Assembly: GCA_021819135.1 (NCBI GenBank)
Contig: JAKASE010000005.1
Coordinates: forward strand, 1-64,000
Source: Thermoplasmata archaeon
Lineage (GTDB): Archaea; Thermoplasmatota; Thermoplasmata; Lutacidiplasmatales; UBA184
Direction of reading: 5' to 3'
DNA length: 64,000 nt
Below the pieces are notes generated by a model. That model was not told where the DNA came from and searched no databases. It saw only the letters and a program-made list of their open reading frames with translations. Below, piece by piece: positions 1-64,000 of the stretch. Made by a program: the position numbers and the translations under genes. Within the stretch, counting starts at the first letter, position 1; every line of letters starts with the position of its first letter.

Positions 1-141
1 TCCTGGAACAGGTTGGTAAGGTCTATCCGTCCGAACTCCTCTGCTTCCGTGGGTCCCGCCTCCGTGGGTTCCTGGTAGTCCCCACTCCGGCGAGACCCTC
101 CCCATCAACAAACGTTGGCACAGTACCCGTGCAAACGCCGC

Positions 142-161
142 CGATATAGATAAGTAAGTTC
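142..161 (+). promoter_or_regulatory. AT-rich promoter of the first TA-like module
   Basis: An AT-rich island (gatatagataag) followed by ATAAGTAAGTTC stands out in GC-rich DNA about 30-45 bases before the ATG at 190. Nearly the same 12 bases (ATAGGTAAGTTC) occur before the second module at 1344-1355. The role as TATA box plus operator is inferred from position. Confidence 0.45.
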
Positions 162-189
162 TAAGTCCTATCGAGCTCGTTCCGTAGCC

Positions 190-627
190 ATGACCAAGCG
201 GAAGGTTAGGGTCGGCCACTGTTACCGGTGCGTCTACACGTGGCGAATGCGTCGCCAGTACCCCCGCATATGTCCGCGTTGCAAGTCGCGGCTCTGGAGG
301 ATTCCGAAGGTCCGTCCCGTCGTCTTGGGGCATGGTCTCGGGATTGAGGAAATCGTCGCGCCCCATCGCACCGCGATACTTCGACTCGGCCGCAAGCATG
401 GAGTCCGTCAGTTCTGGGTCTTCGGCTCGGTCCGTCGCCGCGAGGCGACCGCGACGAGCGACGTCGACCTCATGGTGAGCTGGAGTAGGCCAGTTTCGTT
501 GCTGGATAAGGCGGGTTTGATCGTGGACCTCCGAGCCACGATGGGGCGAAACGTGGACCTCGTGAACGTCGGTGGTCTGCACTGGGCAATCGAACCCCAG
601 GTCGAGGCCGAGAAGGTGCCGTTATGA
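190..627 (+). CDS. Zinc ribbon fused to MNT-type minimal nucleotidyltransferase
   Basis: This 145-residue protein begins with a zinc ribbon (Cys pairs CYRC and CPRC, followed by KSRLW, within residues 8-38). It continues with a minimal nucleotidyltransferase domain, shown by FGSVRRRE followed by a DVDLMV acidic pair, the GS...DxD signature of MNT antitoxins. MNT proteins of this type AMPylate and neutralise HEPN toxins. The stop overlaps the ATG of the downstream HEPN gene (ATGA), as expected for a co-translated toxin-antitoxin pair. The fused zinc ribbon is unusual, since MntA is normally the nucleotidyltransferase domain alone. The family call is strong; the toxin-antitoxin role is inferred from the pairing. 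Confidence 0.8.
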   Translation: MTKRKVRVGHCYRCVYTWRMRRQYPRICPRCKSRLWRIPKVRPVVLGHGLGIEEIVAPHRTAILRLGRKHGVRQFWVFGSVRRREATATSDVDLMVSWSRPVSLLDKAGLIVDLRATMGRNVDLVNVGGLHWAIEPQVEAEKVPL

Positions 628-1007
628 AAGAGACGGAGCAAAGGGACCGGTTCCTGGTGGATGAGATGCGTCACCATCTCGGCGTGGTGGCGCTCGAGGT
701 CCGAGGGGGGAAGGCCCGATTGGAATCCTCCGCGGAGCCCCTGTATGCTCTTGAACACGCCACTGAGCTGCTGGCTGAAGCGGCCGAGAAGACGAGCAGC
801 CGGTTCAAGACCGCCAACGACGACGTCCCGTGGAAGCTCCTGCGACTGTTTCGGCATGACGTCGCCCACCCCTATGACATCGGAGCAGCCCGACTCGACC
901 TCGACCAGCTTTGGCGATTCGCGCGAGATGATGCTCCCCGCATAGCTAAACGACTGCGAAGCGCCAAGTTTCCGAAGGACTCGAGGATCGAGGAGCTTCC
1001 CACGTAG
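624..1007 (+). CDS. HEPN-domain protein, HepT-like toxin candidate
   Basis: A 127-residue, all-helical protein with the motif RHDVAHPY near residues 75-82. This fits the Rx4HxY ribonuclease signature of HEPN toxins partnered with MNT nucleotidyltransferases. It overlaps the MNT gene by four bases and ends just before a short hairpin, so the two genes look like a self-contained bicistronic unit. Known HepT proteins cleave RNA and are silenced when the MNT partner modifies the tyrosine of this motif; the motif tyrosine is present here. RNase activity is inferred from the motif only. Confidence 0.8.
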   Translation: MKETEQRDRFLVDEMRHHLGVVALEVRGGKARLESSAEPLYALEHATELLAEAAEKTSSRFKTANDDVPWKLLRLFRHDVAHPYDIGAARLDLDQLWRFARDDAPRIAKRLRSAKFPKDSRIEELPT

Positions 1008-1332
1008 ACGGGCGGGCCACCGTCCGGTGGCAGTCATTCGAGTCTGCCCTCGCGGGAGCCGCAGAAGGATACGGTCGGTCCCTTCGCGAGTAGCGACGTC
1101 GGTGACGAACCGAGCACGGAGAGATTCGCACGCTTCGGGAGTTCGAGTTCCGGGTAGGGTATCCCGTCGATCCGGCACGGATCATAGGGGTCGGTCCGGG
1201 TCCGCGAGTGAACCACGGGTCATGGAACGGCGTACGGGACCGCCCGATCCACTCTCCACGGATGCGACCGGTATCTTCCGGTCCGTGCGCGGCTAGGCCG
1301 GTCGGGGCGAAGCCGGTGATGCGCCCAAGAAG
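1008..1332. other. Intergenic stretch without a supported gene
   Basis: About 360 bases separate the HEPN gene from the next start at 1372. Apart from the hairpin at its left end and the promoter element at its right end I see no conserved reading frame, RNA gene or repeat. Overlapping open frames on both strands have arginine- and serine-rich low-complexity translations typical of GC-rich non-coding frames. Confidence 0.5.
1016..1031 (+). terminator. Hairpin after the MNT/HEPN pair
   Basis: GCCACCG and CGGTGGC form a perfect seven-base stem with a very short loop, starting nine bases after the HEPN stop codon. No T-run follows, so this is a weak terminator candidate. Confidence 0.35.
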
Positions 1333-1356
1333 GGAACTCACTTATAGGTAAGTTCC
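1333..1356 (+). promoter_or_regulatory. TATA-like box inside an inverted repeat
   Basis: GGAACT (1333-1338) and AGTTCC (1351-1356) flank a CTTATAGG box. The box centre is about 28 bases before the ATG at 1372, which fits an archaeal promoter giving a leaderless or almost leaderless transcript. The repeat around the box would suit autoregulation; that is inference. Confidence 0.5.
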
Positions 1357-1371
1357 GCCTTCCGGACGTGT

Positions 1372-1668
1372 ATGGAAACCGTGGCTCTGCCGGTCCTTCG
1401 ATGCCACCGCTGCGGGAAGGCCTGGACGCCGCGTCGTCCGTTGGTCCGCATGTGCCCCGGGTGCAAGAGTCGCCTGTTTGCAACCCCTCGGCGACCGTCG
1501 CGTGCGACCGTCGCGCGGCTCCTGCGTCAGTTGGAGAAGGAGACGCCGCCTTCCCTCCGGGGCTGCGGGCCGATCGAGATCGATTTCCGCCGGCGCCGGG
1601 ACAAGGACGAGCTCCTCGCCAAGCATGGGATGAGACCGAGCCGGAGGTATGCGTCGAAGGGAGTTTGA
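1372..1668 (+). CDS. Stand-alone zinc-ribbon protein of a nucleotidyltransferase module
   Basis: A 98-residue protein with two Cys pairs, CHRC and CPGC, the latter followed by KSRLF. The pattern closely matches the zinc ribbon fused to the MNT domain at 190-627. The remainder is basic and has no recognised domain. Its 3' end overlaps the nucleotidyltransferase-like gene at 1649 by 20 bases, so the two are co-translated. By analogy with the fused version it may bind DNA or the partner protein; no function is shown directly. Confidence 0.65.
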   Translation: METVALPVLRCHRCGKAWTPRRPLVRMCPGCKSRLFATPRRPSRATVARLLRQLEKETPPSLRGCGPIEIDFRRRRDKDELLAKHGMRPSRRYASKGV

Positions 1669-2254
1669 AGCGGCGATCGCAGGGGCGCCGTCGGAGGAGG
1701 AACGACTTGCGTACTTCGGCGCCCTGCTCGCCCGCGAGACGGGCCTCGGACGCCGACTCGTCATCGTGGGCGGGTCGGCCATCGAAGTCTATCTGACGGC
1801 GGCGGTGTACACCTCCCAGGACATCGACCTGGTGGGGGCACGATCCATGATCGCCCCGGTCCTTTCGAAATGGGGCTTCTCCGAGGAGAGCGGACGGAGT
1901 CGACGGGCGTATTGGGTCAAGGACGGGCTCGGCGCGGTCGACCTCGTAGGGGCGCGGGACCGGTCCGGTCTTCCGCCGCGACCCTGGCCCACCCCGTATG
2001 GCGAAGTGATGCTTGGGCCGATCGAGTTCTTGATCGTCCGCCGGCTCATGCGGACCGTGACCGATCGCGACCCCGCCCTCTTCCGGCAGGCCGAGGCACT
2101 GGCGCTCCGGTATCCGAAGGGGCTCGGCTGGGAGTACGTTCGCGTCCTGGCCAAGGCGGAGAACGTCTTGCCTCTGGTGGGTCAGCTCGAGAGCCGTGTC
2201 CGAAACCGACGACGTGGGCTCCGTACGCACGGAGTTCGGCGGCGGCCGGGCTGA
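1649..2254 (+). CDS. Nucleotidyltransferase-like protein (DUF6036/AbiEii type)
   Basis: This 201-residue protein carries VGGSAIEVYLTAAVYTSQDI followed by DLV. It matches the GG.A...Y......S.DID signature of the AbiEii and DUF6036 nucleotidyltransferase-like families often found in toxin-antitoxin and abortive-infection loci. The C-terminus is arginine-rich. It overlaps the zinc-ribbon gene upstream. The start at 1649 is the first ATG; a slightly later start is possible. Whether it is toxin or antitoxin cannot be told from sequence alone. Confidence 0.65.
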   Translation: MRRREFEAAIAGAPSEEERLAYFGALLARETGLGRRLVIVGGSAIEVYLTAAVYTSQDIDLVGARSMIAPVLSKWGFSEESGRSRRAYWVKDGLGAVDLVGARDRSGLPPRPWPTPYGEVMLGPIEFLIVRRLMRTVTDRDPALFRQAEALALRYPKGLGWEYVRVLAKAENVLPLVGQLESRVRNRRRGLRTHGVRRRPG

Positions 2255-2526
2255 CCCGTACGACGCGCGGGGTAGCCCGACGGTCATCGATCGAACATGG
2301 AGTTTCGCTCAGTCCGACCCACCCTCCATCGTCCGGCAGCGTCACGGTGCCGGGTTTCCTCCGAAGTCGGGCCCGTGACCTCTTTCATGCAGGAAGGACC
2401 GGAGATCGCGGACCCCGCATGATGCGTCCGGTACTCTTCGAATCCAGTCGGGAACGGGAGTGCCCCCGGCGGTCGCGTCCCTCCGGAAGGTACGCCATGG
2501 GCGATGGCCGGACCCGACGCTCGGGC

Positions 2527-3975
2527 CTACGCCGGGGTCGCCGCGACCGCGGGGGTGCTCGCGGGCGCCGCCGGCTTTGGCGGAGGCACGAGCGCTTTGT
2601 AGACGAGGTCCATGAGGCCAGAGTAGGCGACCTTGTCCTTCGTCTCCTTGTTGAACTTCGGGAGGACCGCGTTGAGCTGCGCCTTGCAGATCGCGCACGG
2701 CCGGACGATGTGCTGGCCGCCGACCGAGCGGGCGTCGTCGTACCAGAGCCGGCCGTAGGCGAGCCTTAGCGGCATCAGCTCGTCGGTGAGCATCCCCGCT
2801 CCGCCGCCGCAGCACCAGGTGCGCTCCCGGCTATGGGGCGAGTCCTGGTGGTCCCGGGTCACGTGCGCGAGGATGAACCGCGGCTCCTCGGTCAGGTCGG
2901 CCGCGCGCGCGTAGTTGCACGGGTCCTGGTAGACGTACCGCGTGGCGCCGTTGAGCGAGGGGTCGAGGGTGACCTTCCCGCCCTTGATCGCATCGATCAC
3001 GAGGTGGAAGACATGGACCGCCTCGAAGCCGTTCTCCCGGAGGCGCGGGATGACATACTGCTTGAACGCGCGCCAGCCGTGCCCGCACTCGCCGGCGACC
3101 ACGAGCCGCACATCGAGCTTCCGCGCGACCGAGACGATGTGGTCGCCGATCTTCGCGAGGTGCCGCTCGTCGTTGAAGAGGCCGAAGTTCCCGAGCTCGG
3201 CGTGCTCCGTCGTGAACGTGTAGTCGAGCCCGGCGAGGTAGAAGAACGTCATGTACCCCTTCAGGGTCTCGAGGTTCAGGAAGAAGTCCGCGGACGGCGG
3301 GACGAGCATGGCGTAGGCGTGCTCGTCGACCTTGTAGCGCGGCACGAACCCCTTCTCTTCTTGGATCTCGTCCCGGCAGAACTCGATCGTGGTCTTGATC
3401 GCGGGGGGTGGGAGGCCGAGGTTGTTCCCCGTCCGCTCGCTCGACTCGATGACCGTCCCCACGTACCGCGAGATGATCCCGTTGTCGTAGAAGACGGAGC
3501 GCACCGCCCGGGTCACGTCCGCCTGGTCGAGACCGAACGGGCAGATCTCGCCGCAGCGGCGGCACTCGAGGCACTGATGGTAGTAGGTCGCCATCCGGCG
3601 GGCTCCCTCGTCGGTGAGCCGCTCGGCGCCGACGAGGTTCTTGAACCACTTGCCCGCACGCGTCTCGGCCCGGAGCGCACGGCGCACGAGGTCGGCCCGA
3701 CCCACCGGGGAGTTGTGGATGTCGCCGGTAGTGAGGTACGTCGGGCAGGCGTTCAGGCATGCCCCGCAGTGCACGCAGGCGTCGATCGTGAGCCGGACGT
3801 TCCGATTGGCCTCGACCTGCTCCTTTAGCCCACAGACGACGTCGTGGGCGAGGTTGCCCGTTCCCTTCTTCCGGGGCACGACCTTGTCGAGCTTGGCCAG
3901 CATCTCCGGCTTCAGCCAGAACGGCGGCACCTGGGAGCTATCGCCCCAGACGAGCTTGGAGGCCACCTCGGTCAT
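2527..3975 (-). CDS. dsrK: DsrK, HdrD-like subunit of the DsrMK membrane complex
   Basis: A 482-residue cytoplasmic iron-sulfur protein. Two 4Fe-4S motifs lie near the N-terminus (CVHCGACLNACP and CLECRRCGEICP). A CCG domain follows, with the CNY, CCGGGAG and CAICKAQ cysteines that bind the catalytic noncubane cluster in HdrD/DsrK proteins. DsrK exchanges electrons with the DsrC trisulfide/dithiol pair. It is the last gene of dsrABMK and its start overlaps the dsrM stop (ATGA). The C-terminal 20 residues form a Pro/Ala-rich tail. No dsrJ, dsrO or dsrP follows, as in the minimal DsrMK type. Confidence 0.92.
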   Translation of the reverse strand: MTEVASKLVWGDSSQVPPFWLKPEMLAKLDKVVPRKKGTGNLAHDVVCGLKEQVEANRNVRLTIDACVHCGACLNACPTYLTTGDIHNSPVGRADLVRRALRAETRAGKWFKNLVGAERLTDEGARRMATYYHQCLECRRCGEICPFGLDQADVTRAVRSVFYDNGIISRYVGTVIESSERTGNNLGLPPPAIKTTIEFCRDEIQEEKGFVPRYKVDEHAYAMLVPPSADFFLNLETLKGYMTFFYLAGLDYTFTTEHAELGNFGLFNDERHLAKIGDHIVSVARKLDVRLVVAGECGHGWRAFKQYVIPRLRENGFEAVHVFHLVIDAIKGGKVTLDPSLNGATRYVYQDPCNYARAADLTEEPRFILAHVTRDHQDSPHSRERTWCCGGGAGMLTDELMPLRLAYGRLWYDDARSVGGQHIVRPCAICKAQLNAVLPKFNKETKDKVAYSGLMDLVYKALVPPPKPAAPASTPAVAATPA

Positions 3976-4757
3976 GGGGATCCTCCCTGATGTGCCTCGA
4001 GCCCCGGCAGGGGACGGACCTTCTCGGTCGTCACCGGGAAGCTCGGCCCGGTCACGCTCGGGTTGAACAGGTAGCCGACCCAGTGGACCATCTTACCCCA
4101 CGGGATGTACGCGATGAAGAGGCACGCGACGAGCACGTGCAGGATCGTGAAGATCCCGACGGACGCGATCGGCGCGAGGTTCGGGTGGAACTCGATGATC
4201 GAAGTGAGCCAGGGAGAGACGGTGTTGAGGTAATCCGGGCGGATGACCAGGGTCTGCATCAGGCCGAAGAACATGATCAGGAGCAGGAGCCCCGGCGTGA
4301 AGTAGTCCTCGAAGTTGCTGAGCTGGCGCATCCGTTCCAGGCTGAGCCGGCGCACGATCAGGATGAGCATCCCGACGAACGCGAGCACCCCGGCGGTCCC
4401 GCCGATATACAGGCCGACGAAGTCGTGCTGGCTCGCCGTGAGGGGAAGCGGCACGACCAGACCGAAGTGAGAGATGAGGACGACCCAGATCCCGTAGTGG
4501 AAGATCATCCCCCCGTAGATCAGGACCCGGTCCTTCTCCATCTTCGGCAGCGTGTAGAACCCGAAGACCCGCTTGATGAGGTCCCAGAGGACCCGGCCGT
4601 ACCCGAAGGTGTACGGCACGATCGCGACGGAGCGGAGCCCGGTGATGCGACGGGGGCGGAGCCACTGGACGAGGCGGTAGAGCGCGCCGATGACGAGCAG
4701 GGCGACGGCCAGGTACGGCGCGACGAGGAAGACCCCGATCTGAACTATGGGGTCCAT
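3972..4757 (-). CDS. dsrM: DsrM, NarI-like cytochrome b subunit
   Basis: A 261-residue membrane protein with five hydrophobic segments (about residues 4-32, 78-104, 112-138, 153-172 and 198-221). Histidines near the second and fifth segments (FHYGIW, ILHVLVA) are suited to heme b binding, as in the nitrate reductase gamma family. DsrM passes electrons between the membrane menaquinone pool and DsrK. It lies between dsrB (gap of four bases) and dsrK (four-base overlap), so the complex is made from one transcript. Confidence 0.9.
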   Translation of the reverse strand: MDPIVQIGVFLVAPYLAVALLVIGALYRLVQWLRPRRITGLRSVAIVPYTFGYGRVLWDLIKRVFGFYTLPKMEKDRVLIYGGMIFHYGIWVVLISHFGLVVPLPLTASQHDFVGLYIGGTAGVLAFVGMLILIVRRLSLERMRQLSNFEDYFTPGLLLLIMFFGLMQTLVIRPDYLNTVSPWLTSIIEFHPNLAPIASVGIFTILHVLVACLFIAYIPWGKMVHWVGYLFNPSVTGPSFPVTTEKVRPLPGLEAHQGGSP

Positions 4758-4761
4758 GCAC

Positions 4762-5883
4762 TCACCGCGGCAGGAACTGTCGGACCCCGAATCCCGTGTT
4801 CAGTTCTCCGGGCCGGTTCCAGCGCCCGAGGGGGACCTTGAGCTGCTCGAAGACGCGCTTCATGCCGACCCGGTTGACCCAGTCGGCGATCCGCTCGCCC
4901 GACTCTGCGTCGGCGCGCCAGACGTCGATGATCTTCCGCACGACGGCGACCGTCTCCCGGTAGTCCGGGGCCTGGGCCGGGATCCACGGGACGAGCACGC
5001 GCGCCAGGGTCGGGCCGACCCCGGTGTTGCTCGACTTCCCACCGATCAGGACCGATACGCCGATCTTCGCCGGGTCCCAGACGACGTGGTCACATACGTC
5101 CTTGCAGCGCCCGCAGCCGATGCACTTCTTCGCGATGATCTCGACGCCGACCGATCCGTCCGGCTTCGGGAACGACTTGATCGCGTTGACCGGGCAGACC
5201 ATCTGGACCTCGGGCGTGACCTTGCCGAGGACCTCCGCGCGCATGGGCAGGCACATCCGGACGCGGTCCTGGTCGAAGTCGGGGGCCGCTCCGTAGTGGC
5301 CGGTGAGCACGATGTCGGAGACGAGCCCGCCGCAGCTCGTCGGGCAGCCGCCGACGTTGATCCGCAGCTTGGCGGGGAGGGGGATCTTGCCGGTAAAGTA
5401 GGGGGCGAGGTGGTTGTAGAGCACCTGCACGAGGCTCGGGGCGTCCACCACCGCGGTCGTGCACGTCAGGTAGGAGGTGCACGACTGGATCGACCAGAGC
5501 GTGTGGCCCCAGCCGCCCACGAAGAAGCCCATCGCCTCGGCCTCCCGCTGGACCTTCTGGGCCGCGGCGAGGCTCTCGGTGAAGATCTCGATGCTTCCCG
5601 AGCGCGTGAACCGGAGCGCGTGGCTCCCGAACGCGTCCGCGATCTTCGCGAACTTGCGCAGGGTCTCGGTGCTGAACCGGATGTTCGAAGGCCCGCCGAT
5701 CTTCACCGTGAACACGTGGTCGCCGGTGTCCGAGATGTGCTCGACGATGCCGGCGCCGTGGAACTTGCGGTCGGCCCAGTGGCCGACGTTGCGCGCGAGG
5801 AAGTCGGGGAGGTACTTCGTGTAGGGGACCGGGACGGTCTTCTTCAGCCGCTCGACGGGCGCGCGGGCCATGGTTGCGCTCAT
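4762..5883 (-). CDS. dsrB: Dissimilatory sulfite reductase beta subunit
   Basis: A 373-residue subunit that carries the catalytic siroheme and its coupled 4Fe-4S cluster. The cluster ligands appear as CTSYLTC (Cx5C) and CPTSC (Cx3C). A ferredoxin domain follows with a complete CIGCGRCKDVC motif. The first ATG (MSATM) is used here; MARAP four residues later is an alternative. It follows dsrA by six bases and precedes dsrM. With DsrA and DsrC it interconverts sulfite and the DsrC trisulfide. Reductive or oxidative use cannot be read from the sequence by eye. Confidence 0.93.
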   Translation of the reverse strand: MSATMARAPVERLKKTVPVPYTKYLPDFLARNVGHWADRKFHGAGIVEHISDTGDHVFTVKIGGPSNIRFSTETLRKFAKIADAFGSHALRFTRSGSIEIFTESLAAAQKVQREAEAMGFFVGGWGHTLWSIQSCTSYLTCTTAVVDAPSLVQVLYNHLAPYFTGKIPLPAKLRINVGGCPTSCGGLVSDIVLTGHYGAAPDFDQDRVRMCLPMRAEVLGKVTPEVQMVCPVNAIKSFPKPDGSVGVEIIAKKCIGCGRCKDVCDHVVWDPAKIGVSVLIGGKSSNTGVGPTLARVLVPWIPAQAPDYRETVAVVRKIIDVWRADAESGERIADWVNRVGMKRVFEQLKVPLGRWNRPGELNTGFGVRQFLPR

Positions 5884-5889
5884 GGTTCT

Positions 5890-7122
5890 TCACCCCTCGT
5901 ACTCGTGGGCGATCGCTTGGGACCAGTCGGCGTAGGTCTTCCGCTCCGCGTCGCTGAGGACGCTGCTCGTGACGATCCGCGGGGCGCCGGGAACGTGGCC
6001 CGACGTCTCGACCGGGAGCGAGTCCTTGAACTTCGCCACGATCTTGTCGTATCCCTCCTGGACGAGGAGGTCGCCGAGCCGGTCCTTGTGCGGCGAGCGG
6101 TCGGACCAGTAGTCGATCACCTTCACGATGAACGGGGCCACGGTCCGGGCGTCGTCGAGGACCGCCACGGGCTTCGCCATCTTCGGGCCCCAGCGGCCCT
6201 TCGCATTGCCGCCGATCGTGAAGGCGATCTTACGGTTCGGACCGGCCTTGATGGCCGGGAAAGCGTGGCGGATGCAGTTGCTCGACTTCTGGCACTTCGT
6301 GCCGTCGATGGAGAGCGTCTTCGTGGCGGCGTCCCAGCGGATCGCCTTCCCCGGGCACTGCTTCGCGAGCTTCTCGGGGTCGACCTCCTTCTTCTCGACG
6401 CGCTCACGGAACCCCTTCTGGTCGATGGCCGGGGCGCCCTCCCAGAATCCGACGAAGCCGAAGTCCGAGCGGTGGGTCGCTCGGGAGCAGTCCATCGGGC
6501 AGGCGCTCACCTTGAGCTTGATCTTGAACGGAAAGAGCTGGCTCGAGAGCTTCGAGTGGATATCGGGGTACTGGAAGTAGAAGTCCCGGATCGCCAGCGA
6601 GTCGAAGAGCGCGTACTCACAGAGCGCGGGGCCCACGCAGACCGCGGTGTCCCGGTAGGTGTCGCCCGTCCCGCCGAGGTCCGTCCCGATCGCGCGCAGC
6701 GCGTCCACGGCGGCGTTCGCCTTGTCGGCCTGCATCGGCACGATCATGTCGCCGGTCTGGCCGACGGCCTCGACGCTGCCGAGACCGTACTGGTCCGCGA
6801 TGTCGAGCAGCTTGCGGAGGTCGTCCGTCCGGTAGATCTGGCCCGACGGGTGGTAGACCCGGAAGTGGAGCTCGGTGTACTTGCCGTCCTTCGTGCGTCG
6901 CGCAATGAACCCGACGAAGACCGCGGGGATACGGGCCGATCCGCCGTACCACGGTGAGAACCCCTGGCCGAGACCCTTCGCGTACGCATCGATCGGGTAC
7001 CCGCCCTTCTTGAGCTCCGTGACGTAGCTGGGCCAGGGCCCCTTCTCGAGCCGGTTGAGGTATTCCCGGCCCTTGTCCAGCAACGGATCCCCCACGGACG
7101 TTCCTTGCGCTGACGAAGCCAT
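5890..7122 (-). CDS. dsrA: Dissimilatory sulfite reductase alpha subunit
   Basis: A 410-residue DsrA. It has CVGPALC (Cx5C) and CPMDC (Cx3C) in the siroheme region, then a ferredoxin domain. In that domain the usual C-x2-C-x2-C stretch reads C-Q-K-S-S-N-C, so the middle cysteine is serine (codon tcg on the coding strand). The start at 7122 (MASSAQ) is chosen because an aggag Shine-Dalgarno precedes it and the longer frame runs back into the TATA-like box. It is the first gene of dsrABMK. The missing ligand could change or remove the electron-relay cluster; that is inference. Confidence 0.92.
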   Translation of the reverse strand: MASSAQGTSVGDPLLDKGREYLNRLEKGPWPSYVTELKKGGYPIDAYAKGLGQGFSPWYGGSARIPAVFVGFIARRTKDGKYTELHFRVYHPSGQIYRTDDLRKLLDIADQYGLGSVEAVGQTGDMIVPMQADKANAAVDALRAIGTDLGGTGDTYRDTAVCVGPALCEYALFDSLAIRDFYFQYPDIHSKLSSQLFPFKIKLKVSACPMDCSRATHRSDFGFVGFWEGAPAIDQKGFRERVEKKEVDPEKLAKQCPGKAIRWDAATKTLSIDGTKCQKSSNCIRHAFPAIKAGPNRKIAFTIGGNAKGRWGPKMAKPVAVLDDARTVAPFIVKVIDYWSDRSPHKDRLGDLLVQEGYDKIVAKFKDSLPVETSGHVPGAPRIVTSSVLSDAERKTYADWSQAIAHEYEG

Positions 7123-7161
7123 GGACAAACTCCTGTCGACCAGTCTCGCGGGAGGGTATTC

Positions 7162-7172
7162 CAATTTATGTC
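7162..7172 (-). promoter_or_regulatory. TATA-like box of the dsrABMK operon
   Basis: On the minus strand the AT-rich word gacataaattgg stands about 40 bases upstream of the dsrA ATG. A transcription start near 7140 and a short leader containing the aggag ribosome-binding site would follow. Inferred from position and composition. Confidence 0.45.
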
Positions 7173-7340
7173 AATCCGAATAGAGCAACGGCGAACGACG
7201 CCGCCCACACGCCACAAGAAACGTCGATTCGATCGACCTTCGAGGTGAATCCGGCTCGACGGACCGGTGAGGTAGTTCCGGCTCCCCCGGGGCCGGGTGT
7301 ATTCCTCGCGGTCGAGATCGAGGGGGAGCCGTGGTGCCGG

Positions 7341-8651
7341 TCAGGCCAGCCGGGACCCACAGTTCCCGCAGAACTTCACGGAAGCGCCGACCTCCTTCCC
7401 GCATTGAGGGCACCTTCTCTTTGCGGCCATCGGCTGACCGCAGTGTTGACAGAATTTCACGGTGGTCGGGTTGGCCGAACCGCACGCGGCACAGACGACC
7501 GTCCCGGCGGCGCCGACGACGGGTGCCGAGGGCGGGGAAACGCCCGGTCGGCCCGACGGGGCGGTCCGCTGCTGCATCGCCGCCTCCATCCGGGCGCGCA
7601 CCATCGCCTGCATCTCGGGAGGTAGGTTCGCGAAGGGGTTCGCTCCACCCCCGGCCAGACCCGCCTCCATCGGATTCGACCCGGCATACTGGACGTGGAC
7701 CTCACGGGCCGCCCATCCCGCCCCGGCGAGCGCCGAGCGGATCACCCGTTCCACACCCTTCGTGTCGAACGCGGCGGGAGAGCCGTCCGATGCACCGATC
7801 GCCCGATTGAGCTCCGCATCGACCACCAGGGACAACAGGTGGTCGGGCGGGCGCGTGCCGCCAAGGACGCTCTGGCCCACGGACGACCCGACGAACGCCT
7901 GGGCGTCTTCGAGCGCGTAGCGGACGTCCGCCCGGACATAGAACGGCTGCCCTGAACGGGTCTTGCCCGAGAAGCCGATCTTTCCCTGTTGTTCTTGCTG
8001 TCCCAGGAACACTACCTCCGCGTCCAGGACCGCGAAAGGAAACCCCGGTGCGGGAGGACGAGAACGAGAGCCCACCTGAGGGGCGCTCTCCCGAGTGAGG
8101 CGGTGCTCCCCCGAGGGGAACACATCCGCCGCGGAGGCACCTCGAGCGACCAGCGCCGCCGCTTGGCCAGCAGGCACCGTGAGTCGGGTCCCGAGCGGGA
8201 TCGCGCCGCTCCGATCCCAGCGCAGCCACTCCGCTCCCGAAAGCGGCGTTCCCACGAACGGCTGAAAGAGCGCGGCCAGCACTTCTCCCCGGCTCTGGAA
8301 CGTCCGGTCGGGGAGATGACCGACGAACCAGTCGAGGTCCGACGGATTCAGCCCGTCCTCCCCCACTCCCTGCTCATCGAACCAGCCCCGGACCGCCGAG
8401 GTGAGCTGGGCCCGGTCCGCCGGGAAGCTGTCGTAGCCGGGGTTCTCCGAGCCTTCCCCCCCAAAGAAGTCATTGATCGGCTCGGGAGCCCCGTGGGCGC
8501 CCACACCGAAGTACCAGGGCAGGCAAGGATGTCCACAGGCGGGGCATCGGTCGGGTCCGCTCAGCCGGCACGCACAGGCGGAACCCGGCGAGCTGCAGGA
8601 CGGGTGATTGCAGTGAAAGTCCTCGCGCTCTCCCGTGCACAGGTCGCACAT
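7341..8651 (-). CDS. SPFH-like protein with C-terminal zinc ribbons
   Basis: A 436-residue protein in three parts. The first 45 residues are cysteine-rich, with CDLC and CPACGHPC. A central region resembles the SPFH-like domain of YdjI/virion-core-type proteins. The C-terminus has two double-Cys zinc ribbons (CAACG with CQHCG, CPQCG with CGNCG) after a linker with an NPFANLPPEMQAMV stretch. Such proteins are thought to scaffold membrane-associated assemblies; the exact role is unknown. It starts 13 bases after the stop of the upstream zinc-ribbon gene and is probably co-transcribed with it. Confidence 0.6.
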   Translation of the reverse strand: MCDLCTGEREDFHCNHPSCSSPGSACACRLSGPDRCPACGHPCLPWYFGVGAHGAPEPINDFFGGEGSENPGYDSFPADRAQLTSAVRGWFDEQGVGEDGLNPSDLDWFVGHLPDRTFQSRGEVLAALFQPFVGTPLSGAEWLRWDRSGAIPLGTRLTVPAGQAAALVARGASAADVFPSGEHRLTRESAPQVGSRSRPPAPGFPFAVLDAEVVFLGQQEQQGKIGFSGKTRSGQPFYVRADVRYALEDAQAFVGSSVGQSVLGGTRPPDHLLSLVVDAELNRAIGASDGSPAAFDTKGVERVIRSALAGAGWAAREVHVQYAGSNPMEAGLAGGGANPFANLPPEMQAMVRARMEAAMQQRTAPSGRPGVSPPSAPVVGAAGTVVCAACGSANPTTVKFCQHCGQPMAAKRRCPQCGKEVGASVKFCGNCGSRLA

Positions 8652-8664
8652 CGGACGGAACGAG

Positions 8665-9342
8665 TCAACCGAGCCGGGTGCCACATTCGCCGCAGAAGCC
8701 CACGGTCGGCGGGTTCTGCGCGTGGCAGGAAGGGCAGGACTTGAAGGCAAGAGGGGCCCCACAGTTGTTGCAGAACTTTCCCGCACCCGAGGGCTTCCCG
8801 CACGTGGGGCAGACGGTCGCCCGATCGGAGGTATCCCCCGTGAACTGCGGCTGCTGCTTGACCGCCTCCTGCATCTGCTCGACCCGGGCCTGGGCCTTCG
8901 CCGCCTGCAGCTCCGAGGCGAACGCGGGAGCATCGCTCGAGCAGAGCCCGGCCTCCGTGTTCCAGTCGGTGGCGCAGACGTAGGAGCGACACTTCGGGCA
9001 CCGGGTGAAGTGGCTCATCGCCTCCGATACGGCCTGGGAGAAGGCGTTGTCGTGTTCCTTGTGCCATGCCGCGGACATCCCCTGGAACTGGCTCGCGGCC
9101 CCGGCGGCCTGACCGGCCCCGTAGAGCCCGCTCGACGCGTTCCCCGTGAGGCCGCTCGCCATGCTCCCGATCGAGGAAAGCCCCGCGCCCAGGAAGCCGA
9201 GTCGGCGGGACGACGCCCCGCTCTTCGACGGAATGAACGAAGTATCGTAGCCCGAGCTACAGAGGTCGCAGTGAAACCGCCACTGGAAGCCCTTGTCCCC
9301 GCTCAAGTCGTCCACGTTCTTGGGATGTTCAATCAGCGCCAT
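8665..9342 (-). CDS. Multi-zinc-ribbon protein with Gly/Ser/Ala-rich middle
   Basis: A 225-residue protein with CDLC near the N-terminus and CPKC in the middle. Two C-terminal zinc ribbons (CPTCG with CNNCG, CPSC with CGECG) match in style those of the SPFH-like protein encoded just downstream. A small-residue-rich segment at about residues 45-85 could contact a membrane, although no clear transmembrane helix is seen. The two genes probably form one unit acting together. No enzymatic motif is visible and the function is unknown. Confidence 0.6.
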   Translation of the reverse strand: MALIEHPKNVDDLSGDKGFQWRFHCDLCSSGYDTSFIPSKSGASSRRLGFLGAGLSSIGSMASGLTGNASSGLYGAGQAAGAASQFQGMSAAWHKEHDNAFSQAVSEAMSHFTRCPKCRSYVCATDWNTEAGLCSSDAPAFASELQAAKAQARVEQMQEAVKQQPQFTGDTSDRATVCPTCGKPSGAGKFCNNCGAPLAFKSCPSCHAQNPPTVGFCGECGTRLG

Positions 9343-9491
9343 GATGCCGTCCGAAACCGACCGCCGCGGGACCCGTGCTTCGCATCTTAAATCTTCGCTT
9401 TTCCGAAACGTGAATGCGGAGTCCGTGGTACTCCGCGACGGGAGCCGCGGACGGTCCCCTTACCGGAAAGAAACGCGGGGTCCGGGCGAGA

Positions 9492-9839
9492 TTACACGCC
9501 GTGCGCCTTCCAATACTCTTTGAGCTTTGCCCCGCACCGATCGCACCGCCTCGATCCGAGAGTGAGCACGGCCGCGCACGTCGGACAGCGGTACCGGACG
9601 ACCGTGTGGCATCGTTCGCAGGCGTCCGAGTCCGGCCCTATCGGCGCCGCGCACTTCGGGCAGGCCACAATGAGCGGCTTCGCGCACGCATTGCAGACCT
9701 TCCAATCGACTCGGATCGGGGCGAAGCAGTAGGGACAGACCATCTGGAGCGGATGGGCTCGGGTACAGAACGGGCAGACCGTCGAGTTCTCGTCTACGAG
9801 CTTCCCGCAAAAGCGACAGGGACGCTTGTAGCCGGGCAT
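9492..9839 (-). CDS. Small protein made of tandem zinc ribbons
   Basis: A 115-residue protein consisting almost entirely of five or six Cys-x2-Cys knuckles (CRFC, CPFC, CPYC, CNAC, CPKC, CERC, CPTC, CDRC). It resembles double-zinc-ribbon proteins used as adaptors or nucleic-acid binders in archaea. A ggatatag box about 25 bases before the ATG suggests a leaderless transcript. It shares its metal-binding style with the two genes downstream but is 149 bases away and has its own promoter. Confidence 0.65.
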   Translation of the reverse strand: MPGYKRPCRFCGKLVDENSTVCPFCTRAHPLQMVCPYCFAPIRVDWKVCNACAKPLIVACPKCAAPIGPDSDACERCHTVVRYRCPTCAAVLTLGSRRCDRCGAKLKEYWKAHGV

Positions 9840-9860
9840 CCGGGCTTCATCGAGGTCCCA

Positions 9861-9868
9861 CTATATCC
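9861..9868 (-). promoter_or_regulatory. TATA-like box of the tandem zinc-ribbon gene
   Basis: ctatatcc on the plus strand (ggatatag on the coding strand) lies 22-29 bases before the ATG at 9839, the classical spacing for a leaderless archaeal transcript. Confidence 0.5.
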
Positions 9869-10014
9869 TTTCCGCGTATCGGAGCCCTCGGCGTCTAGCG
9901 CTCTCCCGAATCGAGCGCGCGGTCGGCCGAGAGCCCCCGTGATCCTCGCCGCGCACGCGCTCGGCGGGCCTCCTCCCGGCCCCGGGTCGGGTGGACCTCC
10001 TTCCGCCAGTGGCC

Positions 10015-10386
10015 TTAGCTCCAGCTGAGGCTGATGTCGGCCGTCTCGGCGTAGTCGAAGAACTGGGCCACTCCCTTGATCTGGACACCGGGGATGAGAT
10101 CCTCCTTTTTGATGTTGAACGTCTGGGCGGACGCCGAGCAGACCTCCAGGGCGACGCCGGACTTCGGGCACTCGGCGAGGCGGTTGCGCAGCTTCTCCTC
10201 GAGCTTCTGGTAGACCTGGTTCTTCGTGACCAGGGCCGAGTCGAGGGCGAAGAAGATCTTCGTCTCGTAGCCCATCGCCGCGGCGGCGAGCGCGTATCCG
10301 AGCATCGTGTCGATACGGGCCGTGTCGCCGGGGGTCGTGGTCGAGAAGAACGCTACGCGCTTCGGCCGTCCGGGGTCTTCGGGCAT
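10015..10386 (-). CDS. DsrE-family protein next to dsrC
   Basis: A 123-residue protein of the DsrE/DsrF-like fold. It opens with a beta strand, VAFFSTT, followed by a helix that includes the YALAAAAMGYETKIFFA segment, and has a Cys in LEVCSAS at the usual active-site strand end. Proteins of this family carry sulfane sulfur on a cysteine or serve as structural partners. It lies beyond a strong hairpin downstream of dsrC on the same strand, so it probably has its own promoter (the tcaattggggttaac region upstream). It is one of several DsrE-like genes in the window; the specific partner is unknown. Confidence 0.75.
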   Translation of the reverse strand: MPEDPGRPKRVAFFSTTTPGDTARIDTMLGYALAAAAMGYETKIFFALDSALVTKNQVYQKLEEKLRNRLAECPKSGVALEVCSASAQTFNIKKEDLIPGVQIKGVAQFFDYAETADISLSWS

Positions 10387-10516
10387 GGCCCGAGGAGGAT
10401 ACCCTGTGGCTCAAAGACCTCTCGTTAACCCCAATTGAGAAGACCTTCCGGTCCGAACACGGATCGAATTCGAAGGTCCCGAGGGACGTCGCCTGCGGCG
10501 GGACGGGGAGGTTCCG

Positions 10517-10551
10517 GGGTCCGAGCGTCTCCGGCGGAAACGCTCGGACCC
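10517..10551 (-). terminator. Strong hairpin after dsrC
   Basis: Twelve bases (10517-10528) pair perfectly with 10540-10551 around an 11-base loop, about 40 bases beyond the dsrC stop in the direction of transcription. There is no T-run behind it. It may end the dsrC transcript or protect its 3' end. Confidence 0.55.
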
Positions 10552-10590
10552 GGCGGTGGAGGGAAGGTGCGGGTGGGCAGAAGGGCTACC

Positions 10591-10929
10591 CTACACGCAT
10601 CCCGTGGGCTTCGGCGCCCCGGCGACCTTGCACGCGCCGTGGGCGGGCCCGTCCACGAAGAGATTGTACATGTCCTCGAGGGTGATCCCCGTCACCTTCG
10701 TGATGATCTTGATGGGGGGGCAGACTCCGTACGTCTCCCAGTACTGACGGAGGTACCGAACGAACTTCCAGTGCCCATCGGTGAGCGTGGGCATCCCGAG
10801 GAGGTTCTTCGCCATCCACAGGGCCACCTCGTCGTTCCATGCCTCCGGGTTCTGAAGGAACCCGTCCTCGTCGAGCTGCACCTTGCGTCCGGCCACATCG
10901 TACTCTCCCGGTACGGTAACTGAAGTCAT
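10591..10929 (-). CDS. dsrC: DsrC sulfur-carrier protein
   Basis: A 112-residue DsrC/TusE-family protein. The C-terminal arm reads GACKVAGAPKPTGCV and so contains both functional cysteines (Cys100 and penultimate Cys111, ten residues apart). This identifies a true DsrC rather than a TusE-like protein with one cysteine. DsrC binds the sulfur atom produced or consumed by DsrAB as a trisulfide, which DsrK then processes. The start at 10929 gives MTSVTV, a typical N-terminus; the ORF reads further upstream but lacks homology there. It is transcribed away from the siroheme genes. Confidence 0.95.
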   Translation of the reverse strand: MTSVTVPGEYDVAGRKVQLDEDGFLQNPEAWNDEVALWMAKNLLGMPTLTDGHWKFVRYLRQYWETYGVCPPIKIITKVTGITLEDMYNLFVDGPAHGACKVAGAPKPTGCV

Positions 10930-11060
10930 CCCTTCACCGCGGGTCTCTCGACCTACGGCCGAAAGGGGTGAGGCCGAGCATACAAACCTTCTGTGTGGGC
11001 CGTTTGAGCATCCCTCGGAGCTGCGAGGGCGGGGTCCGACCGACGGCGGGACCCCCGTCA

Positions 11061-11073
11061 TGAAGACACTTCA
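11061..11073. promoter_or_regulatory. Inverted repeat between dsrC and siroheme genes
   Basis: TGAAG-ACA-CTTCA is a perfect inverted repeat 15 bases before the start of the precorrin-2 dehydrogenase gene, in the divergent control region shared with dsrC. Operator function is a guess from position. Confidence 0.35.
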
Positions 11074-11087
11074 CGGAAGGTTGAAGA

Positions 11088-11780
11088 ATGTTGTTTCCCC
11101 CGTTCCCGCCGATGCTGGTCGATCTGACCCTGCGCGGAAGGCGTGTCCTCGTGGTCGGGCGCGGTGAGCTCGCGGAGGCGCGGCGCCGAACGGTCGCTTC
11201 CGAAGGGGCCCACGTGCTCCTGATCCCACCCCCGGCCGCCGGCGCGCCCGCCCGAGCCGGACGTCGTGGGCGGTCCCCGCTCCGTCCGACGGATATCGTC
11301 GCCGCCCGGGTCCGGAAGGAGCGCCCGACCCTCGTCTTCTCGACCGGCGGGACGGAGGAGGAGAACCGGGAGATCGCCCGGACCGCACGTTCCGTCGGGG
11401 CTCTCGTCCACGTGTATGACGCCCCCGCCCTCTCCGACTTTACGCTCCCGTCGACCGGTGTGGCCGGTCCCATCCGCCTCGCGGTCTCGACCTCGGGGCA
11501 GAGTCCGGCGATGGCCGCGCTCCTGAGGCGTCGCCTCGAACGCGGTCTCCGCCCGCAGGACGCCGCGCTCGTCGAGCTCCAGGGGAATCTCCGGGCCACG
11601 ATCCGTCGCGCGATACCGTCGTCGTTCGAGGACCGGCGGGCGACGATCTACCGCATCGCCCGGGACCGCACCGTCGCGCGACACCTCCGAGCCGGGGACC
11701 GGGCCGCGGCGCTCCGGGTCGCGCTGCGAATCATCGCCGTCCAGGCCGCGAGGTCGGCCCGGCCGCGCCCGCGGCCGTGA
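11088..11780 (+). CDS. Precorrin-2 dehydrogenase / sirohydrochlorin ferrochelatase (CysG N-domain type)
   Basis: A 230-residue protein starting with a Rossmann NAD-binding strand (RGRRVLVVGRGELAEARRR), followed by the family's FSTGGTEEENREIA and DFTLPS...STSGQSPAMAALLRR segments. It oxidises precorrin-2 to sirohydrochlorin and may insert iron, giving siroheme for DsrAB. MLVDLTLRG at 11112 is an alternative start closer to homologues. Its stop overlaps the next gene's GTG (GTGA). The three genes 11088-14210 form one siroheme unit divergent from dsrC. Confidence 0.85.
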   Translation: MLFPPFPPMLVDLTLRGRRVLVVGRGELAEARRRTVASEGAHVLLIPPPAAGAPARAGRRGRSPLRPTDIVAARVRKERPTLVFSTGGTEEENREIARTARSVGALVHVYDAPALSDFTLPSTGVAGPIRLAVSTSGQSPAMAALLRRRLERGLRPQDAALVELQGNLRATIRRAIPSSFEDRRATIYRIARDRTVARHLRAGDRAAALRVALRIIAVQAARSARPRPRP

Positions 11781-12733
11781 GCGCCATGTCCCGCGGGCGG
11801 GTGTTCCTGGTCGGGGCGGGTCCGGGGGACCCGGGGCTTCTGACGGTACGCGCCCGCGAGCTCCTCGCCTCTGCCGACGTGGTCCTCTACGATGGACTGG
11901 TCGGGCGCGGGGTCCTCGACCTGGTCTCTCCGAAGGCCGAGAAGACCCGGGTCGCGAAGGGCCCCCACCACGGGGACCGGTTCCCCCAGGCGTCGATCAA
12001 CGAGCTCATGATTCGCGCGGCCCGCGCGGGAAAACGAGTGGTCCGCCTCAAGGGCGGGGACGCCCTTCTCTTCTCCCGCGGGGGGGAGGAGGCGGATACC
12101 CTGCGACGGTACCGGGTCCCGTTCGAGATCGTCCCGGGAGTCACCTCGGCCCTTGCCGGTCCGGCCTACGCGGGGATACCGCTCACCGAACGGGGGTACT
12201 CGTCGTCCGTGGCGTTCGTGACCGGTCACATGAGCGCCTCGCCCGACCACCCGTCGCTCGACTGGACCGCCCTCAGCCGGGGTGCGGACACCCTGGTGAT
12301 CCTCATGGGCGTGGCGAAGTGGCGGGAGATCGCCCGGGCCCTGCTGCGGGCGGGACGGGAACCCGAGACCCCCGTCGCCGCGGTGCGATGGGCGACCACC
12401 CCTCGTCAGCGGACGACGCTGTTCACGCTCGGCGAATCCACCCGGACGGCGGTGCGCGCGCGTCTCGATTCCCCGAGCGTGCTCGTGGTCGGGCGCTCGG
12501 TCGGCCAGGCCGACCGCCTGCGCTGGTTCCCCCGGGAACGCCGCTGGGCCTCACCGGGGTACCGCAAGGTCGCCTCCCGCCTGCGGACCGCCGGCCCGGC
12601 GACCTCACGGGGAACGGAGGGTCCGCCGCGATCCCGGGCCCGGTCGGCCCGTCGCTCGGCTCCTGCTTCCGCACCCTCTCGGAGGGGCGCCCGGAACCGC
12701 GTATCGTCGCAGGGAAGACCGCGGCGTGTCTAG
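11777..12733 (+). CDS. cobA: Uroporphyrinogen-III C-methyltransferase
   Basis: A 318-residue SAM-dependent methyltransferase with the diagnostic VGAGPGDPGLLTVRA start, the RLKGGDALLFSRGGEE loop and the IVPGVTSA strand. It makes precorrin-2, the substrate of the enzyme encoded just upstream. About 60 residues at the C-terminus form an arginine/serine-rich tail beyond the normal domain end, possibly unstructured. The start may be GTG 11777 (overlapping the upstream stop) or ATG 11786. Confidence 0.9.
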   Translation: MSAMSRGRVFLVGAGPGDPGLLTVRARELLASADVVLYDGLVGRGVLDLVSPKAEKTRVAKGPHHGDRFPQASINELMIRAARAGKRVVRLKGGDALLFSRGGEEADTLRRYRVPFEIVPGVTSALAGPAYAGIPLTERGYSSSVAFVTGHMSASPDHPSLDWTALSRGADTLVILMGVAKWREIARALLRAGREPETPVAAVRWATTPRQRTTLFTLGESTRTAVRARLDSPSVLVVGRSVGQADRLRWFPRERRWASPGYRKVASRLRTAGPATSRGTEGPPRSRARSARRSAPASAPSRRGARNRVSSQGRPRRV

Positions 12734-12755
12734 GGGGAGGGCCGGAGTCGTACCG

Positions 12756-14210
12756 ATGCCCGCGAAAGAGCGCGCCGCGCCCCATGGCGGGGTCGGTTCC
12801 GCCGCGCGGATCACCGTCCCCCGGGTCGTGGTCTCCTCCTACCGGGGCAAGGGCGGGAAGACCCTTGCCACGATGGCGATTCTGGCGGCGTTCACCGGCG
12901 CCGGGCTCCGGGTCTCGGCGTTCAAGAACGGCCCGGACTTCATCGACCCCGGCCACCACGCGGCCGTCCTCGGCTCGCCGAGCCGCAATCTCGACGTCGT
13001 CCTCATGGGCGACCGCGTCGTGGAGCGGTTCCACCGCTACTCTCGGGACTCCGAGCTCGCCGTCATCGAGGGGAACCACGGGCTCTACGATAGCGCCGAC
13101 GGTCTCAGCGAGATCGGCAGCACGGCCCAGCTCGCGAAGCTCCTGCACGCCCCGGTCCTCCTCGTCATCGACGCCGAGCGATCGAACCGGACCCTCGGAG
13201 CCCTGGTCCGGGGGCTCCGGGTCTTCGACCCCGACGTCCGATGCATCGCCGCCATCGTGACGAACGCCGTGCCGCGCCAGTTCGACCGCGTCCGGGCGAT
13301 CGTGGAGCAGGAGGGGCTACCGGTCGTGGGGATCCTGCCCCGGGACGAAGCCATCGGGGCGCAGATGGAGTACCGCCATCTCGGGCTCGTACCGATCGCC
13401 GAGGGAGCGCAGGGCCCCCCAGTGGTCGAGCTCATCCGTAGCCGGTTCGCGTCTCGGATCGATACCGGTCCCCTCCTCAAACGGATCCGGGAGGCGAACG
13501 AACCCGTCCCCGTCCGGACCAGGTCGGCCGCGCCGGTCTCCAAGCACCGGCCGTTCCGGCTCGGCTTCCTCGCAGGGCGTCCGTTCACGTTCTATTACCC
13601 CGAGATGCTCGAACGTGCCCGCGAGCTCGGGAGCGTGGCGATGATCGATCCCGAGACCGACTCGGCGCTCCCGCCGCTCGACCTGCTTGTCATCGGAGGG
13701 GGGTTTCCCGAGGTCTACGCGCGGACGCTCGAGCGGAATCGTTCGCTCCGCGCGGCCGTGCGATCGTTCGTGGACGGGGGAGGTCGCGTCTACGCCGAGT
13801 GCGGCGGCCTCATGTACCTGACCGATGCGATCGTCACCCGGGAAGGCCGGTTCGAGATGGTCGGGGCCATCCACGGGGAGACGGTCCAGGAGGTCCGGCC
13901 GGTCGCGCACGGCTATGCGAGGGCGCGGGTCGTGCGGGACACGCCGTTCGCCTCGCGGGGCACGCTCCTGCAGGGGCACGAGTTCCATTACTCCCGGGTC
14001 GACCTCGCAGAGCCGTACGACCTCGCGCTCGCCTACGAGCACGGCCGCGGCCTCTCGGACGGAAAGGACGGTATCCGGGTGAAGAACCTCTATGCTCACT
14101 ACCTTCACCTCCACCCCGAGACGCTCTCGGTCCTCGACGCGATCCTGGGGACGGCCTCGGTCGGGCGAGCCCCGCGGGCTCCTCCCCGGACCGGAGGGAA
14201 AGAACCGTGA
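12756..14210 (+). CDS. CbiA-type amidase, likely DsrN (siroheme amide synthase)
   Basis: A 484-residue cobyrinate a,c-diamide synthase homologue. The N-terminal ATP-binding domain has SSYRGKGGKTLATMAIL and FKNGPDFIDPGHH. The C-terminal glutamine amidotransferase domain has the cysteine in YAECGGLMYL and the histidine near LYAHYLHLH. Next to dsr and siroheme genes, CbiA homologues (DsrN) amidate siroheme to the siroheme amide found in DsrAB. A role in cobalamin or F430 synthesis cannot be excluded. ATG 12756 is preferred over GTG 12726 because a G-rich ribosome-binding stretch precedes it. Confidence 0.85.
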   Translation: MPAKERAAPHGGVGSAARITVPRVVVSSYRGKGGKTLATMAILAAFTGAGLRVSAFKNGPDFIDPGHHAAVLGSPSRNLDVVLMGDRVVERFHRYSRDSELAVIEGNHGLYDSADGLSEIGSTAQLAKLLHAPVLLVIDAERSNRTLGALVRGLRVFDPDVRCIAAIVTNAVPRQFDRVRAIVEQEGLPVVGILPRDEAIGAQMEYRHLGLVPIAEGAQGPPVVELIRSRFASRIDTGPLLKRIREANEPVPVRTRSAAPVSKHRPFRLGFLAGRPFTFYYPEMLERARELGSVAMIDPETDSALPPLDLLVIGGGFPEVYARTLERNRSLRAAVRSFVDGGGRVYAECGGLMYLTDAIVTREGRFEMVGAIHGETVQEVRPVAHGYARARVVRDTPFASRGTLLQGHEFHYSRVDLAEPYDLALAYEHGRGLSDGKDGIRVKNLYAHYLHLHPETLSVLDAILGTASVGRAPRAPPRTGGKEP

Positions 14211-14271
14211 GCCCCCGATTTGGCGACGGTCCCCCCAACCGATATCCCCCCGGACCGGTGTAACTTGGGCG

Positions 14272-14730
14272 ATGGCGCTCGAGTCGGTCCTCCTGGCGTA
14301 CGACTGTAAACCCCCGGCGGTCGCCGCCCTCGATACGGTCGCGGACATCGTCGAGCAGACCGGGGCGAAGCTGACGATCGTCTGCGTCCTATCGGTACGG
14401 ACCAGCGGCGAAGGGGCGATCCCTCCCGGTGCGTCGCTCACGGAAGCGATCGCGGCGACGCGGTCCCGCCTCGCGCGCGTTCAGGAGGAGCTCGCCCGCA
14501 AGGGCGTCACCCGGGTCGAGACGCTGTTCCTCGAGGGAGATCCCGTCGAGCGCGTCCTCGAGGCCGCCCAGGAGCGGTCGGCGAACCTGATCGTGGTCGG
14601 CTCCCGGGGCCTCTCGACCACCGGACGGTTCTTCCTCGGGAGCGTCTCCGACGGGATCCTCCACCACGCGAAGTGCCCGGTGCTGGTCGTGAAGTCGGGC
14701 GGAAACTCTCCCGCCCCCGCCCGACCGTAG
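14272..14730 (+). CDS. Universal stress protein (UspA family)
   Basis: A 152-residue single-domain UspA protein. The ATP-binding motif reads VVGSRGLSTTGRFFLGSVSD, followed by HHAKCPVLVV, the usual G-2x-G-9x-G-S/T pattern. It follows the CbiA gene by about 60 bases on the same strand, so co-transcription is possible. Such proteins bind ATP and respond to stress; no more specific role can be read. Confidence 0.85.
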   Translation: MALESVLLAYDCKPPAVAALDTVADIVEQTGAKLTIVCVLSVRTSGEGAIPPGASLTEAIAATRSRLARVQEELARKGVTRVETLFLEGDPVERVLEAAQERSANLIVVGSRGLSTTGRFFLGSVSDGILHHAKCPVLVVKSGGNSPAPARP

Positions 14731-14780
14731 CTCGCGCCGGCCGGTCTCCCGAGGGGACACCCGGGGGTCGGGAGCTCCGC

Positions 14781-16070
14781 CTAGAGCGCCCGTACCGCGG
14801 CGAGGATGTCGCGGCCCATGTCGAGATAGGAGAGGCGTCCGCGCTGGACCGATCGTACGAGGTTCACGAGGTGCTCCCGGTCCGACCCATCGACGAAGTA
14901 GGCCCGGTGGAGGAGCGTCGCGAGCATCTCGGGGTAGGCCCCGTAGATCCTCGGGCTCTCGAAGAGCTTCGGGTACCGGCGGTGCACGGTCAGGTCCTTG
15001 AGGACGAAGCTCGACCGGAGGCGCTCGGCGTAGCGCTGGAGGAACCCGGCAGAGCCGTCCTTCGCCTTCGATGCCTCGGCGGCGACGGCGCCGGCGATGC
15101 GCCCGGATTCGATGGCGAAGTCCATGCCCCGGAGCGTGAGGGCCGTGTTCAGGAACAACTGGCCGGCGGAACCGGCGATCAGGTAGCCGTCGCCATAGAG
15201 GGCCGGGACGGCGGCGAGACCCCCCTCGTTCACGACGCAGCCGCTGTACTCGAGCAGCTGGCCTCCCTCGAGGTAGCGGGAGATGAGCGGATGCTGCTTG
15301 AAGTCCTCCAGGACCTCGTACATCGCGACCTGGTGCTCGACCACCGACCTCAGGTTGAGGATCATCCCGATCGAGATCGAGTCCCGGTTGGTGTAAAGGA
15401 ATCCGCCGCCCGCGACGCCCGCCGGGAGGCCGGTGGCGGTCATCTGGTACCCTTCGTTCCCCCGCAGCTGGAACCGGCGCTCGACCTCGCCCGGCGGGAG
15501 ACCGATCACCTGCTTCACGCCGATGCCGAGGGTCTCGGCGGACATGTCCCGCTCGAGGTTCGTCGCGCGCGAGGCGAGGGCATTGAACCCCTCCGCGAGG
15601 ATCACCACATCCGCGTGGAACTCCTCGTCGCCGAGCTTGATCCCAACGACCCGGGCGCCCTCCCGGATGAGCCCGTCGACCTGCTGGCCGTACACGGCGG
15701 CCGCCCCGGCGGCCTCGGCCTGGCCGGCGAGCCACGGGTCGAACTTCGCCCGGAGGATGCTGAAGGAGTTGAACGGGGGACGCGCGAACGCGCTGTCGTA
15801 GAAGTCGATGGACGTCGCCTGCGTGGGGGTCAGGAGGGAGAGGACATTGCGCGAGATTGCGCGCTCCACCGGGCAGGTCTCGTCCTTCCAGAACTCGGGG
15901 AAGAGGCGGGCGAGCGCGAAGGTGTAGAGGAGGCCGCCCGAGACGCTCTTCGTCCCTGCCCGCGCTCCCCGCTCGACCAGGACGACCTCGGCGCCGGCCT
16001 TCGCCGCGGCGTAGGCCGCCGAGGCTCCCGCGAGACCCGCGCCCACGACCACGACGTCCGTCTTTTCCAT
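14781..16070 (-). CDS. fixC: FixC, ETF:quinone oxidoreductase-like flavoprotein
   Basis: A 429-residue FAD protein of the geranylgeranyl-reductase/FixC family. It has a GxGxxG motif at the N-terminus (VVVGAGLAGASAAYAAAKAG), a second FAD contact in GDGYLIAGSAGQ, and the RGMDFAIESGR helix. Because fixA, fixB and fixX are all present within 8 kb, FixC is preferred over geranylgeranyl reductase. In FixABCX it takes electrons from FixAB and passes them to quinone through FixX. It lies 160 bases downstream of the sat operon on the same strand and could be co-transcribed with it. Confidence 0.82.
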   Translation of the reverse strand: MEKTDVVVVGAGLAGASAAYAAAKAGAEVVLVERGARAGTKSVSGGLLYTFALARLFPEFWKDETCPVERAISRNVLSLLTPTQATSIDFYDSAFARPPFNSFSILRAKFDPWLAGQAEAAGAAAVYGQQVDGLIREGARVVGIKLGDEEFHADVVILAEGFNALASRATNLERDMSAETLGIGVKQVIGLPPGEVERRFQLRGNEGYQMTATGLPAGVAGGGFLYTNRDSISIGMILNLRSVVEHQVAMYEVLEDFKQHPLISRYLEGGQLLEYSGCVVNEGGLAAVPALYGDGYLIAGSAGQLFLNTALTLRGMDFAIESGRIAGAVAAEASKAKDGSAGFLQRYAERLRSSFVLKDLTVHRRYPKLFESPRIYGAYPEMLATLLHRAYFVDGSDREHLVNLVRSVQRGRLSYLDMGRDILAAVRAL

Positions 16071-16231
16071 GGGCCCCGAGCACCCCCGCTACCTTTTCTC
16101 CGTTTCGATGAGCGGTCGGAAACCCCGCGGCAACGGGCGCTCTCCCCTACGACATACCGGGGGGGCCGTTCCGTGCCGCATGGATCCGGAAGGGGTTCGC
16201 CGACCGATCGGAGGACCGTCCGCGCCCTCGA

Positions 16232-16612
16232 CTAGGCGACGTTCGGCATCTCGGGGGCCGGAAGGTGGTCTTCCTCCCGGGCCGCCTCGGTCTTCAGCGC
16301 ATCGATGCGGCCGAGCACCTTGTCGATCACCTTCGGCCCGGTCGACCGTTCGCGCACGATCTCCTCGAAGAGGGCGTGCTTGAACGAGACCGGCAGCTCC
16401 TCGAGGAACCCCCGGGAGTCGGTCCGGGACCGGGTGAACGCCGCGAGGAGCTTCTGGCTCTGCTCGGGACTGACCCGGAGGATCAGGGCCTTGATCGCGC
16501 CGCCGAAGAGGTCCGACATCTCGTGCTCGAGCGGCGTGCCGCGGATCGTCGCGACCCGCTTCGGGTCGAGGAGCACCGCGAGCGAGTAGCCCGCGGGCGC
16601 GGGGGCGCTCAT
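16232..16612 (-). CDS. Conserved small protein co-translated with sat
   Basis: A 126-residue protein with no recognised domain. It is predicted to be helical, with a hydrophobic stretch AIKALILRVSPEQSQKLLAAF and a charged C-terminus. Its ATG overlaps the sat stop codon (ATGA), so it is translated with ATP sulfurylase. Archaeoglobus fulgidus is reported to have a small unknown gene next to sat and aprBA; whether this is the same family needs a profile comparison. A chaperone, subunit or regulator of Sat is a reasonable but untested guess. Confidence 0.6.
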   Translation of the reverse strand: MSAPAPAGYSLAVLLDPKRVATIRGTPLEHEMSDLFGGAIKALILRVSPEQSQKLLAAFTRSRTDSRGFLEELPVSFKHALFEEIVRERSTGPKVIDKVLGRIDALKTEAAREEDHLPAPEMPNVA

Positions 16613-17997
16613 CGGTGGCCTCCGGCGGCGATCGCGGGGGCCGCTTCCATCCTCGGCACGGTGACCTCGAGCTCCTGCTCCCGGGCGCTGAGGTAGTGCT
16701 TGTTGTTGAACGGATAGCCGAGCTCTCTCCACCACTTCACGACCACGCGGTAGACCTCCGGCCGCATGATCACCGGCGGGGGCGCGAGCCCCTCGGCGAG
16801 CAGGCTGCGGATGAAGCTCCCGCTGAACCGCTGCACGACGTCCATGTGGCCGCAGTTCGCGTTGTAGGCGATCTCCCCGCACTTCGGGCAGTACCAGAAC
16901 TCGCCCATGTTCTGCGGCCGAAGGACGAGGCCCTTGTCGACCTCGCAGGGCGGGGCGTCGAAGCCGAACCCCGGGATCCCCTTCGTCCAGAGCGTCTGGG
17001 TGGCGTAGGAGTCGTAGTAGTCGCCCACGGCCGCGTGGTCGCGTCCCCACATGTGGTGGGTGCAGCCGAGGTTCTGCCGCACGATCCCGTGGAGCAGCGA
17101 CTCGAGCGGGTTCCCGTAGCGCATGTCCCAGAGGACGAACGAGACGACGTGGCGGTCCGGCTTCACGTAGTTCGCCGTGTGGACCGCTTCGTGCGCCTCG
17201 AGGATCGCCTCGTCCGGATAGTCCCCGATCCGCTTCGCGCCGACGATCGCGTTGACGAGGATGCCGTTCGCGGGCTCGGTGTCGCCCATGTACGCGGCGT
17301 TCTTCATCAGCATCTCGTGGCCGAGGTGCGGGACGTTCCGGGTCTGGTGCGCGATCACCGTCCGCCACTTCCGTCGGGCGAACTCCTCCCGCGACTTCGC
17401 GGGCGGGAGCCAGAAGCGGTCGAAGGGGGCGCGGAAGGTCGGTTCGTTGATGATGGTGTACTTCCCGGCGAAGACCACCGGGTTGAGGTGGAGGTAGATG
17501 TTGTATCCCGGGTGCTTCGGGTCGAAGGCGTGCTTCACGACCCCGGGGACGGTCTCCGGCGTCCCGAACGTGCGGGTGGCGACGTCCTTCGGGTCGATCG
17601 AGTAGACCTCGTTGATGTCCAGGGTCGCGAACGGCTGGCCCTTGAGCTTGAGCAGGAGGCGGTCGCCGCCCTTGACCTTGAGACGGCTCTTGTCCTCCTC
17701 GCTCACGTCGAAGAGCATCGGGAACGGGAAGACCCAGCCGCTCTCGAGGCGGCGCTCCTTGAGGACCCGCTCGAGCTCGTTGCGGCCCATCGAGCCTTCC
17801 ACGGGGCTCAGGAACCCGTAGCAGGTCGACATGATCTCGCGGTAGACGTTGCGGATCGGCATGTCCTTGTCATGGGTCGGCTGGATGTCGTAGCTCGTAC
17901 AACCGGCGATGAGGCTCCGGGCCTTGTCGGCGTCGCGGACGACGCGGTCCACGAGCTTGCCTCCGTGCGGCGGCGGGATGCTCATCTTCAGCGACAT
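16609..17997 (-). CDS. sat: Sulfate adenylyltransferase (ATP sulfurylase)
   Basis: A 462-residue homo-oligomeric type ATP sulfurylase. The substrate-binding motif QTRNVPHLGHE is clear, as are MWGRDHAAVGDYYD and the zinc-binding cysteines in YCPKCGEIAYNANCGH. It interconverts sulfate plus ATP with APS plus pyrophosphate. The start at 17997 is supported by AGGAGG about ten bases before it; the open frame extends upstream without homology. Promoter elements lie about 100 bases upstream. The aprBA genes are at two distant places rather than beside it. Confidence 0.95.
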   Translation of the reverse strand: MSLKMSIPPPHGGKLVDRVVRDADKARSLIAGCTSYDIQPTHDKDMPIRNVYREIMSTCYGFLSPVEGSMGRNELERVLKERRLESGWVFPFPMLFDVSEEDKSRLKVKGGDRLLLKLKGQPFATLDINEVYSIDPKDVATRTFGTPETVPGVVKHAFDPKHPGYNIYLHLNPVVFAGKYTIINEPTFRAPFDRFWLPPAKSREEFARRKWRTVIAHQTRNVPHLGHEMLMKNAAYMGDTEPANGILVNAIVGAKRIGDYPDEAILEAHEAVHTANYVKPDRHVVSFVLWDMRYGNPLESLLHGIVRQNLGCTHHMWGRDHAAVGDYYDSYATQTLWTKGIPGFGFDAPPCEVDKGLVLRPQNMGEFWYCPKCGEIAYNANCGHMDVVQRFSGSFIRSLLAEGLAPPPVIMRPEVYRVVVKWWRELGYPFNNKHYLSAREQELEVTVPRMEAAPAIAAGGHR

Positions 17998-18099
17998 TCG
18001 TTCAGTTCCTCCTGCGTGGTCCGAACGGCCGGGGACGCGGGTCCTGAGACCGCCTCGCGCGGCACCGTCCCTCCCCGAGGGTGCGCAGCGGCGATGCGG

Positions 18100-18150
18100 C
18101 ATATAGCGGCTCCACCCCACGAGAGAAATCCGAAGTGGAAACGAATCCAC
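18100..18150 (-). promoter_or_regulatory. sat promoter with upstream inverted repeat
   Basis: The minus strand has gctatatgcc (plus 18099-18107) as a TATA-like box. Upstream of it lies GTGGA-N6-TCCAC (18135-18150), an inverted repeat in the position of an activator site. The leader to the sat ATG would be about 80 bases. Inferred from sequence only. Confidence 0.4.
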
Positions 18151-18258
18151 CCGTCGAGGTTCGTCGAAGGCCGCCACCGCCGAGAACCCTTATGTCGGGA
18201 GACCCCTTGCGCACCCTCGAACCGGAGATCTCCGGGAACTTTCGGGGGACGACAAGCG

Positions 18259-18438
18259 ATGGGAGAAGTAGCGTTCGAGTGCCGGTCGTTGGGACTTCCG
18301 TGCGAGTGGGCTCTCCGCGCCGGTTCGCGGGCGGAGATCGTGGAGCGCGTGCGCGAGCATGCGTTGTGCGCCCACAAGATGAGCGAGCTCGCTCCGGACG
18401 TCCTTGAGCGCGTCGAGTCCGCGATCCACGCGGCGTGA
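18259..18438 (+). CDS. DUF1059 family small protein
   Basis: A 59-residue protein. The pattern FECRSLGLPCEWALRAGS followed by VREHALCAHKM and a C-terminal VLERVESAIHAA helix fits DUF1059, small proteins often found in archaeal and bacterial genomes of unknown function. It is transcribed away from sat and overlaps the fixX start region (GTGA). A cttatg box about 70 bases upstream is a possible promoter. Confidence 0.75.
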   Translation: MGEVAFECRSLGLPCEWALRAGSRAEIVERVREHALCAHKMSELAPDVLERVESAIHAA

Positions 18439-18749
18439 CCGGGACGATGGCCGACACGCTTCCCCGGATCCCGCTCTCCGAGCGGCTCGGGACCACGGCG
18501 TTCGATTCGGACAAGACGACGCATCTCACGCTCTCCGACCCCGCGCTCTGTCAGCGGTGCGCGAGCCGGGCCTGCATTCCGGTCTGTCCGGCGCAGGTGT
18601 ACGCGTGGGAGAACGACCGGCTCCGGGTCAGCTACGAGAACTGCCTCGAGACCGGCGCCTGCCGTATCGCCTGCCAGGAGCTGGGGAACCACGCCCTCGT
18701 CTGGGCGTTCCCGGCGGGCGGCCGCGGCGTGAAGTACCGCCTCGGGTGA
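18435..18749 (+). CDS. fixX: FixX ferredoxin-like protein
   Basis: A 104-residue ferredoxin of the FixX family, with CQRCASRACIPVCP in the first half and CLETGACRIACQELG in the second. It is the electron-transfer partner of FixC on the way to quinone. The GTG at 18435 overlaps the stop of the DUF1059 gene; ATG 18447 is equally plausible. Its cognate fixC lies on the other strand 2.4 kb away and fixAB lie 1.9 kb downstream, so the FixABCX set is scattered. Confidence 0.85.
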   Translation: MTGTMADTLPRIPLSERLGTTAFDSDKTTHLTLSDPALCQRCASRACIPVCPAQVYAWENDRLRVSYENCLETGACRIACQELGNHALVWAFPAGGRGVKYRLG

Positions 18750-19204
18750 CCGTCGCAGGCCCCGGGCGAGCCCTCCGGGGTTCCGTCGACTTGACCAAAG
18801 GCTCTTGAGCCGTCCGGCCGGCGGGCGCCGGCCCGGTCCGACGGGCGGTGCGCCCGAGTTTACGAGATACTTTTCCGATGCGACAGGGTCTGACCCGCGA
18901 CCGCGGGCTCGCGGAGCGTGGGGGCCGTTCCCCGGCCCCCGGGCTCCCCGGCCCGGTCCGAGGGAAGATGTCGAGGGGCATCGGGACCGGGAGGAACAAT
19001 CGCGCTCGACCGCGCCCTGGGCGCCAGATCCAAGGCGGTGATGGGCCTCCCCCGATCGGGAGCGCGTCCTCCGGCGATCTACCGGGCCGATCGACCGCTC
19101 GTTCGGACTAGCGGGTCGGCCCGATCCATGCGGAGCCAGCAGGGCGGCGACCCGTCGGACGACGCCCGGCACGACACGCGGCCATCCGACCGGGAGGGGG
19201 GCCG
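18750..19204. other. Intergenic region with hairpins before tauE
   Basis: I find no convincing gene in these 455 bases. A perfect hairpin CGGGCG-gtg-CGCCCG (18842-18856), followed by an AT-richer stretch, could end fixX. A GGGGCC...GGCCCC hairpin lies near 18925. A longer imperfect hairpin (left arm 19083-19098, right arm 19111-19123) lies about 80 bases before the tauE start. Small open frames here are low-complexity and arginine-rich. Confidence 0.45.
18842..18856 (+). terminator. Hairpin downstream of fixX
   Basis: CGGGCG and CGCCCG pair perfectly over a three-base loop about 90 bases after the fixX stop, followed by agtttacgagatactttt. A weak terminator candidate. Confidence 0.35.
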
Positions 19205-20077
19205 ATGATCCCGGACCTCACGCCGCTCGCGGACCTCCTGATCACGATCCTGATCGTGGCGGTCCTCGCCGGCTTCTTCGGGGCCCTCGCCGGGCTCGGC
19301 GGCGGGATGATCCTCCAGCCGATCTTCGTCCTCTATCTCGGGCTCTCGTTCGGGGACGCGGTCGGGGCGAGCGCGATCGGGGTCCTCGCCACGTCCCTGA
19401 CGACCGGGGCCGCGTTCACCCGCGAGCGCATCATGGACTTGAGGGTCGCGAACCTGATCGCCTCGGTCACGGTACCCGGGGCTCTCGTCGGCGCGACGCT
19501 CACGGTCCTCTTCGCGGGGACCCGCATCGAGCCGCTCTTCCTCATCGCGTTCGGCCTCATCCTGATCGCGAATATTCCCGGCACCGTCGCGCTGCGCCGG
19601 CCGAAGGGCGAGCCGTACAACGGGCGCCCGGACCGGCTCGCGGAACTGCTCCATCTCGAGGGGAACTACCTCGACCGGCCCCGCCGGAAGGTCGTGCACT
19701 ACCGGGCGAAGCGCGTACGGGAGACGATGGGGGTGATGTTCGGGGCCGGGGTCATCTCGGGGCTGTTCGGGATCGGCAGCGGCGTCCTGAACGTCCTGAC
19801 GATGGACCGCGTCACCGGGCTCCCGATCAAGGTCTCCACCACGACGAGCAACTACGTCGTCGGGATCGACATCATGGCGTCGCTCGCGATCCTGTTCGCG
19901 GGCGGCCTCGTCCAGCCGACGCTCGCCGCCCCGGTGGCGATCGGCTCCGCCGCGGGCGCTTACTTCGGAGGCCGCATGCTCCCGAAGATGGACAGCGGCT
20001 GGATCCGCTGGGTGTTCCTCGCCCTGATGGTGATCTTCGGCATCGAGGAGCTGCTCAAGGGGGTCACGGGACTGTGA
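19205..20077 (+). CDS. TauE/SafE-family permease, copy 1
   Basis: A 290-residue membrane protein of the sulfite-exporter/TauE family with seven or eight hydrophobic segments. The family's duplicated glycine-rich motif appears as FFGALAGLGGGMILQP in the first half and GVISGLFGIGSGVLNV in the second. Such permeases move sulfite, sulfonates or similar anions. The GTG of the next gene overlaps its stop. Location among sat, fix and dsr genes supports a sulfur oxyanion as substrate, but direction and substrate are inferred. Confidence 0.85.
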   Translation: MIPDLTPLADLLITILIVAVLAGFFGALAGLGGGMILQPIFVLYLGLSFGDAVGASAIGVLATSLTTGAAFTRERIMDLRVANLIASVTVPGALVGATLTVLFAGTRIEPLFLIAFGLILIANIPGTVALRRPKGEPYNGRPDRLAELLHLEGNYLDRPRRKVVHYRAKRVRETMGVMFGAGVISGLFGIGSGVLNVLTMDRVTGLPIKVSTTTSNYVVGIDIMASLAILFAGGLVQPTLAAPVAIGSAAGAYFGGRMLPKMDSGWIRWVFLALMVIFGIEELLKGVTGL

Positions 20078-20493
20078 GCGCGGAGAACCCGACCATCGAG
20101 GACCTGCCGATCGACCCGGCGTTCCCGCCGGAGACCTACGACCGGATGGCGCGCCTGCTCGAGGTGACGGCCGTCGTCTTCTTCCTGCTCGCCCTGATCG
20201 GGTTCGTCGCCCGGCTCGTCCAGGACTGGGCGATGCCGCTCAGCGCCGTCATCCACCGGGAGCCGAGGTCCTGGTACTGGACCCCCGAGGCGTACTTCTC
20301 GAACCTGTTCGCGTTCAACCCGAGCTCCGTGATCCTGCTCGGGGTCGCCGTCATGATGGTCGCCGTGATCGGGCGGAGCGTGATCAGCGCGATCGGCCTC
20401 TACCGGGCCCAGGAGAACGTCCTCGCCTCGATCACGGTCTCGGTGGTGACGCTGATCGCGATCGCGTTCCTGCTCGCCCGGTACGGCCCGTAG
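20074..20493 (+). CDS. DUF1634 membrane partner of TauE, copy 1
   Basis: A 139-residue protein with three transmembrane segments (about residues 28-50, 88-110 and 118-136). It fits DUF1634, which is regularly encoded directly behind TauE-type permeases. The GTG start overlaps the permease stop (GTGA), indicating translational coupling and probably a physical complex. A paralogous pair is at 24175-25445. The biochemical role of DUF1634 is unknown. Confidence 0.75.
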   Translation: MSAENPTIEDLPIDPAFPPETYDRMARLLEVTAVVFFLLALIGFVARLVQDWAMPLSAVIHREPRSWYWTPEAYFSNLFAFNPSSVILLGVAVMMVAVIGRSVISAIGLYRAQENVLASITVSVVTLIAIAFLLARYGP

Positions 20494-20626
20494 GCCCCGG
20501 TGGCCCTCCCGGATTCCCGGACCGGGGCGAAGGGCTATTGGTCCCCGCGTGGGGTGGGGCCGCGCCGCCCGAGAAGTTCGGCGGCACGGAACGTAACCCG
20601 GGAAGGTCACGGAAGGGGTTTGGATC

Positions 20627-21418
20627 ATGGTGGAGAAGCTGAGGATCGGTGTGGCGGTGAAGTACGGGGTCGATGTCTCGCTGGCGCGCGCGGACCGGGC
20701 GACCGGTCTCGTGAGCCTCGCGGGCGCCCCGCGGAAGACGAGCGACTTCGACCTGAACGCGGTCGAAGAGGCGGTCCGCGTGCGGGAGAAGCACGGGGGT
20801 ACCGTCACCGCCATCAGCGTCGGCGGGGCGGAGGCGAAGCAGTCGCTCCGCGAGGCCTATGCGATCGGCGCCGACCAGGGGGTCCTCGTCACGGCGGCCG
20901 GTGCGGCCGCGTGGGACAGCCGCGCGGTCGCGCGCCTGCTCGCCGCGACCATCAAGAAGCTGGGCGGCTTCGACCTGTTCCTCCTCGGCGAGGGGAGCAC
21001 CGACCACTTCGCGGGCCTCATCGGCCCGCGCATCGCCGCGGAGCTCGGGGTCGCGGACATCGCCTACGTCCGCAAGCTCACGATCGGGCCGGACGGGGTC
21101 GTGGCGGAGAAGGACCTCGAGAAGGAGATCGAGGTCCTGAAGGCGAAGTACCCCGTAGTGGTCGCGGTCGGCCAGGAGATCAACACGCCGCGGGTCCCGA
21201 ACTTCATGGCGAACCTGAAGGCCTCCAAGAAGGATGTGCAGACGCTCGCGCCGGCGGACCTCGGGCTCGCCCCCGAGGCGCTCGCCCCTGCGGTCCTCAT
21301 CGACCGCACCGCCGTCCCGGAGGTCCCCCGCAAGCGCACGACCGTGAGCGGCGCGACCCCGGCGGAGGTCGCGGGAAAGCTGGTCGAGGCCCTCAAGGGA
21401 GAGGGGGTGCTCGCATGA
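20627..21418 (+). CDS. fixA: FixA, electron transfer flavoprotein beta subunit
   Basis: A 263-residue EtfB/FixA protein. Family marks include AVKYGVDVSLARADRATG, the nucleotide-binding YAIGADQGVLVT region, and DLFLLGEGSTDHFAGLIGPR. FixAB oxidises NADH, and in bifurcating systems reduces ferredoxin while passing the other electron to FixCX and quinone. It shares a four-base overlap with fixB. With fixC and fixX nearby the bifurcating Fix type is favoured over plain ETF; this needs motif-level confirmation. Confidence 0.85.
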   Translation: MVEKLRIGVAVKYGVDVSLARADRATGLVSLAGAPRKTSDFDLNAVEEAVRVREKHGGTVTAISVGGAEAKQSLREAYAIGADQGVLVTAAGAAAWDSRAVARLLAATIKKLGGFDLFLLGEGSTDHFAGLIGPRIAAELGVADIAYVRKLTIGPDGVVAEKDLEKEIEVLKAKYPVVVAVGQEINTPRVPNFMANLKASKKDVQTLAPADLGLAPEALAPAVLIDRTAVPEVPRKRTTVSGATPAEVAGKLVEALKGEGVLA

Positions 21419-22365
21419 GCGAGGAGCGGATCCTCTGTTACAGCGAGGACATCGATCTCGCCGGGGACCTCCTCCGGCTGGCCCGGGCCGCACCCGGAGC
21501 GACGGGGGCGAAGATTCACGCCGTGGTGCTCCCGGGGGCTCCGGCGGACGCCGGGGACCGCCTCGCCCGCGCCGGCGCGGAAGCCATCCACGTCGTGGCG
21601 GGGGCGGCGAACGCCGACCCCCACGTGGTCGCCGAGATGCTCCGGTCGCTGATCGCGGCCGTGAAGCCGACGGTGCTGCTCCTCGCCTCCACGAAGCGAG
21701 GCCGCGAGGTCGCGGGCCGGCTCGCGGGAGGGCTCGACCTCCCGGCGATCACGGGCGTGACCGGCCTACGGTTCGCGGCGAACGGGATCGAGGTCGACCG
21801 CGAGACGCTGAGCGGAAACGCCGTCTCGGTCGAGCGGATCCCCACACGCCCGGCGATCGTGGGCGTCCTCCCCGGGACCACCGGGCCGGCCGTCGCGGCC
21901 GCCTCGGCGGAACGTCACGACCACGCGCTCCCGGCCGCGCCGACGCCGTTCTGCGAACGAACGGAGGTCCGGGCGAAGCCGGGTGGGGCCCTCGAGATCG
22001 AGAAGTCCGACCGGGTCGTCACGATCGGTCGAGGCCTCAAGAAGAAGGAGGACCTCGGTATCATCGAGGCGCTCGCGAAGGCGGCCCGGGCCGATGTCGG
22101 CTGCACCCGGCCGCTCGCCGCCGAGGCGGGCTGGCTGACGGACGACCACTGGATCGGGCTCACCGGCCACCGGGTCCATCCGAAGCTCTACGTCGCGGTC
22201 GGCGTCTCGGGCGCCGTCCAGCACCTGGTCGGGATGCGGTCGTCGAAGATCGTCGTCGCGGTCAACAGCGACCCGAACGCCCCGATCTTCGCCCAGGCCG
22301 ACTACGGGATCGTCGGGGACCTCTACCAGATCGTCCCCGCGCTCACGAAGGCGCTCGGGGGCTAG
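21415..22365 (+). CDS. fixB: FixB, electron transfer flavoprotein alpha subunit
   Basis: A 316-residue EtfA/FixB protein. The C-terminal FAD-binding domain is complete: GRGLKKKEDLGIIEALAKA, RPLAAEAGWL, KLYVAVGVSGAVQHLVGM and VNSDPNAPIFAQADYGIVGD. The ATG overlaps the fixA stop (ATGA). Together they form the soluble flavoprotein pair that feeds FixC. The gene converges with a minus-strand operon after an 80-base gap. Confidence 0.88.
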   Translation: MSEERILCYSEDIDLAGDLLRLARAAPGATGAKIHAVVLPGAPADAGDRLARAGAEAIHVVAGAANADPHVVAEMLRSLIAAVKPTVLLLASTKRGREVAGRLAGGLDLPAITGVTGLRFAANGIEVDRETLSGNAVSVERIPTRPAIVGVLPGTTGPAVAAASAERHDHALPAAPTPFCERTEVRAKPGGALEIEKSDRVVTIGRGLKKKEDLGIIEALAKAARADVGCTRPLAAEAGWLTDDHWIGLTGHRVHPKLYVAVGVSGAVQHLVGMRSSKIVVAVNSDPNAPIFAQADYGIVGDLYQIVPALTKALGG

Positions 22366-22446
22366 ACCACCGGTGGACCGCCCGCCGCCCGAACCCGTTC
22401 CGGGGCACCGGGAACCCCCCGGGCCCCTACCCGTCCTCCGACGGCG

Positions 22447-23166
22447 CTAGTGCCTCAAGAGCCGCTCGAGGAACGGCAGCTCGGACTCTTGACCCTGGGT
22501 GACCCGGTCGAGGTGCCGAACGAGCCGCCGGCTGTGCTCGTACAGCGCGAGGCCGATCCCGAGCGTGATCGCCCCGCCGATGCCCATCACGGCGAGCGAG
22601 ATGTACCACCACCACTCGCCGGTCGGGAAGAACCTCCAGAGCGCGACCGCGAGGGTGGCCAGCGCGGCCCCGGTCCGCACCACCGACAGCTCGGTCCGCA
22701 CGCGGGCGAGCTCGGTACGGGATTTGGCGTAGGTCGTGACGAGCGTGGAGAGCTGGGTCCGGGTCTCGGCGAGACGGGTGCGGGCCTCCGCCATATCGTT
22801 CCGCTGGTGGGCGAGGACGTTGCGGCCGCGGGCGAGATCGGTCCGCAGGGCGGCCAGGTCGTTCCGCTCGGTGGCGAGCCGGTTCCGCTCGAGGGCGAGG
22901 TCGGTACGGACCTCGGCGAGCTCGGTCGTACGGGTCGAGAACCTCGTCTGCGCCCGGACGAGGGCCGTCTGCTCTTCGGAGAGGCCGGTCCGCTGTCGGG
23001 CGAGCGCCGTCTCGGTCTCGGAGTTGGCGGCGATGCTGTCGGTCGCCTCCCCCCGCTCGCGCTCGAGGTCGATCGCGGAGGCCTGGAGCTCGACCGAGCG
23101 GACGAGCAGGGCCCGGATCTCCTCGAGGATCTCCTCCGAGCGCCTATCCGACCGGGTGTTCTGCAT
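22447..23166 (-). CDS. DUF202-like membrane protein with 17 heptad repeats
   Basis: A 239-residue protein. Residues 52-170 are 17 back-to-back seven-residue units in one register. Most begin Arg-Thr or Arg-Asn with Leu at position four (for example RTDLALE, RNDLAAL, RTRLAET). The unit resembles the R-T-x-L-A motif of DUF202 proteins, here greatly expanded, and should form a long coiled coil. Two hydrophobic segments follow (about 165-180 and 186-209), then a short charged tail. The start at 23166 overlaps the upstream kinase-like gene by 23 bases. Function unknown; a membrane-anchored coiled-coil tether is an inference. Confidence 0.65.
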   Translation of the reverse strand: MQNTRSDRRSEEILEEIRALLVRSVELQASAIDLERERGEATDSIAANSETETALARQRTGLSEEQTALVRAQTRFSTRTTELAEVRTDLALERNRLATERNDLAALRTDLARGRNVLAHQRNDMAEARTRLAETRTQLSTLVTTYAKSRTELARVRTELSVVRTGAALATLAVALWRFFPTGEWWWYISLAVMGIGGAITLGIGLALYEHSRRLVRHLDRVTQGQESELPFLERLLRH

Positions 23167-24031
23167 CCCCCACCTCCCGGACCACGCGCCGTGCCGGCAG
23201 GAAGTACTCCGTCCGGTCCTCGAGCCGGTGACCGGTCGCGTAGCCGGGGGCATACTCGATCGGGTGCTTCGGGTCGACCGACATCGCGACCTCGCGCACG
23301 ACCGCCCGCGCCGCCTCGTCGAGGTACGGACCCTCGAGCCGGAGCGACGTGTCGGTCGCGGTGCAGTCGATCTCGTACTCCCGGGTACGGGGGTCCCGGG
23401 TGAGCGCTGCCTCGACGTCCGCCGCCCGGAGCAGCCGGCCCATCTCCGCCCGGGTCTCGGGCGTGGCGCGCAGGGACGGTTCCGAGAGGAGGTAGCTCAG
23501 TACGTTCATCGTCACCTCGCGGCTGAAGTGGCCGAGGTTGATGTTCAGGTCGTAGAGCGTCGGGTCCCGGACGTCCCGGCCGTAGACGAACCGCGCCCAC
23601 CGGACCTGAAGGTTCTCGGCCTCGCGGATCTGGGAGCGCGCGCTGTCCTGGTCGCAGTTCATCCGGTCCATGGTGACCGCGATCTGCTGGCCGAGCGGCT
23701 CGCAGATCCGCACCCGGACGAAGTGGGGGAGCCGGGGGACGAGGAGGTGGCCGGAGAGGCCGTGGTAGATGACCGAGTCCTCCTGGATCCGCGCGAGGAG
23801 CGCCTGCCGCATCAGGACGATGTAGGTGTGCCGGGCCCGGCTGAACTGCTCGTAGGCGCTCGTGGCGTTCGACAGCTGCTCGACGATCGCCGTCGCCCAG
23901 TCGCCGTAGCGGCTCACGTCCTTGATCAGGTCCTCGCGCGAGATGCACCGCGCCCTCGTGCTCCCGCACAGGGTGTCCACGAGGTCCTGGACCCCGCCGA
24001 AAGTGCCCCGCGACAGGAAGAGAACGGCCAT
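23144..24031 (-). CDS. Cytidylate-kinase-like family protein with degenerate P-loop
   Basis: A 295-residue protein of the cytidylate-kinase-like family. It begins FLSRGTFGGVQDLVDTL where kinases have a GxxxxGK P-loop; the lysine is missing, so nucleotide binding may be altered. The middle has RVRICEPLGQQIAVTMDR and the family's DPTLYDLNINLGHFSREV segment. Family members often sit near sulfur-metabolism and permease genes, with unknown roles. The next gene starts before this one ends. A GGAGG ribosome-binding site lies just before the ATG. Confidence 0.7.
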   Translation of the reverse strand: MAVLFLSRGTFGGVQDLVDTLCGSTRARCISREDLIKDVSRYGDWATAIVEQLSNATSAYEQFSRARHTYIVLMRQALLARIQEDSVIYHGLSGHLLVPRLPHFVRVRICEPLGQQIAVTMDRMNCDQDSARSQIREAENLQVRWARFVYGRDVRDPTLYDLNINLGHFSREVTMNVLSYLLSEPSLRATPETRAEMGRLLRAADVEAALTRDPRTREYEIDCTATDTSLRLEGPYLDEAARAVVREVAMSVDPKHPIEYAPGYATGHRLEDRTEYFLPARRVVREVGDAEHPVG

Positions 24032-24174
24032 CGCCCTCCAAGGATACGGACGATCCGGTGGGAGAACGAGTCCGGCACGGTTCTTAGATTCCTCCTTTAC
24101 CGCGATTGACGGGGCGGGACGGGGAAGCGACCGACCCGCGCGGCCCCCGGTCCGGCGCGGGGCTCCCGGCCGGC

Positions 24175-24594
24175 CTAGTGGACAATGGAGGCCACGACGG
24201 TGAGCCCGAAGACGAGGAGGGCCACGACGACCCCGCAGACGACCGCGAGAATGGTCTCCCGGCCTCGGATGAACACCCCCATCGCGTCCACCACCCGGCC
24301 CACGCTCACGGCGACCATGACGAAGACCCCGAGGAGGATGAGCGCGTTCGCCTGGAAGGAGGCGAGCGAGGAGAGGAAAGTACCCGGGTCTCCGACGTTC
24401 ACGAAGGGGCTCGAGCCGATCAGGGAGCTCACCGTCATACCCGGGCTCTCGACCAGGCCGATGACCATCCCGACGCCCGACAGGACCAGGAACCCGATGA
24501 CCCCGCTCCGGAGGATGAGCGCCGTACGCACGTACGTTTCGGGCGTGAACGACGGATCCGGGGGCAACTCCGCGATCCCGGGAACGGCGGTCAC
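24175..24594 (-). CDS. DUF1634 membrane partner of TauE, copy 2
   Basis: A 139-residue protein with three hydrophobic segments, paralogous to the one at 20074-20493; both have the N-terminal P-D-P-x-F-x-P-E-T-Y pattern. The GTG start at 24594 overlaps the permease stop (GTGA), exactly as in copy 1. It is the last gene of the apr-phosphatase-tauE unit. Function unknown. Confidence 0.72.
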   Translation of the reverse strand: MTAVPGIAELPPDPSFTPETYVRTALILRSGVIGFLVLSGVGMVIGLVESPGMTVSSLIGSSPFVNVGDPGTFLSSLASFQANALILLGVFVMVAVSVGRVVDAMGVFIRGRETILAVVCGVVVALLVFGLTVVASIVH

Positions 24595-25445
24595 AGGCTG
24601 GACGCCCCCCGGATGATCACTTCGACCGACAGCGCGATCAGGATCCCGACGAAGACCCACCGGATGAGCCGGTTCGACATCCGCGGAAGGAGCCGGCTCC
24701 CGAGGAACGACCCGGTCGTCGTCCCGAGGGCGACCGGCGCCGCGAGCATGGGGAAGATCAGCCCGCCCGCGAAGAGCACCCCGACGCCCGCCGTCGCGGT
24801 GACCCCGATCATGAAGTTGCTCGTCGCGGTCGAGACCTTCATCGGAAGTCGCAGGGCCCGGTCGAGCGCCAAGACCTTGAGGACCCCGCTGCCGATCCCG
24901 AACAGGCCTGCCACGAGCCCGGCGCCGAACATCACGCCGAGGGCCTCTTTCGCGCGTTTCCCCTCGTACGTGACGACCCGCTGGTTCAGCTGGTCGAAGT
25001 AGGCGCCCCGGAGCCGGAGCCGCTTCGAGAGCGGGCTCGTCGGGATCGGCGCGAACGCATCGGCATGGCGCATGGCGATGGTCCCGGGGACGGTCGAGAT
25101 CAGGACCACGCCGAGGACGATCAGGAGCACCGGCACGAGCGAGGTGCGGGCGAGGAAGACCGTCGCGGCGGCGCCGATGAGGGCGCCCGGCACGGTGGCG
25201 ACCTGCAGGAAGTTCCCGATGCGCAGATCGGTGAGGTGATCGTGGACGTACGCGGCCCCGGCGGTCGTCGAGGTCGCGAGGACGCTCACCGCGCTCGCGC
25301 CGACCGCATCGCCGAACGGGATGCCGAAGAACACCACGAGGACCGGGGTGATGATGACGCCGCCACCGAGGCCGGCCAGGCTGCCCAGGAACCCCGCCCC
25401 GATGGCGACCGCGAGCAGGGCGAGGACAAGGACGAGAAGGAGCAT
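24591..25445 (-). CDS. TauE/SafE-family permease, copy 2
   Basis: A 284-residue membrane permease with the duplicated motifs GFLGSLAGLGGGVIITPV and GLVAGLFGIGSGVLKV. It shares most of these positions with copy 1 at 19205. It starts six bases after the PPP phosphatase stop and belongs to the operon headed by aprBA copy 1, suggesting transport of sulfate or sulfite for that APS reductase. Substrate and direction are inferred. Confidence 0.85.
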   Translation of the reverse strand: MLLLVLVLALLAVAIGAGFLGSLAGLGGGVIITPVLVVFFGIPFGDAVGASAVSVLATSTTAGAAYVHDHLTDLRIGNFLQVATVPGALIGAAATVFLARTSLVPVLLIVLGVVLISTVPGTIAMRHADAFAPIPTSPLSKRLRLRGAYFDQLNQRVVTYEGKRAKEALGVMFGAGLVAGLFGIGSGVLKVLALDRALRLPMKVSTATSNFMIGVTATAGVGVLFAGGLIFPMLAAPVALGTTTGSFLGSRLLPRMSNRLIRWVFVGILIALSVEVIIRGASSL

Positions 25446-25451
25446 GATCCG

Positions 25452-26459
25452 CTACCGCCCCGACCCGTCCGTGGCCGGCGTGGCCGCCGGGACGCCCGTC
25501 GGAGGTCCCGGGAGCTCCGGGTCGTGGCGGATCGCCCGCGGGATCCACTCCGCCCCGTCCCAGGCGCGCAGGGTGAGGTCCGCCGAGCTCTCGATCCGCT
25601 CCCGCGCCGGGATCTCCGCGAGCAGGACGCCTCCCTCGCCGAACCTGGCGAAGAGGTCGCTCGTGTGGACCGTGAGGAGCCTTCCGCCGTAGAGGGAGCG
25701 CCCCGAATGGTTCGGGGCATGCCCCTTCACCATGACCCGGCAGCCCACGGCGCGGAGGAACGCGTCGAGGGCGTCGGGGCCATAGGGGGCGCCCACGGCC
25801 CGGTCCTCGTACTCGAGCTCGGGGTCGCTCCACAGCAACCCCTCGAGGAGGCGGAGGTTCGAGGCCTCCCACCGGGCCGGGTCCCAGAAGGAGCGGTCCG
25901 GGATGCCGCCGTGCGCGAGGAAGACGCCGTTCTGGGTCCGGGCGGCGAGCGGCAGCCGCTCGAGCAGCCCGACGATCGACTCCCAGAGCGGGAGGACCTC
26001 GACACGGGGGTAGGCACGGCCGAGCTCCCGCAGGAGGGTCGGTGCGGGCACCGGGATCTGCCGGGTTGCCTCGTGGTTGCCGCGAAGAAGGATCACGTCG
26101 TCGGGGGCGTAACTGGCCCAGGCCAAAAGATACGCGACGTTCCATACGGAACCGCTCGGCAGCGCCGCGGGGTCGGGCTCGGCGCGGGTCGCCCGATGGA
26201 TATAGTCCCCGAGGCCCACGAACCGCTCGGGCACCGAACGGCCCCGCGCGAACCGGAGCGCGGAAGAGACCGCGGGCCAGTCACCGTGACTATCCCCTAT
26301 CACCGCGACCGGGCGGTCGGAGGGGAGCTCGACGAGCGGTCGGCCGGGACGGGCATCGAACGCCGCCCGGACCTCGTCGAGGACCTCCCAGAGGTCGGAC
26401 GCCGGTCGACCGACGAGCGCCGTCGGGTCCGCCCTCAGGCGCTCGGATGCTCGGGCCAC
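25452..26459 (-). CDS. PPP-family serine/threonine phosphatase
   Basis: A 335-residue metallophosphatase of the PPP type. The metal-binding motifs are in order: GDSHGD (for GDxHG), GDYIHR (for GDxVDRG), GNHEAT (for GNHE) and later HGG and KGHAP. The unusual GDYIHR keeps the metal-binding aspartate. It lies between aprA copy 1 and the tauE gene on one strand with short gaps, so it may dephosphorylate a component of this pathway, or an adenine-nucleotide compound; neither is proven. Confidence 0.8.
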   Translation of the reverse strand: MARASERLRADPTALVGRPASDLWEVLDEVRAAFDARPGRPLVELPSDRPVAVIGDSHGDWPAVSSALRFARGRSVPERFVGLGDYIHRATRAEPDPAALPSGSVWNVAYLLAWASYAPDDVILLRGNHEATRQIPVPAPTLLRELGRAYPRVEVLPLWESIVGLLERLPLAARTQNGVFLAHGGIPDRSFWDPARWEASNLRLLEGLLWSDPELEYEDRAVGAPYGPDALDAFLRAVGCRVMVKGHAPNHSGRSLYGGRLLTVHTSDLFARFGEGGVLLAEIPARERIESSADLTLRAWDGAEWIPRAIRHDPELPGPPTGVPAATPATDGSGR

Positions 26460-26502
26460 GGTGCTCTGCCCCCCCGACGTGGCGCGATCGCACGCCGCGG
26501 GT

Positions 26503-28344
26503 CTAGAAGAGCGGGCGGTACGGCCGCTTGAACAGACGCCACTCCCCGGTGCGCGGATCGTACACCGAGTTCACGAAGCACTTCCACTGCTCGTCATCGA
26601 CGTGGGGGAAGTCCGCGCGGTAGTAGTAGCCGGGCCAGCGGGTCTCCTCCCGGAAGAGCGTGTGACGGAGGACCGCTTCGGCCGTCCACCACCGGTGATG
26701 GAGCTCCCAGGCCCGCTGGAGCTGGTGCAGGTCCCGGGCGCCGAGGTGATCCAGGTCCACGCGGAGCGACTCCATGTGCGCGAGCCCGCGCTCGAGCAGC
26801 GGCTTGTTGGTCGAGTAGTTCGCGCTCACGCCGCCGCCGTACTCGTCCATGATCTTCTCGAGGCGGTTGAGCCCCTGGTCCGGGAAGAGGACCTCCGGGT
26901 AGACGGTCCCGGTCGTGACGTTCAGCCGCTCGGTCTGCCAGTTCCGCACCGGACGGAAGACCTCGGCCTTGAGCTCCGAGACCCGCTCGGGGGCCACTGT
27001 GGGCGCCCCGGGGTGGTCGCGGACGAAGGCGACCGCGGACTTGCCGGCGAGGCGGCCCTCCGAGTACGATCCGCTCGAGAACTTGTGTGCCGAGCCGCCG
27101 ATGGTGTCGCCGGCACCGAAGAGCCCCTGGACGGTGGTCATCCGGTTGTACCCCCAGTGGTAGTCGTCCGCCCCGACGTCGGCGGGACCGCTCGCCCAGG
27201 CCCCGGCGCAGACCGCATGGGAGCCCATGACGTACGGTTCCGACAGGATCAGCTCGGAAGGGGTGGTCTTCGGCTCGATCCCCTGCGACGCCCAGGTGAC
27301 CGCCTGGCCGATCGTCATGTTGAGGAAGTCCTCCCACCCGATCGACTCCTTCTCGGGAGTGTCGAGGACCTTCTCCGTGTGCATCAGGATCGGGCCGCGT
27401 CCCGCGAGGATCTCCTGCAGCATGAGGTGGTTCCTCAGGCACGTCGGCATCGGCTTCGCGTCGGCGTACGCCCCGACCCGCTCGCGGAGCTCGGGGAGCC
27501 GCGCGGCCTCGTAGTGCTCACCGGTGGCGTTCGTGGCCGTCGCTTTGAGGAGGAGGAACCAGGCTCCGACCGGACCGTACCCGTCCTTGAACCGGGTGAC
27601 GACGAGGCGGTTCTCCATCTGGGTCATCTCCGCCCCCATCGGGATCAGGAGGGCGTAGGCGGACCCGCTCGCCCACGGCGGGTACCACGTCCGCCCCGAG
27701 CCCTCGCCCGCCGACCGGGGCCGATAGATGTGGGAGGCACCGGCCGCCGCCACGATGACCGCCTTCGCGCGGAAGAGATAGAACGAGCCGTCCCGGACGC
27801 TGAAGCCGATCGCGCCCGCGACCCGGTTCGGGTCCTTCGCGTCGGGCAGTAGGTGCGTGACCATGATCCGCTCGTAGACCTCGCTCGCGGCCTTTCGGGT
27901 CGCCTCGGCGATGATCGGCTTGTACGACTCGCCGTGGATCATGATCTGCCAGCGGCCCTCGCGCACGTACCGGCCCGTCACGGGGTCCGTGAAGATGGGG
28001 AGCCCCCACTCCTCGAACATGTGCACGGTCGAGTCGACGTGCCGGGCGAGGTCGTAGACGAGGTCCTCCCGGGAGAGCCCCATGAGGTCGTTGCGGACGT
28101 ACCGGACGAAGTCCTCGGGCTGGTTCTCGTTCCAGCGCATCCCCATGTAGCAGTTGATGGCGCTGAGCCCCTGGGCGACGGCCCCGCTCCGCTCGATCGC
28201 GGCCTTCTCGGCGACGACGATCTTGAGATCGCGGCCCCAGTACCGGGCCTCGTAGGCGGCGCCGCAGCCGGCGAACCCGCCGCCGACGATGAGGATGTCG
28301 CAATCGATCGTATGGGTCTCGGGGTCCGGGGAAGGATCGGTCAT
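26503..28344 (-). CDS. aprA: Adenylylsulfate reductase alpha subunit, copy 1
   Basis: A 613-residue FAD protein. The FAD motif is CDILIVGGGFAGCGAAYEAR. Strongly conserved AprA stretches include RFKDGYGPVGAWF, CLRNHLMLQEILAGRGP and PYVMGSHA. The enzyme interconverts APS with sulfite plus AMP. It follows aprB copy 1 by 12 bases and is followed by the phosphatase. Length is near that of typical AprA. It is clearly paralogous to copy 2 at 42874, but differs in many positions, for example WYPPWASGSAY versus WYSPWSSGSAY. Confidence 0.93.
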   Translation of the reverse strand: MTDPSPDPETHTIDCDILIVGGGFAGCGAAYEARYWGRDLKIVVAEKAAIERSGAVAQGLSAINCYMGMRWNENQPEDFVRYVRNDLMGLSREDLVYDLARHVDSTVHMFEEWGLPIFTDPVTGRYVREGRWQIMIHGESYKPIIAEATRKAASEVYERIMVTHLLPDAKDPNRVAGAIGFSVRDGSFYLFRAKAVIVAAAGASHIYRPRSAGEGSGRTWYPPWASGSAYALLIPMGAEMTQMENRLVVTRFKDGYGPVGAWFLLLKATATNATGEHYEAARLPELRERVGAYADAKPMPTCLRNHLMLQEILAGRGPILMHTEKVLDTPEKESIGWEDFLNMTIGQAVTWASQGIEPKTTPSELILSEPYVMGSHAVCAGAWASGPADVGADDYHWGYNRMTTVQGLFGAGDTIGGSAHKFSSGSYSEGRLAGKSAVAFVRDHPGAPTVAPERVSELKAEVFRPVRNWQTERLNVTTGTVYPEVLFPDQGLNRLEKIMDEYGGGVSANYSTNKPLLERGLAHMESLRVDLDHLGARDLHQLQRAWELHHRWWTAEAVLRHTLFREETRWPGYYYRADFPHVDDEQWKCFVNSVYDPRTGEWRLFKRPYRPLF

Positions 28345-28356
28345 CGTTCCCCCCCG

Positions 28357-28803
28357 TCAGGGCGCCGACGGCTTCCGGGCGAGCGTCGGCAGCGCCTCGA
28401 CCGCGAGATAGTCCGGCTCGAACGAGAGCAGCTCGCCGGCGCGGGCCTCCGCCGGCGGTTCCGGAGCCTCCTGGGGGGCTGCGATCGATCCCCACTTGGT
28501 GGTGCGGATCGGGAAGGTGAACTCCTTGAGATCCCCGCCGCGCATCCGGATCTTCCAGGTGATGTGGGTGTCCGTCCGGGTCGGCTGCACCGAGTGGTTC
28601 ATCGGAGCGAAGTCGGCGTACCCGCGGATCTCGATCGCCGCCTCGGGGCAGGCCTTCACGCAGGCACAGCACTCCCAGCACATCTGGGGCTCGACGTTGT
28701 ACGCCCGACCCTGCGCCGGGTCGATGTGCATGATGTCGCTCGGACAGATCGTGACGCACTCCATACAGCCCTTGCACTTTCCCGTTCGGACGAATGTCGG
28801 CAT
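28357..28803 (-). CDS. aprB: Adenylylsulfate reductase beta subunit, copy 1
   Basis: A 148-residue ferredoxin subunit. Both 4Fe-4S motifs are complete: CKGCMECVTICP and CWECCACVKACP. The first motif has a shorter loop than textbook AprB, where the third cysteine follows eight residues after the second. The start MPTFVR at 28803 matches other AprB N-termini; the open frame extends further up without homology. It heads the aprBA-phosphatase-tauE operon. Confidence 0.92.
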   Translation of the reverse strand: MPTFVRTGKCKGCMECVTICPSDIMHIDPAQGRAYNVEPQMCWECCACVKACPEAAIEIRGYADFAPMNHSVQPTRTDTHITWKIRMRGGDLKEFTFPIRTTKWGSIAAPQEAPEPPAEARAGELLSFEPDYLAVEALPTLARKPSAP

Positions 28804-28898
28804 GAGATTTCGGTACCTCTCGAGAGCCGCTCCGCCCCCCCGCCCGAAGGCGAGGAGGCGATTCGCAACCCTCGATGGTGCCCCGTAGGGGAGGGGTG

Positions 28899-28934
28899 GG
28901 AAAATACTTTCGAACGTACTTTGGACATTTGTCC
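28899..28934 (-). promoter_or_regulatory. aprBA copy 1 promoter with palindrome
   Basis: On the minus strand AAAGTATTTT (plus 28901-28910) is a good TATA-like box. Just upstream is GGACATTTGTCC (28923-28934), with arms GGACA and TGTCC. The leader to the aprB ATG is about 75 bases. A GGAC-N4-GTCC site also lies before shdrC1. Operator function is inferred. Confidence 0.45.
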
Positions 28935-29097
28935 GAATTTTTAGGCAACCGACCGATCCGGCCCCGTCCCGCCCCGGCAGACGACCGCGAATCCGGAACC
29001 TCCCCACCTGCGTGCGATCGATCCGAAGGGCCGGGCGAGACCGTGGCGAGGACCGCCAAGGGAGGGCTTACGTATCTCGACCCTTCCCGGAAGGGTC

Positions 29098-30006
29098 ATG
29101 CCGGAACCGGGGTCGGACGAACCCCAGCCGCTGCCGGTGGTGGGACAGCGCTCGTCCCCGCCGGTCGTTCCCGAGGCCGCCTTCTCGATCGGGCGGCTCG
29201 ATCGTTCCCGGGTCGGAGCGGTCGTGGCGGTCCTGTCGGGAAAGGGAGGGGTCGGTAAGACCCTGGTCTCGGCGCTGCTCGCCACCGAGCTCCATCGGCA
29301 CGGCGCGCGGGTCGGCGTCCTCGACGCCGACATCACGGGGCCTTCGATCGCGCGGGTCTTCGGGGTCCGGGTGGTCCCGCAGCTCTCGCCGGACGGGCTC
29401 CACATCGAACCGCTCGTGTCGAAGGGCGGGGTCGCGGTGATGTCGATGGCGTCGGTGACCGCGGCGACCGAGATCCCCCTCCTCTGGCGCGGTCCGATGA
29501 TCAACAGCGCCATTCGGGGGCTCTTCAAGGACACGGCGTGGCCCGCGCTCGATTATCTCGTCGTCGATCTTCCCCCGGGGACGAGCGACGCGCCGATGAC
29601 CGTCTTCCAATCGCTGGATCCCGACGGCGTCGTCCTCGTGACCGCCCCGACCGAGCTCTCCGCCGAGGTCGTCGCGAAGGCGGCGTCGATGGCGAAGACG
29701 TTCTCCGCGCCGGTCCTCGGGCTCATCGAGAACATGGCGTTCTTCACCTGTCCGCACGGGGAGCGCGTCGACCTCTTCGGTCCGTCGCGGGGGCCCGAGT
29801 TCGCCTCACGGATGGGGATCCCCTTCCTCGGCAGCCTGCCGATCGTCCCGGGCGTTCCGGCGCTCGCGGACGCGGGTCGCATCGAGGAGGTGCGATCCCC
29901 CGAGGCGGCGATCATCGCCGACCGGGTCCGGTTGCTGGTCGACCGGCTGCGGCGCGCGCGGACGCCCCCGGCCGGGACCGCCGGCGGGACCCCGCCGGGG
30001 GACTGA
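29098..30006 (+). CDS. Mrp/NBP35-type P-loop ATPase
   Basis: A 302-residue ATPase with the deviant Walker A SGKGGVGKT, the DADITGPSIARVFG motif and VVDLPPGTSDAP. These proteins carry and transfer Fe-S clusters. The cluster-binding CPxC of the family reads CPHG here, so one of the two usual cysteines is missing. It starts the unit that continues with a small unknown gene and dsrEFH, and may help mature the many Fe-S proteins of this region; the altered motif makes that uncertain. Confidence 0.82.
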   Translation: MPEPGSDEPQPLPVVGQRSSPPVVPEAAFSIGRLDRSRVGAVVAVLSGKGGVGKTLVSALLATELHRHGARVGVLDADITGPSIARVFGVRVVPQLSPDGLHIEPLVSKGGVAVMSMASVTAATEIPLLWRGPMINSAIRGLFKDTAWPALDYLVVDLPPGTSDAPMTVFQSLDPDGVVLVTAPTELSAEVVAKAASMAKTFSAPVLGLIENMAFFTCPHGERVDLFGPSRGPEFASRMGIPFLGSLPIVPGVPALADAGRIEEVRSPEAAIIADRVRLLVDRLRRARTPPAGTAGGTPPGD

Positions 30007-30010
30007 CGCC

Positions 30011-30256
30011 GTGACCGACGCGCCCCGGGGCCGGCAGGAGGTCGCGGTGACCATCCTCCGCGCCGTCGGCGATCCGTTCGAGGCCGAGTCGATGGAGGCC
30101 GGGCCCGCGGTGTCCGAACCCTCGCATGTCGCGCTCCTCAATCGGCTCTTCTACGACAGCACGGTCGACCTCGGCGGGCTCGTCCGCATCGGAAGCCGGA
30201 CGTACGTGTGCACCCGGGCCGGTTGGCGGATCGTGCCCCCGGGTCGGGAGTCCTGA
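30011..30256 (+). CDS. Small unknown protein before dsrEFH
   Basis: An 81-residue protein starting at a GTG five bases after the Mrp gene. The only distinctive part is the second half, LLNRLFYDSTVDLGGLVRIG followed by SRTYVCTRAGWRIVPP, which looks like a small beta-rich domain with one cysteine. The stop overlaps the next ATG (TGATG). I do not recognise the family. The tight coupling suggests it works with the DsrEFH proteins or Mrp. Confidence 0.55.
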   Translation: MTDAPRGRQEVAVTILRAVGDPFEAESMEAGPAVSEPSHVALLNRLFYDSTVDLGGLVRIGSRTYVCTRAGWRIVPPGRES

Positions 30257-30612
30257 TGGGGCACCTCGGCGTCCTCGTCTTCTCCTCTCCGCTGCAACGG
30301 CGCTCGGCGACGATGGCGGCGGAAACGATCGAGGCGGCGGTACGCCTAGGTCACTCGGTGTCGGCGTTCTTCCTGGCGGATGGGGTCTACTGCACGAGCC
30401 GCGCCCACCTCGCGGCCCCGGAGGAGACCGTCGTCCACCGCCTCGCGCGGCTGCCCTCGTCGGTCGCGCTCGTCAACTGCGGTACGTGCGCCCGCTTCCG
30501 CGGGCTGGACGACACGACGGTCCTTCCGAACGCCCGGAACGGCAGCCTCGAGGACCTGGTCGACTCCCTCGGCGGGACGGACCGCTTCCTCACCTTCGGG
30601 AGCGGACCGTGA
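30256..30612 (+). CDS. dsrE: DsrE/TusD sulfurtransferase subunit
   Basis: A 118-residue protein of the DsrE family with the active-site pattern NCGTCARFRGL, containing the cysteine that carries persulfide in DsrE/TusD. The N-terminal strand and helix LGVLVFSSPLQRRSATMAAE are typical. It overlaps the neighbours by one and four bases and is followed by TusC- and TusB-like genes, so it forms a DsrEFH complex. DsrEFH is known from organisms that oxidise sulfur through reverse Dsr, where it hands sulfur to DsrC. Confidence 0.85.
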   Translation: MGHLGVLVFSSPLQRRSATMAAETIEAAVRLGHSVSAFFLADGVYCTSRAHLAAPEETVVHRLARLPSSVALVNCGTCARFRGLDDTTVLPNARNGSLEDLVDSLGGTDRFLTFGSGP

Positions 30613-30977
30613 ACGGGTCCGAGGAGGGGGTCCTCCTCTGGATCCGGCACGCCCCACACTCCACGGTCCATCTCGGCGAAGCGATCCGGCTCGCGACGAT
30701 GGGCACCGCGCTCGGGGTCCCGTTCCGCCTCCTGTTCCTGGGGGACGGGGTGCGGGCCCTCCTGCGGGGCACCGAGGCGTATCGGCTCGGACCCCCCATC
30801 GACAAGCTCCTCACGGACGTCGTGACGGCCGAGAGCCCCGCGCTGGTCCATCGCCGGTCGCTCGAGGCGCGGGGGCTGTCGGCGGACGACCTCGCGCCCC
30901 GGGTCCCGGTGGAGCTCGTGGACGATGGGGGGGCGGCCGAGTGGCTGGAGCGGTCCCACCGGGTGGTGCCGTTCTGA
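30609..30977 (+). CDS. dsrF: DsrF/TusC-like subunit
   Basis: A 122-residue protein starting with GTG that overlaps the dsrE stop (GTGA). The pattern VLLWIRHAPHSTVHLGEAIRL followed by GVPFRLLFLGDGV fits TusC/DsrF, the structural middle subunit of the DsrEFH hexamer. There is no obvious catalytic cysteine, as expected for DsrF. Frame choice is supported by the overlaps on both sides. Confidence 0.75.
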   Translation: MNGSEEGVLLWIRHAPHSTVHLGEAIRLATMGTALGVPFRLLFLGDGVRALLRGTEAYRLGPPIDKLLTDVVTAESPALVHRRSLEARGLSADDLAPRVPVELVDDGGAAEWLERSHRVVPF

Positions 30978-31303
30978 CGCCCGCGCCCTCGACGGAGCGC
31001 CGCTGGCTCCTCCTGCGAGAGTCTCCGCTCGGTCCCGACGAGGCGGAGATCGTGGCTCGTCTCGCCGATCGGCTCGTTCGGCGCGGGATCGCCCTCGTGC
31101 CCGTCCTCCTCGGAACGGCGACGTACGAGGCCGAACCGGCGGGAGAGGCGGCGACGCCCTCGGCCCCGGCCGCTTGGGTCCTCGAGGACGACGTGAAGGG
31201 GCGCGGCCTCCGACCACCGGAGGACCGGCCGTTCCGGTCCCTATCCTACGACGAGCTCGTGGAGGCGGTCATGTCGGCCGAGCGGGTGATCTCGCTCGCA
31301 TGA
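30974..31303 (+). CDS. dsrH: DsrH/TusB-like subunit, probable non-ATG start
   Basis: A protein of about 109 residues matching TusB/DsrH: WLLLRESPLGPDEAEIVARL at the start and WVLEDDVKGRGL, then LVEAVMSAERVISLA at the end. No ATG, GTG or TTG lies at the expected place. A CTG at 30974 overlaps the upstream stop (CTGA) and would copy the coupling used by the other genes here. An in-frame GTG at 30941 is the nearest ordinary start and would give a 37-base overlap. The family assignment does not depend on the choice. Confidence 0.68.
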   Translation: MTPAPSTERRWLLLRESPLGPDEAEIVARLADRLVRRGIALVPVLLGTATYEAEPAGEAATPSAPAAWVLEDDVKGRGLRPPEDRPFRSLSYDELVEAVMSAERVISLA

Positions 31304-31698
31304 GCGAGAGTCCCTCCGTCCCCTTCGTGCCCCTCCCGATGCGGGAGGTCCGGCGGGAGGGCGCCGGGGACTCCCCATCCCCTCCGCCGACCGTGCGCGT
31401 GGTCTACGTCCGCTACCGGGACCCGACCCCCCTCGAGTTCCCCGATCGCCCGGAGCGTCTCCCCGGCCCGGTCTTCCATGCGGCGGGGATCCTCCTCCGG
31501 GAGGACGAGGAGTTCCTCGCCCTCGGGGAGGTCGCGTGGGCGGAGGAGAACTCCCCCCTCGCCTCTCGGTACGGCGCCGACCTGTTCCCGGCGTACCGGA
31601 ACGTCCTCACGATCACCAAGGCCGCGATCCTCGAGCGCCGGGAGGTCGCGTTCCCCGGCGACGGGGCCGGGCGGAAGGTTGGTACTGAATCCCGATAA
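31300..31698 (+). CDS. Unknown protein ending the dsrEFH unit
   Basis: A 132-residue protein whose ATG overlaps the dsrH stop (ATGA). It has a proline-rich N-terminus, then VRVVYVRYRDPTPLEF and a conserved-looking helical end, SRYGADLFPAYRNVLTITKA. No cysteines and no recognised domain. As the last member of a tightly overlapping set it probably functions with DsrEFH. Family unknown. Confidence 0.55.
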   Translation: MSESPSVPFVPLPMREVRREGAGDSPSPPPTVRVVYVRYRDPTPLEFPDRPERLPGPVFHAAGILLREDEEFLALGEVAWAEENSPLASRYGADLFPAYRNVLTITKAAILERREVAFPGDGAGRKVGTESR

Positions 31699-31725
31699 AT
31701 GGACAAACGTAAAGTCAAAATAGCG
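31691..31725 (+). promoter_or_regulatory. AT-rich promoter of the tusA-dsrE2-SQR unit
   Basis: A conspicuous AT-rich stretch (cccgataaatggacaaac, then gtaaagtcaaaatag) lies 35-65 bases before the tusA ATG at 31758, in otherwise GC-rich sequence. TATA-like words are gataaat and caaaata. Confidence 0.45.
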
Positions 31726-31757
31726 AACCCCGCATGGGCGTGCTAGGGTTTGACACC

Positions 31758-31994
31758 ATGTCCGGAGCTACGGTTCAGGCGCACTTGGATGCGCGGGGTC
31801 TGTTCTGCCCCATGCCGATCTTGAAGGCGAGCCAGATGCTCGAGTCCCTCAAGTCGGGCGAGAGCCTCGAGGTGCTCGCGGACGATCCCGCCGCCCCCTC
31901 CGACTTCGTCGCGTTCGCGAAGAGGACGGGCAATCCGCTCACCGAGCAGAGCGAGGACGCAGGGACCTACCGATTCGTGCTGAAGCATAAGTGA
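31758..31994 (+). CDS. tusA: TusA sulfur carrier, copy 1
   Basis: A 78-residue TusA protein with the sulfur-carrying cysteine in ARGLFCPMPILKAS (the CPxP motif). It delivers persulfide sulfur between DsrE-type proteins and the sHdr or Dsr machinery. ATG 31758 is preferred to 31734 because homologues start close to this point. It is followed at 32019 by a DsrE-like gene with a good AGGAGG site. Confidence 0.88.
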   Translation: MSGATVQAHLDARGLFCPMPILKASQMLESLKSGESLEVLADDPAAPSDFVAFAKRTGNPLTEQSEDAGTYRFVLKHK

Positions 31995-32018
31995 GGAAAT
32001 AGGAGGAAAACAGGGACC

Positions 32019-32474
32019 ATGACGGCGACCTCGGCGAAGACGCATGCGAACGAGACGATCGAATCCGCGAAGCGGGAAGGGAAGAAGTCCCTGGTCCTCG
32101 TGGTGTCCAAGGGAGGGGCGGATATGGCCTACCCGTCCCTGATCCTCGCGACGACCGCGCGGGCCCTGGGGATGGAGGCCCACATGTACTTCACGTTCTG
32201 GGGAATGCAGCTCCTGACCTCCGAGGGGCGGAAGAAGTCGATGGACGTCTTCCCGCCCGAGATGCAGAAGGCGATCGCGGCGAAGTTCCCCACGGTCGAG
32301 CAGTTCATGCAGCAGGCGAAGCAGGCCGGCGTCAAGATCCACGCCTGCTCGCCGACGATGGACATGTTCGGGCTCACGAAGGCGAGCTTGGTGAACGAGG
32401 TGGACGACGTGATCGGCGCGAGCACGTATCTCGAGCTCGCGTCCCGGCCGGACGCCCTCACCCTCTTCATCTGA
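32019..32474 (+). CDS. DsrE2/DsrE3-like sulfurtransferase, first of two
   Basis: A 151-residue peroxiredoxin-like DsrE-family protein. SLVLVVSKGGADMAYPSLIL and HMYFTFWGMQLLT mark the DsrE2/DsrE3 type, and a likely active cysteine is in IHACSPTMDMFGL. AGGAGG precedes the ATG. In sulfur-oxidising archaea and bacteria with sHdr, genes of this type with tusA move sulfane sulfur to the sHdr complex. A second related gene follows. Confidence 0.8.
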   Translation: MTATSAKTHANETIESAKREGKKSLVLVVSKGGADMAYPSLILATTARALGMEAHMYFTFWGMQLLTSEGRKKSMDVFPPEMQKAIAAKFPTVEQFMQQAKQAGVKIHACSPTMDMFGLTKASLVNEVDDVIGASTYLELASRPDALTLFI

Positions 32475-32498
32475 GACGGCCGGGGCGGGGGGTCGCTC

Positions 32499-32936
32499 GT
32501 GACGCCTGAGGAGCCGGCTCCCTCCGAACAGATGGCGGTCGTCCTCACGGAGAACGCCGACGACAAGCTCCTCCCGTTCGCCACGCTCGTGAGCGGGGCG
32601 GTCGCGATGGGTCTCCAGGTCGATGTCTTCGTGAGCTATTGGGGTCTCGTGGCGTTCCGCAAGGACGGGGCGACGACACCGGCGAGCGTGAGTCCGGGAC
32701 ATGGCGCGGAAGGCGCCCGTCTCGAGGCGGCGCTCCGCAAGCCCAAGGCGCCGTCCTGGCGGACGATCCTCGAGATGGCGAAGTCGCTCGGCGAGCTCCA
32801 TATCTGGGCCTGCTCCCAGTCGATGGACGTGCTGGGCCTGAAGAAGGAGGACCTGGACCCGATGGTCGATGGCGTGACCGGGGTCGGAACGTTCGTCGAC
32901 CGGACCCGCACGGCGAACGTGAGCTATTTCATATGA
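32499..32936 (+). CDS. DsrE2/DsrE3-like sulfurtransferase, second of two
   Basis: A 145-residue relative of the upstream protein, with VDVFVSYWGLVAFRKDG and the conserved cysteine in IWACSQSMDVLGL. It starts with GTG and its stop overlaps the second tusA (ATGA). The two divergent DsrE2-type copies next to two tusA copies resemble the DsrE3A-DsrE2B-TusA set known from sHdr-containing Sulfolobales; which is which needs alignment. Confidence 0.78.
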   Translation: MTPEEPAPSEQMAVVLTENADDKLLPFATLVSGAVAMGLQVDVFVSYWGLVAFRKDGATTPASVSPGHGAEGARLEAALRKPKAPSWRTILEMAKSLGELHIWACSQSMDVLGLKKEDLDPMVDGVTGVGTFVDRTRTANVSYFI

Positions 32937-33196
32937 GCGCGGCCGAGGGAACCGAGAAGGGCGGGGCGGCCCCGCGCATGATCGTCGACGCTCGGGGGAG
33001 CTGGTGTCCCGGCCCCCTCATGGAGCTCGTGCGGGTGATCAAGGAGGAGCCGGTCGGCACCGAGTTCGAGCTCCTCTCGAGCGACGAGGGCTCGCGGAAG
33101 GACGTGCCGAGCTGGCTGCAGAAGGCGGGCCATGCCCTGCTCGAGGTCCAGAACGAGTCCGGCTACGACCGGTACGTGATCCGGAAGACGCACTAG
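32933..33196 (+). CDS. tusA: TusA sulfur carrier, copy 2
   Basis: An 87-residue TusA with the motif ARGSWCPGPLMELVR. It overlaps the preceding DsrE-like gene by four bases, so the pair is likely made in equal amounts. It differs from copy 1 in having a 15-residue N-terminal extension. Role as persulfide carrier follows from the family. Confidence 0.86.
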   Translation: MSAAEGTEKGGAAPRMIVDARGSWCPGPLMELVRVIKEEPVGTEFELLSSDEGSRKDVPSWLQKAGHALLEVQNESGYDRYVIRKTH

Positions 33197-33246
33197 AGAC
33201 CCAGGGATACGCAACGCATCGAAACGAAGGAACGGAGGAAACCGCG

Positions 33247-34392
33247 GTGAAGCGAGTGGTGGTGCTGGGAGGAGGGATCGGCGGAACGACGGTGGCGAAC
33301 CGGATTCGCAAGGCGCTCGAGGGCGAGGTCGCGAGCGGGCAGGTCCAGGTCCAGCTCGTGGATCGGGAGGGGGTCCACGCCTACCAGCCGGGCTACCTCA
33401 TGGTCGTCTTCGAGAAGATGCGCCCGGAGGAGACCCGCCGGGACGAGAGCTTGCTCCTCCACAAGTCGATCCAGCTCGTCAAGGGCGAGGTCGAGAAGGT
33501 CGACGGGGCCGCCAACAAGATCGTGCTCAAGGGCGGCAAGGACCTTCCCTACGACATCCTGGTCATCGCGAGCGGTTCGGTGATCCACCCGGAGCTCACG
33601 CCCGGGTTCGTCGAGGGGGCGCACAGCTTCTACGACCTCGAGAACGCGCAGAAGCTCCGGGGCGCCCTGCACGGATTCACCGGCGGCAAGATCGTGATCT
33701 CGGTCGCCGGGATGCCCTACAAGTGCCCGGTCGCCCCGCTCGAGGTGACGTTCATGCTCGACGACTACCTCCGCAACCGCGGGATCCGCGACAAGTGCGA
33801 GATCCACTACACCTACCCGATCCCGAAGGTCTTCGGGATCGACACGGTCGCCCAGCCGATGCAGCGCCTGATGGGGGAGCGCGGGATCACCGTGCACATC
33901 CCGTTCAACGTCGACAAGATCGACCCGGCGGCGAAGAGCATGAAGTCGGTCGAGGGGGACACCCTCCCCTACGACCTCCTGATCGCGATCCCGCCCCACC
34001 GCGGCGCCGACTTCGTGGGCGCCTCGGGGCTCGGCGACAAGGGGAACTGGATCCCGACCGACCGCTACAGCCTGAAGGCGGACGGCCGCGAGAACATCTT
34101 CGTGCTCGGGGACGCCACCAACATCCCGATCTCGAAGGCGGGAAGCACGGCGGACTACGAGGCCGAGGTCGTGACGCAGAACGTCGCGTCGATGGTCCGG
34201 GGAGAGGCCCCCACCGCGCGGTACGAGGGCCGCGTCTACTGCTGGATCATGACCGGGCTCGCGCAGGCGACGTACATCAAGTTCGACTATCTCCATCCGC
34301 CGCACCCACCGACCCCGTCGTTCGCGCACTACTGGAACAAGGTGATCTACAACCGCACCTACTGGGACCTCACGGCGCGGGCGCTGTTCTGA
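33247..34392 (+). CDS. SQR-like FAD/NAD(P) oxidoreductase
   Basis: A 381-residue flavoprotein of the sulfide:quinone oxidoreductase superfamily. It starts VVVLGGGIGGTTVANRI and has GYLMVVFEKM and the FAD contact IFVLGDATNIPISKAGST. A cysteine in YKCPVAPLEV sits where SQR-type enzymes have a redox cysteine; a second clear one is in YCWIM. The final 20 residues, rich in aromatic and basic residues, could touch the membrane. The GTG 33247 start follows a GGAGG. Sulfide oxidation is plausible but the number of catalytic cysteines is not decisive. Confidence 0.78.
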   Translation: MKRVVVLGGGIGGTTVANRIRKALEGEVASGQVQVQLVDREGVHAYQPGYLMVVFEKMRPEETRRDESLLLHKSIQLVKGEVEKVDGAANKIVLKGGKDLPYDILVIASGSVIHPELTPGFVEGAHSFYDLENAQKLRGALHGFTGGKIVISVAGMPYKCPVAPLEVTFMLDDYLRNRGIRDKCEIHYTYPIPKVFGIDTVAQPMQRLMGERGITVHIPFNVDKIDPAAKSMKSVEGDTLPYDLLIAIPPHRGADFVGASGLGDKGNWIPTDRYSLKADGRENIFVLGDATNIPISKAGSTADYEAEVVTQNVASMVRGEAPTARYEGRVYCWIMTGLAQATYIKFDYLHPPHPPTPSFAHYWNKVIYNRTYWDLTARALF

Positions 34393-34403
34393 AGGAGGCG
34401 ACG

Positions 34404-35102
34404 ATGGCCAGCACTCCCGCCCCATCCGCCACGCCCCCCACGGCTCCGGGGGGACCGACTTCGCCCGACTCCACTCAGGCCCTGGTCGCGTTCGGCGAGC
34501 GTCTCGCCCGCTGGCAGGCCGACGGGACCCTCGACCGCGCGTTCTCGCTCTTCGAGGGCGCCGTCGGGATCAGCGACGCCATCACCGACCGGATGCTGAG
34601 CTCGGCCGGCTCGACCCTCGTGGGCGCGCTCTCGCTCCTCGACTGGGTCGCGCAGGACGAGAAACGCCGGGACGCGCTGCTGTTCCTGATCGATCGGGTC
34701 GCCGAATGGAAGGAGACCGGCGCGCTCGACACGCTCGTCACCCTCGCCGAGGGCCTGGTCGGCGTCGCCCAGGCGACCACCGACCACATGGTCGCCCATG
34801 CCGGCGGCTCGGCGGTCGGGTGGGTCCAGTTCATCGAGTCGCTGCCCCCGAAGGAGCAGATGGAGCCGCTCGTCCAGGCGGCCGTCAAGGCGGCGCCGAC
34901 GCTCGCGCTCCTCTCGGACTCCACGACGGTCCTCGCCGACCCCCGGGCCCGCGAGGAAGCGGTCCGCGCGGTCCCCGACGTCTCGGGGGTCTTCGCGATC
35001 GGGCGCGCCCTCCGCGACCCCGAGACGCAGCGCGGGCTGAAGGTGCTCCTCGTGCTCCTGAAGCAGCTCGGTCGGTCCACCGCCGGGACCGCGCCCCGCT
35101 AG
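34404..35102 (+). CDS. DUF1641-type protein
   Basis: A 232-residue protein with two related helical halves (ALVAFGERLARWQADGTLDR and LIDRVAEWKETGALDTLVTL). The pattern fits DUF1641, small helical proteins often paired with FAD/NAD oxidoreductases and sHdr genes. It starts 11 bases after the SQR-like gene with a GGAGG site. Function is unknown; a partner or assembly factor for that flavoprotein is suggested by the pairing. Confidence 0.72.
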   Translation: MASTPAPSATPPTAPGGPTSPDSTQALVAFGERLARWQADGTLDRAFSLFEGAVGISDAITDRMLSSAGSTLVGALSLLDWVAQDEKRRDALLFLIDRVAEWKETGALDTLVTLAEGLVGVAQATTDHMVAHAGGSAVGWVQFIESLPPKEQMEPLVQAAVKAAPTLALLSDSTTVLADPRAREEAVRAVPDVSGVFAIGRALRDPETQRGLKVLLVLLKQLGRSTAGTAPR

Positions 35103-35123
35103 GCCGACCGGGGTCCCCGGCGC

Positions 35124-36248
35124 CTAGCTCGACGCCGGGACGAGGGCCGCCGCCGCGAGGATCGTCTCGACGAGGTCGTCAGGCGTCGCTCCCACGAGCG
35201 TGACGCCGCAGCCCCGGTACCAGTCCCAGACGGTCCGCCCGATGTCGACCCGCACCAGCGGGACGCCGGCGAGCGCCGACTCGAGCTGCTCGAGGCAGCC
35301 CTCGAACGGCTGGGTGAAGAAGTCCCCCGAGACCTGCAGCTCGAGGAGCCGCCCGTGCCGGTGGAGGAGCGTGACGCGCACGAGCTTGCCCGCCTTGCGG
35401 TCCGCCCGCGCGACCACCGTGTCGTTCGCGATCTTCACCGCCCGGCCGTCCTCGGCGGACGTGCCGATCGCGGGGTGCGCCCGGTCCCGGCGGAAGGTCC
35501 ACGCGTCGTCCGACCGGGTCCGGACGAGACGGTCGAGCGCGGCCGACTCCTCCTCCGTGAGCGGCCCGGGCTCGAGCGGCACCCCGAGGGCCCGCGCGTA
35601 CTCCTCCCGGAGGATCGCCACGACCCGGTCGCGGTCCGGGAACGCGCCGGTGACCGCCTTGACACTCGTGAGCCAGTCCGACATCCCGGTCGCGAGCTTC
35701 CCCCGGAACTTCTCGTCCGGCACGTTGAGCACGCGGCTCATCGCCGCGATATCGAGATCGAGCAGGATGTCCCCGGCGAGGACCCAGCTCTCCTCGAGCG
35801 TGGTCGCCCCGTTCGCGCTGACCTTGCGCCCGCCGGCCGCGAGGTCGTTCACCCCGGACGGCTCCGCGGTGACGCCGAGCCGGGCGAGGGCGGCCCGCAC
35901 GGGCGCAAGGTAGTGCGCGTAGAACCCGGCGACCGTTCCCTCGGTGCCCGGAGCGCCGTGGGGGACGACCACCATGTAGTCCTGCTCCCACGGGCCGTCC
36001 AGGATCGCCCCGCCCCCCACCACCCGCCGGACCACGGGGATCCCGCTCGTGCGGCAGTAGTCGAGGTCGACCTCCCGCTCCGCTTCCTGGTGGAACCCGA
36101 CGTTCGCGAACGGGGCCTTCGGGTACAGGGCGAGGACCGTCGGCGGGGACCGTCCGGCCCCCACCGGGCCCGCGAGCGCGACGAACGTGTTGACCATCGT
36201 CGCGCCGTCGACCGCCCCGAGGTCGAGCCAGCGCCACGCGTCGGGCAT
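35124..36248 (-). CDS. Lipoate-protein ligase of the sHdr system
   Basis: A 374-residue LplA-type ligase. The lipoate/ATP-binding signature is RRVVGGGAILDGPWEQDYM, and AGGRKVSANG matches the GRKxSG motif. The C-terminal 110 residues look like the accessory domain that in some archaea is a separate LplB. It should attach lipoate to the LbpA protein encoded two genes upstream. ATG 36248 is chosen because GGAGGGG stands before it; a GTG at 36263 lacks such a site. It is the last gene of the sHdr operon. Confidence 0.82.
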   Translation of the reverse strand: MPDAWRWLDLGAVDGATMVNTFVALAGPVGAGRSPPTVLALYPKAPFANVGFHQEAEREVDLDYCRTSGIPVVRRVVGGGAILDGPWEQDYMVVVPHGAPGTEGTVAGFYAHYLAPVRAALARLGVTAEPSGVNDLAAGGRKVSANGATTLEESWVLAGDILLDLDIAAMSRVLNVPDEKFRGKLATGMSDWLTSVKAVTGAFPDRDRVVAILREEYARALGVPLEPGPLTEEESAALDRLVRTRSDDAWTFRRDRAHPAIGTSAEDGRAVKIANDTVVARADRKAGKLVRVTLLHRHGRLLELQVSGDFFTQPFEGCLEQLESALAGVPLVRVDIGRTVWDWYRGCGVTLVGATPDDLVETILAAAALVPASS

Positions 36249-36268
36249 CGCGCCCCTCCGCACCGGGC

Positions 36269-36676
36269 CTAGAACGAGACGACCGAGTCCGCCTCGAGGG
36301 CGAGGTCGGCCATCGTCGCGGACCCGACCAGCTTCACGCCGTCGATCAGGTCACCGGGCGCGATCTCGCAGAGGTCGCGGCAGCTCTCGGCGCAGGCGAG
36401 GAACTTGACGCCGTTCTCGAGCGCCATGTCGAGGAACATCTTGAGGTTCCCGCCCTTCTTGAGGGGGACCTTCTCGGCCGCCCCCTTTCGCAGCAGCTCG
36501 GGGGCGTGCATCAGGAAGTACATCGTCGTGTCGATCTCCATCGCGGCCATCAGGGCGGCGGTGTAGAACGGCGCGTAGGTCTTGTCCGGGTCCTCCGGCC
36601 CGGTCGTCATGATCATCAGGATCTTCTTGCCCGCGTTGTCGGGCGGGCTCGCCTCGGGGGTCGTCGCGTCGCTCAC
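36269..36676 (-). CDS. DsrE-family protein in the sHdr operon
   Basis: A 135-residue DsrE-like protein with ILMIMTTGPEDPDK, FYTAALMAAMEIDTTMYFLM and two cysteines in FLACAESCRDLCEI. It lies between lbpA and the lipoate ligase, 13 bases after lbpA. The position suggests it delivers sulfur to, or takes it from, the sHdr-LbpA machinery. The cluster CxxxCxxxC (ACAESCRDLC) is more cysteine-rich than in the other DsrE copies of the window. Confidence 0.75.
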   Translation of the reverse strand: MSDATTPEASPPDNAGKKILMIMTTGPEDPDKTYAPFYTAALMAAMEIDTTMYFLMHAPELLRKGAAEKVPLKKGGNLKMFLDMALENGVKFLACAESCRDLCEIAPGDLIDGVKLVGSATMADLALEADSVVSF

Positions 36677-36689
36677 GGCCCGTCACCCC

Positions 36690-37139
36690 TCAGGTCTGGC
36701 ATCGCAGGCACCGGATATTGTCCTTCTCGAGGATCTCCTTGAACCGGGCGAGCGCCGACTCCCCCGAGAGGAGCGTCGCGAGCTCGGCCGGGGCGGCCGG
36801 GGTCATCCGGACGATCCAGCCCTTGCCGTACGGGTCCGTGTTGAGGAGGGAGGGGTCCTTCTCGACCTCGGGGTTCGACTCGGTCACGGTCCCCGCCACC
36901 GGGGCCATGACCGGACCGGCCCACTTGCCGCTCTCGACCGTCGCGATCGGCTTGCCGCGCTCCCGGACCGTGCCGGCCGCCTTCACGCGGATATGCAGGA
37001 CCTTGCCCGCCCGCGTCTGCGCCGGGTCGGTGAGGCCGATCCGGATCTGGTCGCCCTCCACCTTGACCCACGTCATCTGGGTGCGTTCGACGAAATACGA
37101 CCGATCCTCGGGGAACTCGCATCCGTTCAATATCGCCAT
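36690..37139 (-). CDS. lbpA: Lipoate-binding protein (LbpA/GcvH-like) of sHdr
   Basis: A 149-residue GcvH-like protein. The lipoyl-lysine hairpin reads VATVESGKW-type: ATVESGKWAGPVMAPVAGTV with Lys72 as the attachment site. In sHdr systems LbpA carries sulfur intermediates on lipoate. Near its C-terminus are two extra cysteines (CLRC, residues 144-147), which GcvH proteins normally lack. It directly follows shdrB2, the standard place of lbpA. Assignment to LbpA rather than glycine-cleavage H protein rests on context, since no gcvT or gcvP is seen. Confidence 0.85.
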   Translation of the reverse strand: MAILNGCEFPEDRSYFVERTQMTWVKVEGDQIRIGLTDPAQTRAGKVLHIRVKAAGTVRERGKPIATVESGKWAGPVMAPVAGTVTESNPEVEKDPSLLNTDPYGKGWIVRMTPAAPAELATLLSGESALARFKEILEKDNIRCLRCQT

Positions 37140-37147
37140 GGACCGCC

Positions 37148-38086
37148 TCAGGAGTACCCTCGCGACCTCAGGAACAGGTCCGGTCGGGAAAAGTTGTCGG
37201 AGAGCCGGGCCTCGCGGAGCGAGGAGCCGAACGCGAGGCTCATCAGCTGGGTGAAGTAGGCGACGGGCCGGATCACGTCGTCGCCGTACTCGGCCCGGAT
37301 CCGGTCGAGGTGGTTCTCGATGTTGATCTGGCCGAGGGGACAGATCGTCGCGACGACGTCCGCGCCGGCGCGCTTCGCCTCGTGGAGGACCGAGGCGCTG
37401 AACGCGACGGAGACCTCGAGATCGCTGAGCGCGTGGCCCCCGCCGCAGCAGATCGTCTTCGCCGAGTAGTCGGTGACGACCTTCGCCCCGCAGGCGATGA
37501 GGAGCTCGTCGAGGAAGTGGGGATGCTCCGGGTCGTCCGTCCCGGGGGTCTTCCCCACGCCCGTGTAGCGCTTCGGGCGGGTGTAGAGGCACCCGTAGTA
37601 CGGGGCGACCGTGAGGCCCTCGAGCGGGCGCCGTACGGCCGCCCGGACCCGGTCGGGCCCGGCCCGCCGGTAGATGAACTCGAGGACGTGCTGGACCGAG
37701 GCGTTCCCGTCGTACTCGGGGGAACCGCCCCGGGCGAGCGTCGAATTGATCCGGCCCCGGGTCGCCTCGTCCTGAACGGCGTCATTCGCGCGCGTCAGCG
37801 AGTAGACGCACCCGCTGCAGGCGGCGACGACCTCGTTCCGCCCCATCGAGCGGGCGAGCGCGAGGTTCCGCGCCGGGAGCGCGACCGACACGTCCTGGCT
37901 CAGGTTCTTCACCTCGGTCGCGCCGCAGCAGTTGTAGTCGACGATCCGATCGAGAGAGAGCCCGAGGCTCTTTAGGACCTGGCGGCTCGAGATCTCGTAG
38001 GCCTTCCCGAGGCCGTCGAGCGAGCAGCCCGGGTAGTAGGCCGGCACCGGGTCGCTCGGACCCCGGGACGGGACCGCCCCGCTCAT
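37148..38086 (-). CDS. sHdrB2, CCG-domain subunit
   Basis: A 312-residue HdrB-like protein. The first CCG motif is intact: YPGCSLDGLGKAYE, YNCCGA and AACSGCVYSL. The second has YYGCLYTRPKRYTG and TICCGGGHAL but ends CPLG where HdrB has CPxC, so the last cysteine is glycine. These motifs bind noncubane Fe-S clusters at the disulfide-processing site. Its ATG overlaps the shdrC2 stop. Part of shdrC1B1AhypC2B2. Confidence 0.85.
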   Translation of the reverse strand: MSGAVPSRGPSDPVPAYYPGCSLDGLGKAYEISSRQVLKSLGLSLDRIVDYNCCGATEVKNLSQDVSVALPARNLALARSMGRNEVVAACSGCVYSLTRANDAVQDEATRGRINSTLARGGSPEYDGNASVQHVLEFIYRRAGPDRVRAAVRRPLEGLTVAPYYGCLYTRPKRYTGVGKTPGTDDPEHPHFLDELLIACGAKVVTDYSAKTICCGGGHALSDLEVSVAFSASVLHEAKRAGADVVATICPLGQINIENHLDRIRAEYGDDVIRPVAYFTQLMSLAFGSSLREARLSDNFSRPDLFLRSRGYS

Positions 38087-38808
38087 CGGGGCCCTCCCGC
38101 CGGGGGACCTCGGGACCTCGGGGCGTGGGCCCGGTCGTCCTCGGCGAGCTGCGCCTCGAGGACGGACCGCATCCGAGACCAGCCGCGCGTGCGGTGCGCG
38201 AGGGGCCCGGTGTGCAAACGTCCGCTCTTGAGGAGCGTCCAGGCCATCCGCAGCAGCTCGCGCGTGGGGGTCTTGCGGCCCTCGAGCCGCTCGTACTCGC
38301 GGAACAGCTCCGCCTCGTCGAGCACGCCCCGGCGCAGAAGGTTCTTGGTGTACGCTCGGTCGAACCGGTCCGCCGGGCTCTCCGGCGCGGCCCCGGTCGC
38401 CGTGAGGTAGCTCCCGATGCGGTGGACGACCTCCTCGACCTTGACGCCCTTGGGGCAGCGCTCGACGCACTTGTTGCAGGAGACGCACCGCCAGATCGTC
38501 GTGGCGTACTTCCGCAGCTCCTCCTCGTATCCGATCTGGGCGAGGTAGATGAAATACCGAGGATTGAAGTCGGTGAGGCCGTAGTCGGTGTGCATGCAGC
38601 AGCCGGCGGTGCAGGTGCCGCACTGCCAGCAGCGGGAGATCGTCTCCCCCTGCGGCTCGCCCTTCACCCAGTCGAGGATCCGCGCGTCGAGGTCGCTCGA
38701 GACCCGCGACTTGAGGAACGTGTTCCAGTCGCCCGAGACGTCGATCCCGTCGACCTCGAGCGTCTCGGTCCGCTCCACCTCGACCAGCGACTTCTCAACG
38801 ATCGGCAT
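38083..38808 (-). CDS. sHdrC2, iron-sulfur subunit
   Basis: A 241-residue HdrC-like protein with two 4Fe-4S motifs, CWQCGTCTAGCC and CVSCNKCVERCP. It passes electrons between HdrB2 and the flavin subunit. The region following is helical. The start MPIVEK overlaps the upstream unknown gene by 14 bases, and the stop overlaps shdrB2. The order is that of type-I sHdr operons. Confidence 0.85.
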   Translation of the reverse strand: MPIVEKSLVEVERTETLEVDGIDVSGDWNTFLKSRVSSDLDARILDWVKGEPQGETISRCWQCGTCTAGCCMHTDYGLTDFNPRYFIYLAQIGYEEELRKYATTIWRCVSCNKCVERCPKGVKVEEVVHRIGSYLTATGAAPESPADRFDRAYTKNLLRRGVLDEAELFREYERLEGRKTPTRELLRMAWTLLKSGRLHTGPLAHRTRGWSRMRSVLEAQLAEDDRAHAPRSRGPPAGGPR

Positions 38809-39511
38809 CGGATAGGCGCCTCCGGACACCGAGGACGATCGTGGCGAGGGGGAACGCTCCGGGAAGGAGCCGTTCGATCCCGCCCCCTTGAAAGCTGCGG
38901 TCGACCGCTTCCGCGAGCCGGCCCGCATAGGTGAGCGCGAGGAGGACATCGACCGCAGCGAACGTCGTGGAGGGGAACCCGAGCGCGTCGAGCTCGAGGC
39001 GGACCTCGGCGAGTCGCGCCTGGGTCCCGGCGTAGGTCTCGGGGGCCGCTCCGCCGAACTCACCGAGGATCCCGGTGCGGCGCCCCGGGTTCCAGACCCA
39101 TCGGGCGAGGTGCGCGAGCCGGTCCGGCGCCGCTCCGTGGAGGAGCTCGCTCGCGAGATCGAGCCGCGCCTCGAGCGGCCCGCCCCCGAGGCGTTCGGCG
39201 ACCCGGGGAAGGTCCTCCGGACCGAATCGGCCCGCTCGCGCGTCCCGCACGATCGTACGGACCGTCTCCGACCCCGTCGATCGCTCGATCTCCGGCCGGT
39301 ACGGCCGGGTCGAGACGACCCCGGCGAGGACCGACGAGAACGCCGCGGAAAAGCGGTCCTCCGGGACCGTCTCGAGCGCGGCCACGGCCCGGAACTTCTC
39401 GCCGACGGCGGACTCGAGCCGGTTCACGGTCTCGGCCCCGCAGGGGAGCACCCGCTCCCGGAACGCCCGGGCCACGAGCGACGGGTCGGCGCCGAGGCTC
39501 GACCCGGCCAT
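38795..39511 (-). CDS. sHdr 'hyp' protein
   Basis: A 238-residue, mostly helical protein without recognised motif, located exactly where sHdr operons have the conserved hypothetical gene between shdrA and shdrC2. One internal cysteine (LPCGAET) is near the N-terminus. The ATG at 39511 immediately follows GGGGAGG, and starts at 39532 or further up are possible. Identification rests on position and size; sequence similarity was not tested. Confidence 0.6.
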   Translation of the reverse strand: MAGSSLGADPSLVARAFRERVLPCGAETVNRLESAVGEKFRAVAALETVPEDRFSAAFSSVLAGVVSTRPYRPEIERSTGSETVRTIVRDARAGRFGPEDLPRVAERLGGGPLEARLDLASELLHGAAPDRLAHLARWVWNPGRRTGILGEFGGAAPETYAGTQARLAEVRLELDALGFPSTTFAAVDVLLALTYAGRLAEAVDRSFQGGGIERLLPGAFPLATIVLGVRRRLSDADR

Positions 39512-39518
39512 CCTCCCC

Positions 39519-40556
39519 TCAGTCCCGAGCATACTGGTAGGCCCGGAGCGCCGCTCCCATCCCCTCCGTGACCGCATCCGGTATCGCCTTCGGCCCGGTC
39601 GCGGCCCCGGCGAGGAAGAGCCCGGGGATCCCCGAATCGACCGGGTTGAGGTCCGACTCCCGGGGTGTGAGGAACCCCTCGGGTCCGACCGGGAGTCCGA
39701 AGAGGGAGGCGACGTCGCGGGTTCCGGCGCTCGGCTCCATGCCGCTCGCGAGGATGATCATGTCGAACGGCACCTCGGTCGGCCGGCTCAGGATCGTGTC
39801 CTCGCCGGTCGCGAGGAGGCGCGAGCCTCCCTCGGCGAGCGTCACCTGGCCGATGCGGCCCCGGATGAACTTCACGCCGTGGTCCTGCATCGACTTCCAG
39901 TAGAGGTCCTCCCAGAGGCCGTAGGTTCGGATGTCCATGTAGTAGACGTAGGCGTCGATCTCGGGGTGCTTCTGCCGGACCTCGACCGCCTGCTTGATGC
40001 TCACGACGCAGCCCATCCGGCAGCACCAGGGGTTCCCCACCTGGACATCGCGCGAGCCCACGCAGAGGATCCACGCGATCCGCTTCGGCGGCTGGCCGTC
40101 CGACGGGCGGACGATCCGGTCCTCGTGGAGCATCTTCTCGACCTCCTTGAAGTCGAGGACGTCCGGGTACCGGCCGTAGCCGTACTCGAACTTGCGACGG
40201 GAATCGAAGTGGTCGAAGCCGGTCGCGAGGATGACCGCGGAGACCTCCCGGGTCTCGACCGTGTCGGCGTTCTTGAGGCCGACCCGGTAGCCCTTCGCCG
40301 AGCGCTCGGCCGAGACGAGGGTCGTGCCGAGGCGACGCTCGATCGACGCGCTCCCTTCGACCCGACGGAGGAGCGGGCCCATCACGTCCTCGGCCGGGTG
40401 GAGATCCGGCGCGAGCAGGGAGTACTGCCAGCGGACCGGATTGCCTCCCAGGTAGCTCTCGCGCTCGACCAGAAGGGTCGGAGCGCCGATCGCCGCGAGC
40501 TCGCCGGCGGCGCTCAGGCCGGCCGGTCCGCCCCCCAGCACGAGGATCGGGTTCAC
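39519..40556 (-). CDS. sHdrA, FAD-containing subunit
   Basis: A 345-residue HdrA-like flavoprotein. It has GGGPAGLSAAGELAAIGAPT for FAD binding, the HdrA-type region ILCVGSRDVQVG...CCRMGC with three cysteines, and IPGLFLAGAATGPKAIPDAV near the end. It is much shorter than methanogen HdrA because the ferredoxin domains are absent, as in sHdr systems. It overlaps shdrB1 by four bases. Confidence 0.85.
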   Translation of the reverse strand: MNPILVLGGGPAGLSAAGELAAIGAPTLLVERESYLGGNPVRWQYSLLAPDLHPAEDVMGPLLRRVEGSASIERRLGTTLVSAERSAKGYRVGLKNADTVETREVSAVILATGFDHFDSRRKFEYGYGRYPDVLDFKEVEKMLHEDRIVRPSDGQPPKRIAWILCVGSRDVQVGNPWCCRMGCVVSIKQAVEVRQKHPEIDAYVYYMDIRTYGLWEDLYWKSMQDHGVKFIRGRIGQVTLAEGGSRLLATGEDTILSRPTEVPFDMIILASGMEPSAGTRDVASLFGLPVGPEGFLTPRESDLNPVDSGIPGLFLAGAATGPKAIPDAVTEGMGAALRAYQYARD

Positions 40557-41857
40557 TCGCGAGGCCCCCTACGAACGTCCGGGCCCGCCCCGGCGACGGG
40601 GGCGCCCGGGGCCTCGTCCGGAAGGACCTGGCCCTTGTTGACCGCGAAGAACGTCTCGATCTCGCCGTGGGCGGGATGGAGGAGCTCGGGCGCCGCGCCG
40701 CTCTGGAGGGCGCGCAGGTACTCCTGGAACTCCGCCTTCGCGCTCTTCCAGTCGATCCCCATCTTCTCGAGCAGGCCCTCGGCGGAGGCGCTGTGCCAGT
40801 GGACCTGGGCGATCTTGTACGGATGGGCGCCGAGGGCGAGCGCCGCGAACTGCACGTCGGAAAGGACGGGCAAGAGGTAGCTGAGGCCGTGGGCCTTGCC
40901 GATCCACTGGCTCTTGTCGAGCGTCGTGACGCAGCCGGTGTCGCTCGTGATCGCAACGTCGGCGTGCGCCTCCTCGACCATCGGACGGATCTTCCGTAGG
41001 TTCGCGAACGAGCGGCTGAACTCCCGCTCGCTCAGGATGTGCCGGAAGCCGAAGCCGCAGCAGTCGTACCATGTCGAGTAGTCGGCGACCGTCGCCCCGA
41101 GCGACATCAGGATCCCGGACGGGACGGCCGGGCGCTGGCCGGCGTAGACCCGGTCGTCGTACACCGCGTCCTCGGGGACCATCTTGTAGTAGTGGCACGG
41201 TTCGTGGACCGTCGCGACGATCCCGGTCACGCTCCGGGACTGCCGGGCGACGATCTCGGGGGTCATCGCGTGGACCCACTCCGAGTAGTGCACGATCTCC
41301 TCGGGAAGGACGAGGTCCCGGCCCATCTTCCGCAGGACCTCACGGACCTTGGTGCGGACGGCAGCGTTCTCGACCAGGAGCTTTCGCATCTCCTTGTAGT
41401 CGCCGTAGCTGGTCCCGCAGTGGATGAGGGGGAAATGGTCGGTCTCGTACGCCCGGTGGAAGTTCCGGGCCGCCACCGCCGCGAGCGCGGTCGGGTTCGA
41501 CGTCGCCGTCCCGTGGTAGTTCCACGCCGTGCAGGACGTCTGGTGGGGTTCGTTGAGGTAGGTGCGGCCCGTCTCGTTCATGAGCCAGAGGAGGGAGGAC
41601 GGGTACCCCGGGATGTTCCCGCACTGGCCGCAGGACTTGTGGTGCCAGAGGCGGTCGGTCGGGATCCGCTTCGTCCAGCCGAACAGGGTCTTCGCCTCCA
41701 CAGGGCGGTTCTCCGGGCGGATCCGGTGGACGATGAGCTCGCCCTTGTCCTCGAGGCGGTGCATCTCCTCGCGGACATCGACGACCTTCTTGCCCGTCCC
41801 CTTCTGGTGGACGTTCCGTTCTTCCACGACCTTCCGGATCTCGCTCGCGCTCAGCAT
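40553..41857 (-). CDS. sHdrB1, CCG-domain subunit
   Basis: A 434-residue HdrB-like protein. Cysteine motifs appear as CGQCGNIPG, CTAWNYHG, CHYYK, CCGFGF and CVTTL. The final CxxC of the second CCG motif is reduced to one cysteine (CVTT). The start at 41857 is supported by ggaggga just upstream. Together with sHdrC1 and A it forms one half of the complex. The long upstream frame overlapping shdrC1 is not used. Confidence 0.82.
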   Translation of the reverse strand: MLSASEIRKVVEERNVHQKGTGKKVVDVREEMHRLEDKGELIVHRIRPENRPVEAKTLFGWTKRIPTDRLWHHKSCGQCGNIPGYPSSLLWLMNETGRTYLNEPHQTSCTAWNYHGTATSNPTALAAVAARNFHRAYETDHFPLIHCGTSYGDYKEMRKLLVENAAVRTKVREVLRKMGRDLVLPEEIVHYSEWVHAMTPEIVARQSRSVTGIVATVHEPCHYYKMVPEDAVYDDRVYAGQRPAVPSGILMSLGATVADYSTWYDCCGFGFRHILSEREFSRSFANLRKIRPMVEEAHADVAITSDTGCVTTLDKSQWIGKAHGLSYLLPVLSDVQFAALALGAHPYKIAQVHWHSASAEGLLEKMGIDWKSAKAEFQEYLRALQSGAAPELLHPAHGEIETFFAVNKGQVLPDEAPGAPVAGAGPDVRRGPRE

Positions 41858-41874
41858 CGTCCCTCCGTTCCTCC

Positions 41875-42711
41875 CTACCCCGAGAACGTCGCCACCGTTC
41901 CCTTCATGCCGGCGAGCTCCGTCGCGAAGCGCTCCCGCGCCTCGGAGAACTCCTCCCGCCGCTCCTCGATGATGTCGATCAGCATTTCCGTGAGATCGGG
42001 GTCGAGCCCCCGGAGCATGTCGAGGACCCCGGTCTCCTCGTAGATGCGGAACAGCTCGAGCGAGGTCTGCACCGAGACCTCCCAGGAGGAGCGGGTCGTC
42101 TGGAGGACGTCGGAGGGGATCGCCTTGCGCATGATGTCGGCGCTGACGTTCCAGACCTTGTCGGAGCCGGTCGCGAACGGCCCCCAATCGCGGAAGAAGT
42201 CCGGCTGGATCATGTCGGAGGAGACCTGCGTTCCCACGGTCATGAGGAGGGTGAGCGACCGGCCGAACGGGGCGAGGGTCTTCCGGGTCGCCTCGACCCC
42301 GTGACGGACCGAAAGCTCGCGCATCACGCTGATGATCCCGGCGATGTCGTTGCCGAACCGGCAGCGCATGTTGCACGTGTAGCACTGGCAGCAGGACCAG
42401 ATCTTCTCCTGAAGGGCGTCCCAGAGGGTGGTCGCGTCCCCGGTGAGGGCGATCTGGAGCATCTCGCGGGGCGAAAAGTCGTAGAACCGCGCCGCGGGGC
42501 ATCCGGTCGTGCACTCCCCGCAGTTGATGCAGCCGAGCACGAACTCATGGTGCCGGGGGTCGGCTCGGAACTCCCCGAAGATCTGCCCCGCGAGCGTCCG
42601 CTCTGCTTCCGAGAGCTTCCGCCGCCCGGTGAGCTCGAACGCGGGGGGAGCGGCGGCCTCCTCCTCGGCCAGCGAGAGCGCGCGTCGGGGAAGGTAGGCC
42701 ACGATGCTCAT
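41875..42711 (-). CDS. sHdrC1, iron-sulfur subunit
   Basis: A 278-residue HdrC-like protein with two cysteine motifs, CINCGECTTGCP and CCQCYTCNMRC, followed by a long helical half ending EEFSEARERFATELAGMK. First gene of the sHdr operon, 17 bases before shdrB1. A palindromic promoter element precedes it. The aprBA copy 2 pair lies immediately upstream on the same strand, 160 bases away. Confidence 0.85.
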   Translation of the reverse strand: MSIVAYLPRRALSLAEEEAAAPPAFELTGRRKLSEAERTLAGQIFGEFRADPRHHEFVLGCINCGECTTGCPAARFYDFSPREMLQIALTGDATTLWDALQEKIWSCCQCYTCNMRCRFGNDIAGIISVMRELSVRHGVEATRKTLAPFGRSLTLLMTVGTQVSSDMIQPDFFRDWGPFATGSDKVWNVSADIMRKAIPSDVLQTTRSSWEVSVQTSLELFRIYEETGVLDMLRGLDPDLTEMLIDIIEERREEFSEARERFATELAGMKGTVATFSG

Positions 42712-42718
42712 GATGCGG

Positions 42719-42766
42719 TGGACAATCGTCCAGAAGAGGGACCCGTGATAAGGGTTTGCACGGGTC
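42719..42766 (-). promoter_or_regulatory. shdr promoter with two palindromes
   Basis: GACCCGTG (42740-42747) and CACGGGTC (42759-42766) are perfect arms around an 11-base spacer that contains the cttat TATA-like core on the minus strand. Closer to the ATG at 42711 is TGGAC-aatc-GTCCA (42719-42732). A protein bound to the longer palindrome would cover the TATA box, which suits a repressor. Inferred from sequence. Confidence 0.5.
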
Positions 42767-42873
42767 GAAGATCGGACCGCAGCGGGATCGGTGCCAGTCG
42801 GCCCGGACGGGGGGAATGGGTTCGGCCCCCCGCCGGGGCGGGGGGTCGGCCGGAAGCGCGCTGACCGATCGTT

Positions 42874-44721
42874 CTACGCCGGCGCGACCGGTACGGTCGG
42901 CTTCGCCATGGGCAGGTACTTCACCTTCTCCATGGTCCAGATCCCCGAGACCGGGTCCCGCCGAGAGACGAGGAAGAGCTTCCAGTTCTTGTCGTCGACC
43001 TTCGGGAAGTCGGAGCGGTAGTAGTAGCCGGGCCAGCGCGTCTCCTCCCGGGCCAGCGTGTGGCGGACGACCGCCTCGGCGGTCCAGACCCGGTGGACGA
43101 GCTCCCACGCCCGCGTGAGCTGGTGCAGGTCCTCGGCCCCGAGGTACTCGAGGTCCTCGCGCAGCATCGTCAGGAGCTCGAGGCCGCGGTTCAATAGGTC
43201 CGCGTTGGTCATGTAGTAGGACGTCCAGCCGCCCGCGTACTCGTCCATGATCTTCTCGAGGCGCTTCAGACCCTGGGACGGGTAGAGGTAGTACGGCGAG
43301 ACGGTCCCCTGCGTGATGTAGTTGCGGCCGACCTTGTAGTTCTCGAGGGGCTGGAAGATCTGCTCCCCGTACTTGTCGACGGTCGCGGTGTCGAAGGCGG
43401 GGACGTGCAGTTCGTGGTCACGGACGAACCGCACCGCGCTCTTGCCCGCGATACGGCCCTCGGCGAACGAACCCGAGGAGAACTTGTGGGCGGCGCCGCC
43501 CGCCGCGTCGCCCGCGGCGAAGAGTCCGGTCACCGTCGTCATGTGGTTGTAGCCCCACTGGTACTCCTTCGGCGCGACGTCCTCGGGGCCGCTCACCCAG
43601 GCGCCCGCGTTGACCGCGTGCGAGCCCATGATGTACGGCTCCGTCGGCATGATCTCGTAGCCGCGGGTCGCGGGGTCGTGGTTCTGGGACGCCCAGAGCC
43701 CCGCCTGGCTGATGGTCATGTCGAGGAAGTCCTCCCAGCCGGCCTCGACCTTCTCCGGGGTGTCGAGGACCTTGTCCGTGTGCATGATGATCGGTCCGCG
43801 GCCCTCCTTCAGCTCCTCGATCATGAGGTGGTTCCGCAGGCACGTCGGCATCGGCTTCGCGTCGGCGTAGTCGCCCACGAGGGGCCGGAGCTTCTCGCGG
43901 TTGTTCTCGTAACGCTCGCCGAGACGGTTGGTCGCGTAGGCCTTCAGGTAGAGGAACCACGCCCCGACCGGGCCGTAGCCGTCCTTGAACCGGGTCGGGA
44001 TGAGCCGGACCTCCATCTGGGTCATCTTGGCGCCGGCCTGGATCTCGAGCCCGTAGGCGGACCCCGAGCTCCAGGGCGAGTACCAGGTACGGCCCCAGCC
44101 CTCTCCGACGGACCGGGGTCGGAAGATGTGCGTCCCCCCGCCCGCGGCGAGCACGACCGCCTTCGCCTTGAAGACGAGGAGCGAGCCGTCCCGCCCGTCG
44201 AACCCGATCGCGCCGGCGACCCGGTTCGGGTCGTTCTTGTCCATGAGGAGGTGGGTGATGACCGCGCGGTTCACGACCTCGCTCGCGGCCTTCCGTCCCG
44301 CCTCGGCGACGATCGGCTTGTAGCTCTCGCCGTGGATGAGGATCTGCCAGCGGCCCTCCCGGACGTACTTGCCCGTCTTCTCGTCCTTGATGATCGGCAG
44401 GCCCCACTCCTCCATGAGCCGGACGGAGGGGTCCACGTGGCGGCCGACATCGTAGTTGATGTCCTCTCGGACGAGGCCCATCAGGTCGCCCTTCGCGTAG
44501 TTCACGAAGTCCTCGACCTTGTTCTCGCCCTCCTCGTAGCCGAGGTAGGTGTTGATCGCCGACAGTCCCTGGGCGACCGCACCGCTGCGGTCGATGTGGG
44601 CCTTCTCGGCGATGACGATCTTGAGGTCCTTCCCCCAGAAGCGGGCCTCGTAGGCGGCCCCGCACCCCGCCATCCCACCGCCGACGATCAGGATGTCGGA
44701 GTCGACGTGCTTGACGTTCAT
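42874..44721 (-). CDS. aprA: Adenylylsulfate reductase alpha subunit, copy 2
   Basis: A 615-residue AprA with the FAD motif SDILIVGGGMAGCGAAYEAR, RFKDGYGPVGAWF, CLRNHLMIEELKEGRGP and PYIMGSHA. The ATG overlaps the aprB stop. It differs from copy 1 across the whole length, so it is an old duplication or separate acquisition. The position directly upstream of the sHdr operon suggests it may act on sulfite produced by sHdr; the reaction direction is inferred, not read. Confidence 0.93.
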   Translation of the reverse strand: MNVKHVDSDILIVGGGMAGCGAAYEARFWGKDLKIVIAEKAHIDRSGAVAQGLSAINTYLGYEEGENKVEDFVNYAKGDLMGLVREDINYDVGRHVDPSVRLMEEWGLPIIKDEKTGKYVREGRWQILIHGESYKPIVAEAGRKAASEVVNRAVITHLLMDKNDPNRVAGAIGFDGRDGSLLVFKAKAVVLAAGGGTHIFRPRSVGEGWGRTWYSPWSSGSAYGLEIQAGAKMTQMEVRLIPTRFKDGYGPVGAWFLYLKAYATNRLGERYENNREKLRPLVGDYADAKPMPTCLRNHLMIEELKEGRGPIIMHTDKVLDTPEKVEAGWEDFLDMTISQAGLWASQNHDPATRGYEIMPTEPYIMGSHAVNAGAWVSGPEDVAPKEYQWGYNHMTTVTGLFAAGDAAGGAAHKFSSGSFAEGRIAGKSAVRFVRDHELHVPAFDTATVDKYGEQIFQPLENYKVGRNYITQGTVSPYYLYPSQGLKRLEKIMDEYAGGWTSYYMTNADLLNRGLELLTMLREDLEYLGAEDLHQLTRAWELVHRVWTAEAVVRHTLAREETRWPGYYYRSDFPKVDDKNWKLFLVSRRDPVSGIWTMEKVKYLPMAKPTVPVAPA

Positions 44722-45149
44722 CGGTGGCCTCCCTTCACGGTCCCGAAGTGGGGCCCCTCATGCGCCAGGAGCTCGTTGTTCAGGGTCGGGTCCTTCAGGG
44801 TCGGGCCGGTCGGGACCTTGATCGAGTCCCACGGGGTGGTGCGGATCGCGAAGTCGAACTTCTTGACCGTCTTCTGGTCCCGATACTTGATCTCCCAGGC
44901 GATGCGGTTGGTCTTCTCGTCCCGCAGGACGGTGACCTCCGAGAGCATCGGGGAAATGTCCGCGTAAGGACGGACGCTGATCGCGTGCTCGGGGCAGGTC
45001 TTCACGCAGGAGAAGCATTCCCAGCACATGTCCGGCTCGAGGTTGTAGGAGAAGTTCGTCTCCTTGTTGACGAACATGATGTCGCTCGGGCAGATCTCCA
45101 TGCACTTTCCGTTGTTCTTGCACAGCTTCGGGTTCACGTAGGTTGGCAT
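44718..45149 (-). CDS. aprB: Adenylylsulfate reductase beta subunit, copy 2, first cluster lacks a cysteine
   Basis: A 143-residue AprB. The second 4Fe-4S motif is complete (CWECFSCVKTCP). The first reads C-KNNGK-C-MEI-CP: the second cysteine of the usual C-x2-C is asparagine. The start MPTYVN is preceded by a strong ggaggag site. The same motif is complete in copy 1. The residual three cysteines could hold a 3Fe-4S or altered cluster, and the electron-transfer partner may differ; both are inference. Confidence 0.9.
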   Translation of the reverse strand: MPTYVNPKLCKNNGKCMEICPSDIMFVNKETNFSYNLEPDMCWECFSCVKTCPEHAISVRPYADISPMLSEVTVLRDEKTNRIAWEIKYRDQKTVKKFDFAIRTTPWDSIKVPTGPTLKDPTLNNELLAHEGPHFGTVKGGHR

Positions 45150-45325
45150 TCGTTCACTCCTCCCGGTGACCGGGAGACCCGCGGCGAGAGACGCGGGCTC
45201 GACCATCCTCCGCCATCATCGGCGCCTCGACCGCGATACCGCCGGGGGCGGCGTCGGTCCAGTGCCGTCGTGCGACGAGGGTCGACACGGTCGCGTCCTT
45301 TCCGCGGGCCGAACCACCGAGTGGC

Positions 45326-45350
45326 CCGTATAAGCAAGGTTTGTGAAACC
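45326..45350 (-). promoter_or_regulatory. aprBA copy 2 promoter with palindrome
   Basis: On the minus strand ttgcttatacgg (plus 45326-45337) is a TATA-like box. Directly upstream lies the palindrome GGTTT-GTG-AAACC (45338-45350). The leader to the aprB ATG would be about 150 bases. The Lrp/AsnC gene next door is the obvious candidate to bind here. Confidence 0.45.
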
Positions 45351-45406
45351 ACTTCCACGGAGGCGGAGCGGCGGCGCCGTCCCCGGTGCGGGGGCTCGGA
45401 ATCCGT

Positions 45407-46021
45407 TCAGGCCATGACCGGCCGCGAGAGGCCAGCCGACGCGGTGGGCGCCAGGGCCGCGACCGGGTGGTTCGGCCGCTCCTTGTGCACCCGGGCGATC
45501 GGTATCGGCCGCACCTCCGCGATGCCGGGGATCCGGCGGAGGGAACGGAGGAGGGCCGCGGTCTGGGCGGAAGAGCGGGTGGAGGCGAGCGCCATCAGCT
45601 CCGACGACCCGGCGAGCTGAAACAGGTAGCAAACGCTCGGAACGTCCGCAATCCGTGCGGCGATCCGGTCGAGGCCGTGGCCGTTCGGGGACGCCGGGAC
45701 CACGTAGACGACCGTGCACTGGGGAGAGCGCCCGATCGCCGCAAGGCGCTGCACGCTCACGAGCGGTACGAAGCCCTGGAGCACCCCGAGCCGCTCGAGC
45801 CCGCGCACCCGGCTGCTGACCGTCGTCACGCTCGCGCCGACCCGCCGGGCGATCTCGCGGAGGGAGGCCCGGCCGTTGGCCTGGAGTTCCGAGAGCACCG
45901 CCACGTCCAGTCGGTCGAGCGGAGCGGCCGCCGCCGGGTGTCGTCCCCGAGAGACGATCGGTGCCCGACGGCCCTCGGCGGGGCGGCTGCGCGGGCGGGG
46001 CGGGCGAGCCCGAGTCGTCAC
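45407..46021 (-). CDS. Lrp/AsnC-family transcription regulator
   Basis: A 204-residue regulator. The helix-turn-helix reads LDRLDVAVLSELQANGRASL, REIARRVGASVTTVSSRVRG, as in Lrp/AsnC proteins, followed by the alpha-beta RAM domain. The GTG start at 46021 overlaps the stop of the zinc-ribbon gene and is preferred to longer frames. About 35 residues at the N-terminus are arginine-rich and probably disordered. It is the first regulator upstream of aprBA copy 2 and sHdr. Confidence 0.82.
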   Translation of the reverse strand: MTTRARPPRPRSRPAEGRRAPIVSRGRHPAAAAPLDRLDVAVLSELQANGRASLREIARRVGASVTTVSSRVRGLERLGVLQGFVPLVSVQRLAAIGRSPQCTVVYVVPASPNGHGLDRIAARIADVPSVCYLFQLAGSSELMALASTRSSAQTAALLRSLRRIPGIAEVRPIPIARVHKERPNHPVAALAPTASAGLSRPVMA

Positions 46022-46335
46022 CGGCTCCCTTCCTCCGATCGGTGCTCGCCTTCGTCTTCGACCGCGGCCGCGTAGCCCCTTCCTTCCCGGTACTCGTGGA
46101 ACGGGGGCGGAACACCGGTCCGGGCCTCGTGCAAGACCTGCGCCTGGTGGCCGCAGTGTCGGCATGCGAACAGGGCCACCATCTCCGAGTCGGCGACCCG
46201 ACGATACCCCACCTCGCCGCACCTCGGGCAGCGTTCGTCCTCCCGGGACCCGTACTCCAGGACCTTCGCGTTCATGCGGCGGTCGAACTCCTTGGGATCG
46301 ATCGGGGTCGGGTCTTGGGATTGATCGGCCGCCAT
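46018..46335 (-). CDS. Small zinc-ribbon protein upstream of the Lrp gene
   Basis: A 105-residue protein with CPRCGEVGYRRV and FACRHCGHQA, one zinc ribbon of the type found near transcription factors. Both sides are charged. The stop overlaps the Lrp start (GTGA), so the two are co-translated. No further homology recognised. Confidence 0.6.
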   Translation of the reverse strand: MAADQSQDPTPIDPKEFDRRMNAKVLEYGSREDERCPRCGEVGYRRVADSEMVALFACRHCGHQAQVLHEARTGVPPPFHEYREGRGYAAAVEDEGEHRSEEGSR

Positions 46336-46452
46336 CGCTCGGGGCGGTCCATGCTCCCGGGAGAGATATGAGGTCTCCGACCAGGAGGTGCCGGGACGCC
46401 GGGACGATAGGGGGACGGTAGGTCGCGGAGGGGGATCCACCCGGGCCTCGGG

Positions 46453-48882
46453 CTAGTCCGGTCGCATCCCCAGGGTCTCCCCGAGCGCGCGGAACTCCCG
46501 GTTCCTCTCGTCGGCCCCCGCCGTTTCCCCTTCCCCGACCGGACCGGGGACCCGGTCCGACCCGTGCGCGAGCTCGTAGTAGCGGTTCTGCAGGGCGGCG
46601 AGATCGACCGGCACGGCGTGGGCCCGGGCGAGCTCGGTGAGCTGGCGGAGCGAGCGGATCGTCGCGATGTCGGTCGGTCCGTCCCCCATCGTCGCGATCA
46701 GCCCTTCGGCGGCCCGGGACCAGGCGTACCCGATCGTCGCGGAATCGACCGAGAGGTTCATGCGGGAGAGCTCGCGCAGACGGACCGCCACCTCGGCGAC
46801 CTCGGGAGGACGGCGTTCCAGCGCCCGACGGACCTGCTCGTTCAGGTAGAACTCCGCCGCCGCCCGCAGCGCCGTAGGCGCGGAAGCCCCGGAGTCGGCG
46901 AGGTTCCTCAGGATCGGCGCGGTGGACTCGTAGATGCGGCGGAAGGACGCCTCGACGCCGTCCCGCACGGAATCGAACAGGAGGCCGACGATCTTCCGTT
47001 GCTCGTCCCGGAAGAGCAGGCGGAGCGTGTAGGTCGCCTCGCCGAAGTTCGCGTCGACCCGGCGGACCGTCTCGGGGATGTCCCCGCGCTCGAACGCCGC
47101 CAGGAGCTCCTCCGAGGTCGTCCGGAACGCCTCCTCGCTCTGGAACGGGCGCACGCCGCCGAAGAGATTGTGCCCGCCGATGTAGAGGGCCCCGTACGTG
47201 AACCGGGCGGTCTCGAGCGTCACCTCCGAGCGGACATCGACCTTGCCGACCGCGAGCCGCGCGGGGCCGGCGGTCGAGATCCGGCGGCCGCCCTGGCGGA
47301 CGGTGTAGCAGTAGATCCGCGCGGTGTCGAGGTACTCCTCGAAGAGCGAGCTCAGCGCGAAGTGCGCGCAGACGTTCCGAAGGCCGATGCGGCCCGGGCG
47401 GACCCGCTGTTCGTAGACCGCACGGCCGTCCCCCATCTCGTCGAGGTTGCTGCGGGCCCGGGCGAGCCGGTCGACGAACGCCGGCTCGAACGGCTCCCCG
47501 AACAGCTCCTCGCCAAGGTGGATCGCGCGGGCCGCGTACCTCAGCCCCTGGACCGTCTCGACCCCGGAGAGCTCGTCGAAGAACCAGGCGCAGCTCGTGA
47601 ACATCTGCTCGAGCTGGCGGTCGAGCTCGAGGAGCGAGAGGGCGCGCGTCGTCTCCGGCGGCGAGAGCGCTCGCGTCGCCCGGCGGGCGACGAACTCCTC
47701 CCGTCGCGTGTCCGTGTGGTCGCGGAAGAGCTCGACATAGTCGAGGCGGGCGGCGCGCGGGTCCCGGTAGAGGTCAGCGGCGGCGCCGTCGAGCCTCGGG
47801 CGGAGCTCGTCCCGAAGGGCGGAAAGCGCGTCGCGGAGGGGCCCCCGCCATTCCTGGTTCCACTCCGGATGGAGGCCGGAGTTGCACCCGCACGCCCCGC
47901 GCCATCGCTCGACCCCGTGCGCACAGCTCCACGAGGACGGGGAGTGGATCTCGGCCTCGAAGGTGGGGGGATACCGGTCCAGGAACTCGGCGTAGTTCGT
48001 GAGCGAGAGGTCCGTCCGTTGGGAGAGCTTCTCGAGGGCGAAGGCGAGCGCCATGTCGCCGTGCCGATGATGGTGACCGTACGTTTCGCCGTCGGTCGCA
48101 ACGTGCGAGAGCTGGGGCTCGTCCGGCCGGGCCGGATCGAACGATTCCGAGAGGCGGGAGGCGAGCTCGCTCCCGCTGTGGAGGAGCCCGTGGAAGGCGA
48201 TGTCGGAGGAGATCGACCCGTTGTAGAAGAACGCGGCCATCGCGCGCCCGTTCGGGAGGTGCACCTCGTACGGCCGCGTCGAGGGGATCTCGCCGGGAGG
48301 CGGGCCGATCCAATCGGTCGCCCCCCGCGCGCGGTACCGGGTCGCCTGGAACGGGGAGAGGACCGTGAACCGGATCCCCGCGTCGGCCGCGATCTCGAGG
48401 GTCTCGAGATCGACCGCGGTCTCGGGGAACCACATCCCCTCCGGGGCGCGGCCGAACCGGGCCCGGAAGTCGCGGATCCCCCAGAGGATCTCGGTCTCCT
48501 TCTCCCGAGCCGTCGCGAGCGGCAGGATGACGTGGTGGTAGGGTTGGGCGATCGCCGACCCGTGGCCGCCGAACCGGTCGCGGCTCTCCCCGTCGGCGTC
48601 CCGGATCGCGGCGTAGACGTCCGGGGCGTGACGTTCGAGCCACGTCAGGAGCGTGGGGCCGACGTTGAAGCTGATCCGCGCGTAATTGTTGACGATGCGC
48701 ACGATCCGCCCGGAGTCGTCGAGCACGCGGGCCCAGGCGTTCGGACGATAGCACTCCTCCGTGATCCGCTCGTTCCAGTCGTGGAACGGGGCGGCATCGT
48801 CCTCGGTCTCGACCTCCTCGAGCCACGGGTTCTCTCGGGGGGGCTGGTAGAAGTGGCCATGGATGGCGACGTACCGGTCCAT
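46453..48882 (-). CDS. GH57-like glycoside hydrolase with DUF3536
   Basis: An 809-residue protein. The N-terminal GH57-type barrel has AIHGHFYQPPRENPW, GMWFPETAVDLETLEIAAD (with the catalytic-type Glu) and ATDGETYGHHHRHGDM. The C-terminal half fits DUF3536. It likely acts on alpha-glucan or a related oligosaccharide. It is the last gene of the glycogen cluster and follows the TreZ-like gene by four bases. Exact substrate unknown. Confidence 0.82.
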   Translation of the reverse strand: MDRYVAIHGHFYQPPRENPWLEEVETEDDAAPFHDWNERITEECYRPNAWARVLDDSGRIVRIVNNYARISFNVGPTLLTWLERHAPDVYAAIRDADGESRDRFGGHGSAIAQPYHHVILPLATAREKETEILWGIRDFRARFGRAPEGMWFPETAVDLETLEIAADAGIRFTVLSPFQATRYRARGATDWIGPPPGEIPSTRPYEVHLPNGRAMAAFFYNGSISSDIAFHGLLHSGSELASRLSESFDPARPDEPQLSHVATDGETYGHHHRHGDMALAFALEKLSQRTDLSLTNYAEFLDRYPPTFEAEIHSPSSWSCAHGVERWRGACGCNSGLHPEWNQEWRGPLRDALSALRDELRPRLDGAAADLYRDPRAARLDYVELFRDHTDTRREEFVARRATRALSPPETTRALSLLELDRQLEQMFTSCAWFFDELSGVETVQGLRYAARAIHLGEELFGEPFEPAFVDRLARARSNLDEMGDGRAVYEQRVRPGRIGLRNVCAHFALSSLFEEYLDTARIYCYTVRQGGRRISTAGPARLAVGKVDVRSEVTLETARFTYGALYIGGHNLFGGVRPFQSEEAFRTTSEELLAAFERGDIPETVRRVDANFGEATYTLRLLFRDEQRKIVGLLFDSVRDGVEASFRRIYESTAPILRNLADSGASAPTALRAAAEFYLNEQVRRALERRPPEVAEVAVRLRELSRMNLSVDSATIGYAWSRAAEGLIATMGDGPTDIATIRSLRQLTELARAHAVPVDLAALQNRYYELAHGSDRVPGPVGEGETAGADERNREFRALGETLGMRPD

Positions 48883-48886
48883 CGGG

Positions 48887-50614
48887 TCAGCCGGACGTAC
48901 GGCGCGTATACAATAGGAACGACCAGGGCCGTAGCGGGATCGGCCGGGGACGGCCCGGCGCGATCGCCCCGGGCGAACCTCCGCCCGGTCCCCCCCAGGA
49001 CCGGGCCGAGGAATCGATCCGGAGCACGAGCGGCTCCGGAACCGGGGGTGGGAGGAACTTCCCCGGCGTCTTCCCGACGCGGAATACCGCGAACGAGGGG
49101 GTCGTGAATCGTGCGCCGCGGTGGATCCACAGCGTCATCGGGTCGTCGGGGTCTCCTCCGACCTCGGCCGGGCGGAGCCGCTCGGTCGGCACGTACCGGT
49201 GCCGGAGCCGCACGAGCGCCCGGTAGAGCTCGAAGAGCGCCCGAGCCCGTCCTCCCCGGGGGATCGACGCCCGTAGGATCGACCGGGAGAACGTCGCGGG
49301 ATCCTGCGGATCCGGCACGGCCCTCCCGCCGGTCCCCGCCGCGAACTCCTCGCGCCGGCCCGCACGGACCGCCCGGACGACACGGCGGTCGCCGTGGCTC
49401 GTGAAGTACAGGAACGGGCGGGTCTCGCCGTACTCCTCGCCCATGAACAGCATCGGGACGTACGGCGAGAGCAGGAGAAGGCCGGCGGCGAGCTTCCGGG
49501 CCTCGAACGGGACGAGGCGAGCGAGCCGCTCCCCGAGGGGCCGGTTCCCGACCTGGTCGTGGTTCTGGTCGTAGACCACGAACGACGCGGCCGAAAGGGA
49601 ACCGACCGGTCGTCCATGCCGGCGGCCGCGGTACTTCGAGTACCGTCCGGCGAGCGCGAAGGCGTCGGTGAGCACCCGGCGGACGTCCGCGGTCCCTTCG
49701 AAGTCCTCGAAGTAGCGCTGCCGCTCACCGGTGAGCGCGACGTGGAGCGCATGGTGGAAGTCGTCGTTCCACATCGCGTCGAACCCCCATCCGCCGTGGC
49801 CGACCGGCCGTACGACGCGTGGGTCGTTGAGCGCGCTCTCGGCGATGGTGTATCGTGGGAACGTCCCCTCCCGGCCCACCGCCCGGACCGTGCCGGTGAG
49901 TTCCGAGAGGAACGGCCGCGCCGTCGGGTCGACGATGGCGTGGACCGCGTCGACCCGAAGGCCATCCAGGCGGCCGGTCCGGAGGAGCCATGCCGCGCTC
50001 TCGAGGAAGAACCGTCGGACCTCATCGCTCCCCGCACCGTCCAGGTTCACCGCCGGGCCCCACGGTGTGTGGTTGCGGTCCGAGAAGTACGGTCCGAACT
50101 CCCCGAGGTTGTTTCCCTCAGGCCCGACGTGATTGTACACGACGTCGAGGAGGAGCGCGAACCCGGAGGCGTGACAGGCCTCCGCGAGCCGCCGCAGACC
50201 CTCGATCCCTCCGTAGGTGTTCTGGACCGCGAACGGGAAGACCCCGTCATACCCCCAGTTCCGCCCGCCGGGGAACTGGGCGACCGGCATGAGCTCGAGA
50301 GCGTTCACCCCGAGGCGGGCAAGATACGGAAGGTGTCGCGCGACCCCATCGAAGGTGCCGGGCCGGCCGAACGTCCCGACGTGGAGCTCGTAGAGGATCT
50401 GGCGATCGGGAGCGATCCCCCTCCACGCGCGGTCCTTCCCGCCCGGCTCCGGGGGCCGCACGAGCTCGGAGAGCCCGTGGACCCCCTCCGGTTGCGAGCG
50501 TGACGCCGGGTCCGGTAGGACCGACCCGCCTTCGAGGCGGTAGCCGTACCGCGTACCGGGGTCCAGTCCCTCCACTTCGATCCCCCAGTACCCGTCGCCC
50601 AGCGGCTCCGGCAC
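48887..50614 (-). CDS. treZ: Maltooligosyltrehalose trehalohydrolase (TreZ) with unclear start
   Basis: A GH13 protein, 575 residues from the first ordinary start (GTG 50614). It has LLLDVVYNHVGPEGN, GLRVDAVHAIVD, TIAESALND and DQNHDQVGN, matching TreZ active-site regions. Upstream codons in the same frame (down to the GlgB stop at 50762) encode a convincing N-terminal domain, including RFLLWAPYAKSVQLVL, but contain no ATG, GTG or TTG. A GGTGATC ribosome-binding match just before a GTC or ACG suggests an unusual start near 50758. No treY was seen in the window. Confidence 0.82.
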   Translation of the reverse strand: MPEPLGDGYWGIEVEGLDPGTRYGYRLEGGSVLPDPASRSQPEGVHGLSELVRPPEPGGKDRAWRGIAPDRQILYELHVGTFGRPGTFDGVARHLPYLARLGVNALELMPVAQFPGGRNWGYDGVFPFAVQNTYGGIEGLRRLAEACHASGFALLLDVVYNHVGPEGNNLGEFGPYFSDRNHTPWGPAVNLDGAGSDEVRRFFLESAAWLLRTGRLDGLRVDAVHAIVDPTARPFLSELTGTVRAVGREGTFPRYTIAESALNDPRVVRPVGHGGWGFDAMWNDDFHHALHVALTGERQRYFEDFEGTADVRRVLTDAFALAGRYSKYRGRRHGRPVGSLSAASFVVYDQNHDQVGNRPLGERLARLVPFEARKLAAGLLLLSPYVPMLFMGEEYGETRPFLYFTSHGDRRVVRAVRAGRREEFAAGTGGRAVPDPQDPATFSRSILRASIPRGGRARALFELYRALVRLRHRYVPTERLRPAEVGGDPDDPMTLWIHRGARFTTPSFAVFRVGKTPGKFLPPPVPEPLVLRIDSSARSWGGPGGGSPGAIAPGRPRPIPLRPWSFLLYTRRTSG

Positions 50615-50761
50615 CTGGGCGGGGATTCGCTGCCTGGCCCCCGAACCGGGCGGTCGAAGAACGAGCTGTACCGACTTCGCGTAGGGGGCCCAGAGAAGGA
50701 ACCGGGCCGATCCGTCCGGACCGAACGTCGCCCCGAGAGGGTCGTGGCGGTCCGTGACCGA

Positions 50762-52714
<1,953 letters not shown>

Positions 52715-54598
52715 CGATCATACCTGCGGCGTCGGAGAGCGTCGATGGCACAAAGCAGTTCGCGTGCCCGAGGATCTCGGCGGAGCGCGGGGAGCGTGCG
52801 GCTCCACCGCCGGGAGAACATCGTGGGGCCCGAGCGGCCCGGGGTGTTCTGCGGGCGGGTCTCGCCCCAGAGGTCCTCGAGGTTCACGAGGAAGATGCGG
52901 GCCGGGCTCCGGGCGAGGCGGAGCGTCGCGTGCCGGAACGCCGACATCGCGTCGGGGGTCCCACCGGCGGAGCGCGCCGTGCGGGGCGTGTGGAACCCGT
53001 CGTTCGTACCGGGAGCCCGCGAGCGCCAGAAGTCGGCGAAGGGAACGTGGTCGTGGGTGTTCAGCGAGGCGACACTATCGAAGGGGATCCGACGACGCGG
53101 GCCGGAGCCCGCCCACTCGAGCTGGGCCACGAAGAGCCGGAGAAAGCCGTTCCGCCGCAGCGAGGAGCGCAGACCGGGGGGCACCGTGCCGAGGTCCTCG
53201 CCCACGATCGAGGCGCCCGCCCGGAAGGCCTCCGCGCGAAGGATCGCGTAGAGGTCGCGGGCGGGGGAGCGGACGTACACCCCCTGCCCCGGGACCCGGC
53301 CGGTCGGGATCCAGAACAACCGATGCAGACCGAGGGCGTGGTCGATGCGGAGGAGCCGCGCCACCGAAAGGTGGTGCGCCAGGGTCTCCGACCAGGGCCG
53401 GAACCCTTCTGCACGGAGCGCTCCCGGGCGCCAGGGTTGGAATCCCCAGTCCTGGCCCCCAGGAACCCCGGGGTCGGGCGGCGAGCCGAGCGTTACCGAT
53501 GAGGCGAAGAGCGACGGGTCCTCGGCCGCATCGTAGCCGAGGGGGTGGACCCCGAGGGGTAGGTCGAGGTAGAGCTCCACGCCTCGACGGCGAAGGCGGC
53601 GGGCGACCCCGGCGACCTGCTCGCCCGTCAGCCACTGGACGAAGAGATGGTAGCGCTCGCCCCATCGGGGGTCCGGTTCGAAGGAGGCCCGGTACCGGGC
53701 GTACCCATCCACTCCGTCCGTGCGCCGGACGAACCGGCGGAACGCCTCCCGCCGGGACCGGGGGGCCCGGTCGAAGTCGCGCAGCATCCGCTCGAGCACC
53801 GAACGCTTCAGGCGGGCCACGGCCCGGAAGTCCACGTACGTCCGTCGCTCGAGCGCCGCCACCCGCCGGCCGAACGAGGGGGAGCGGACCCATCGCCGGG
53901 CGCGAGCGGACCGGCGGAACTCCGGGGTCCGCCGGGGATCGAGGTACAGCTCGTTCCAGAAGCGGCGGCTCACCGGACGGTACGGGCTCGGGTCGAAGGG
54001 ACGGTCGAGGAACGCCGGAAGCAAGGGGAGCGTGGAGAGCACCGTGGCGCCTCGGGACCCCGCCCACCGTCCGACGCGCTCGAGCGCGGTGAGATCCCCG
54101 CAGCCCCAGGTCCCGACATCCCGGATCGCGTAGACGGGAGCGAACACGCCCCATCCGGCCCGCGGCGGCGCGAGACGGACCGGGGCGACGACAATCTTCC
54201 CGAGGTCCGTGCGGGACCGCCGACGCAGCCGTACTTCGTGGGCTCCCGCCGGCAGGTCACCCGGCAGCTCGATGCGCTCGCCCCGCCCGACGCGAAGACG
54301 CCTCCACGCATGCTGCCCTTCGGGACGAAGCCGAGCCTCGAACACCGGCGGACTCCCCGCCCGAGCGACCCGGACCCGGGCCGGGACGCCGAGAGGGACC
54401 GTCCAGACCCCAACGTACCGGGACCGGGAGGTCGAAGTGGGTCCCTCGAGCTCGCGTTCGGTCCCCGCCTGTTCGTCGGGCCCGGCCACGGCGCGGAGGA
54501 TCTCGGCGAGCGTGCGCGGGTCGGCTCTCCGTTCGCGACCCATGAGGTCGCGGTAGACGGTGTGGACCCCGGCCCGCCAGGCGCGCGCGAGGAGCCGC

Positions 54599-57500
54599 TC
54601 AGGCCGGGCCTTTCGCATCTCCCGGTCGCTCCGCATCGAGCAGGCGGGAGAGGCCGCGCAGCGGGATGTCGACCCAGCTCGGTCGGTTGTTGAGCTCGTA
54701 GCCGACCTCGTAGACCGCCTTCTCCACGACGAACGCGCCAAGGAGGAGCCGGCGCTCTTCGGGATCCTTCGGCACGATCCCCTCGGTCCCCGAGGCCTCC
54801 CAGTACCCGTGCAGGAACGAGGACGAGACCCAGGTGACCCACTGGTCGGCGAGCGGCAGGAGCGAGCCGCGCGTGAGGTGGCCGGTCTCGGCGTTCACGG
54901 GGATCGCGCGCAGCGACACGCTGGCCGCGTAGTCGAACGACCGGAGCATCCCGGCGACGTCGCGGAGCGGGGAACGCTTCAGGCGCCGCTCGCTCAGCGG
55001 GCGCAGCGGTTCTCCCTCGAGGTCGATGAGAACGAAGTCCTTCCCGGTCCAGAGGACCTGGCCGAGATGGAAGTCCCCGTGGACCCGGATCCGCTGCGCG
55101 GAGAACCGACGGCCGAGGAGCCGGCGGAAGCGGTCGTCCACCTCGTTCTCCCGGGCGAGCACCGAGTCGGCGAGCGAGCGGACTCTCTCGGGCAGGCCCG
55201 CGCGCGCGCTCCGCAGGAGCTCGAACGACTGCTGGCGGAGCGTCTGCATCCGCTGCAGGATCGACCGGACGTAGTTGCGGTCGAACGGCTCGGGCGCGAA
55301 CCGGCTGTCGTTCGTCTCCCGAGCGAGCCGCCGGTGGAAATCGGCGGTCTTCGCCCCGAGCCGGCGGGCGAGCTCGAGGTACGACCCGACCAGCTCGCTG
55401 GCCCGGGGCGGGACCTCCCCCCCGGCGAGGTCGAGCGGGAGCGGCGGGACCGCGGGGGCGTTCTTCGTGTCGGCGACGAGGCCGGCGCGGGCCCGGTCGA
55501 AGTAGCCCTGGAGATGGTCGAGGGTCAGGCCCCACGCGTCCCCCTCGTTCGGGATGAGGCGGTGGAGCGACGCGAGGGTCGCGGTCTCGCCGATCGCCCC
55601 CCGGAGGTCCAGGTGACCGGCGAGCGGGGCGACCGGGGCGTCCGGCTGGCGGGCGAAGAACTCCCCGAGCTCGACCTCGGGGTTCGCGCCGGGCTCGAGG
55701 AGGCGGAACAGCTTCAGGATGTACCGGTCCCCGATCCGCGAGGAGCTGTTCGATTGTTCGTTCGGCGAAGCTGTCACCGGGAGCGCGGAGGTGGGGCTCG
55801 TCTCCTCGCTCTCGTATGCGTCGGTCCGCACGGCGGCGATCTCGGCGCCGCCGTTCACGGACCGGCGCCGGTTCCGGGCGATCCGCGCGACGACCTGGTG
55901 GACGAACACCGGGTCCTGGGCCACGTCGTGGAGGAGGCGCTCGACGCCTCCGGAGCTTCCATGGAACGTCGCGAGGACCTGGCCGGGCGGGGCGGCCCCG
56001 AGGGAGGTCGGGGGCCCGGCATCGGCGAAGGCGAGGGGCACGAGGTACGTCTGGGGCTCCGCCTCGGAGAAGTGGACCTCGATGAGCGCGAGCCGGATCT
56101 CCTCGGGATCGCCGCCGAACGGCAGGATGCGGGAGACCGTCGCCGACTCAATGGTTAGCCCCTTGCCCCGGAACCACCGCTGGGCGCGCAGGTAGCGGGG
56201 CAGGTGATCGGCGAGCCGCTCGCGGACATCGACGCTCTCGAGGCTCTCCCACGTCCCGCGCTCGGGGAGCGCGAGCGGCTCCACGGCCGCCGCCTCGATG
56301 GCGGGATGGGGCGCGGTCGGGACCTCGAGACGGAACCACAGGAACCCGAACGGCGCGAGCGTGAGCCGGTACGGCGCGTCGGTCACCGGCGGGAATGCGG
56401 TCCGCCCGAAGAGCTCGACCGGCGTCGTCCCCTTGTAGGCGGCGAGGTCGAGGTCCACCCCCTGGGCGAGATGGGAGAGGTTCGCGACCACCAGCACCTG
56501 CTCGCCCTCGTAGGCGCGGAGGAACGCGAGGACCCGGGCGTTCGTCGGGTAGAGGAACGTGATCGTCCCCCGGCCGAACACCCGGGTCTCCCGGCGGAGG
56601 GCGATGAGCCGCTTCATGTGCCACAGGAGCGAGCTCGGGTTCGCCTCCTGGACCTCGACGTTCACCCGCTCGTAGTGGAACTCGGGGTCGATGATCACCG
56701 GCAGGTACAGGCGCTGGGGGTTCGCTCGCGAGAAGCCCGCGTTGCGGTCGGGGCTCCACTGCATCGGCGTCCGGACGCCGTTGCGGTCCCCGAGGTAGAC
56801 GTTGTCACCCATCCCGATCTCGTCGCCGTAGTAGAGGACCGGGGTGCCGGGAAGCGCGAACAGGAGCCCATTCATCAGCTCGATCAGCCGTCGGTCGTTC
56901 CCGAGGAGCGGCGCGAGGCGCCGGCGGATGCCGAGGTTCAGGCGCATCCGCGGGTCGTGCGCGTAGACCCGGTACATGTAGTCGCGTTCCTCGTCGGAGA
57001 CCATCTCGAGCGTGAGCTCGTCGTGGTTGCGCAGGAAGAGCAGCCACTGGCAGTCGGCGGGGATCTCGGGCGTCTGGTGCAGGACGTCGATGATCGGGAA
57101 CCGGCTCCCCATCCGCGTCGCCATGAACAGGCGCGGCATCAGCGGGAAATGGAAGGCGGTGTGGCATTCATCGCCCCGCCCGCTCCCGAAGTAGGCCGCG
57201 GCGTCTTCGGGCCACTGGTTCGCCTCCGCGAGGAGCATCCGTCCCGGGAAACGCTCGTCGACGTGGGTGCGCAGCGACCTCAGGAACTGATGGGTCTCGG
57301 GCAGGTTCTCGCAGTTGGTCCCTTCCCGCTTGAACAGGTAGGGGGCGGCGTCGAGCCGCAGCCCGTCGACGCCCATCTCGAGCCAAGAGTCGATCGTGCG
57401 GAGGATCGCCCGGTGGACCGCCGGGTTGTCGTAGTTCAGGTCCGGCTGCGAGCTATAGAACCGGTGGAAGTAGTAGGCCTTCGCGACCGGGTCCCACGCC

Positions 57501-58021
57501 CAGTTCGAGCGCTCGAAGTCCTGGAAGATGATGCGTGCGCCGGTGAACTTGTCCGGCGTATCGCTCCAAAGGTAGAACTCCCGGTCCACCGACCCTGGCG
57601 CCGACCGGCGGGCCCGCTGGAACCACCAGTGCCGGTCGGACGTGTGGTTCAGGACGAGCTCGATGATCACGCGGAGGCCGCGCGCGTGGGCCTCGCGCAG
57701 GAAGTTCTTGAACTCGCGCAGGGTCCCGTACGACGGGTGGACGTCGCCGTAGTCGGAGATGTCGTAGCCGTCGTCGACGAGCGGCGAGGGATAGAACGGG
57801 AGGAGCCAGAGGGCGGTCACCCCGAGGTCGCGCAGGTAGTCGAGCTTGCTCGTGAGCCCCGGGAAGTCCCCGGTACCGTCCGAGGTGCTGTCGCAGAACG
57901 ACCGGACGTGGAGCTCGTAGATGACGGCGTCCTTGTACCACGTCGGGTCGACCCCGACCTCGGCGGTCGTCGCCTCGGAGGCCGGGGTGGCCGCGGCGGG
58001 CGACGGCCCGGGTTCCGCCAT
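54599..58021 (-). CDS. treS: Trehalose synthase fused to maltokinase
   Basis: An 1140-residue two-domain protein. The first half is a GH13 trehalose synthase (AVIYELHVRSFCDSTSDGTG, GLRLDAAPYLFKRE, LLAEANQWPEDAAAY, LFLRNHDELTLEMVSDEE). From about residue 590 a maltokinase domain follows, with QRWFRGKG, RVHGDFHLGQVLW and FVLIDLEGEP. The fusion converts trehalose to maltose and then to maltose-1-phosphate, the GlgE substrate. It starts three bases after the glgE stop. Confidence 0.93.
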   Translation of the reverse strand: MAEPGPSPAAATPASEATTAEVGVDPTWYKDAVIYELHVRSFCDSTSDGTGDFPGLTSKLDYLRDLGVTALWLLPFYPSPLVDDGYDISDYGDVHPSYGTLREFKNFLREAHARGLRVIIELVLNHTSDRHWWFQRARRSAPGSVDREFYLWSDTPDKFTGARIIFQDFERSNWAWDPVAKAYYFHRFYSSQPDLNYDNPAVHRAILRTIDSWLEMGVDGLRLDAAPYLFKREGTNCENLPETHQFLRSLRTHVDERFPGRMLLAEANQWPEDAAAYFGSGRGDECHTAFHFPLMPRLFMATRMGSRFPIIDVLHQTPEIPADCQWLLFLRNHDELTLEMVSDEERDYMYRVYAHDPRMRLNLGIRRRLAPLLGNDRRLIELMNGLLFALPGTPVLYYGDEIGMGDNVYLGDRNGVRTPMQWSPDRNAGFSRANPQRLYLPVIIDPEFHYERVNVEVQEANPSSLLWHMKRLIALRRETRVFGRGTITFLYPTNARVLAFLRAYEGEQVLVVANLSHLAQGVDLDLAAYKGTTPVELFGRTAFPPVTDAPYRLTLAPFGFLWFRLEVPTAPHPAIEAAAVEPLALPERGTWESLESVDVRERLADHLPRYLRAQRWFRGKGLTIESATVSRILPFGGDPEEIRLALIEVHFSEAEPQTYLVPLAFADAGPPTSLGAAPPGQVLATFHGSSGGVERLLHDVAQDPVFVHQVVARIARNRRRSVNGGAEIAAVRTDAYESEETSPTSALPVTASPNEQSNSSSRIGDRYILKLFRLLEPGANPEVELGEFFARQPDAPVAPLAGHLDLRGAIGETATLASLHRLIPNEGDAWGLTLDHLQGYFDRARAGLVADTKNAPAVPPLPLDLAGGEVPPRASELVGSYLELARRLGAKTADFHRRLARETNDSRFAPEPFDRNYVRSILQRMQTLRQQSFELLRSARAGLPERVRSLADSVLARENEVDDRFRRLLGRRFSAQRIRVHGDFHLGQVLWTGKDFVLIDLEGEPLRPLSERRLKRSPLRDVAGMLRSFDYAASVSLRAIPVNAETGHLTRGSLLPLADQWVTWVSSSFLHGYWEASGTEGIVPKDPEERRLLLGAFVVEKAVYEVGYELNNRPSWVDIPLRGLSRLLDAERPGDAKGPA

Positions 58022-58024
58022 AGT

Positions 58025-59995
58025 TCAGTCCCTCCTCCGAACGACCCGGAACACGTGGGCCACCGAGACCGCCGGATCGAGCCGAACGAAGCTGTGCGAC
58101 CCCGTCCACCGGTAGCGGGGTCCGTTCCATAGGTCCTCGACCTCGAACGTCGCCCCGGGCTCAAGGCCGAGCGAGGAGAGGTCGAGGTCGGTCCATCCGC
58201 CCTGCGCGGTCCCCGGGTCGAGGTTCACCACCACGAGGACGACGTTCGAGGCATCGTCGGTCCGCCGGCTGAACGCGAGGAGCCGGTCGTTGTCCACCGG
58301 ATGGAAGGAGAGATGCCGGCCGACCTCGAGCGCGGGATTCTCCCGCCGGATCCGGTTGACCTTTCGGATCTCCGGCGCGAGGGTCCCGGGCGCGTCGAGG
58401 GTCCAGTGGCGCACCGCGTACTTCTCCGAGTCCCGGTACTCCTCCTTGCCGGGCTCGCGCGGCACGTGCTCGAGGAGCTCGTACGGAGGGCCGTAGATCC
58501 CATAGTGAGAGGAGAGCGTCGCGGCGAGCACGAGACGCTGGACGAAGACCGGTCGCGCTCCGGTGTGGAACGCCTCGGTGAGGATGTCGGGGGTGTTCGG
58601 CCAGAGATGGGGACGCAGGATCTCCTGCGCGACCCCCTGGGAAAGCTCCCGAAAGTACTCGGTTAGCTCGCCGCCGGTGTTCCGCCAGGCGAAGTACGTG
58701 TACGAGTGAGTGAACCCGACCTTCGCGAGGCGCATCATCAGCTTCGGCCGGGTGAACGCCTCCGCGAGGAAGAGGACATCGGGATGGGCCCGACGGACCT
58801 CGGTGATCAGCCACCGCCAGAACTCGAACGGCTTCGTGTGCGGGTTGTCGACCCGGAACCACCGGACCCCGTGTCCGACCCAGAAGTCCACGACGCCCTT
58901 GAGGGCGGACCAGAGGCCGCGCCAGTCCCGGGTGTCGAAGTCGATCGGATAGATGTCCTCGTACCGTTTGGGCGGGTTCTCCGCCGTTCGGATCGTGCCG
59001 TCGGGGAGGTGCCGGAACCATTCGGGGTGCTCGGTGACCCACGGGTGGTCGGGCGAGCACTGAAAGGCGAGGTCGAGGGCGACCTCGAGACCGAGTCGGC
59101 GGGCCTCGGCGATGAGCGCGGTGAACTCCTCGAGCGTGCCGAGGGCCGGATCGATCGCCGTATGGCCCCCTTCGGGGCTCCCGATCGCCCACGGGCTCCC
59201 GGGGTCACCGCGGGAGGCGCTCGGCCGGTCGTTCGGGCCTCGGCGGCCCGTCCGGCCGATCGGGTGGATCGGCGGCAGATACACCACGTCGAAGCCGAGG
59301 TCCGCGACGTAGGGGAGGCGCACCGCGAGGTCCGCGAAGCGCCCGGCGCGTCGGGGGTCGGGGCTCGTCGACCGGGGGAAGAGCTCGTACCATGCGCTGT
59401 GGCCCGCCCGGGGCGGGTCGACCGTTACGGCTAGCTCTGCCGGGTACCGCGTCACCGCCGCCCGGTCGGGGTTCCGCGCGAGGATCTCGGCGGTCTCGCG
59501 CTCGCGGGCGCACGCGACCGCCTCCGCGACGGACCGGGAGGCGAGGGTCCCGAGCCGACGGGCCTGCTCGCGTATGCGCTCGCCGTCGGGCCCCGAGATC
59601 CGTTTCGCCGCCTCCTCGAGGATCGCCGCTCCCTCGCGAAGGTCCACGGCCGCGACCGACCGGTGCTCCACGCGTCGCTCGAGCGTCGTCGACCAGGTCA
59701 GGAACGGGTCGACCCATCCCTCGATGGTGTAGTCGACCGTGCCGGGGGCCTCGACGCGGAAGGAGCCATGCCAGCGGTCGTTCCCCATCGGGGTCATGGG
59801 GCTCCCACGCCAGTCCGCCGTTCGCCCCGTCCGCCACCGGACGGCGGCCCGCACCCCCGCGGTTCCCTCGGCGTAGATGTCCGCGTAGACGTCGACCGAG
59901 TCGCCCGGAACGCGGCGGATCGGCATGGCCCCGCCGTCGACCTCGGGCCAGACGTCCTCGATCACCACCCGGGGAGGTCGGTCGGTCGGGAGCAC
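58025..59995 (-). CDS. glgE: Alpha-1,4-glucan:maltose-1-phosphate maltosyltransferase
   Basis: A 656-residue GH13 enzyme of the GlgE type. Diagnostic stretches are HSAWYELFPRSTSPD, GFDVVYLPPIHPIGRT, VRWFRVDNPHTKPFEFW (nucleophile Asp) and FLAEAFTRPK. It extends alpha-glucan chains from maltose-1-phosphate. The start is GTG at 59995; MPIRRV 24 codons later is an alternative. It leads the glgE-treS-malQ-glgB-treZ-GH57 operon. Confidence 0.93.
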   Translation of the reverse strand: MLPTDRPPRVVIEDVWPEVDGGAMPIRRVPGDSVDVYADIYAEGTAGVRAAVRWRTGRTADWRGSPMTPMGNDRWHGSFRVEAPGTVDYTIEGWVDPFLTWSTTLERRVEHRSVAAVDLREGAAILEEAAKRISGPDGERIREQARRLGTLASRSVAEAVACARERETAEILARNPDRAAVTRYPAELAVTVDPPRAGHSAWYELFPRSTSPDPRRAGRFADLAVRLPYVADLGFDVVYLPPIHPIGRTGRRGPNDRPSASRGDPGSPWAIGSPEGGHTAIDPALGTLEEFTALIAEARRLGLEVALDLAFQCSPDHPWVTEHPEWFRHLPDGTIRTAENPPKRYEDIYPIDFDTRDWRGLWSALKGVVDFWVGHGVRWFRVDNPHTKPFEFWRWLITEVRRAHPDVLFLAEAFTRPKLMMRLAKVGFTHSYTYFAWRNTGGELTEYFRELSQGVAQEILRPHLWPNTPDILTEAFHTGARPVFVQRLVLAATLSSHYGIYGPPYELLEHVPREPGKEEYRDSEKYAVRHWTLDAPGTLAPEIRKVNRIRRENPALEVGRHLSFHPVDNDRLLAFSRRTDDASNVVLVVVNLDPGTAQGGWTDLDLSSLGLEPGATFEVEDLWNGPRYRWTGSHSFVRLDPAVSVAHVFRVVRRRD

Positions 59996-60076
59996 TAGTA
60001 TCCCTGTCCCCCGCCCGGTGCGGAACCGACTCGGGAGATCGGACCGTTCACGTTCGTGGGGGAAGCGAGCGACGGC

Positions 60077-60106
60077 CGGGAAAAAAGGGCTTCCCTCGGA
60101 GGGGAA
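60077..60106 (-). terminator. Hairpin plus T-run downstream of the ROK kinase
   Basis: On the minus strand TTCCCCTCCGAGGGAA forms a hairpin (plus 60091-60106), followed by gccc and six T residues (60081-60086). It is 60 bases after the ROK stop and the best intrinsic-type terminator in the window, ending the GH15-ROK unit before the glgE promoter. Confidence 0.65.
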
Positions 60107-60163
60107 CGCGGTACCCGCGTACGGATGGCGAAGTCTCCCGGCGGCCCGCCGGGGGGCACCGGA

Positions 60164-61192
60164 TCAGCGGTGCGCGGAGGGCATCCCGTGCCTCCGGGCG
60201 AACTCGGCCGCGCCGATGAGCGACGCATCCTCCCCGAAGCGCGCGAGGGCGACCTCGGCCCCGGCGGCCGGGGGTTGGCAGCGCGCGCGGATGGCCGACT
60301 CGACCACGGGGACGAACTCGGGCATGCCGGCGACGAGGCCGCCGCCCAGGATCAGACGGGAGGGGTTGAACGCGTTGACGATGCTGACCGCCCCATCGGC
60401 GAGGAACCGCTCCGTCTCGCGCACCAGACGGCCGGCGAGGGCGTCGCCCGCCCGATAGCTCGCGAAGAGCGTGTGCGCCGTGATCATCTCGGGCGAACCG
60501 GCTCGCTCGACCAGCGCCCGGCCCCCGGTCGGGTCCGCGCGCACGGCCTCCTGCGTCCGCTCGGCGATCGCCCAACCGCCGACGTACGCCTCGAAGCACC
60601 CCCAGTTGGGACAGTGGCACTTCCGGCCCCCGACCACGATCGTCGTGTGGCCGACCTCGCCGAGGGCGTGGCTCCCGCCCTCGAGCAGACGGTCGTCGAC
60701 GACCGCCGAGCCCCCGACCCCCGTCCCGAGCACGAGGCAGAACAGGTTGCCGGTCCCGCGCCCCGCGCCGAGCCGCCACTCCGCGAGCGTGGCGGCCCGG
60801 GCGTCGTTGAGCACGTGCACCGTTCCGTCGAGCTCCTCCGCCACGCGCCGCGCGAGGGGAACGTCCCGCCAGCCCAGGTTCGGGGCATGCACGACCGTAC
60901 CGGTCCGCGGGTCGACCTGCGCGGCGACCGAAACGCCGATCGCGGCCGGCGGGCCGTCGCTCTCGTCCAGGCAGGCACGGGCGCTGCGCACGAGCGAGCG
61001 GATCACTCCGCCGGGTCCATCGTTCGCATGGAGGTGCCGGCCGCTGTGATGCACTACCGTCCCGTCGCGCGCGACGAGGCCGCTCACGACCTTCGTCGCC
61101 CCGAGGTCGATGCCGAGCACGAGGTCCCCCGGCCGCCGGGACGCCCGGTCGCTACTCTTCGGGGATCTCCCCCCGGTGCTCCGCTTCGGCAT
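60164..61192 (-). CDS. ROK-family sugar kinase (glucokinase-like)
   Basis: A 342-residue ROK kinase with the ATP motif GIDLGATKVVSGLV, LNDARAATLAEW, GTGVGGSAVVDDRLL and the zinc-binding GEVGHTTI...CHCPNWGCFEAY. It probably phosphorylates glucose released by the GH15 enzyme. It overlaps the GH15 gene by 41 bases if the start at 61192 is used; a GTG near 61124 would avoid the overlap but is close to the domain start. Confidence 0.87.
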   Translation of the reverse strand: MPKRSTGGRSPKSSDRASRRPGDLVLGIDLGATKVVSGLVARDGTVVHHSGRHLHANDGPGGVIRSLVRSARACLDESDGPPAAIGVSVAAQVDPRTGTVVHAPNLGWRDVPLARRVAEELDGTVHVLNDARAATLAEWRLGAGRGTGNLFCLVLGTGVGGSAVVDDRLLEGGSHALGEVGHTTIVVGGRKCHCPNWGCFEAYVGGWAIAERTQEAVRADPTGGRALVERAGSPEMITAHTLFASYRAGDALAGRLVRETERFLADGAVSIVNAFNPSRLILGGGLVAGMPEFVPVVESAIRARCQPPAAGAEVALARFGEDASLIGAAEFARRHGMPSAHR

Positions 61193-63017
61193 ACTTGTGG
61201 ACGACGTCGACGAACGTCGAGTGCGACCACGTGAGGGGCGTGGCGCTCTTGGGGTCTCCGCTCCCCCCGTCGATCTGCTCGGGGAGGAGCCGGGTGTGCG
61301 TGGCGTGGGAGGCGACCCACTCGATCAGTTCCCGACACCGGTTGCGGTCCCCGAGGTGCAGCCGGGCCTCGGCGAGCCAGAGCGTGGAGACGATCCAGGG
61401 ATTCTCCCGGCCGTAGTACTCGTCACCCTCGTAGCGGGCGAGGCCACCGACCCCGGTGGACCAGAGGCGGGCCTCGATCGCGTCGACCGTGGCCTTCGCC
61501 CTCGGATCGGACCACGGGAGGAAACCGAGCTTGAGCGCGAGAAGGGTCGACGCGTCGAGGCGCTCGTCCCTCGGGGAGAGCGACCGGACGAAGCGGCCCA
61601 TCCCCTCGTCCCAGAAGTGCCGGACGGCCGCGGCGCCGATCTCGAGCGACGCGGTCCGGTACAGGTTCGCGTCCTTCCCGATCTCCGTCGCGATGCGCGC
61701 GGCCCGCTCGAGCGCGTGCGTCACGGCCGCGGTCGAGTAGAGGTGGATGCCGAGCCGCTCCTCCCAGAGGTCGTAGCTCGGGGCCGGCAGCCCGGTGGCG
61801 GGGTCCCGGAACTCGGTGAGGAACGTCGCGGCCGACTTCACCATCGACCAGAGATCGAGCAGGGTGTCCGGGTCGGCGCCCCGTTTGAAGTGGTGCCACG
61901 CGGCGGCGATCACGGTCGCGGTCTGGTCGATCTGCAGGTGAGGGGGCGGATGCCACGTGCTGCCGATCGCCCCGTCCGGGAAGTGCCGGTGGAAGAACGA
62001 CCCGTCCGGGTTCTGGCAGCTCTTCGCGAAATCGAGGAACCGAGCCGCGTTCTCGTAGAGGCCGGCCTCGTCCATCGCCTTCGAGATGTACCCTCCGTCG
62101 CGCCACCAGCAGTAGTTGTACGTGTCCCCGGACGCCGCGAGCGCCCGGGTATCCGGGGAGGCGATCACCGCCCCGTTCGAGCCCGTGGCGTGGCGCATGA
62201 GGAGCACGCTCATCCGGTAGACCTCGCGGCCGAGGGGGCTCAGGCCGGGAGGAGGGTGGGGGAGCCGGCGCTGGACCCACGTCGCCCAGAACGCCTCCGC
62301 CTCGCGCACGAACCGGGGGAACCCGCCCTCCCGGACGTAGTCCCGGATCTGGTGCACCCCGGGAAGGCTGCGGCCGGCGGCGAGCAGGAGCGTCACGTCG
62401 GTCCCCGCCTCCCCGTCCGGCTCGAGGTCCCACTCCATCACGCTGTCGGCCGCGCCGTGGGCGATCAGGCCGCCCTCGAGCCGCCCGTCCTCGGCGTCGA
62501 CGTAGCTGCCGCGCAGTCCCCGCAAGCTGTGCTCCCCGCAGACCGCGCGCGTGAACGACGGGGAGGAGAAGAACTCGAAGAAGAAGCCGCGCTTGTAGTG
62601 GACGAGGCTCTCGCTCTCCACGTCCACGAACGCGGTGTCCTGGTACATCGACTCCGCGATCTGGAACGAGTGGTAGGCGAAGAGGCGCAGCGGCCGCGGC
62701 GGATCGGCCCGGATGTGGAACGTGCGCGCGACCAGGTCGTGGTTCGGATGCACCTGGTCCCGGACCGTGAGCGTGATCCCGTGCCCGGTCCAGACCGACT
62801 CGGGCAGGTGGCCCGGACCGTACGGCGCCTGGGTGAGGCCGAAGCCGTTCCCGCGCCGTAGCCAGGTGAACGTCCCGGCGCGTACGTCGAAGAGGCCGAG
62901 GCGCGCCTCCCGCAGCTGCTGGAACTGGCCCGGGTACGGGTAGAACAGTTCGTTCCAGTCGCCGTTCTCGTTGACCGTGAGCAGCAGTCGCCCATTGCCC
63001 GAGAGCTCCGTGATCAT
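61152..63017 (-). CDS. GH15 glucoamylase or trehalase
   Basis: A 621-residue GH15 protein. It begins with a beta-sandwich domain (LSGNGRLLLTVNENGDWNEL) and continues into an (alpha/alpha)6 barrel with YNYCWWRDGGYISKAMDEAG, QNPDGSFFHRHFPDG and the C-terminal GRENPWIVSTLWLAE and PLTWSHSTFVDVV. Archaeal GH15 members include both glucoamylases and trehalases, and the sequence does not decide between them. Either would feed glucose to the adjacent ROK kinase. Confidence 0.85.
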   Translation of the reverse strand: MITELSGNGRLLLTVNENGDWNELFYPYPGQFQQLREARLGLFDVRAGTFTWLRRGNGFGLTQAPYGPGHLPESVWTGHGITLTVRDQVHPNHDLVARTFHIRADPPRPLRLFAYHSFQIAESMYQDTAFVDVESESLVHYKRGFFFEFFSSPSFTRAVCGEHSLRGLRGSYVDAEDGRLEGGLIAHGAADSVMEWDLEPDGEAGTDVTLLLAAGRSLPGVHQIRDYVREGGFPRFVREAEAFWATWVQRRLPHPPPGLSPLGREVYRMSVLLMRHATGSNGAVIASPDTRALAASGDTYNYCWWRDGGYISKAMDEAGLYENAARFLDFAKSCQNPDGSFFHRHFPDGAIGSTWHPPPHLQIDQTATVIAAAWHHFKRGADPDTLLDLWSMVKSAATFLTEFRDPATGLPAPSYDLWEERLGIHLYSTAAVTHALERAARIATEIGKDANLYRTASLEIGAAAVRHFWDEGMGRFVRSLSPRDERLDASTLLALKLGFLPWSDPRAKATVDAIEARLWSTGVGGLARYEGDEYYGRENPWIVSTLWLAEARLHLGDRNRCRELIEWVASHATHTRLLPEQIDGGSGDPKSATPLTWSHSTFVDVVHKYAEAEHRGEIPEE

Positions 63018-63162
63018 CGGTCGCGGAGCCCCCGATCTCGCCGGTGCGTCGATGCGGTCCCCATTCGGGTCGAGTTCGGGGAGCGAACGGGGTTTAACTC
63101 GGTTTTCGTTCGACTGGCGGGCCGACGGAGGCTCCGTCCGGCAGGGTTTTGCGGCTTTCGAA

Positions 63163-63843
63163 ATGCATGACTACCTCCTCGCGCTTCCGACGGCGATGAC
63201 GACGGTCCGAGACCTCGATCGCCGGGTCGCCGAGCGCCACCTGTTGACGCACCCGTTCTATGTCGCATGGTCGGCCGGGACCCTCCCCCGGGAGACCCTC
63301 CGTGCCTACGCCGGCCAGTACGACCATTTCGAGTCGAACTTCCCCCGCTTCGTGGCCGCCGCCTACGCGAGGCTCCCACGGCCGCAGGACCGGCGGGTCC
63401 TGCTCGAGAACCTGATGGACGAGGAGGGCCGGTCGCCGACCCATCCGGAGCTCTGGGCGGACTTCGCCCGGGCGATCGGCGCGCCCCGGGGACCGGTCCC
63501 GCCGCTCCCCGCGACCTCCCGGCTGATCCGCACCTACGAGCGGGAGACCGTGCGCGGGACGGCCGCCTCCGCTCTCGGGGCGCTGTACGCCTACGAGAGC
63601 CAGTTCCCGGCGGTGGCCCGGGAGAAGTCCCGCGGGCTCCGGGCGAACTACGGGATCCGCTCGCGCGAGGCCCATGAGTTCTTCCGGGTCCATTCGTTCG
63701 CGGACGTCGCCCACGCGTCGGCGGAGCGCCGACTTCTGTCGGGGCTCCTCCGCGGGTCCCCCGCCTCCGGGGCCGAGGCCGAGCGTGGGCTTCGCGCTTC
63801 GATCGGTGCGTGGTGGGGGTTCCTCGACGCCTTCACGCCCTGA
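63163..63843 (+). CDS. TENA/PqqC-like (CADD-type) protein
   Basis: A 226-residue heme-oxygenase-fold protein. The pattern HPFYVAWSAGTLPRETLRAY, QYDHFESNFPRFVAAAYARL, LLENLMDEEG and HSFADVAHASAERRLL fits the PqqC/CADD group of di-metal oxidases. CADD proteins are linked to p-aminobenzoate formation or redox chemistry. ATG 63163 or ATG 63196 may be the start; the longer frame upstream overlaps the GH15 gene and lacks similarity. Divergent from the GH15 gene. Confidence 0.72.
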   Translation: MHDYLLALPTAMTTVRDLDRRVAERHLLTHPFYVAWSAGTLPRETLRAYAGQYDHFESNFPRFVAAAYARLPRPQDRRVLLENLMDEEGRSPTHPELWADFARAIGAPRGPVPPLPATSRLIRTYERETVRGTAASALGALYAYESQFPAVAREKSRGLRANYGIRSREAHEFFRVHSFADVAHASAERRLLSGLLRGSPASGAEAERGLRASIGAWWGFLDAFTP

Positions 63844-63909
63844 ACCCCGACCGCCCGGGTCTCCCGGGAGATCCGGCGGGTTCCGCCCAGCGGCACCCGG
63901 CCGGATCCG

Positions 63910-64000
63910 TTACTTGAGGATCGGGACGCCGAGGCGGTCGAGGGCGCGCCGACGAAGGTCGGTCATCGCGTTCATGTAGTTCGCGTAGGCGTCGTACGGG
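63910..64000 (-). CDS. C-terminal fragment of a gene running off the window
   Basis: The minus strand is open from the window edge to a TAA at 63910 and encodes YDAYANYMNAMTDLRRRA followed by LDRLGVPILK. Codon usage is like the neighbours, with G/C in third positions. Only about 29 residues are visible, so the family cannot be named. Confidence 0.45.
   Translation of the reverse strand, partial: PYDAYANYMNAMTDLRRRALDRLGVPILK

Follow-up and report, generated by a model that had tools for sequence, protein, structure and literature searches.

Loss of a ferredoxin-domain cysteine is conserved across one clade of archaeal DsrA

RESULTS

A dsr locus with a serine in the DsrA ferredoxin domain

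The window, i.e., the whole 64,000-nucleotide stretch of Thermoplasmata archaeon DNA analyzed here (contig JAKASE010000005.1), carries dsr genes in the order dsrA-dsrB-dsrM-dsrK, with dsrC, dsrN, a DsrE2-like gene, and sat nearby, as well as two copies of aprBA. The following features are relevant to this work.

5890..7122, minus strand: dsrA, archaeal-type alpha subunit (TIGR02064, E 1.8e-86; AlphaFold/Foldseek)
6283..6285, minus strand: Ser280 codon TCG (sequence, alignment)
6274..6294, minus strand: ferredoxin motif C277-QK-S280-SN-C283 (sequence; Cys at the other ligand positions in all 75 DsrA scored)
6355..6357, minus strand: C256, upstream ligand of the ferredoxin cluster, the Cys of CP (sequence, alignment)
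6487..6639, minus strand: siroheme-coupled cluster motif C162-x5-C168...C208-x3-C212 and sulfite-binding Lys202/Lys204 (sequence, alignment)
4762..5883, minus strand: dsrB, complete ferredoxin motif (TIGR02066, E 1.5e-92)
3972..4757, minus strand: dsrM-like membrane cytochrome b subunit (NF038037, E 1.7e-15; order kept in relatives)
2527..3975, minus strand: dsrK-like iron-sulfur subunit (NF045796, E 1.8e-94)
10015..10386, minus strand: DsrE2-like sulfur carrier (NF047629, E 2.8e-10; synteny)
10591..10959, minus strand: dsrC with both C-terminal cysteines, C-x10-C-V (TIGR03342, E 3.6e-29; sequence)
12726..14210, plus strand: dsrN-like cobyrinate a,c-diamide synthase (TIGR00379, E 2.1e-106)
16609..18060, minus strand: sat, sulfate adenylyltransferase (NF003166, E 2.2e-143)
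44718..45206, minus strand: aprB copy 2, first motif C-x2-N-x2-C with Asn32 (TIGR02060, E 6.4e-41)
42874-44721, minus strand: aprA partner of aprB copy 2

The dsrA open reading frame specifies a 410-residue product and is followed by dsrB 6 bp downstream. A DsrE2-like homologue also lies near dsrA in the relatives of the same DsrA type whose contigs have enough flank. The DsrA protein aligns to positions 1-399 of 402 of the NCBIfam dsrA model TIGR02064 with 290 bits, under the curated cutoff of 392.85, as does every DsrA found in our sample of the class Thermoplasmata. An AlphaFold model, which served only to confirm the DsrA fold (mean pLDDT 74.9; about 70-94 over the ferredoxin domain), found DsrA chains as its best PDB matches in Foldseek (2v4j_A, E 4.5e-22; 3mmc_A, E 1.3e-21), with TM scores of 0.73-0.76 by query length.

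The original prediction that the middle cysteine of the DsrA ferredoxin domain is missing was borne out. The translation of ORF 5890-7122(-) reads ...QCPGKAIRWDAATKTLSIDGTKC-QK-S-SN-CIRHAFPAIKAG..., which places the ligand positions at C256, C277 (6292-6294), S280, and C283 (6274-6276). The expected C-x2-C-x2-C motif had been described correctly for the last three of these positions, and the upstream Cys of CP had been overlooked; this fourth ligand, C256, is intact. The window protein thus departs from the CX2CX2C pattern of a [4Fe-4S] ferredoxin and matches the [3Fe-4S] ferredoxin-domain pattern, in which the second motif Cys is replaced and the three others are kept. All remaining functional positions that we inspected are ordinary. 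As predicted, the siroheme-site cysteines C162, C168, C208, and C212 are present in a complete CX5CXnCX3C motif, and DsrB retains all four ferredoxin cysteines (C230, C254, C257, and C260). DsrA also has R88, R157, K202, and K204, which we take, from the Archaeoglobus structure, to be the cationic sulfite-binding residues. The DsrAB proteins of Archaeoglobus fulgidus (3mm5) and Desulfovibrio vulgaris (2v4j) share the fold, the siroheme-cluster motif, the sulfite-binding residues, and the inserted ferredoxin domain; unlike the window protein, their DsrA has C-x2-C-x2-C and a Trp where the window has Ala109. We read the window protein as an archaeal reductive-type DsrA with the ferredoxin motif CP...C-x2-S-x2-C.

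The serine is inherited within a single archaeal clade

Our Thermoplasmata sample comprised 400 genomes. DsrAB was present in 18 of them and fell into two types: that of the window (type I), with eight genomes spread over several genera and three family groups, and type II, with the other 10. The named members of type I are metagenome-assembled genomes (UBA61, LL4.bin73, and WH2.bin83, among others). Ser is present in all eight type I DsrA, including 7/7 DsrAB-bearing relatives of the window's type, and Cys in all 10 of type II. Ser280 is neither chance nor error, since the seven same-type relatives share it. A sequencing or assembly error or a decaying pseudogene, which the score under the curated dsrA cutoff might evoke, can be set aside as having almost no probability: the low score is common to all DsrA found in the class, eight separate genomes and the complete genome of Pyrobaculum oguniense agree on Ser, TCG is two bases away from TGC or TGT so that a one-base error would not suffice, and the frame is open with every other functional residue retained.

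Most sampled genomes in the window's own genus are devoid of dsrAB, and one genome of the same family (G041) has a type II, Cys-bearing DsrAB (L048). dsrAB is patchy in these archaea and has probably moved between lineages.

We next scored 75 distinct DsrA sequences from Thermoplasmata, Thermoproteota, and one further archaeal phylum; bacterial DsrA was sampled through solved structures and the literature, and viral contigs, considered as a source of bacterial or oxidative DsrA, returned no sequences. Position 280 is Cys in 42 sequences, Ser in 26, and Ala in seven, the last all from Vulcanisaeta. The other three ferredoxin ligands of DsrA are Cys in 75/75, and the four DsrB ferredoxin cysteines are Cys in all 71 sequences covering them. 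From these 75 sequences we built a maximum-likelihood tree with the trait column left out; it gathers all 33 Ser/Ala sequences and four Cys sequences into one clade (support 100/100), outside which every DsrA has Cys. This clade comprises Thermoplasmata type I, Pyrobaculum/Thermoproteus, and Vulcanisaeta, and the window DsrA falls inside it together with Pyrobaculum and Vulcanisaeta (support 100/100). The trait requires four changes on the tree, compared with a mean of 27.5 for shuffled labels: one basal, one turning Ser to Ala in Vulcanisaeta, and the remaining two in a subclade of Thermoproteales that regained Cys. Both TCN and AGY codons encode Ser in the clade. The count of 33 therefore reflects one old event and its maintenance, and statistical power is small, as these rows mostly represent one ancient loss. 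Alignment with the DsrA of relatives, as the original prediction had proposed, thus shows Ser shared by type I and then Ser or Ala across one archaeal clade. The possibility it had raised against itself, that the change is a common variant of reductive DsrA, largely holds within archaeal DsrA. Ser280 is an inherited, clade-wide variant and not private to the window's lineage.

The closest named relatives outside Thermoplasmata are Thermoproteales, including P. oguniense TE7 (51-53% identity, Ser), whose DsrA has C-x2-S-x2-C with an intact siroheme motif and an intact DsrB. The highest identity of a Pyrobaculum DsrA to the window protein is 53%; unlike the window, these genes reside in crenarchaeal hosts with two or three dsrAB copies per genome, and the Ser copies often lie beside sat and apr. 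DsrA is likewise C-x2-S-x2-C, with siroheme motif and DsrB intact, in the genomes that we take to be P. aerophilum and P. calidifontis; the identities of V. moutnovskia, P. islandicum, P. neutrophilum, and Thermoproteus tenax among the relatives are assumed in the same way. Vulcanisaeta DsrA (V. souniana and V. distributa) belongs to the same clade, with the same Cys lost and three kept, and differs in having Ala, which is incapable of iron ligation, instead of Ser.

Three DsrAB copies (L103, L104, and L110), two Ser-type and one Cys-type, coexist in one genome. The Ser-type pair lies in one cluster with tusA, dsrE2, dsrN, dsrC, dsrMK, aprAB, and sat, and the Cys-type copy in a separate dsrC-dsrBA-dsrM-dsrK cluster. 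We presume this genome to be that of T. tenax. The published gene layout of T. tenax fits it (PMC3189178).

AprB copy 2 and its neighborhood

The claim that AprB copy 2 loses the same position also stands. Its first motif is C-KN-N-GK-C, with Asn32 encoded by AAC (45111-45113, minus strand). The same Asn occurs in AprB of G041 (L129) and G214 (L122), and Cys is found in copy 1 and 13 other AprB. AprB copy 2 thus adds another example, after DsrA, of a cluster ligand whose loss is conserved.

The intervals 35124-42514 (minus strand) and 33004-34392 (plus strand) hold two HdrB-like genes, one HdrA-like gene, a lipoate-protein ligase gene, a DsrE2-like gene, and a type III sulfide:quinone reductase gene; all but the last adjoin aprBA copy 2. 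Together, these genes look like an sHdr-type sulfur-oxidation cluster on the same island as dsrAB.

DISCUSSION

A ferredoxin-domain cluster in DsrA is probably retained by the Ser/Ala clade, since three of its ligand cysteines are invariant while the fourth position is Ser or Ala; three cysteines would then suffice. The earlier suggestion of a [3Fe-4S] or Ser-ligated cluster fits the sequence to this extent, and small ferredoxins lend weight to its first half. Ferredoxins with CXX?XXC(X)nCP motifs that have Ser or Asn at the variable position have been isolated as [3Fe-4S] proteins, and Ala or Gly there makes the usual [3Fe-4S] motif; the potential of the Ser form is low and resembles that of cysteine forms (PMC6237146). 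Fdx9 (Ser) and Fdx4 (Asn) of Mycobacterium marinum lack exactly the second motif Cys, as DsrA does, and hold [3Fe-4S] clusters (PMC6237146); they differ from DsrA in being small soluble ferredoxins, and in DsrA the CP cysteine sits upstream of C-x2-?-x2-C. The DsrA cluster is most likely kept as a three-Cys [3Fe-4S] or as a weakly ligated [4Fe-4S] cluster.

Alternatively, Ser280 might itself ligate a [4Fe-4S] cluster through its oxygen and have been selected for this, with a low-potential relay to siroheme preserved. Ser occupies the position in 26 of the 30 clade members that do not have Ala (the other four have Cys) and is written in both codon families, and the Pyrococcus furiosus ferredoxin, with Asp at the position, was isolated as [4Fe-4S] in the absence of oxygen (PMC6237146). 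However, Fdx9, which has Ser, carries [3Fe-4S] as isolated (PMC6237146), and a Ser-ligated cluster is impossible for Vulcanisaeta because Ala stands there with everything else retained. A compensating ligand specific to the Ser/Ala clade was also considered and rejected: near the motif, we found no candidate conserved only in this clade, the nearest clade-wide residue being a Lys beside the Ser. We therefore regard Ser ligation as unlikely, though it deserves some credit. Nearly all members outside Vulcanisaeta have nevertheless retained Ser over a deep divergence, in TCN and AGY codons alike, a hint that the residue may have a role in ligation or hydrogen-bond donation, beyond mere tolerance.

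The three-Cys cluster could be harmless because of where it sits. One siroheme center per DsrAB heterodimer is catalytic, the DsrA site is inactive, and siroheme is held by one chain while its coupled [4Fe-4S] cluster is held by the partner chain (PMC10229431). The sulfite-binding R/R/K/K residues are invariant in our aligned DsrA sequences, bar one Lys-to-Arg change, and degenerate in DsrB; the catalytic siroheme would thus lie on the DsrA cations with the DsrB cluster. In the homologous F420-dependent sulfite reductase, Fsr, the electron relay is completed by the ferredoxin domain inserted in the second protomer (PMC10229431). By homology with Fsr, the DsrA ferredoxin cluster may serve only the structural site.

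The sequences show the substitution, its conservation and restriction to one clade, the constancy of the other ligands and of DsrB, and the asymmetric catalytic residues. From these we infer the cluster type, the electron route, and the tolerance argument, which combine into a proposal that we consider probable as a whole. At the root of one archaeal DsrA clade, an ancestral protein would have exchanged the second ferredoxin-motif Cys for Ser, which would later have become Ala in Vulcanisaeta and Cys again in one or two sublineages. The three remaining cysteines would hold a [3Fe-4S] cluster, or a [4Fe-4S] cluster with the fourth iron weakly bound to Ser or water. This cluster would lie on the noncatalytic DsrA arm, next to a siroheme-[4Fe-4S] center that is structural only. 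Electrons would reach the catalytic center, formed by the DsrA cationic residues and the DsrB cluster, through the intact ferredoxin domain of DsrB. The Cys loss would be tolerated because the DsrA cluster leads to the structural site and DsrB feeds the catalytic siroheme, in an otherwise ordinary DsrAB working with DsrC and DsrMK.

One residue of the structural site differs from Archaeoglobus, where Trp119 is said to block the DsrA-side siroheme; the aligned residue here is Ala109 (codon 6796-6798, minus strand). Trp is absent from this position in all Ser/Ala-clade and Thermoplasmata type II DsrA. Just 16 of the 76 sequences have it, and each of these is of the Cys type or truncated there. 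The structural site may accordingly be less closed in Ser/Ala members, and archaeal-type DsrAB may have an open second site.

The original prediction also extended to a different direction of the enzyme, which is not supported. Ala-type dsrAB lies beside sat-aprAB-dsrMK in a Vulcanisaeta genome (G492, V. distributa), every key gene of sulfate reduction is present in V. souniana (PMC9872577), and PMC8539903, citing Chernyh 2020, describes "Ca. V. moutnovskia" as a proven sulfate reducer. Since Vulcanisaeta, with Ala in the same clade, has the sulfate-reduction genes, the Cys loss does not imply an oxidative direction, and the missing Cys is no evidence of a reversed enzyme. A different electron donor, the other part of that prediction, may be in play; the operon has ordinary dsrM and dsrK genes, the residues of the catalytic site are intact, and DsrB, expected to feed the catalytic siroheme, has its full motif.

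A functional switch could nonetheless be imagined, in which Ser-type DsrAB would act with TusA/DsrE2 in sulfur oxidation, or in both directions, through another electron partner. tusA or dsrE2 lies within about 10 kb of dsrA in 13/17 Ser/Ala loci and in one of six Cys loci among the longer loci, counted by eye with shared descent included. The presumed T. tenax genome has its Ser copies with tusA-dsrE2-dsrC and aprAB-sat and its Cys copy elsewhere, the window also holds the HdrA/HdrB-like, lipoate ligase, and sulfide:quinone reductase genes, and the window's genome encodes terminal oxidases. The sulfate-reduction gene set of Vulcanisaeta (PMC9872577) and its reported sulfate reducer (PMC8539903) argue against such a switch, and DsrH was not found in the 18 genomes searched. 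As for DsrEFH, which lies beside dsrAB in oxidative-type Dsr, the window's genome yielded no DsrH but has DsrE2-like proteins and TusA. Ser and Cys genomes are not told apart by their terminal oxidases either. We consider a switch improbable. Equally doubtful is a broader version, in which the Ser/Ala clade would be a distinct, bidirectional DsrAB class tied to TusA/DsrE2, with a native DsrA [3Fe-4S] cluster and a shifted arm potential, in archaea with sat, aprAB, and HdrAB-like genes.

Two further ideas were discarded. Oxygen tolerance as the driver fails because haem-copper and bd oxidases occur alike in Ser, Ala, and Cys genomes. DsrD and DsrH were dropped as direction markers because they do not discriminate: DsrD, expected in reductive bacterial-type Dsr, turned up in a single Cys-type genome and neither in the window's genome nor in the Ser/Ala-type genomes searched, and DsrH in 0/18.

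The loss also bears on how the family is recognized. CX2CX2C has been called characteristic of DsrA (PMC7174415, 2020) and was stated as a DsrA inclusion criterion in a 2026 census (PMC12948486). This motif should not define the DsrA family, since 33 of the 75 scored archaeal sequences do not have it. Literal motif filters would drop or mislabel such DsrA in sulfate-reduction censuses, Vulcanisaeta included. We do not claim that this census excluded the clade, as it mentions Vulcanisaeta DsrA and its filter was perhaps not literal. We found no account of the Ser/Ala variant in the literature covered, which mostly leaves aside subscription journals, including the original Pyrobaculum Dsr report.

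To conclude, the variant is real, conserved, and clade-wide in archaeal DsrA, and a [3Fe-4S] cluster on the noncatalytic arm is its plausible counterpart. The clade offers a natural experiment, namely sulfite reductases that apparently work although one of their two ferredoxin clusters has only three cysteine ligands, and the Ser/Ala variant makes it directly testable which of these clusters supplies the catalytic siroheme.
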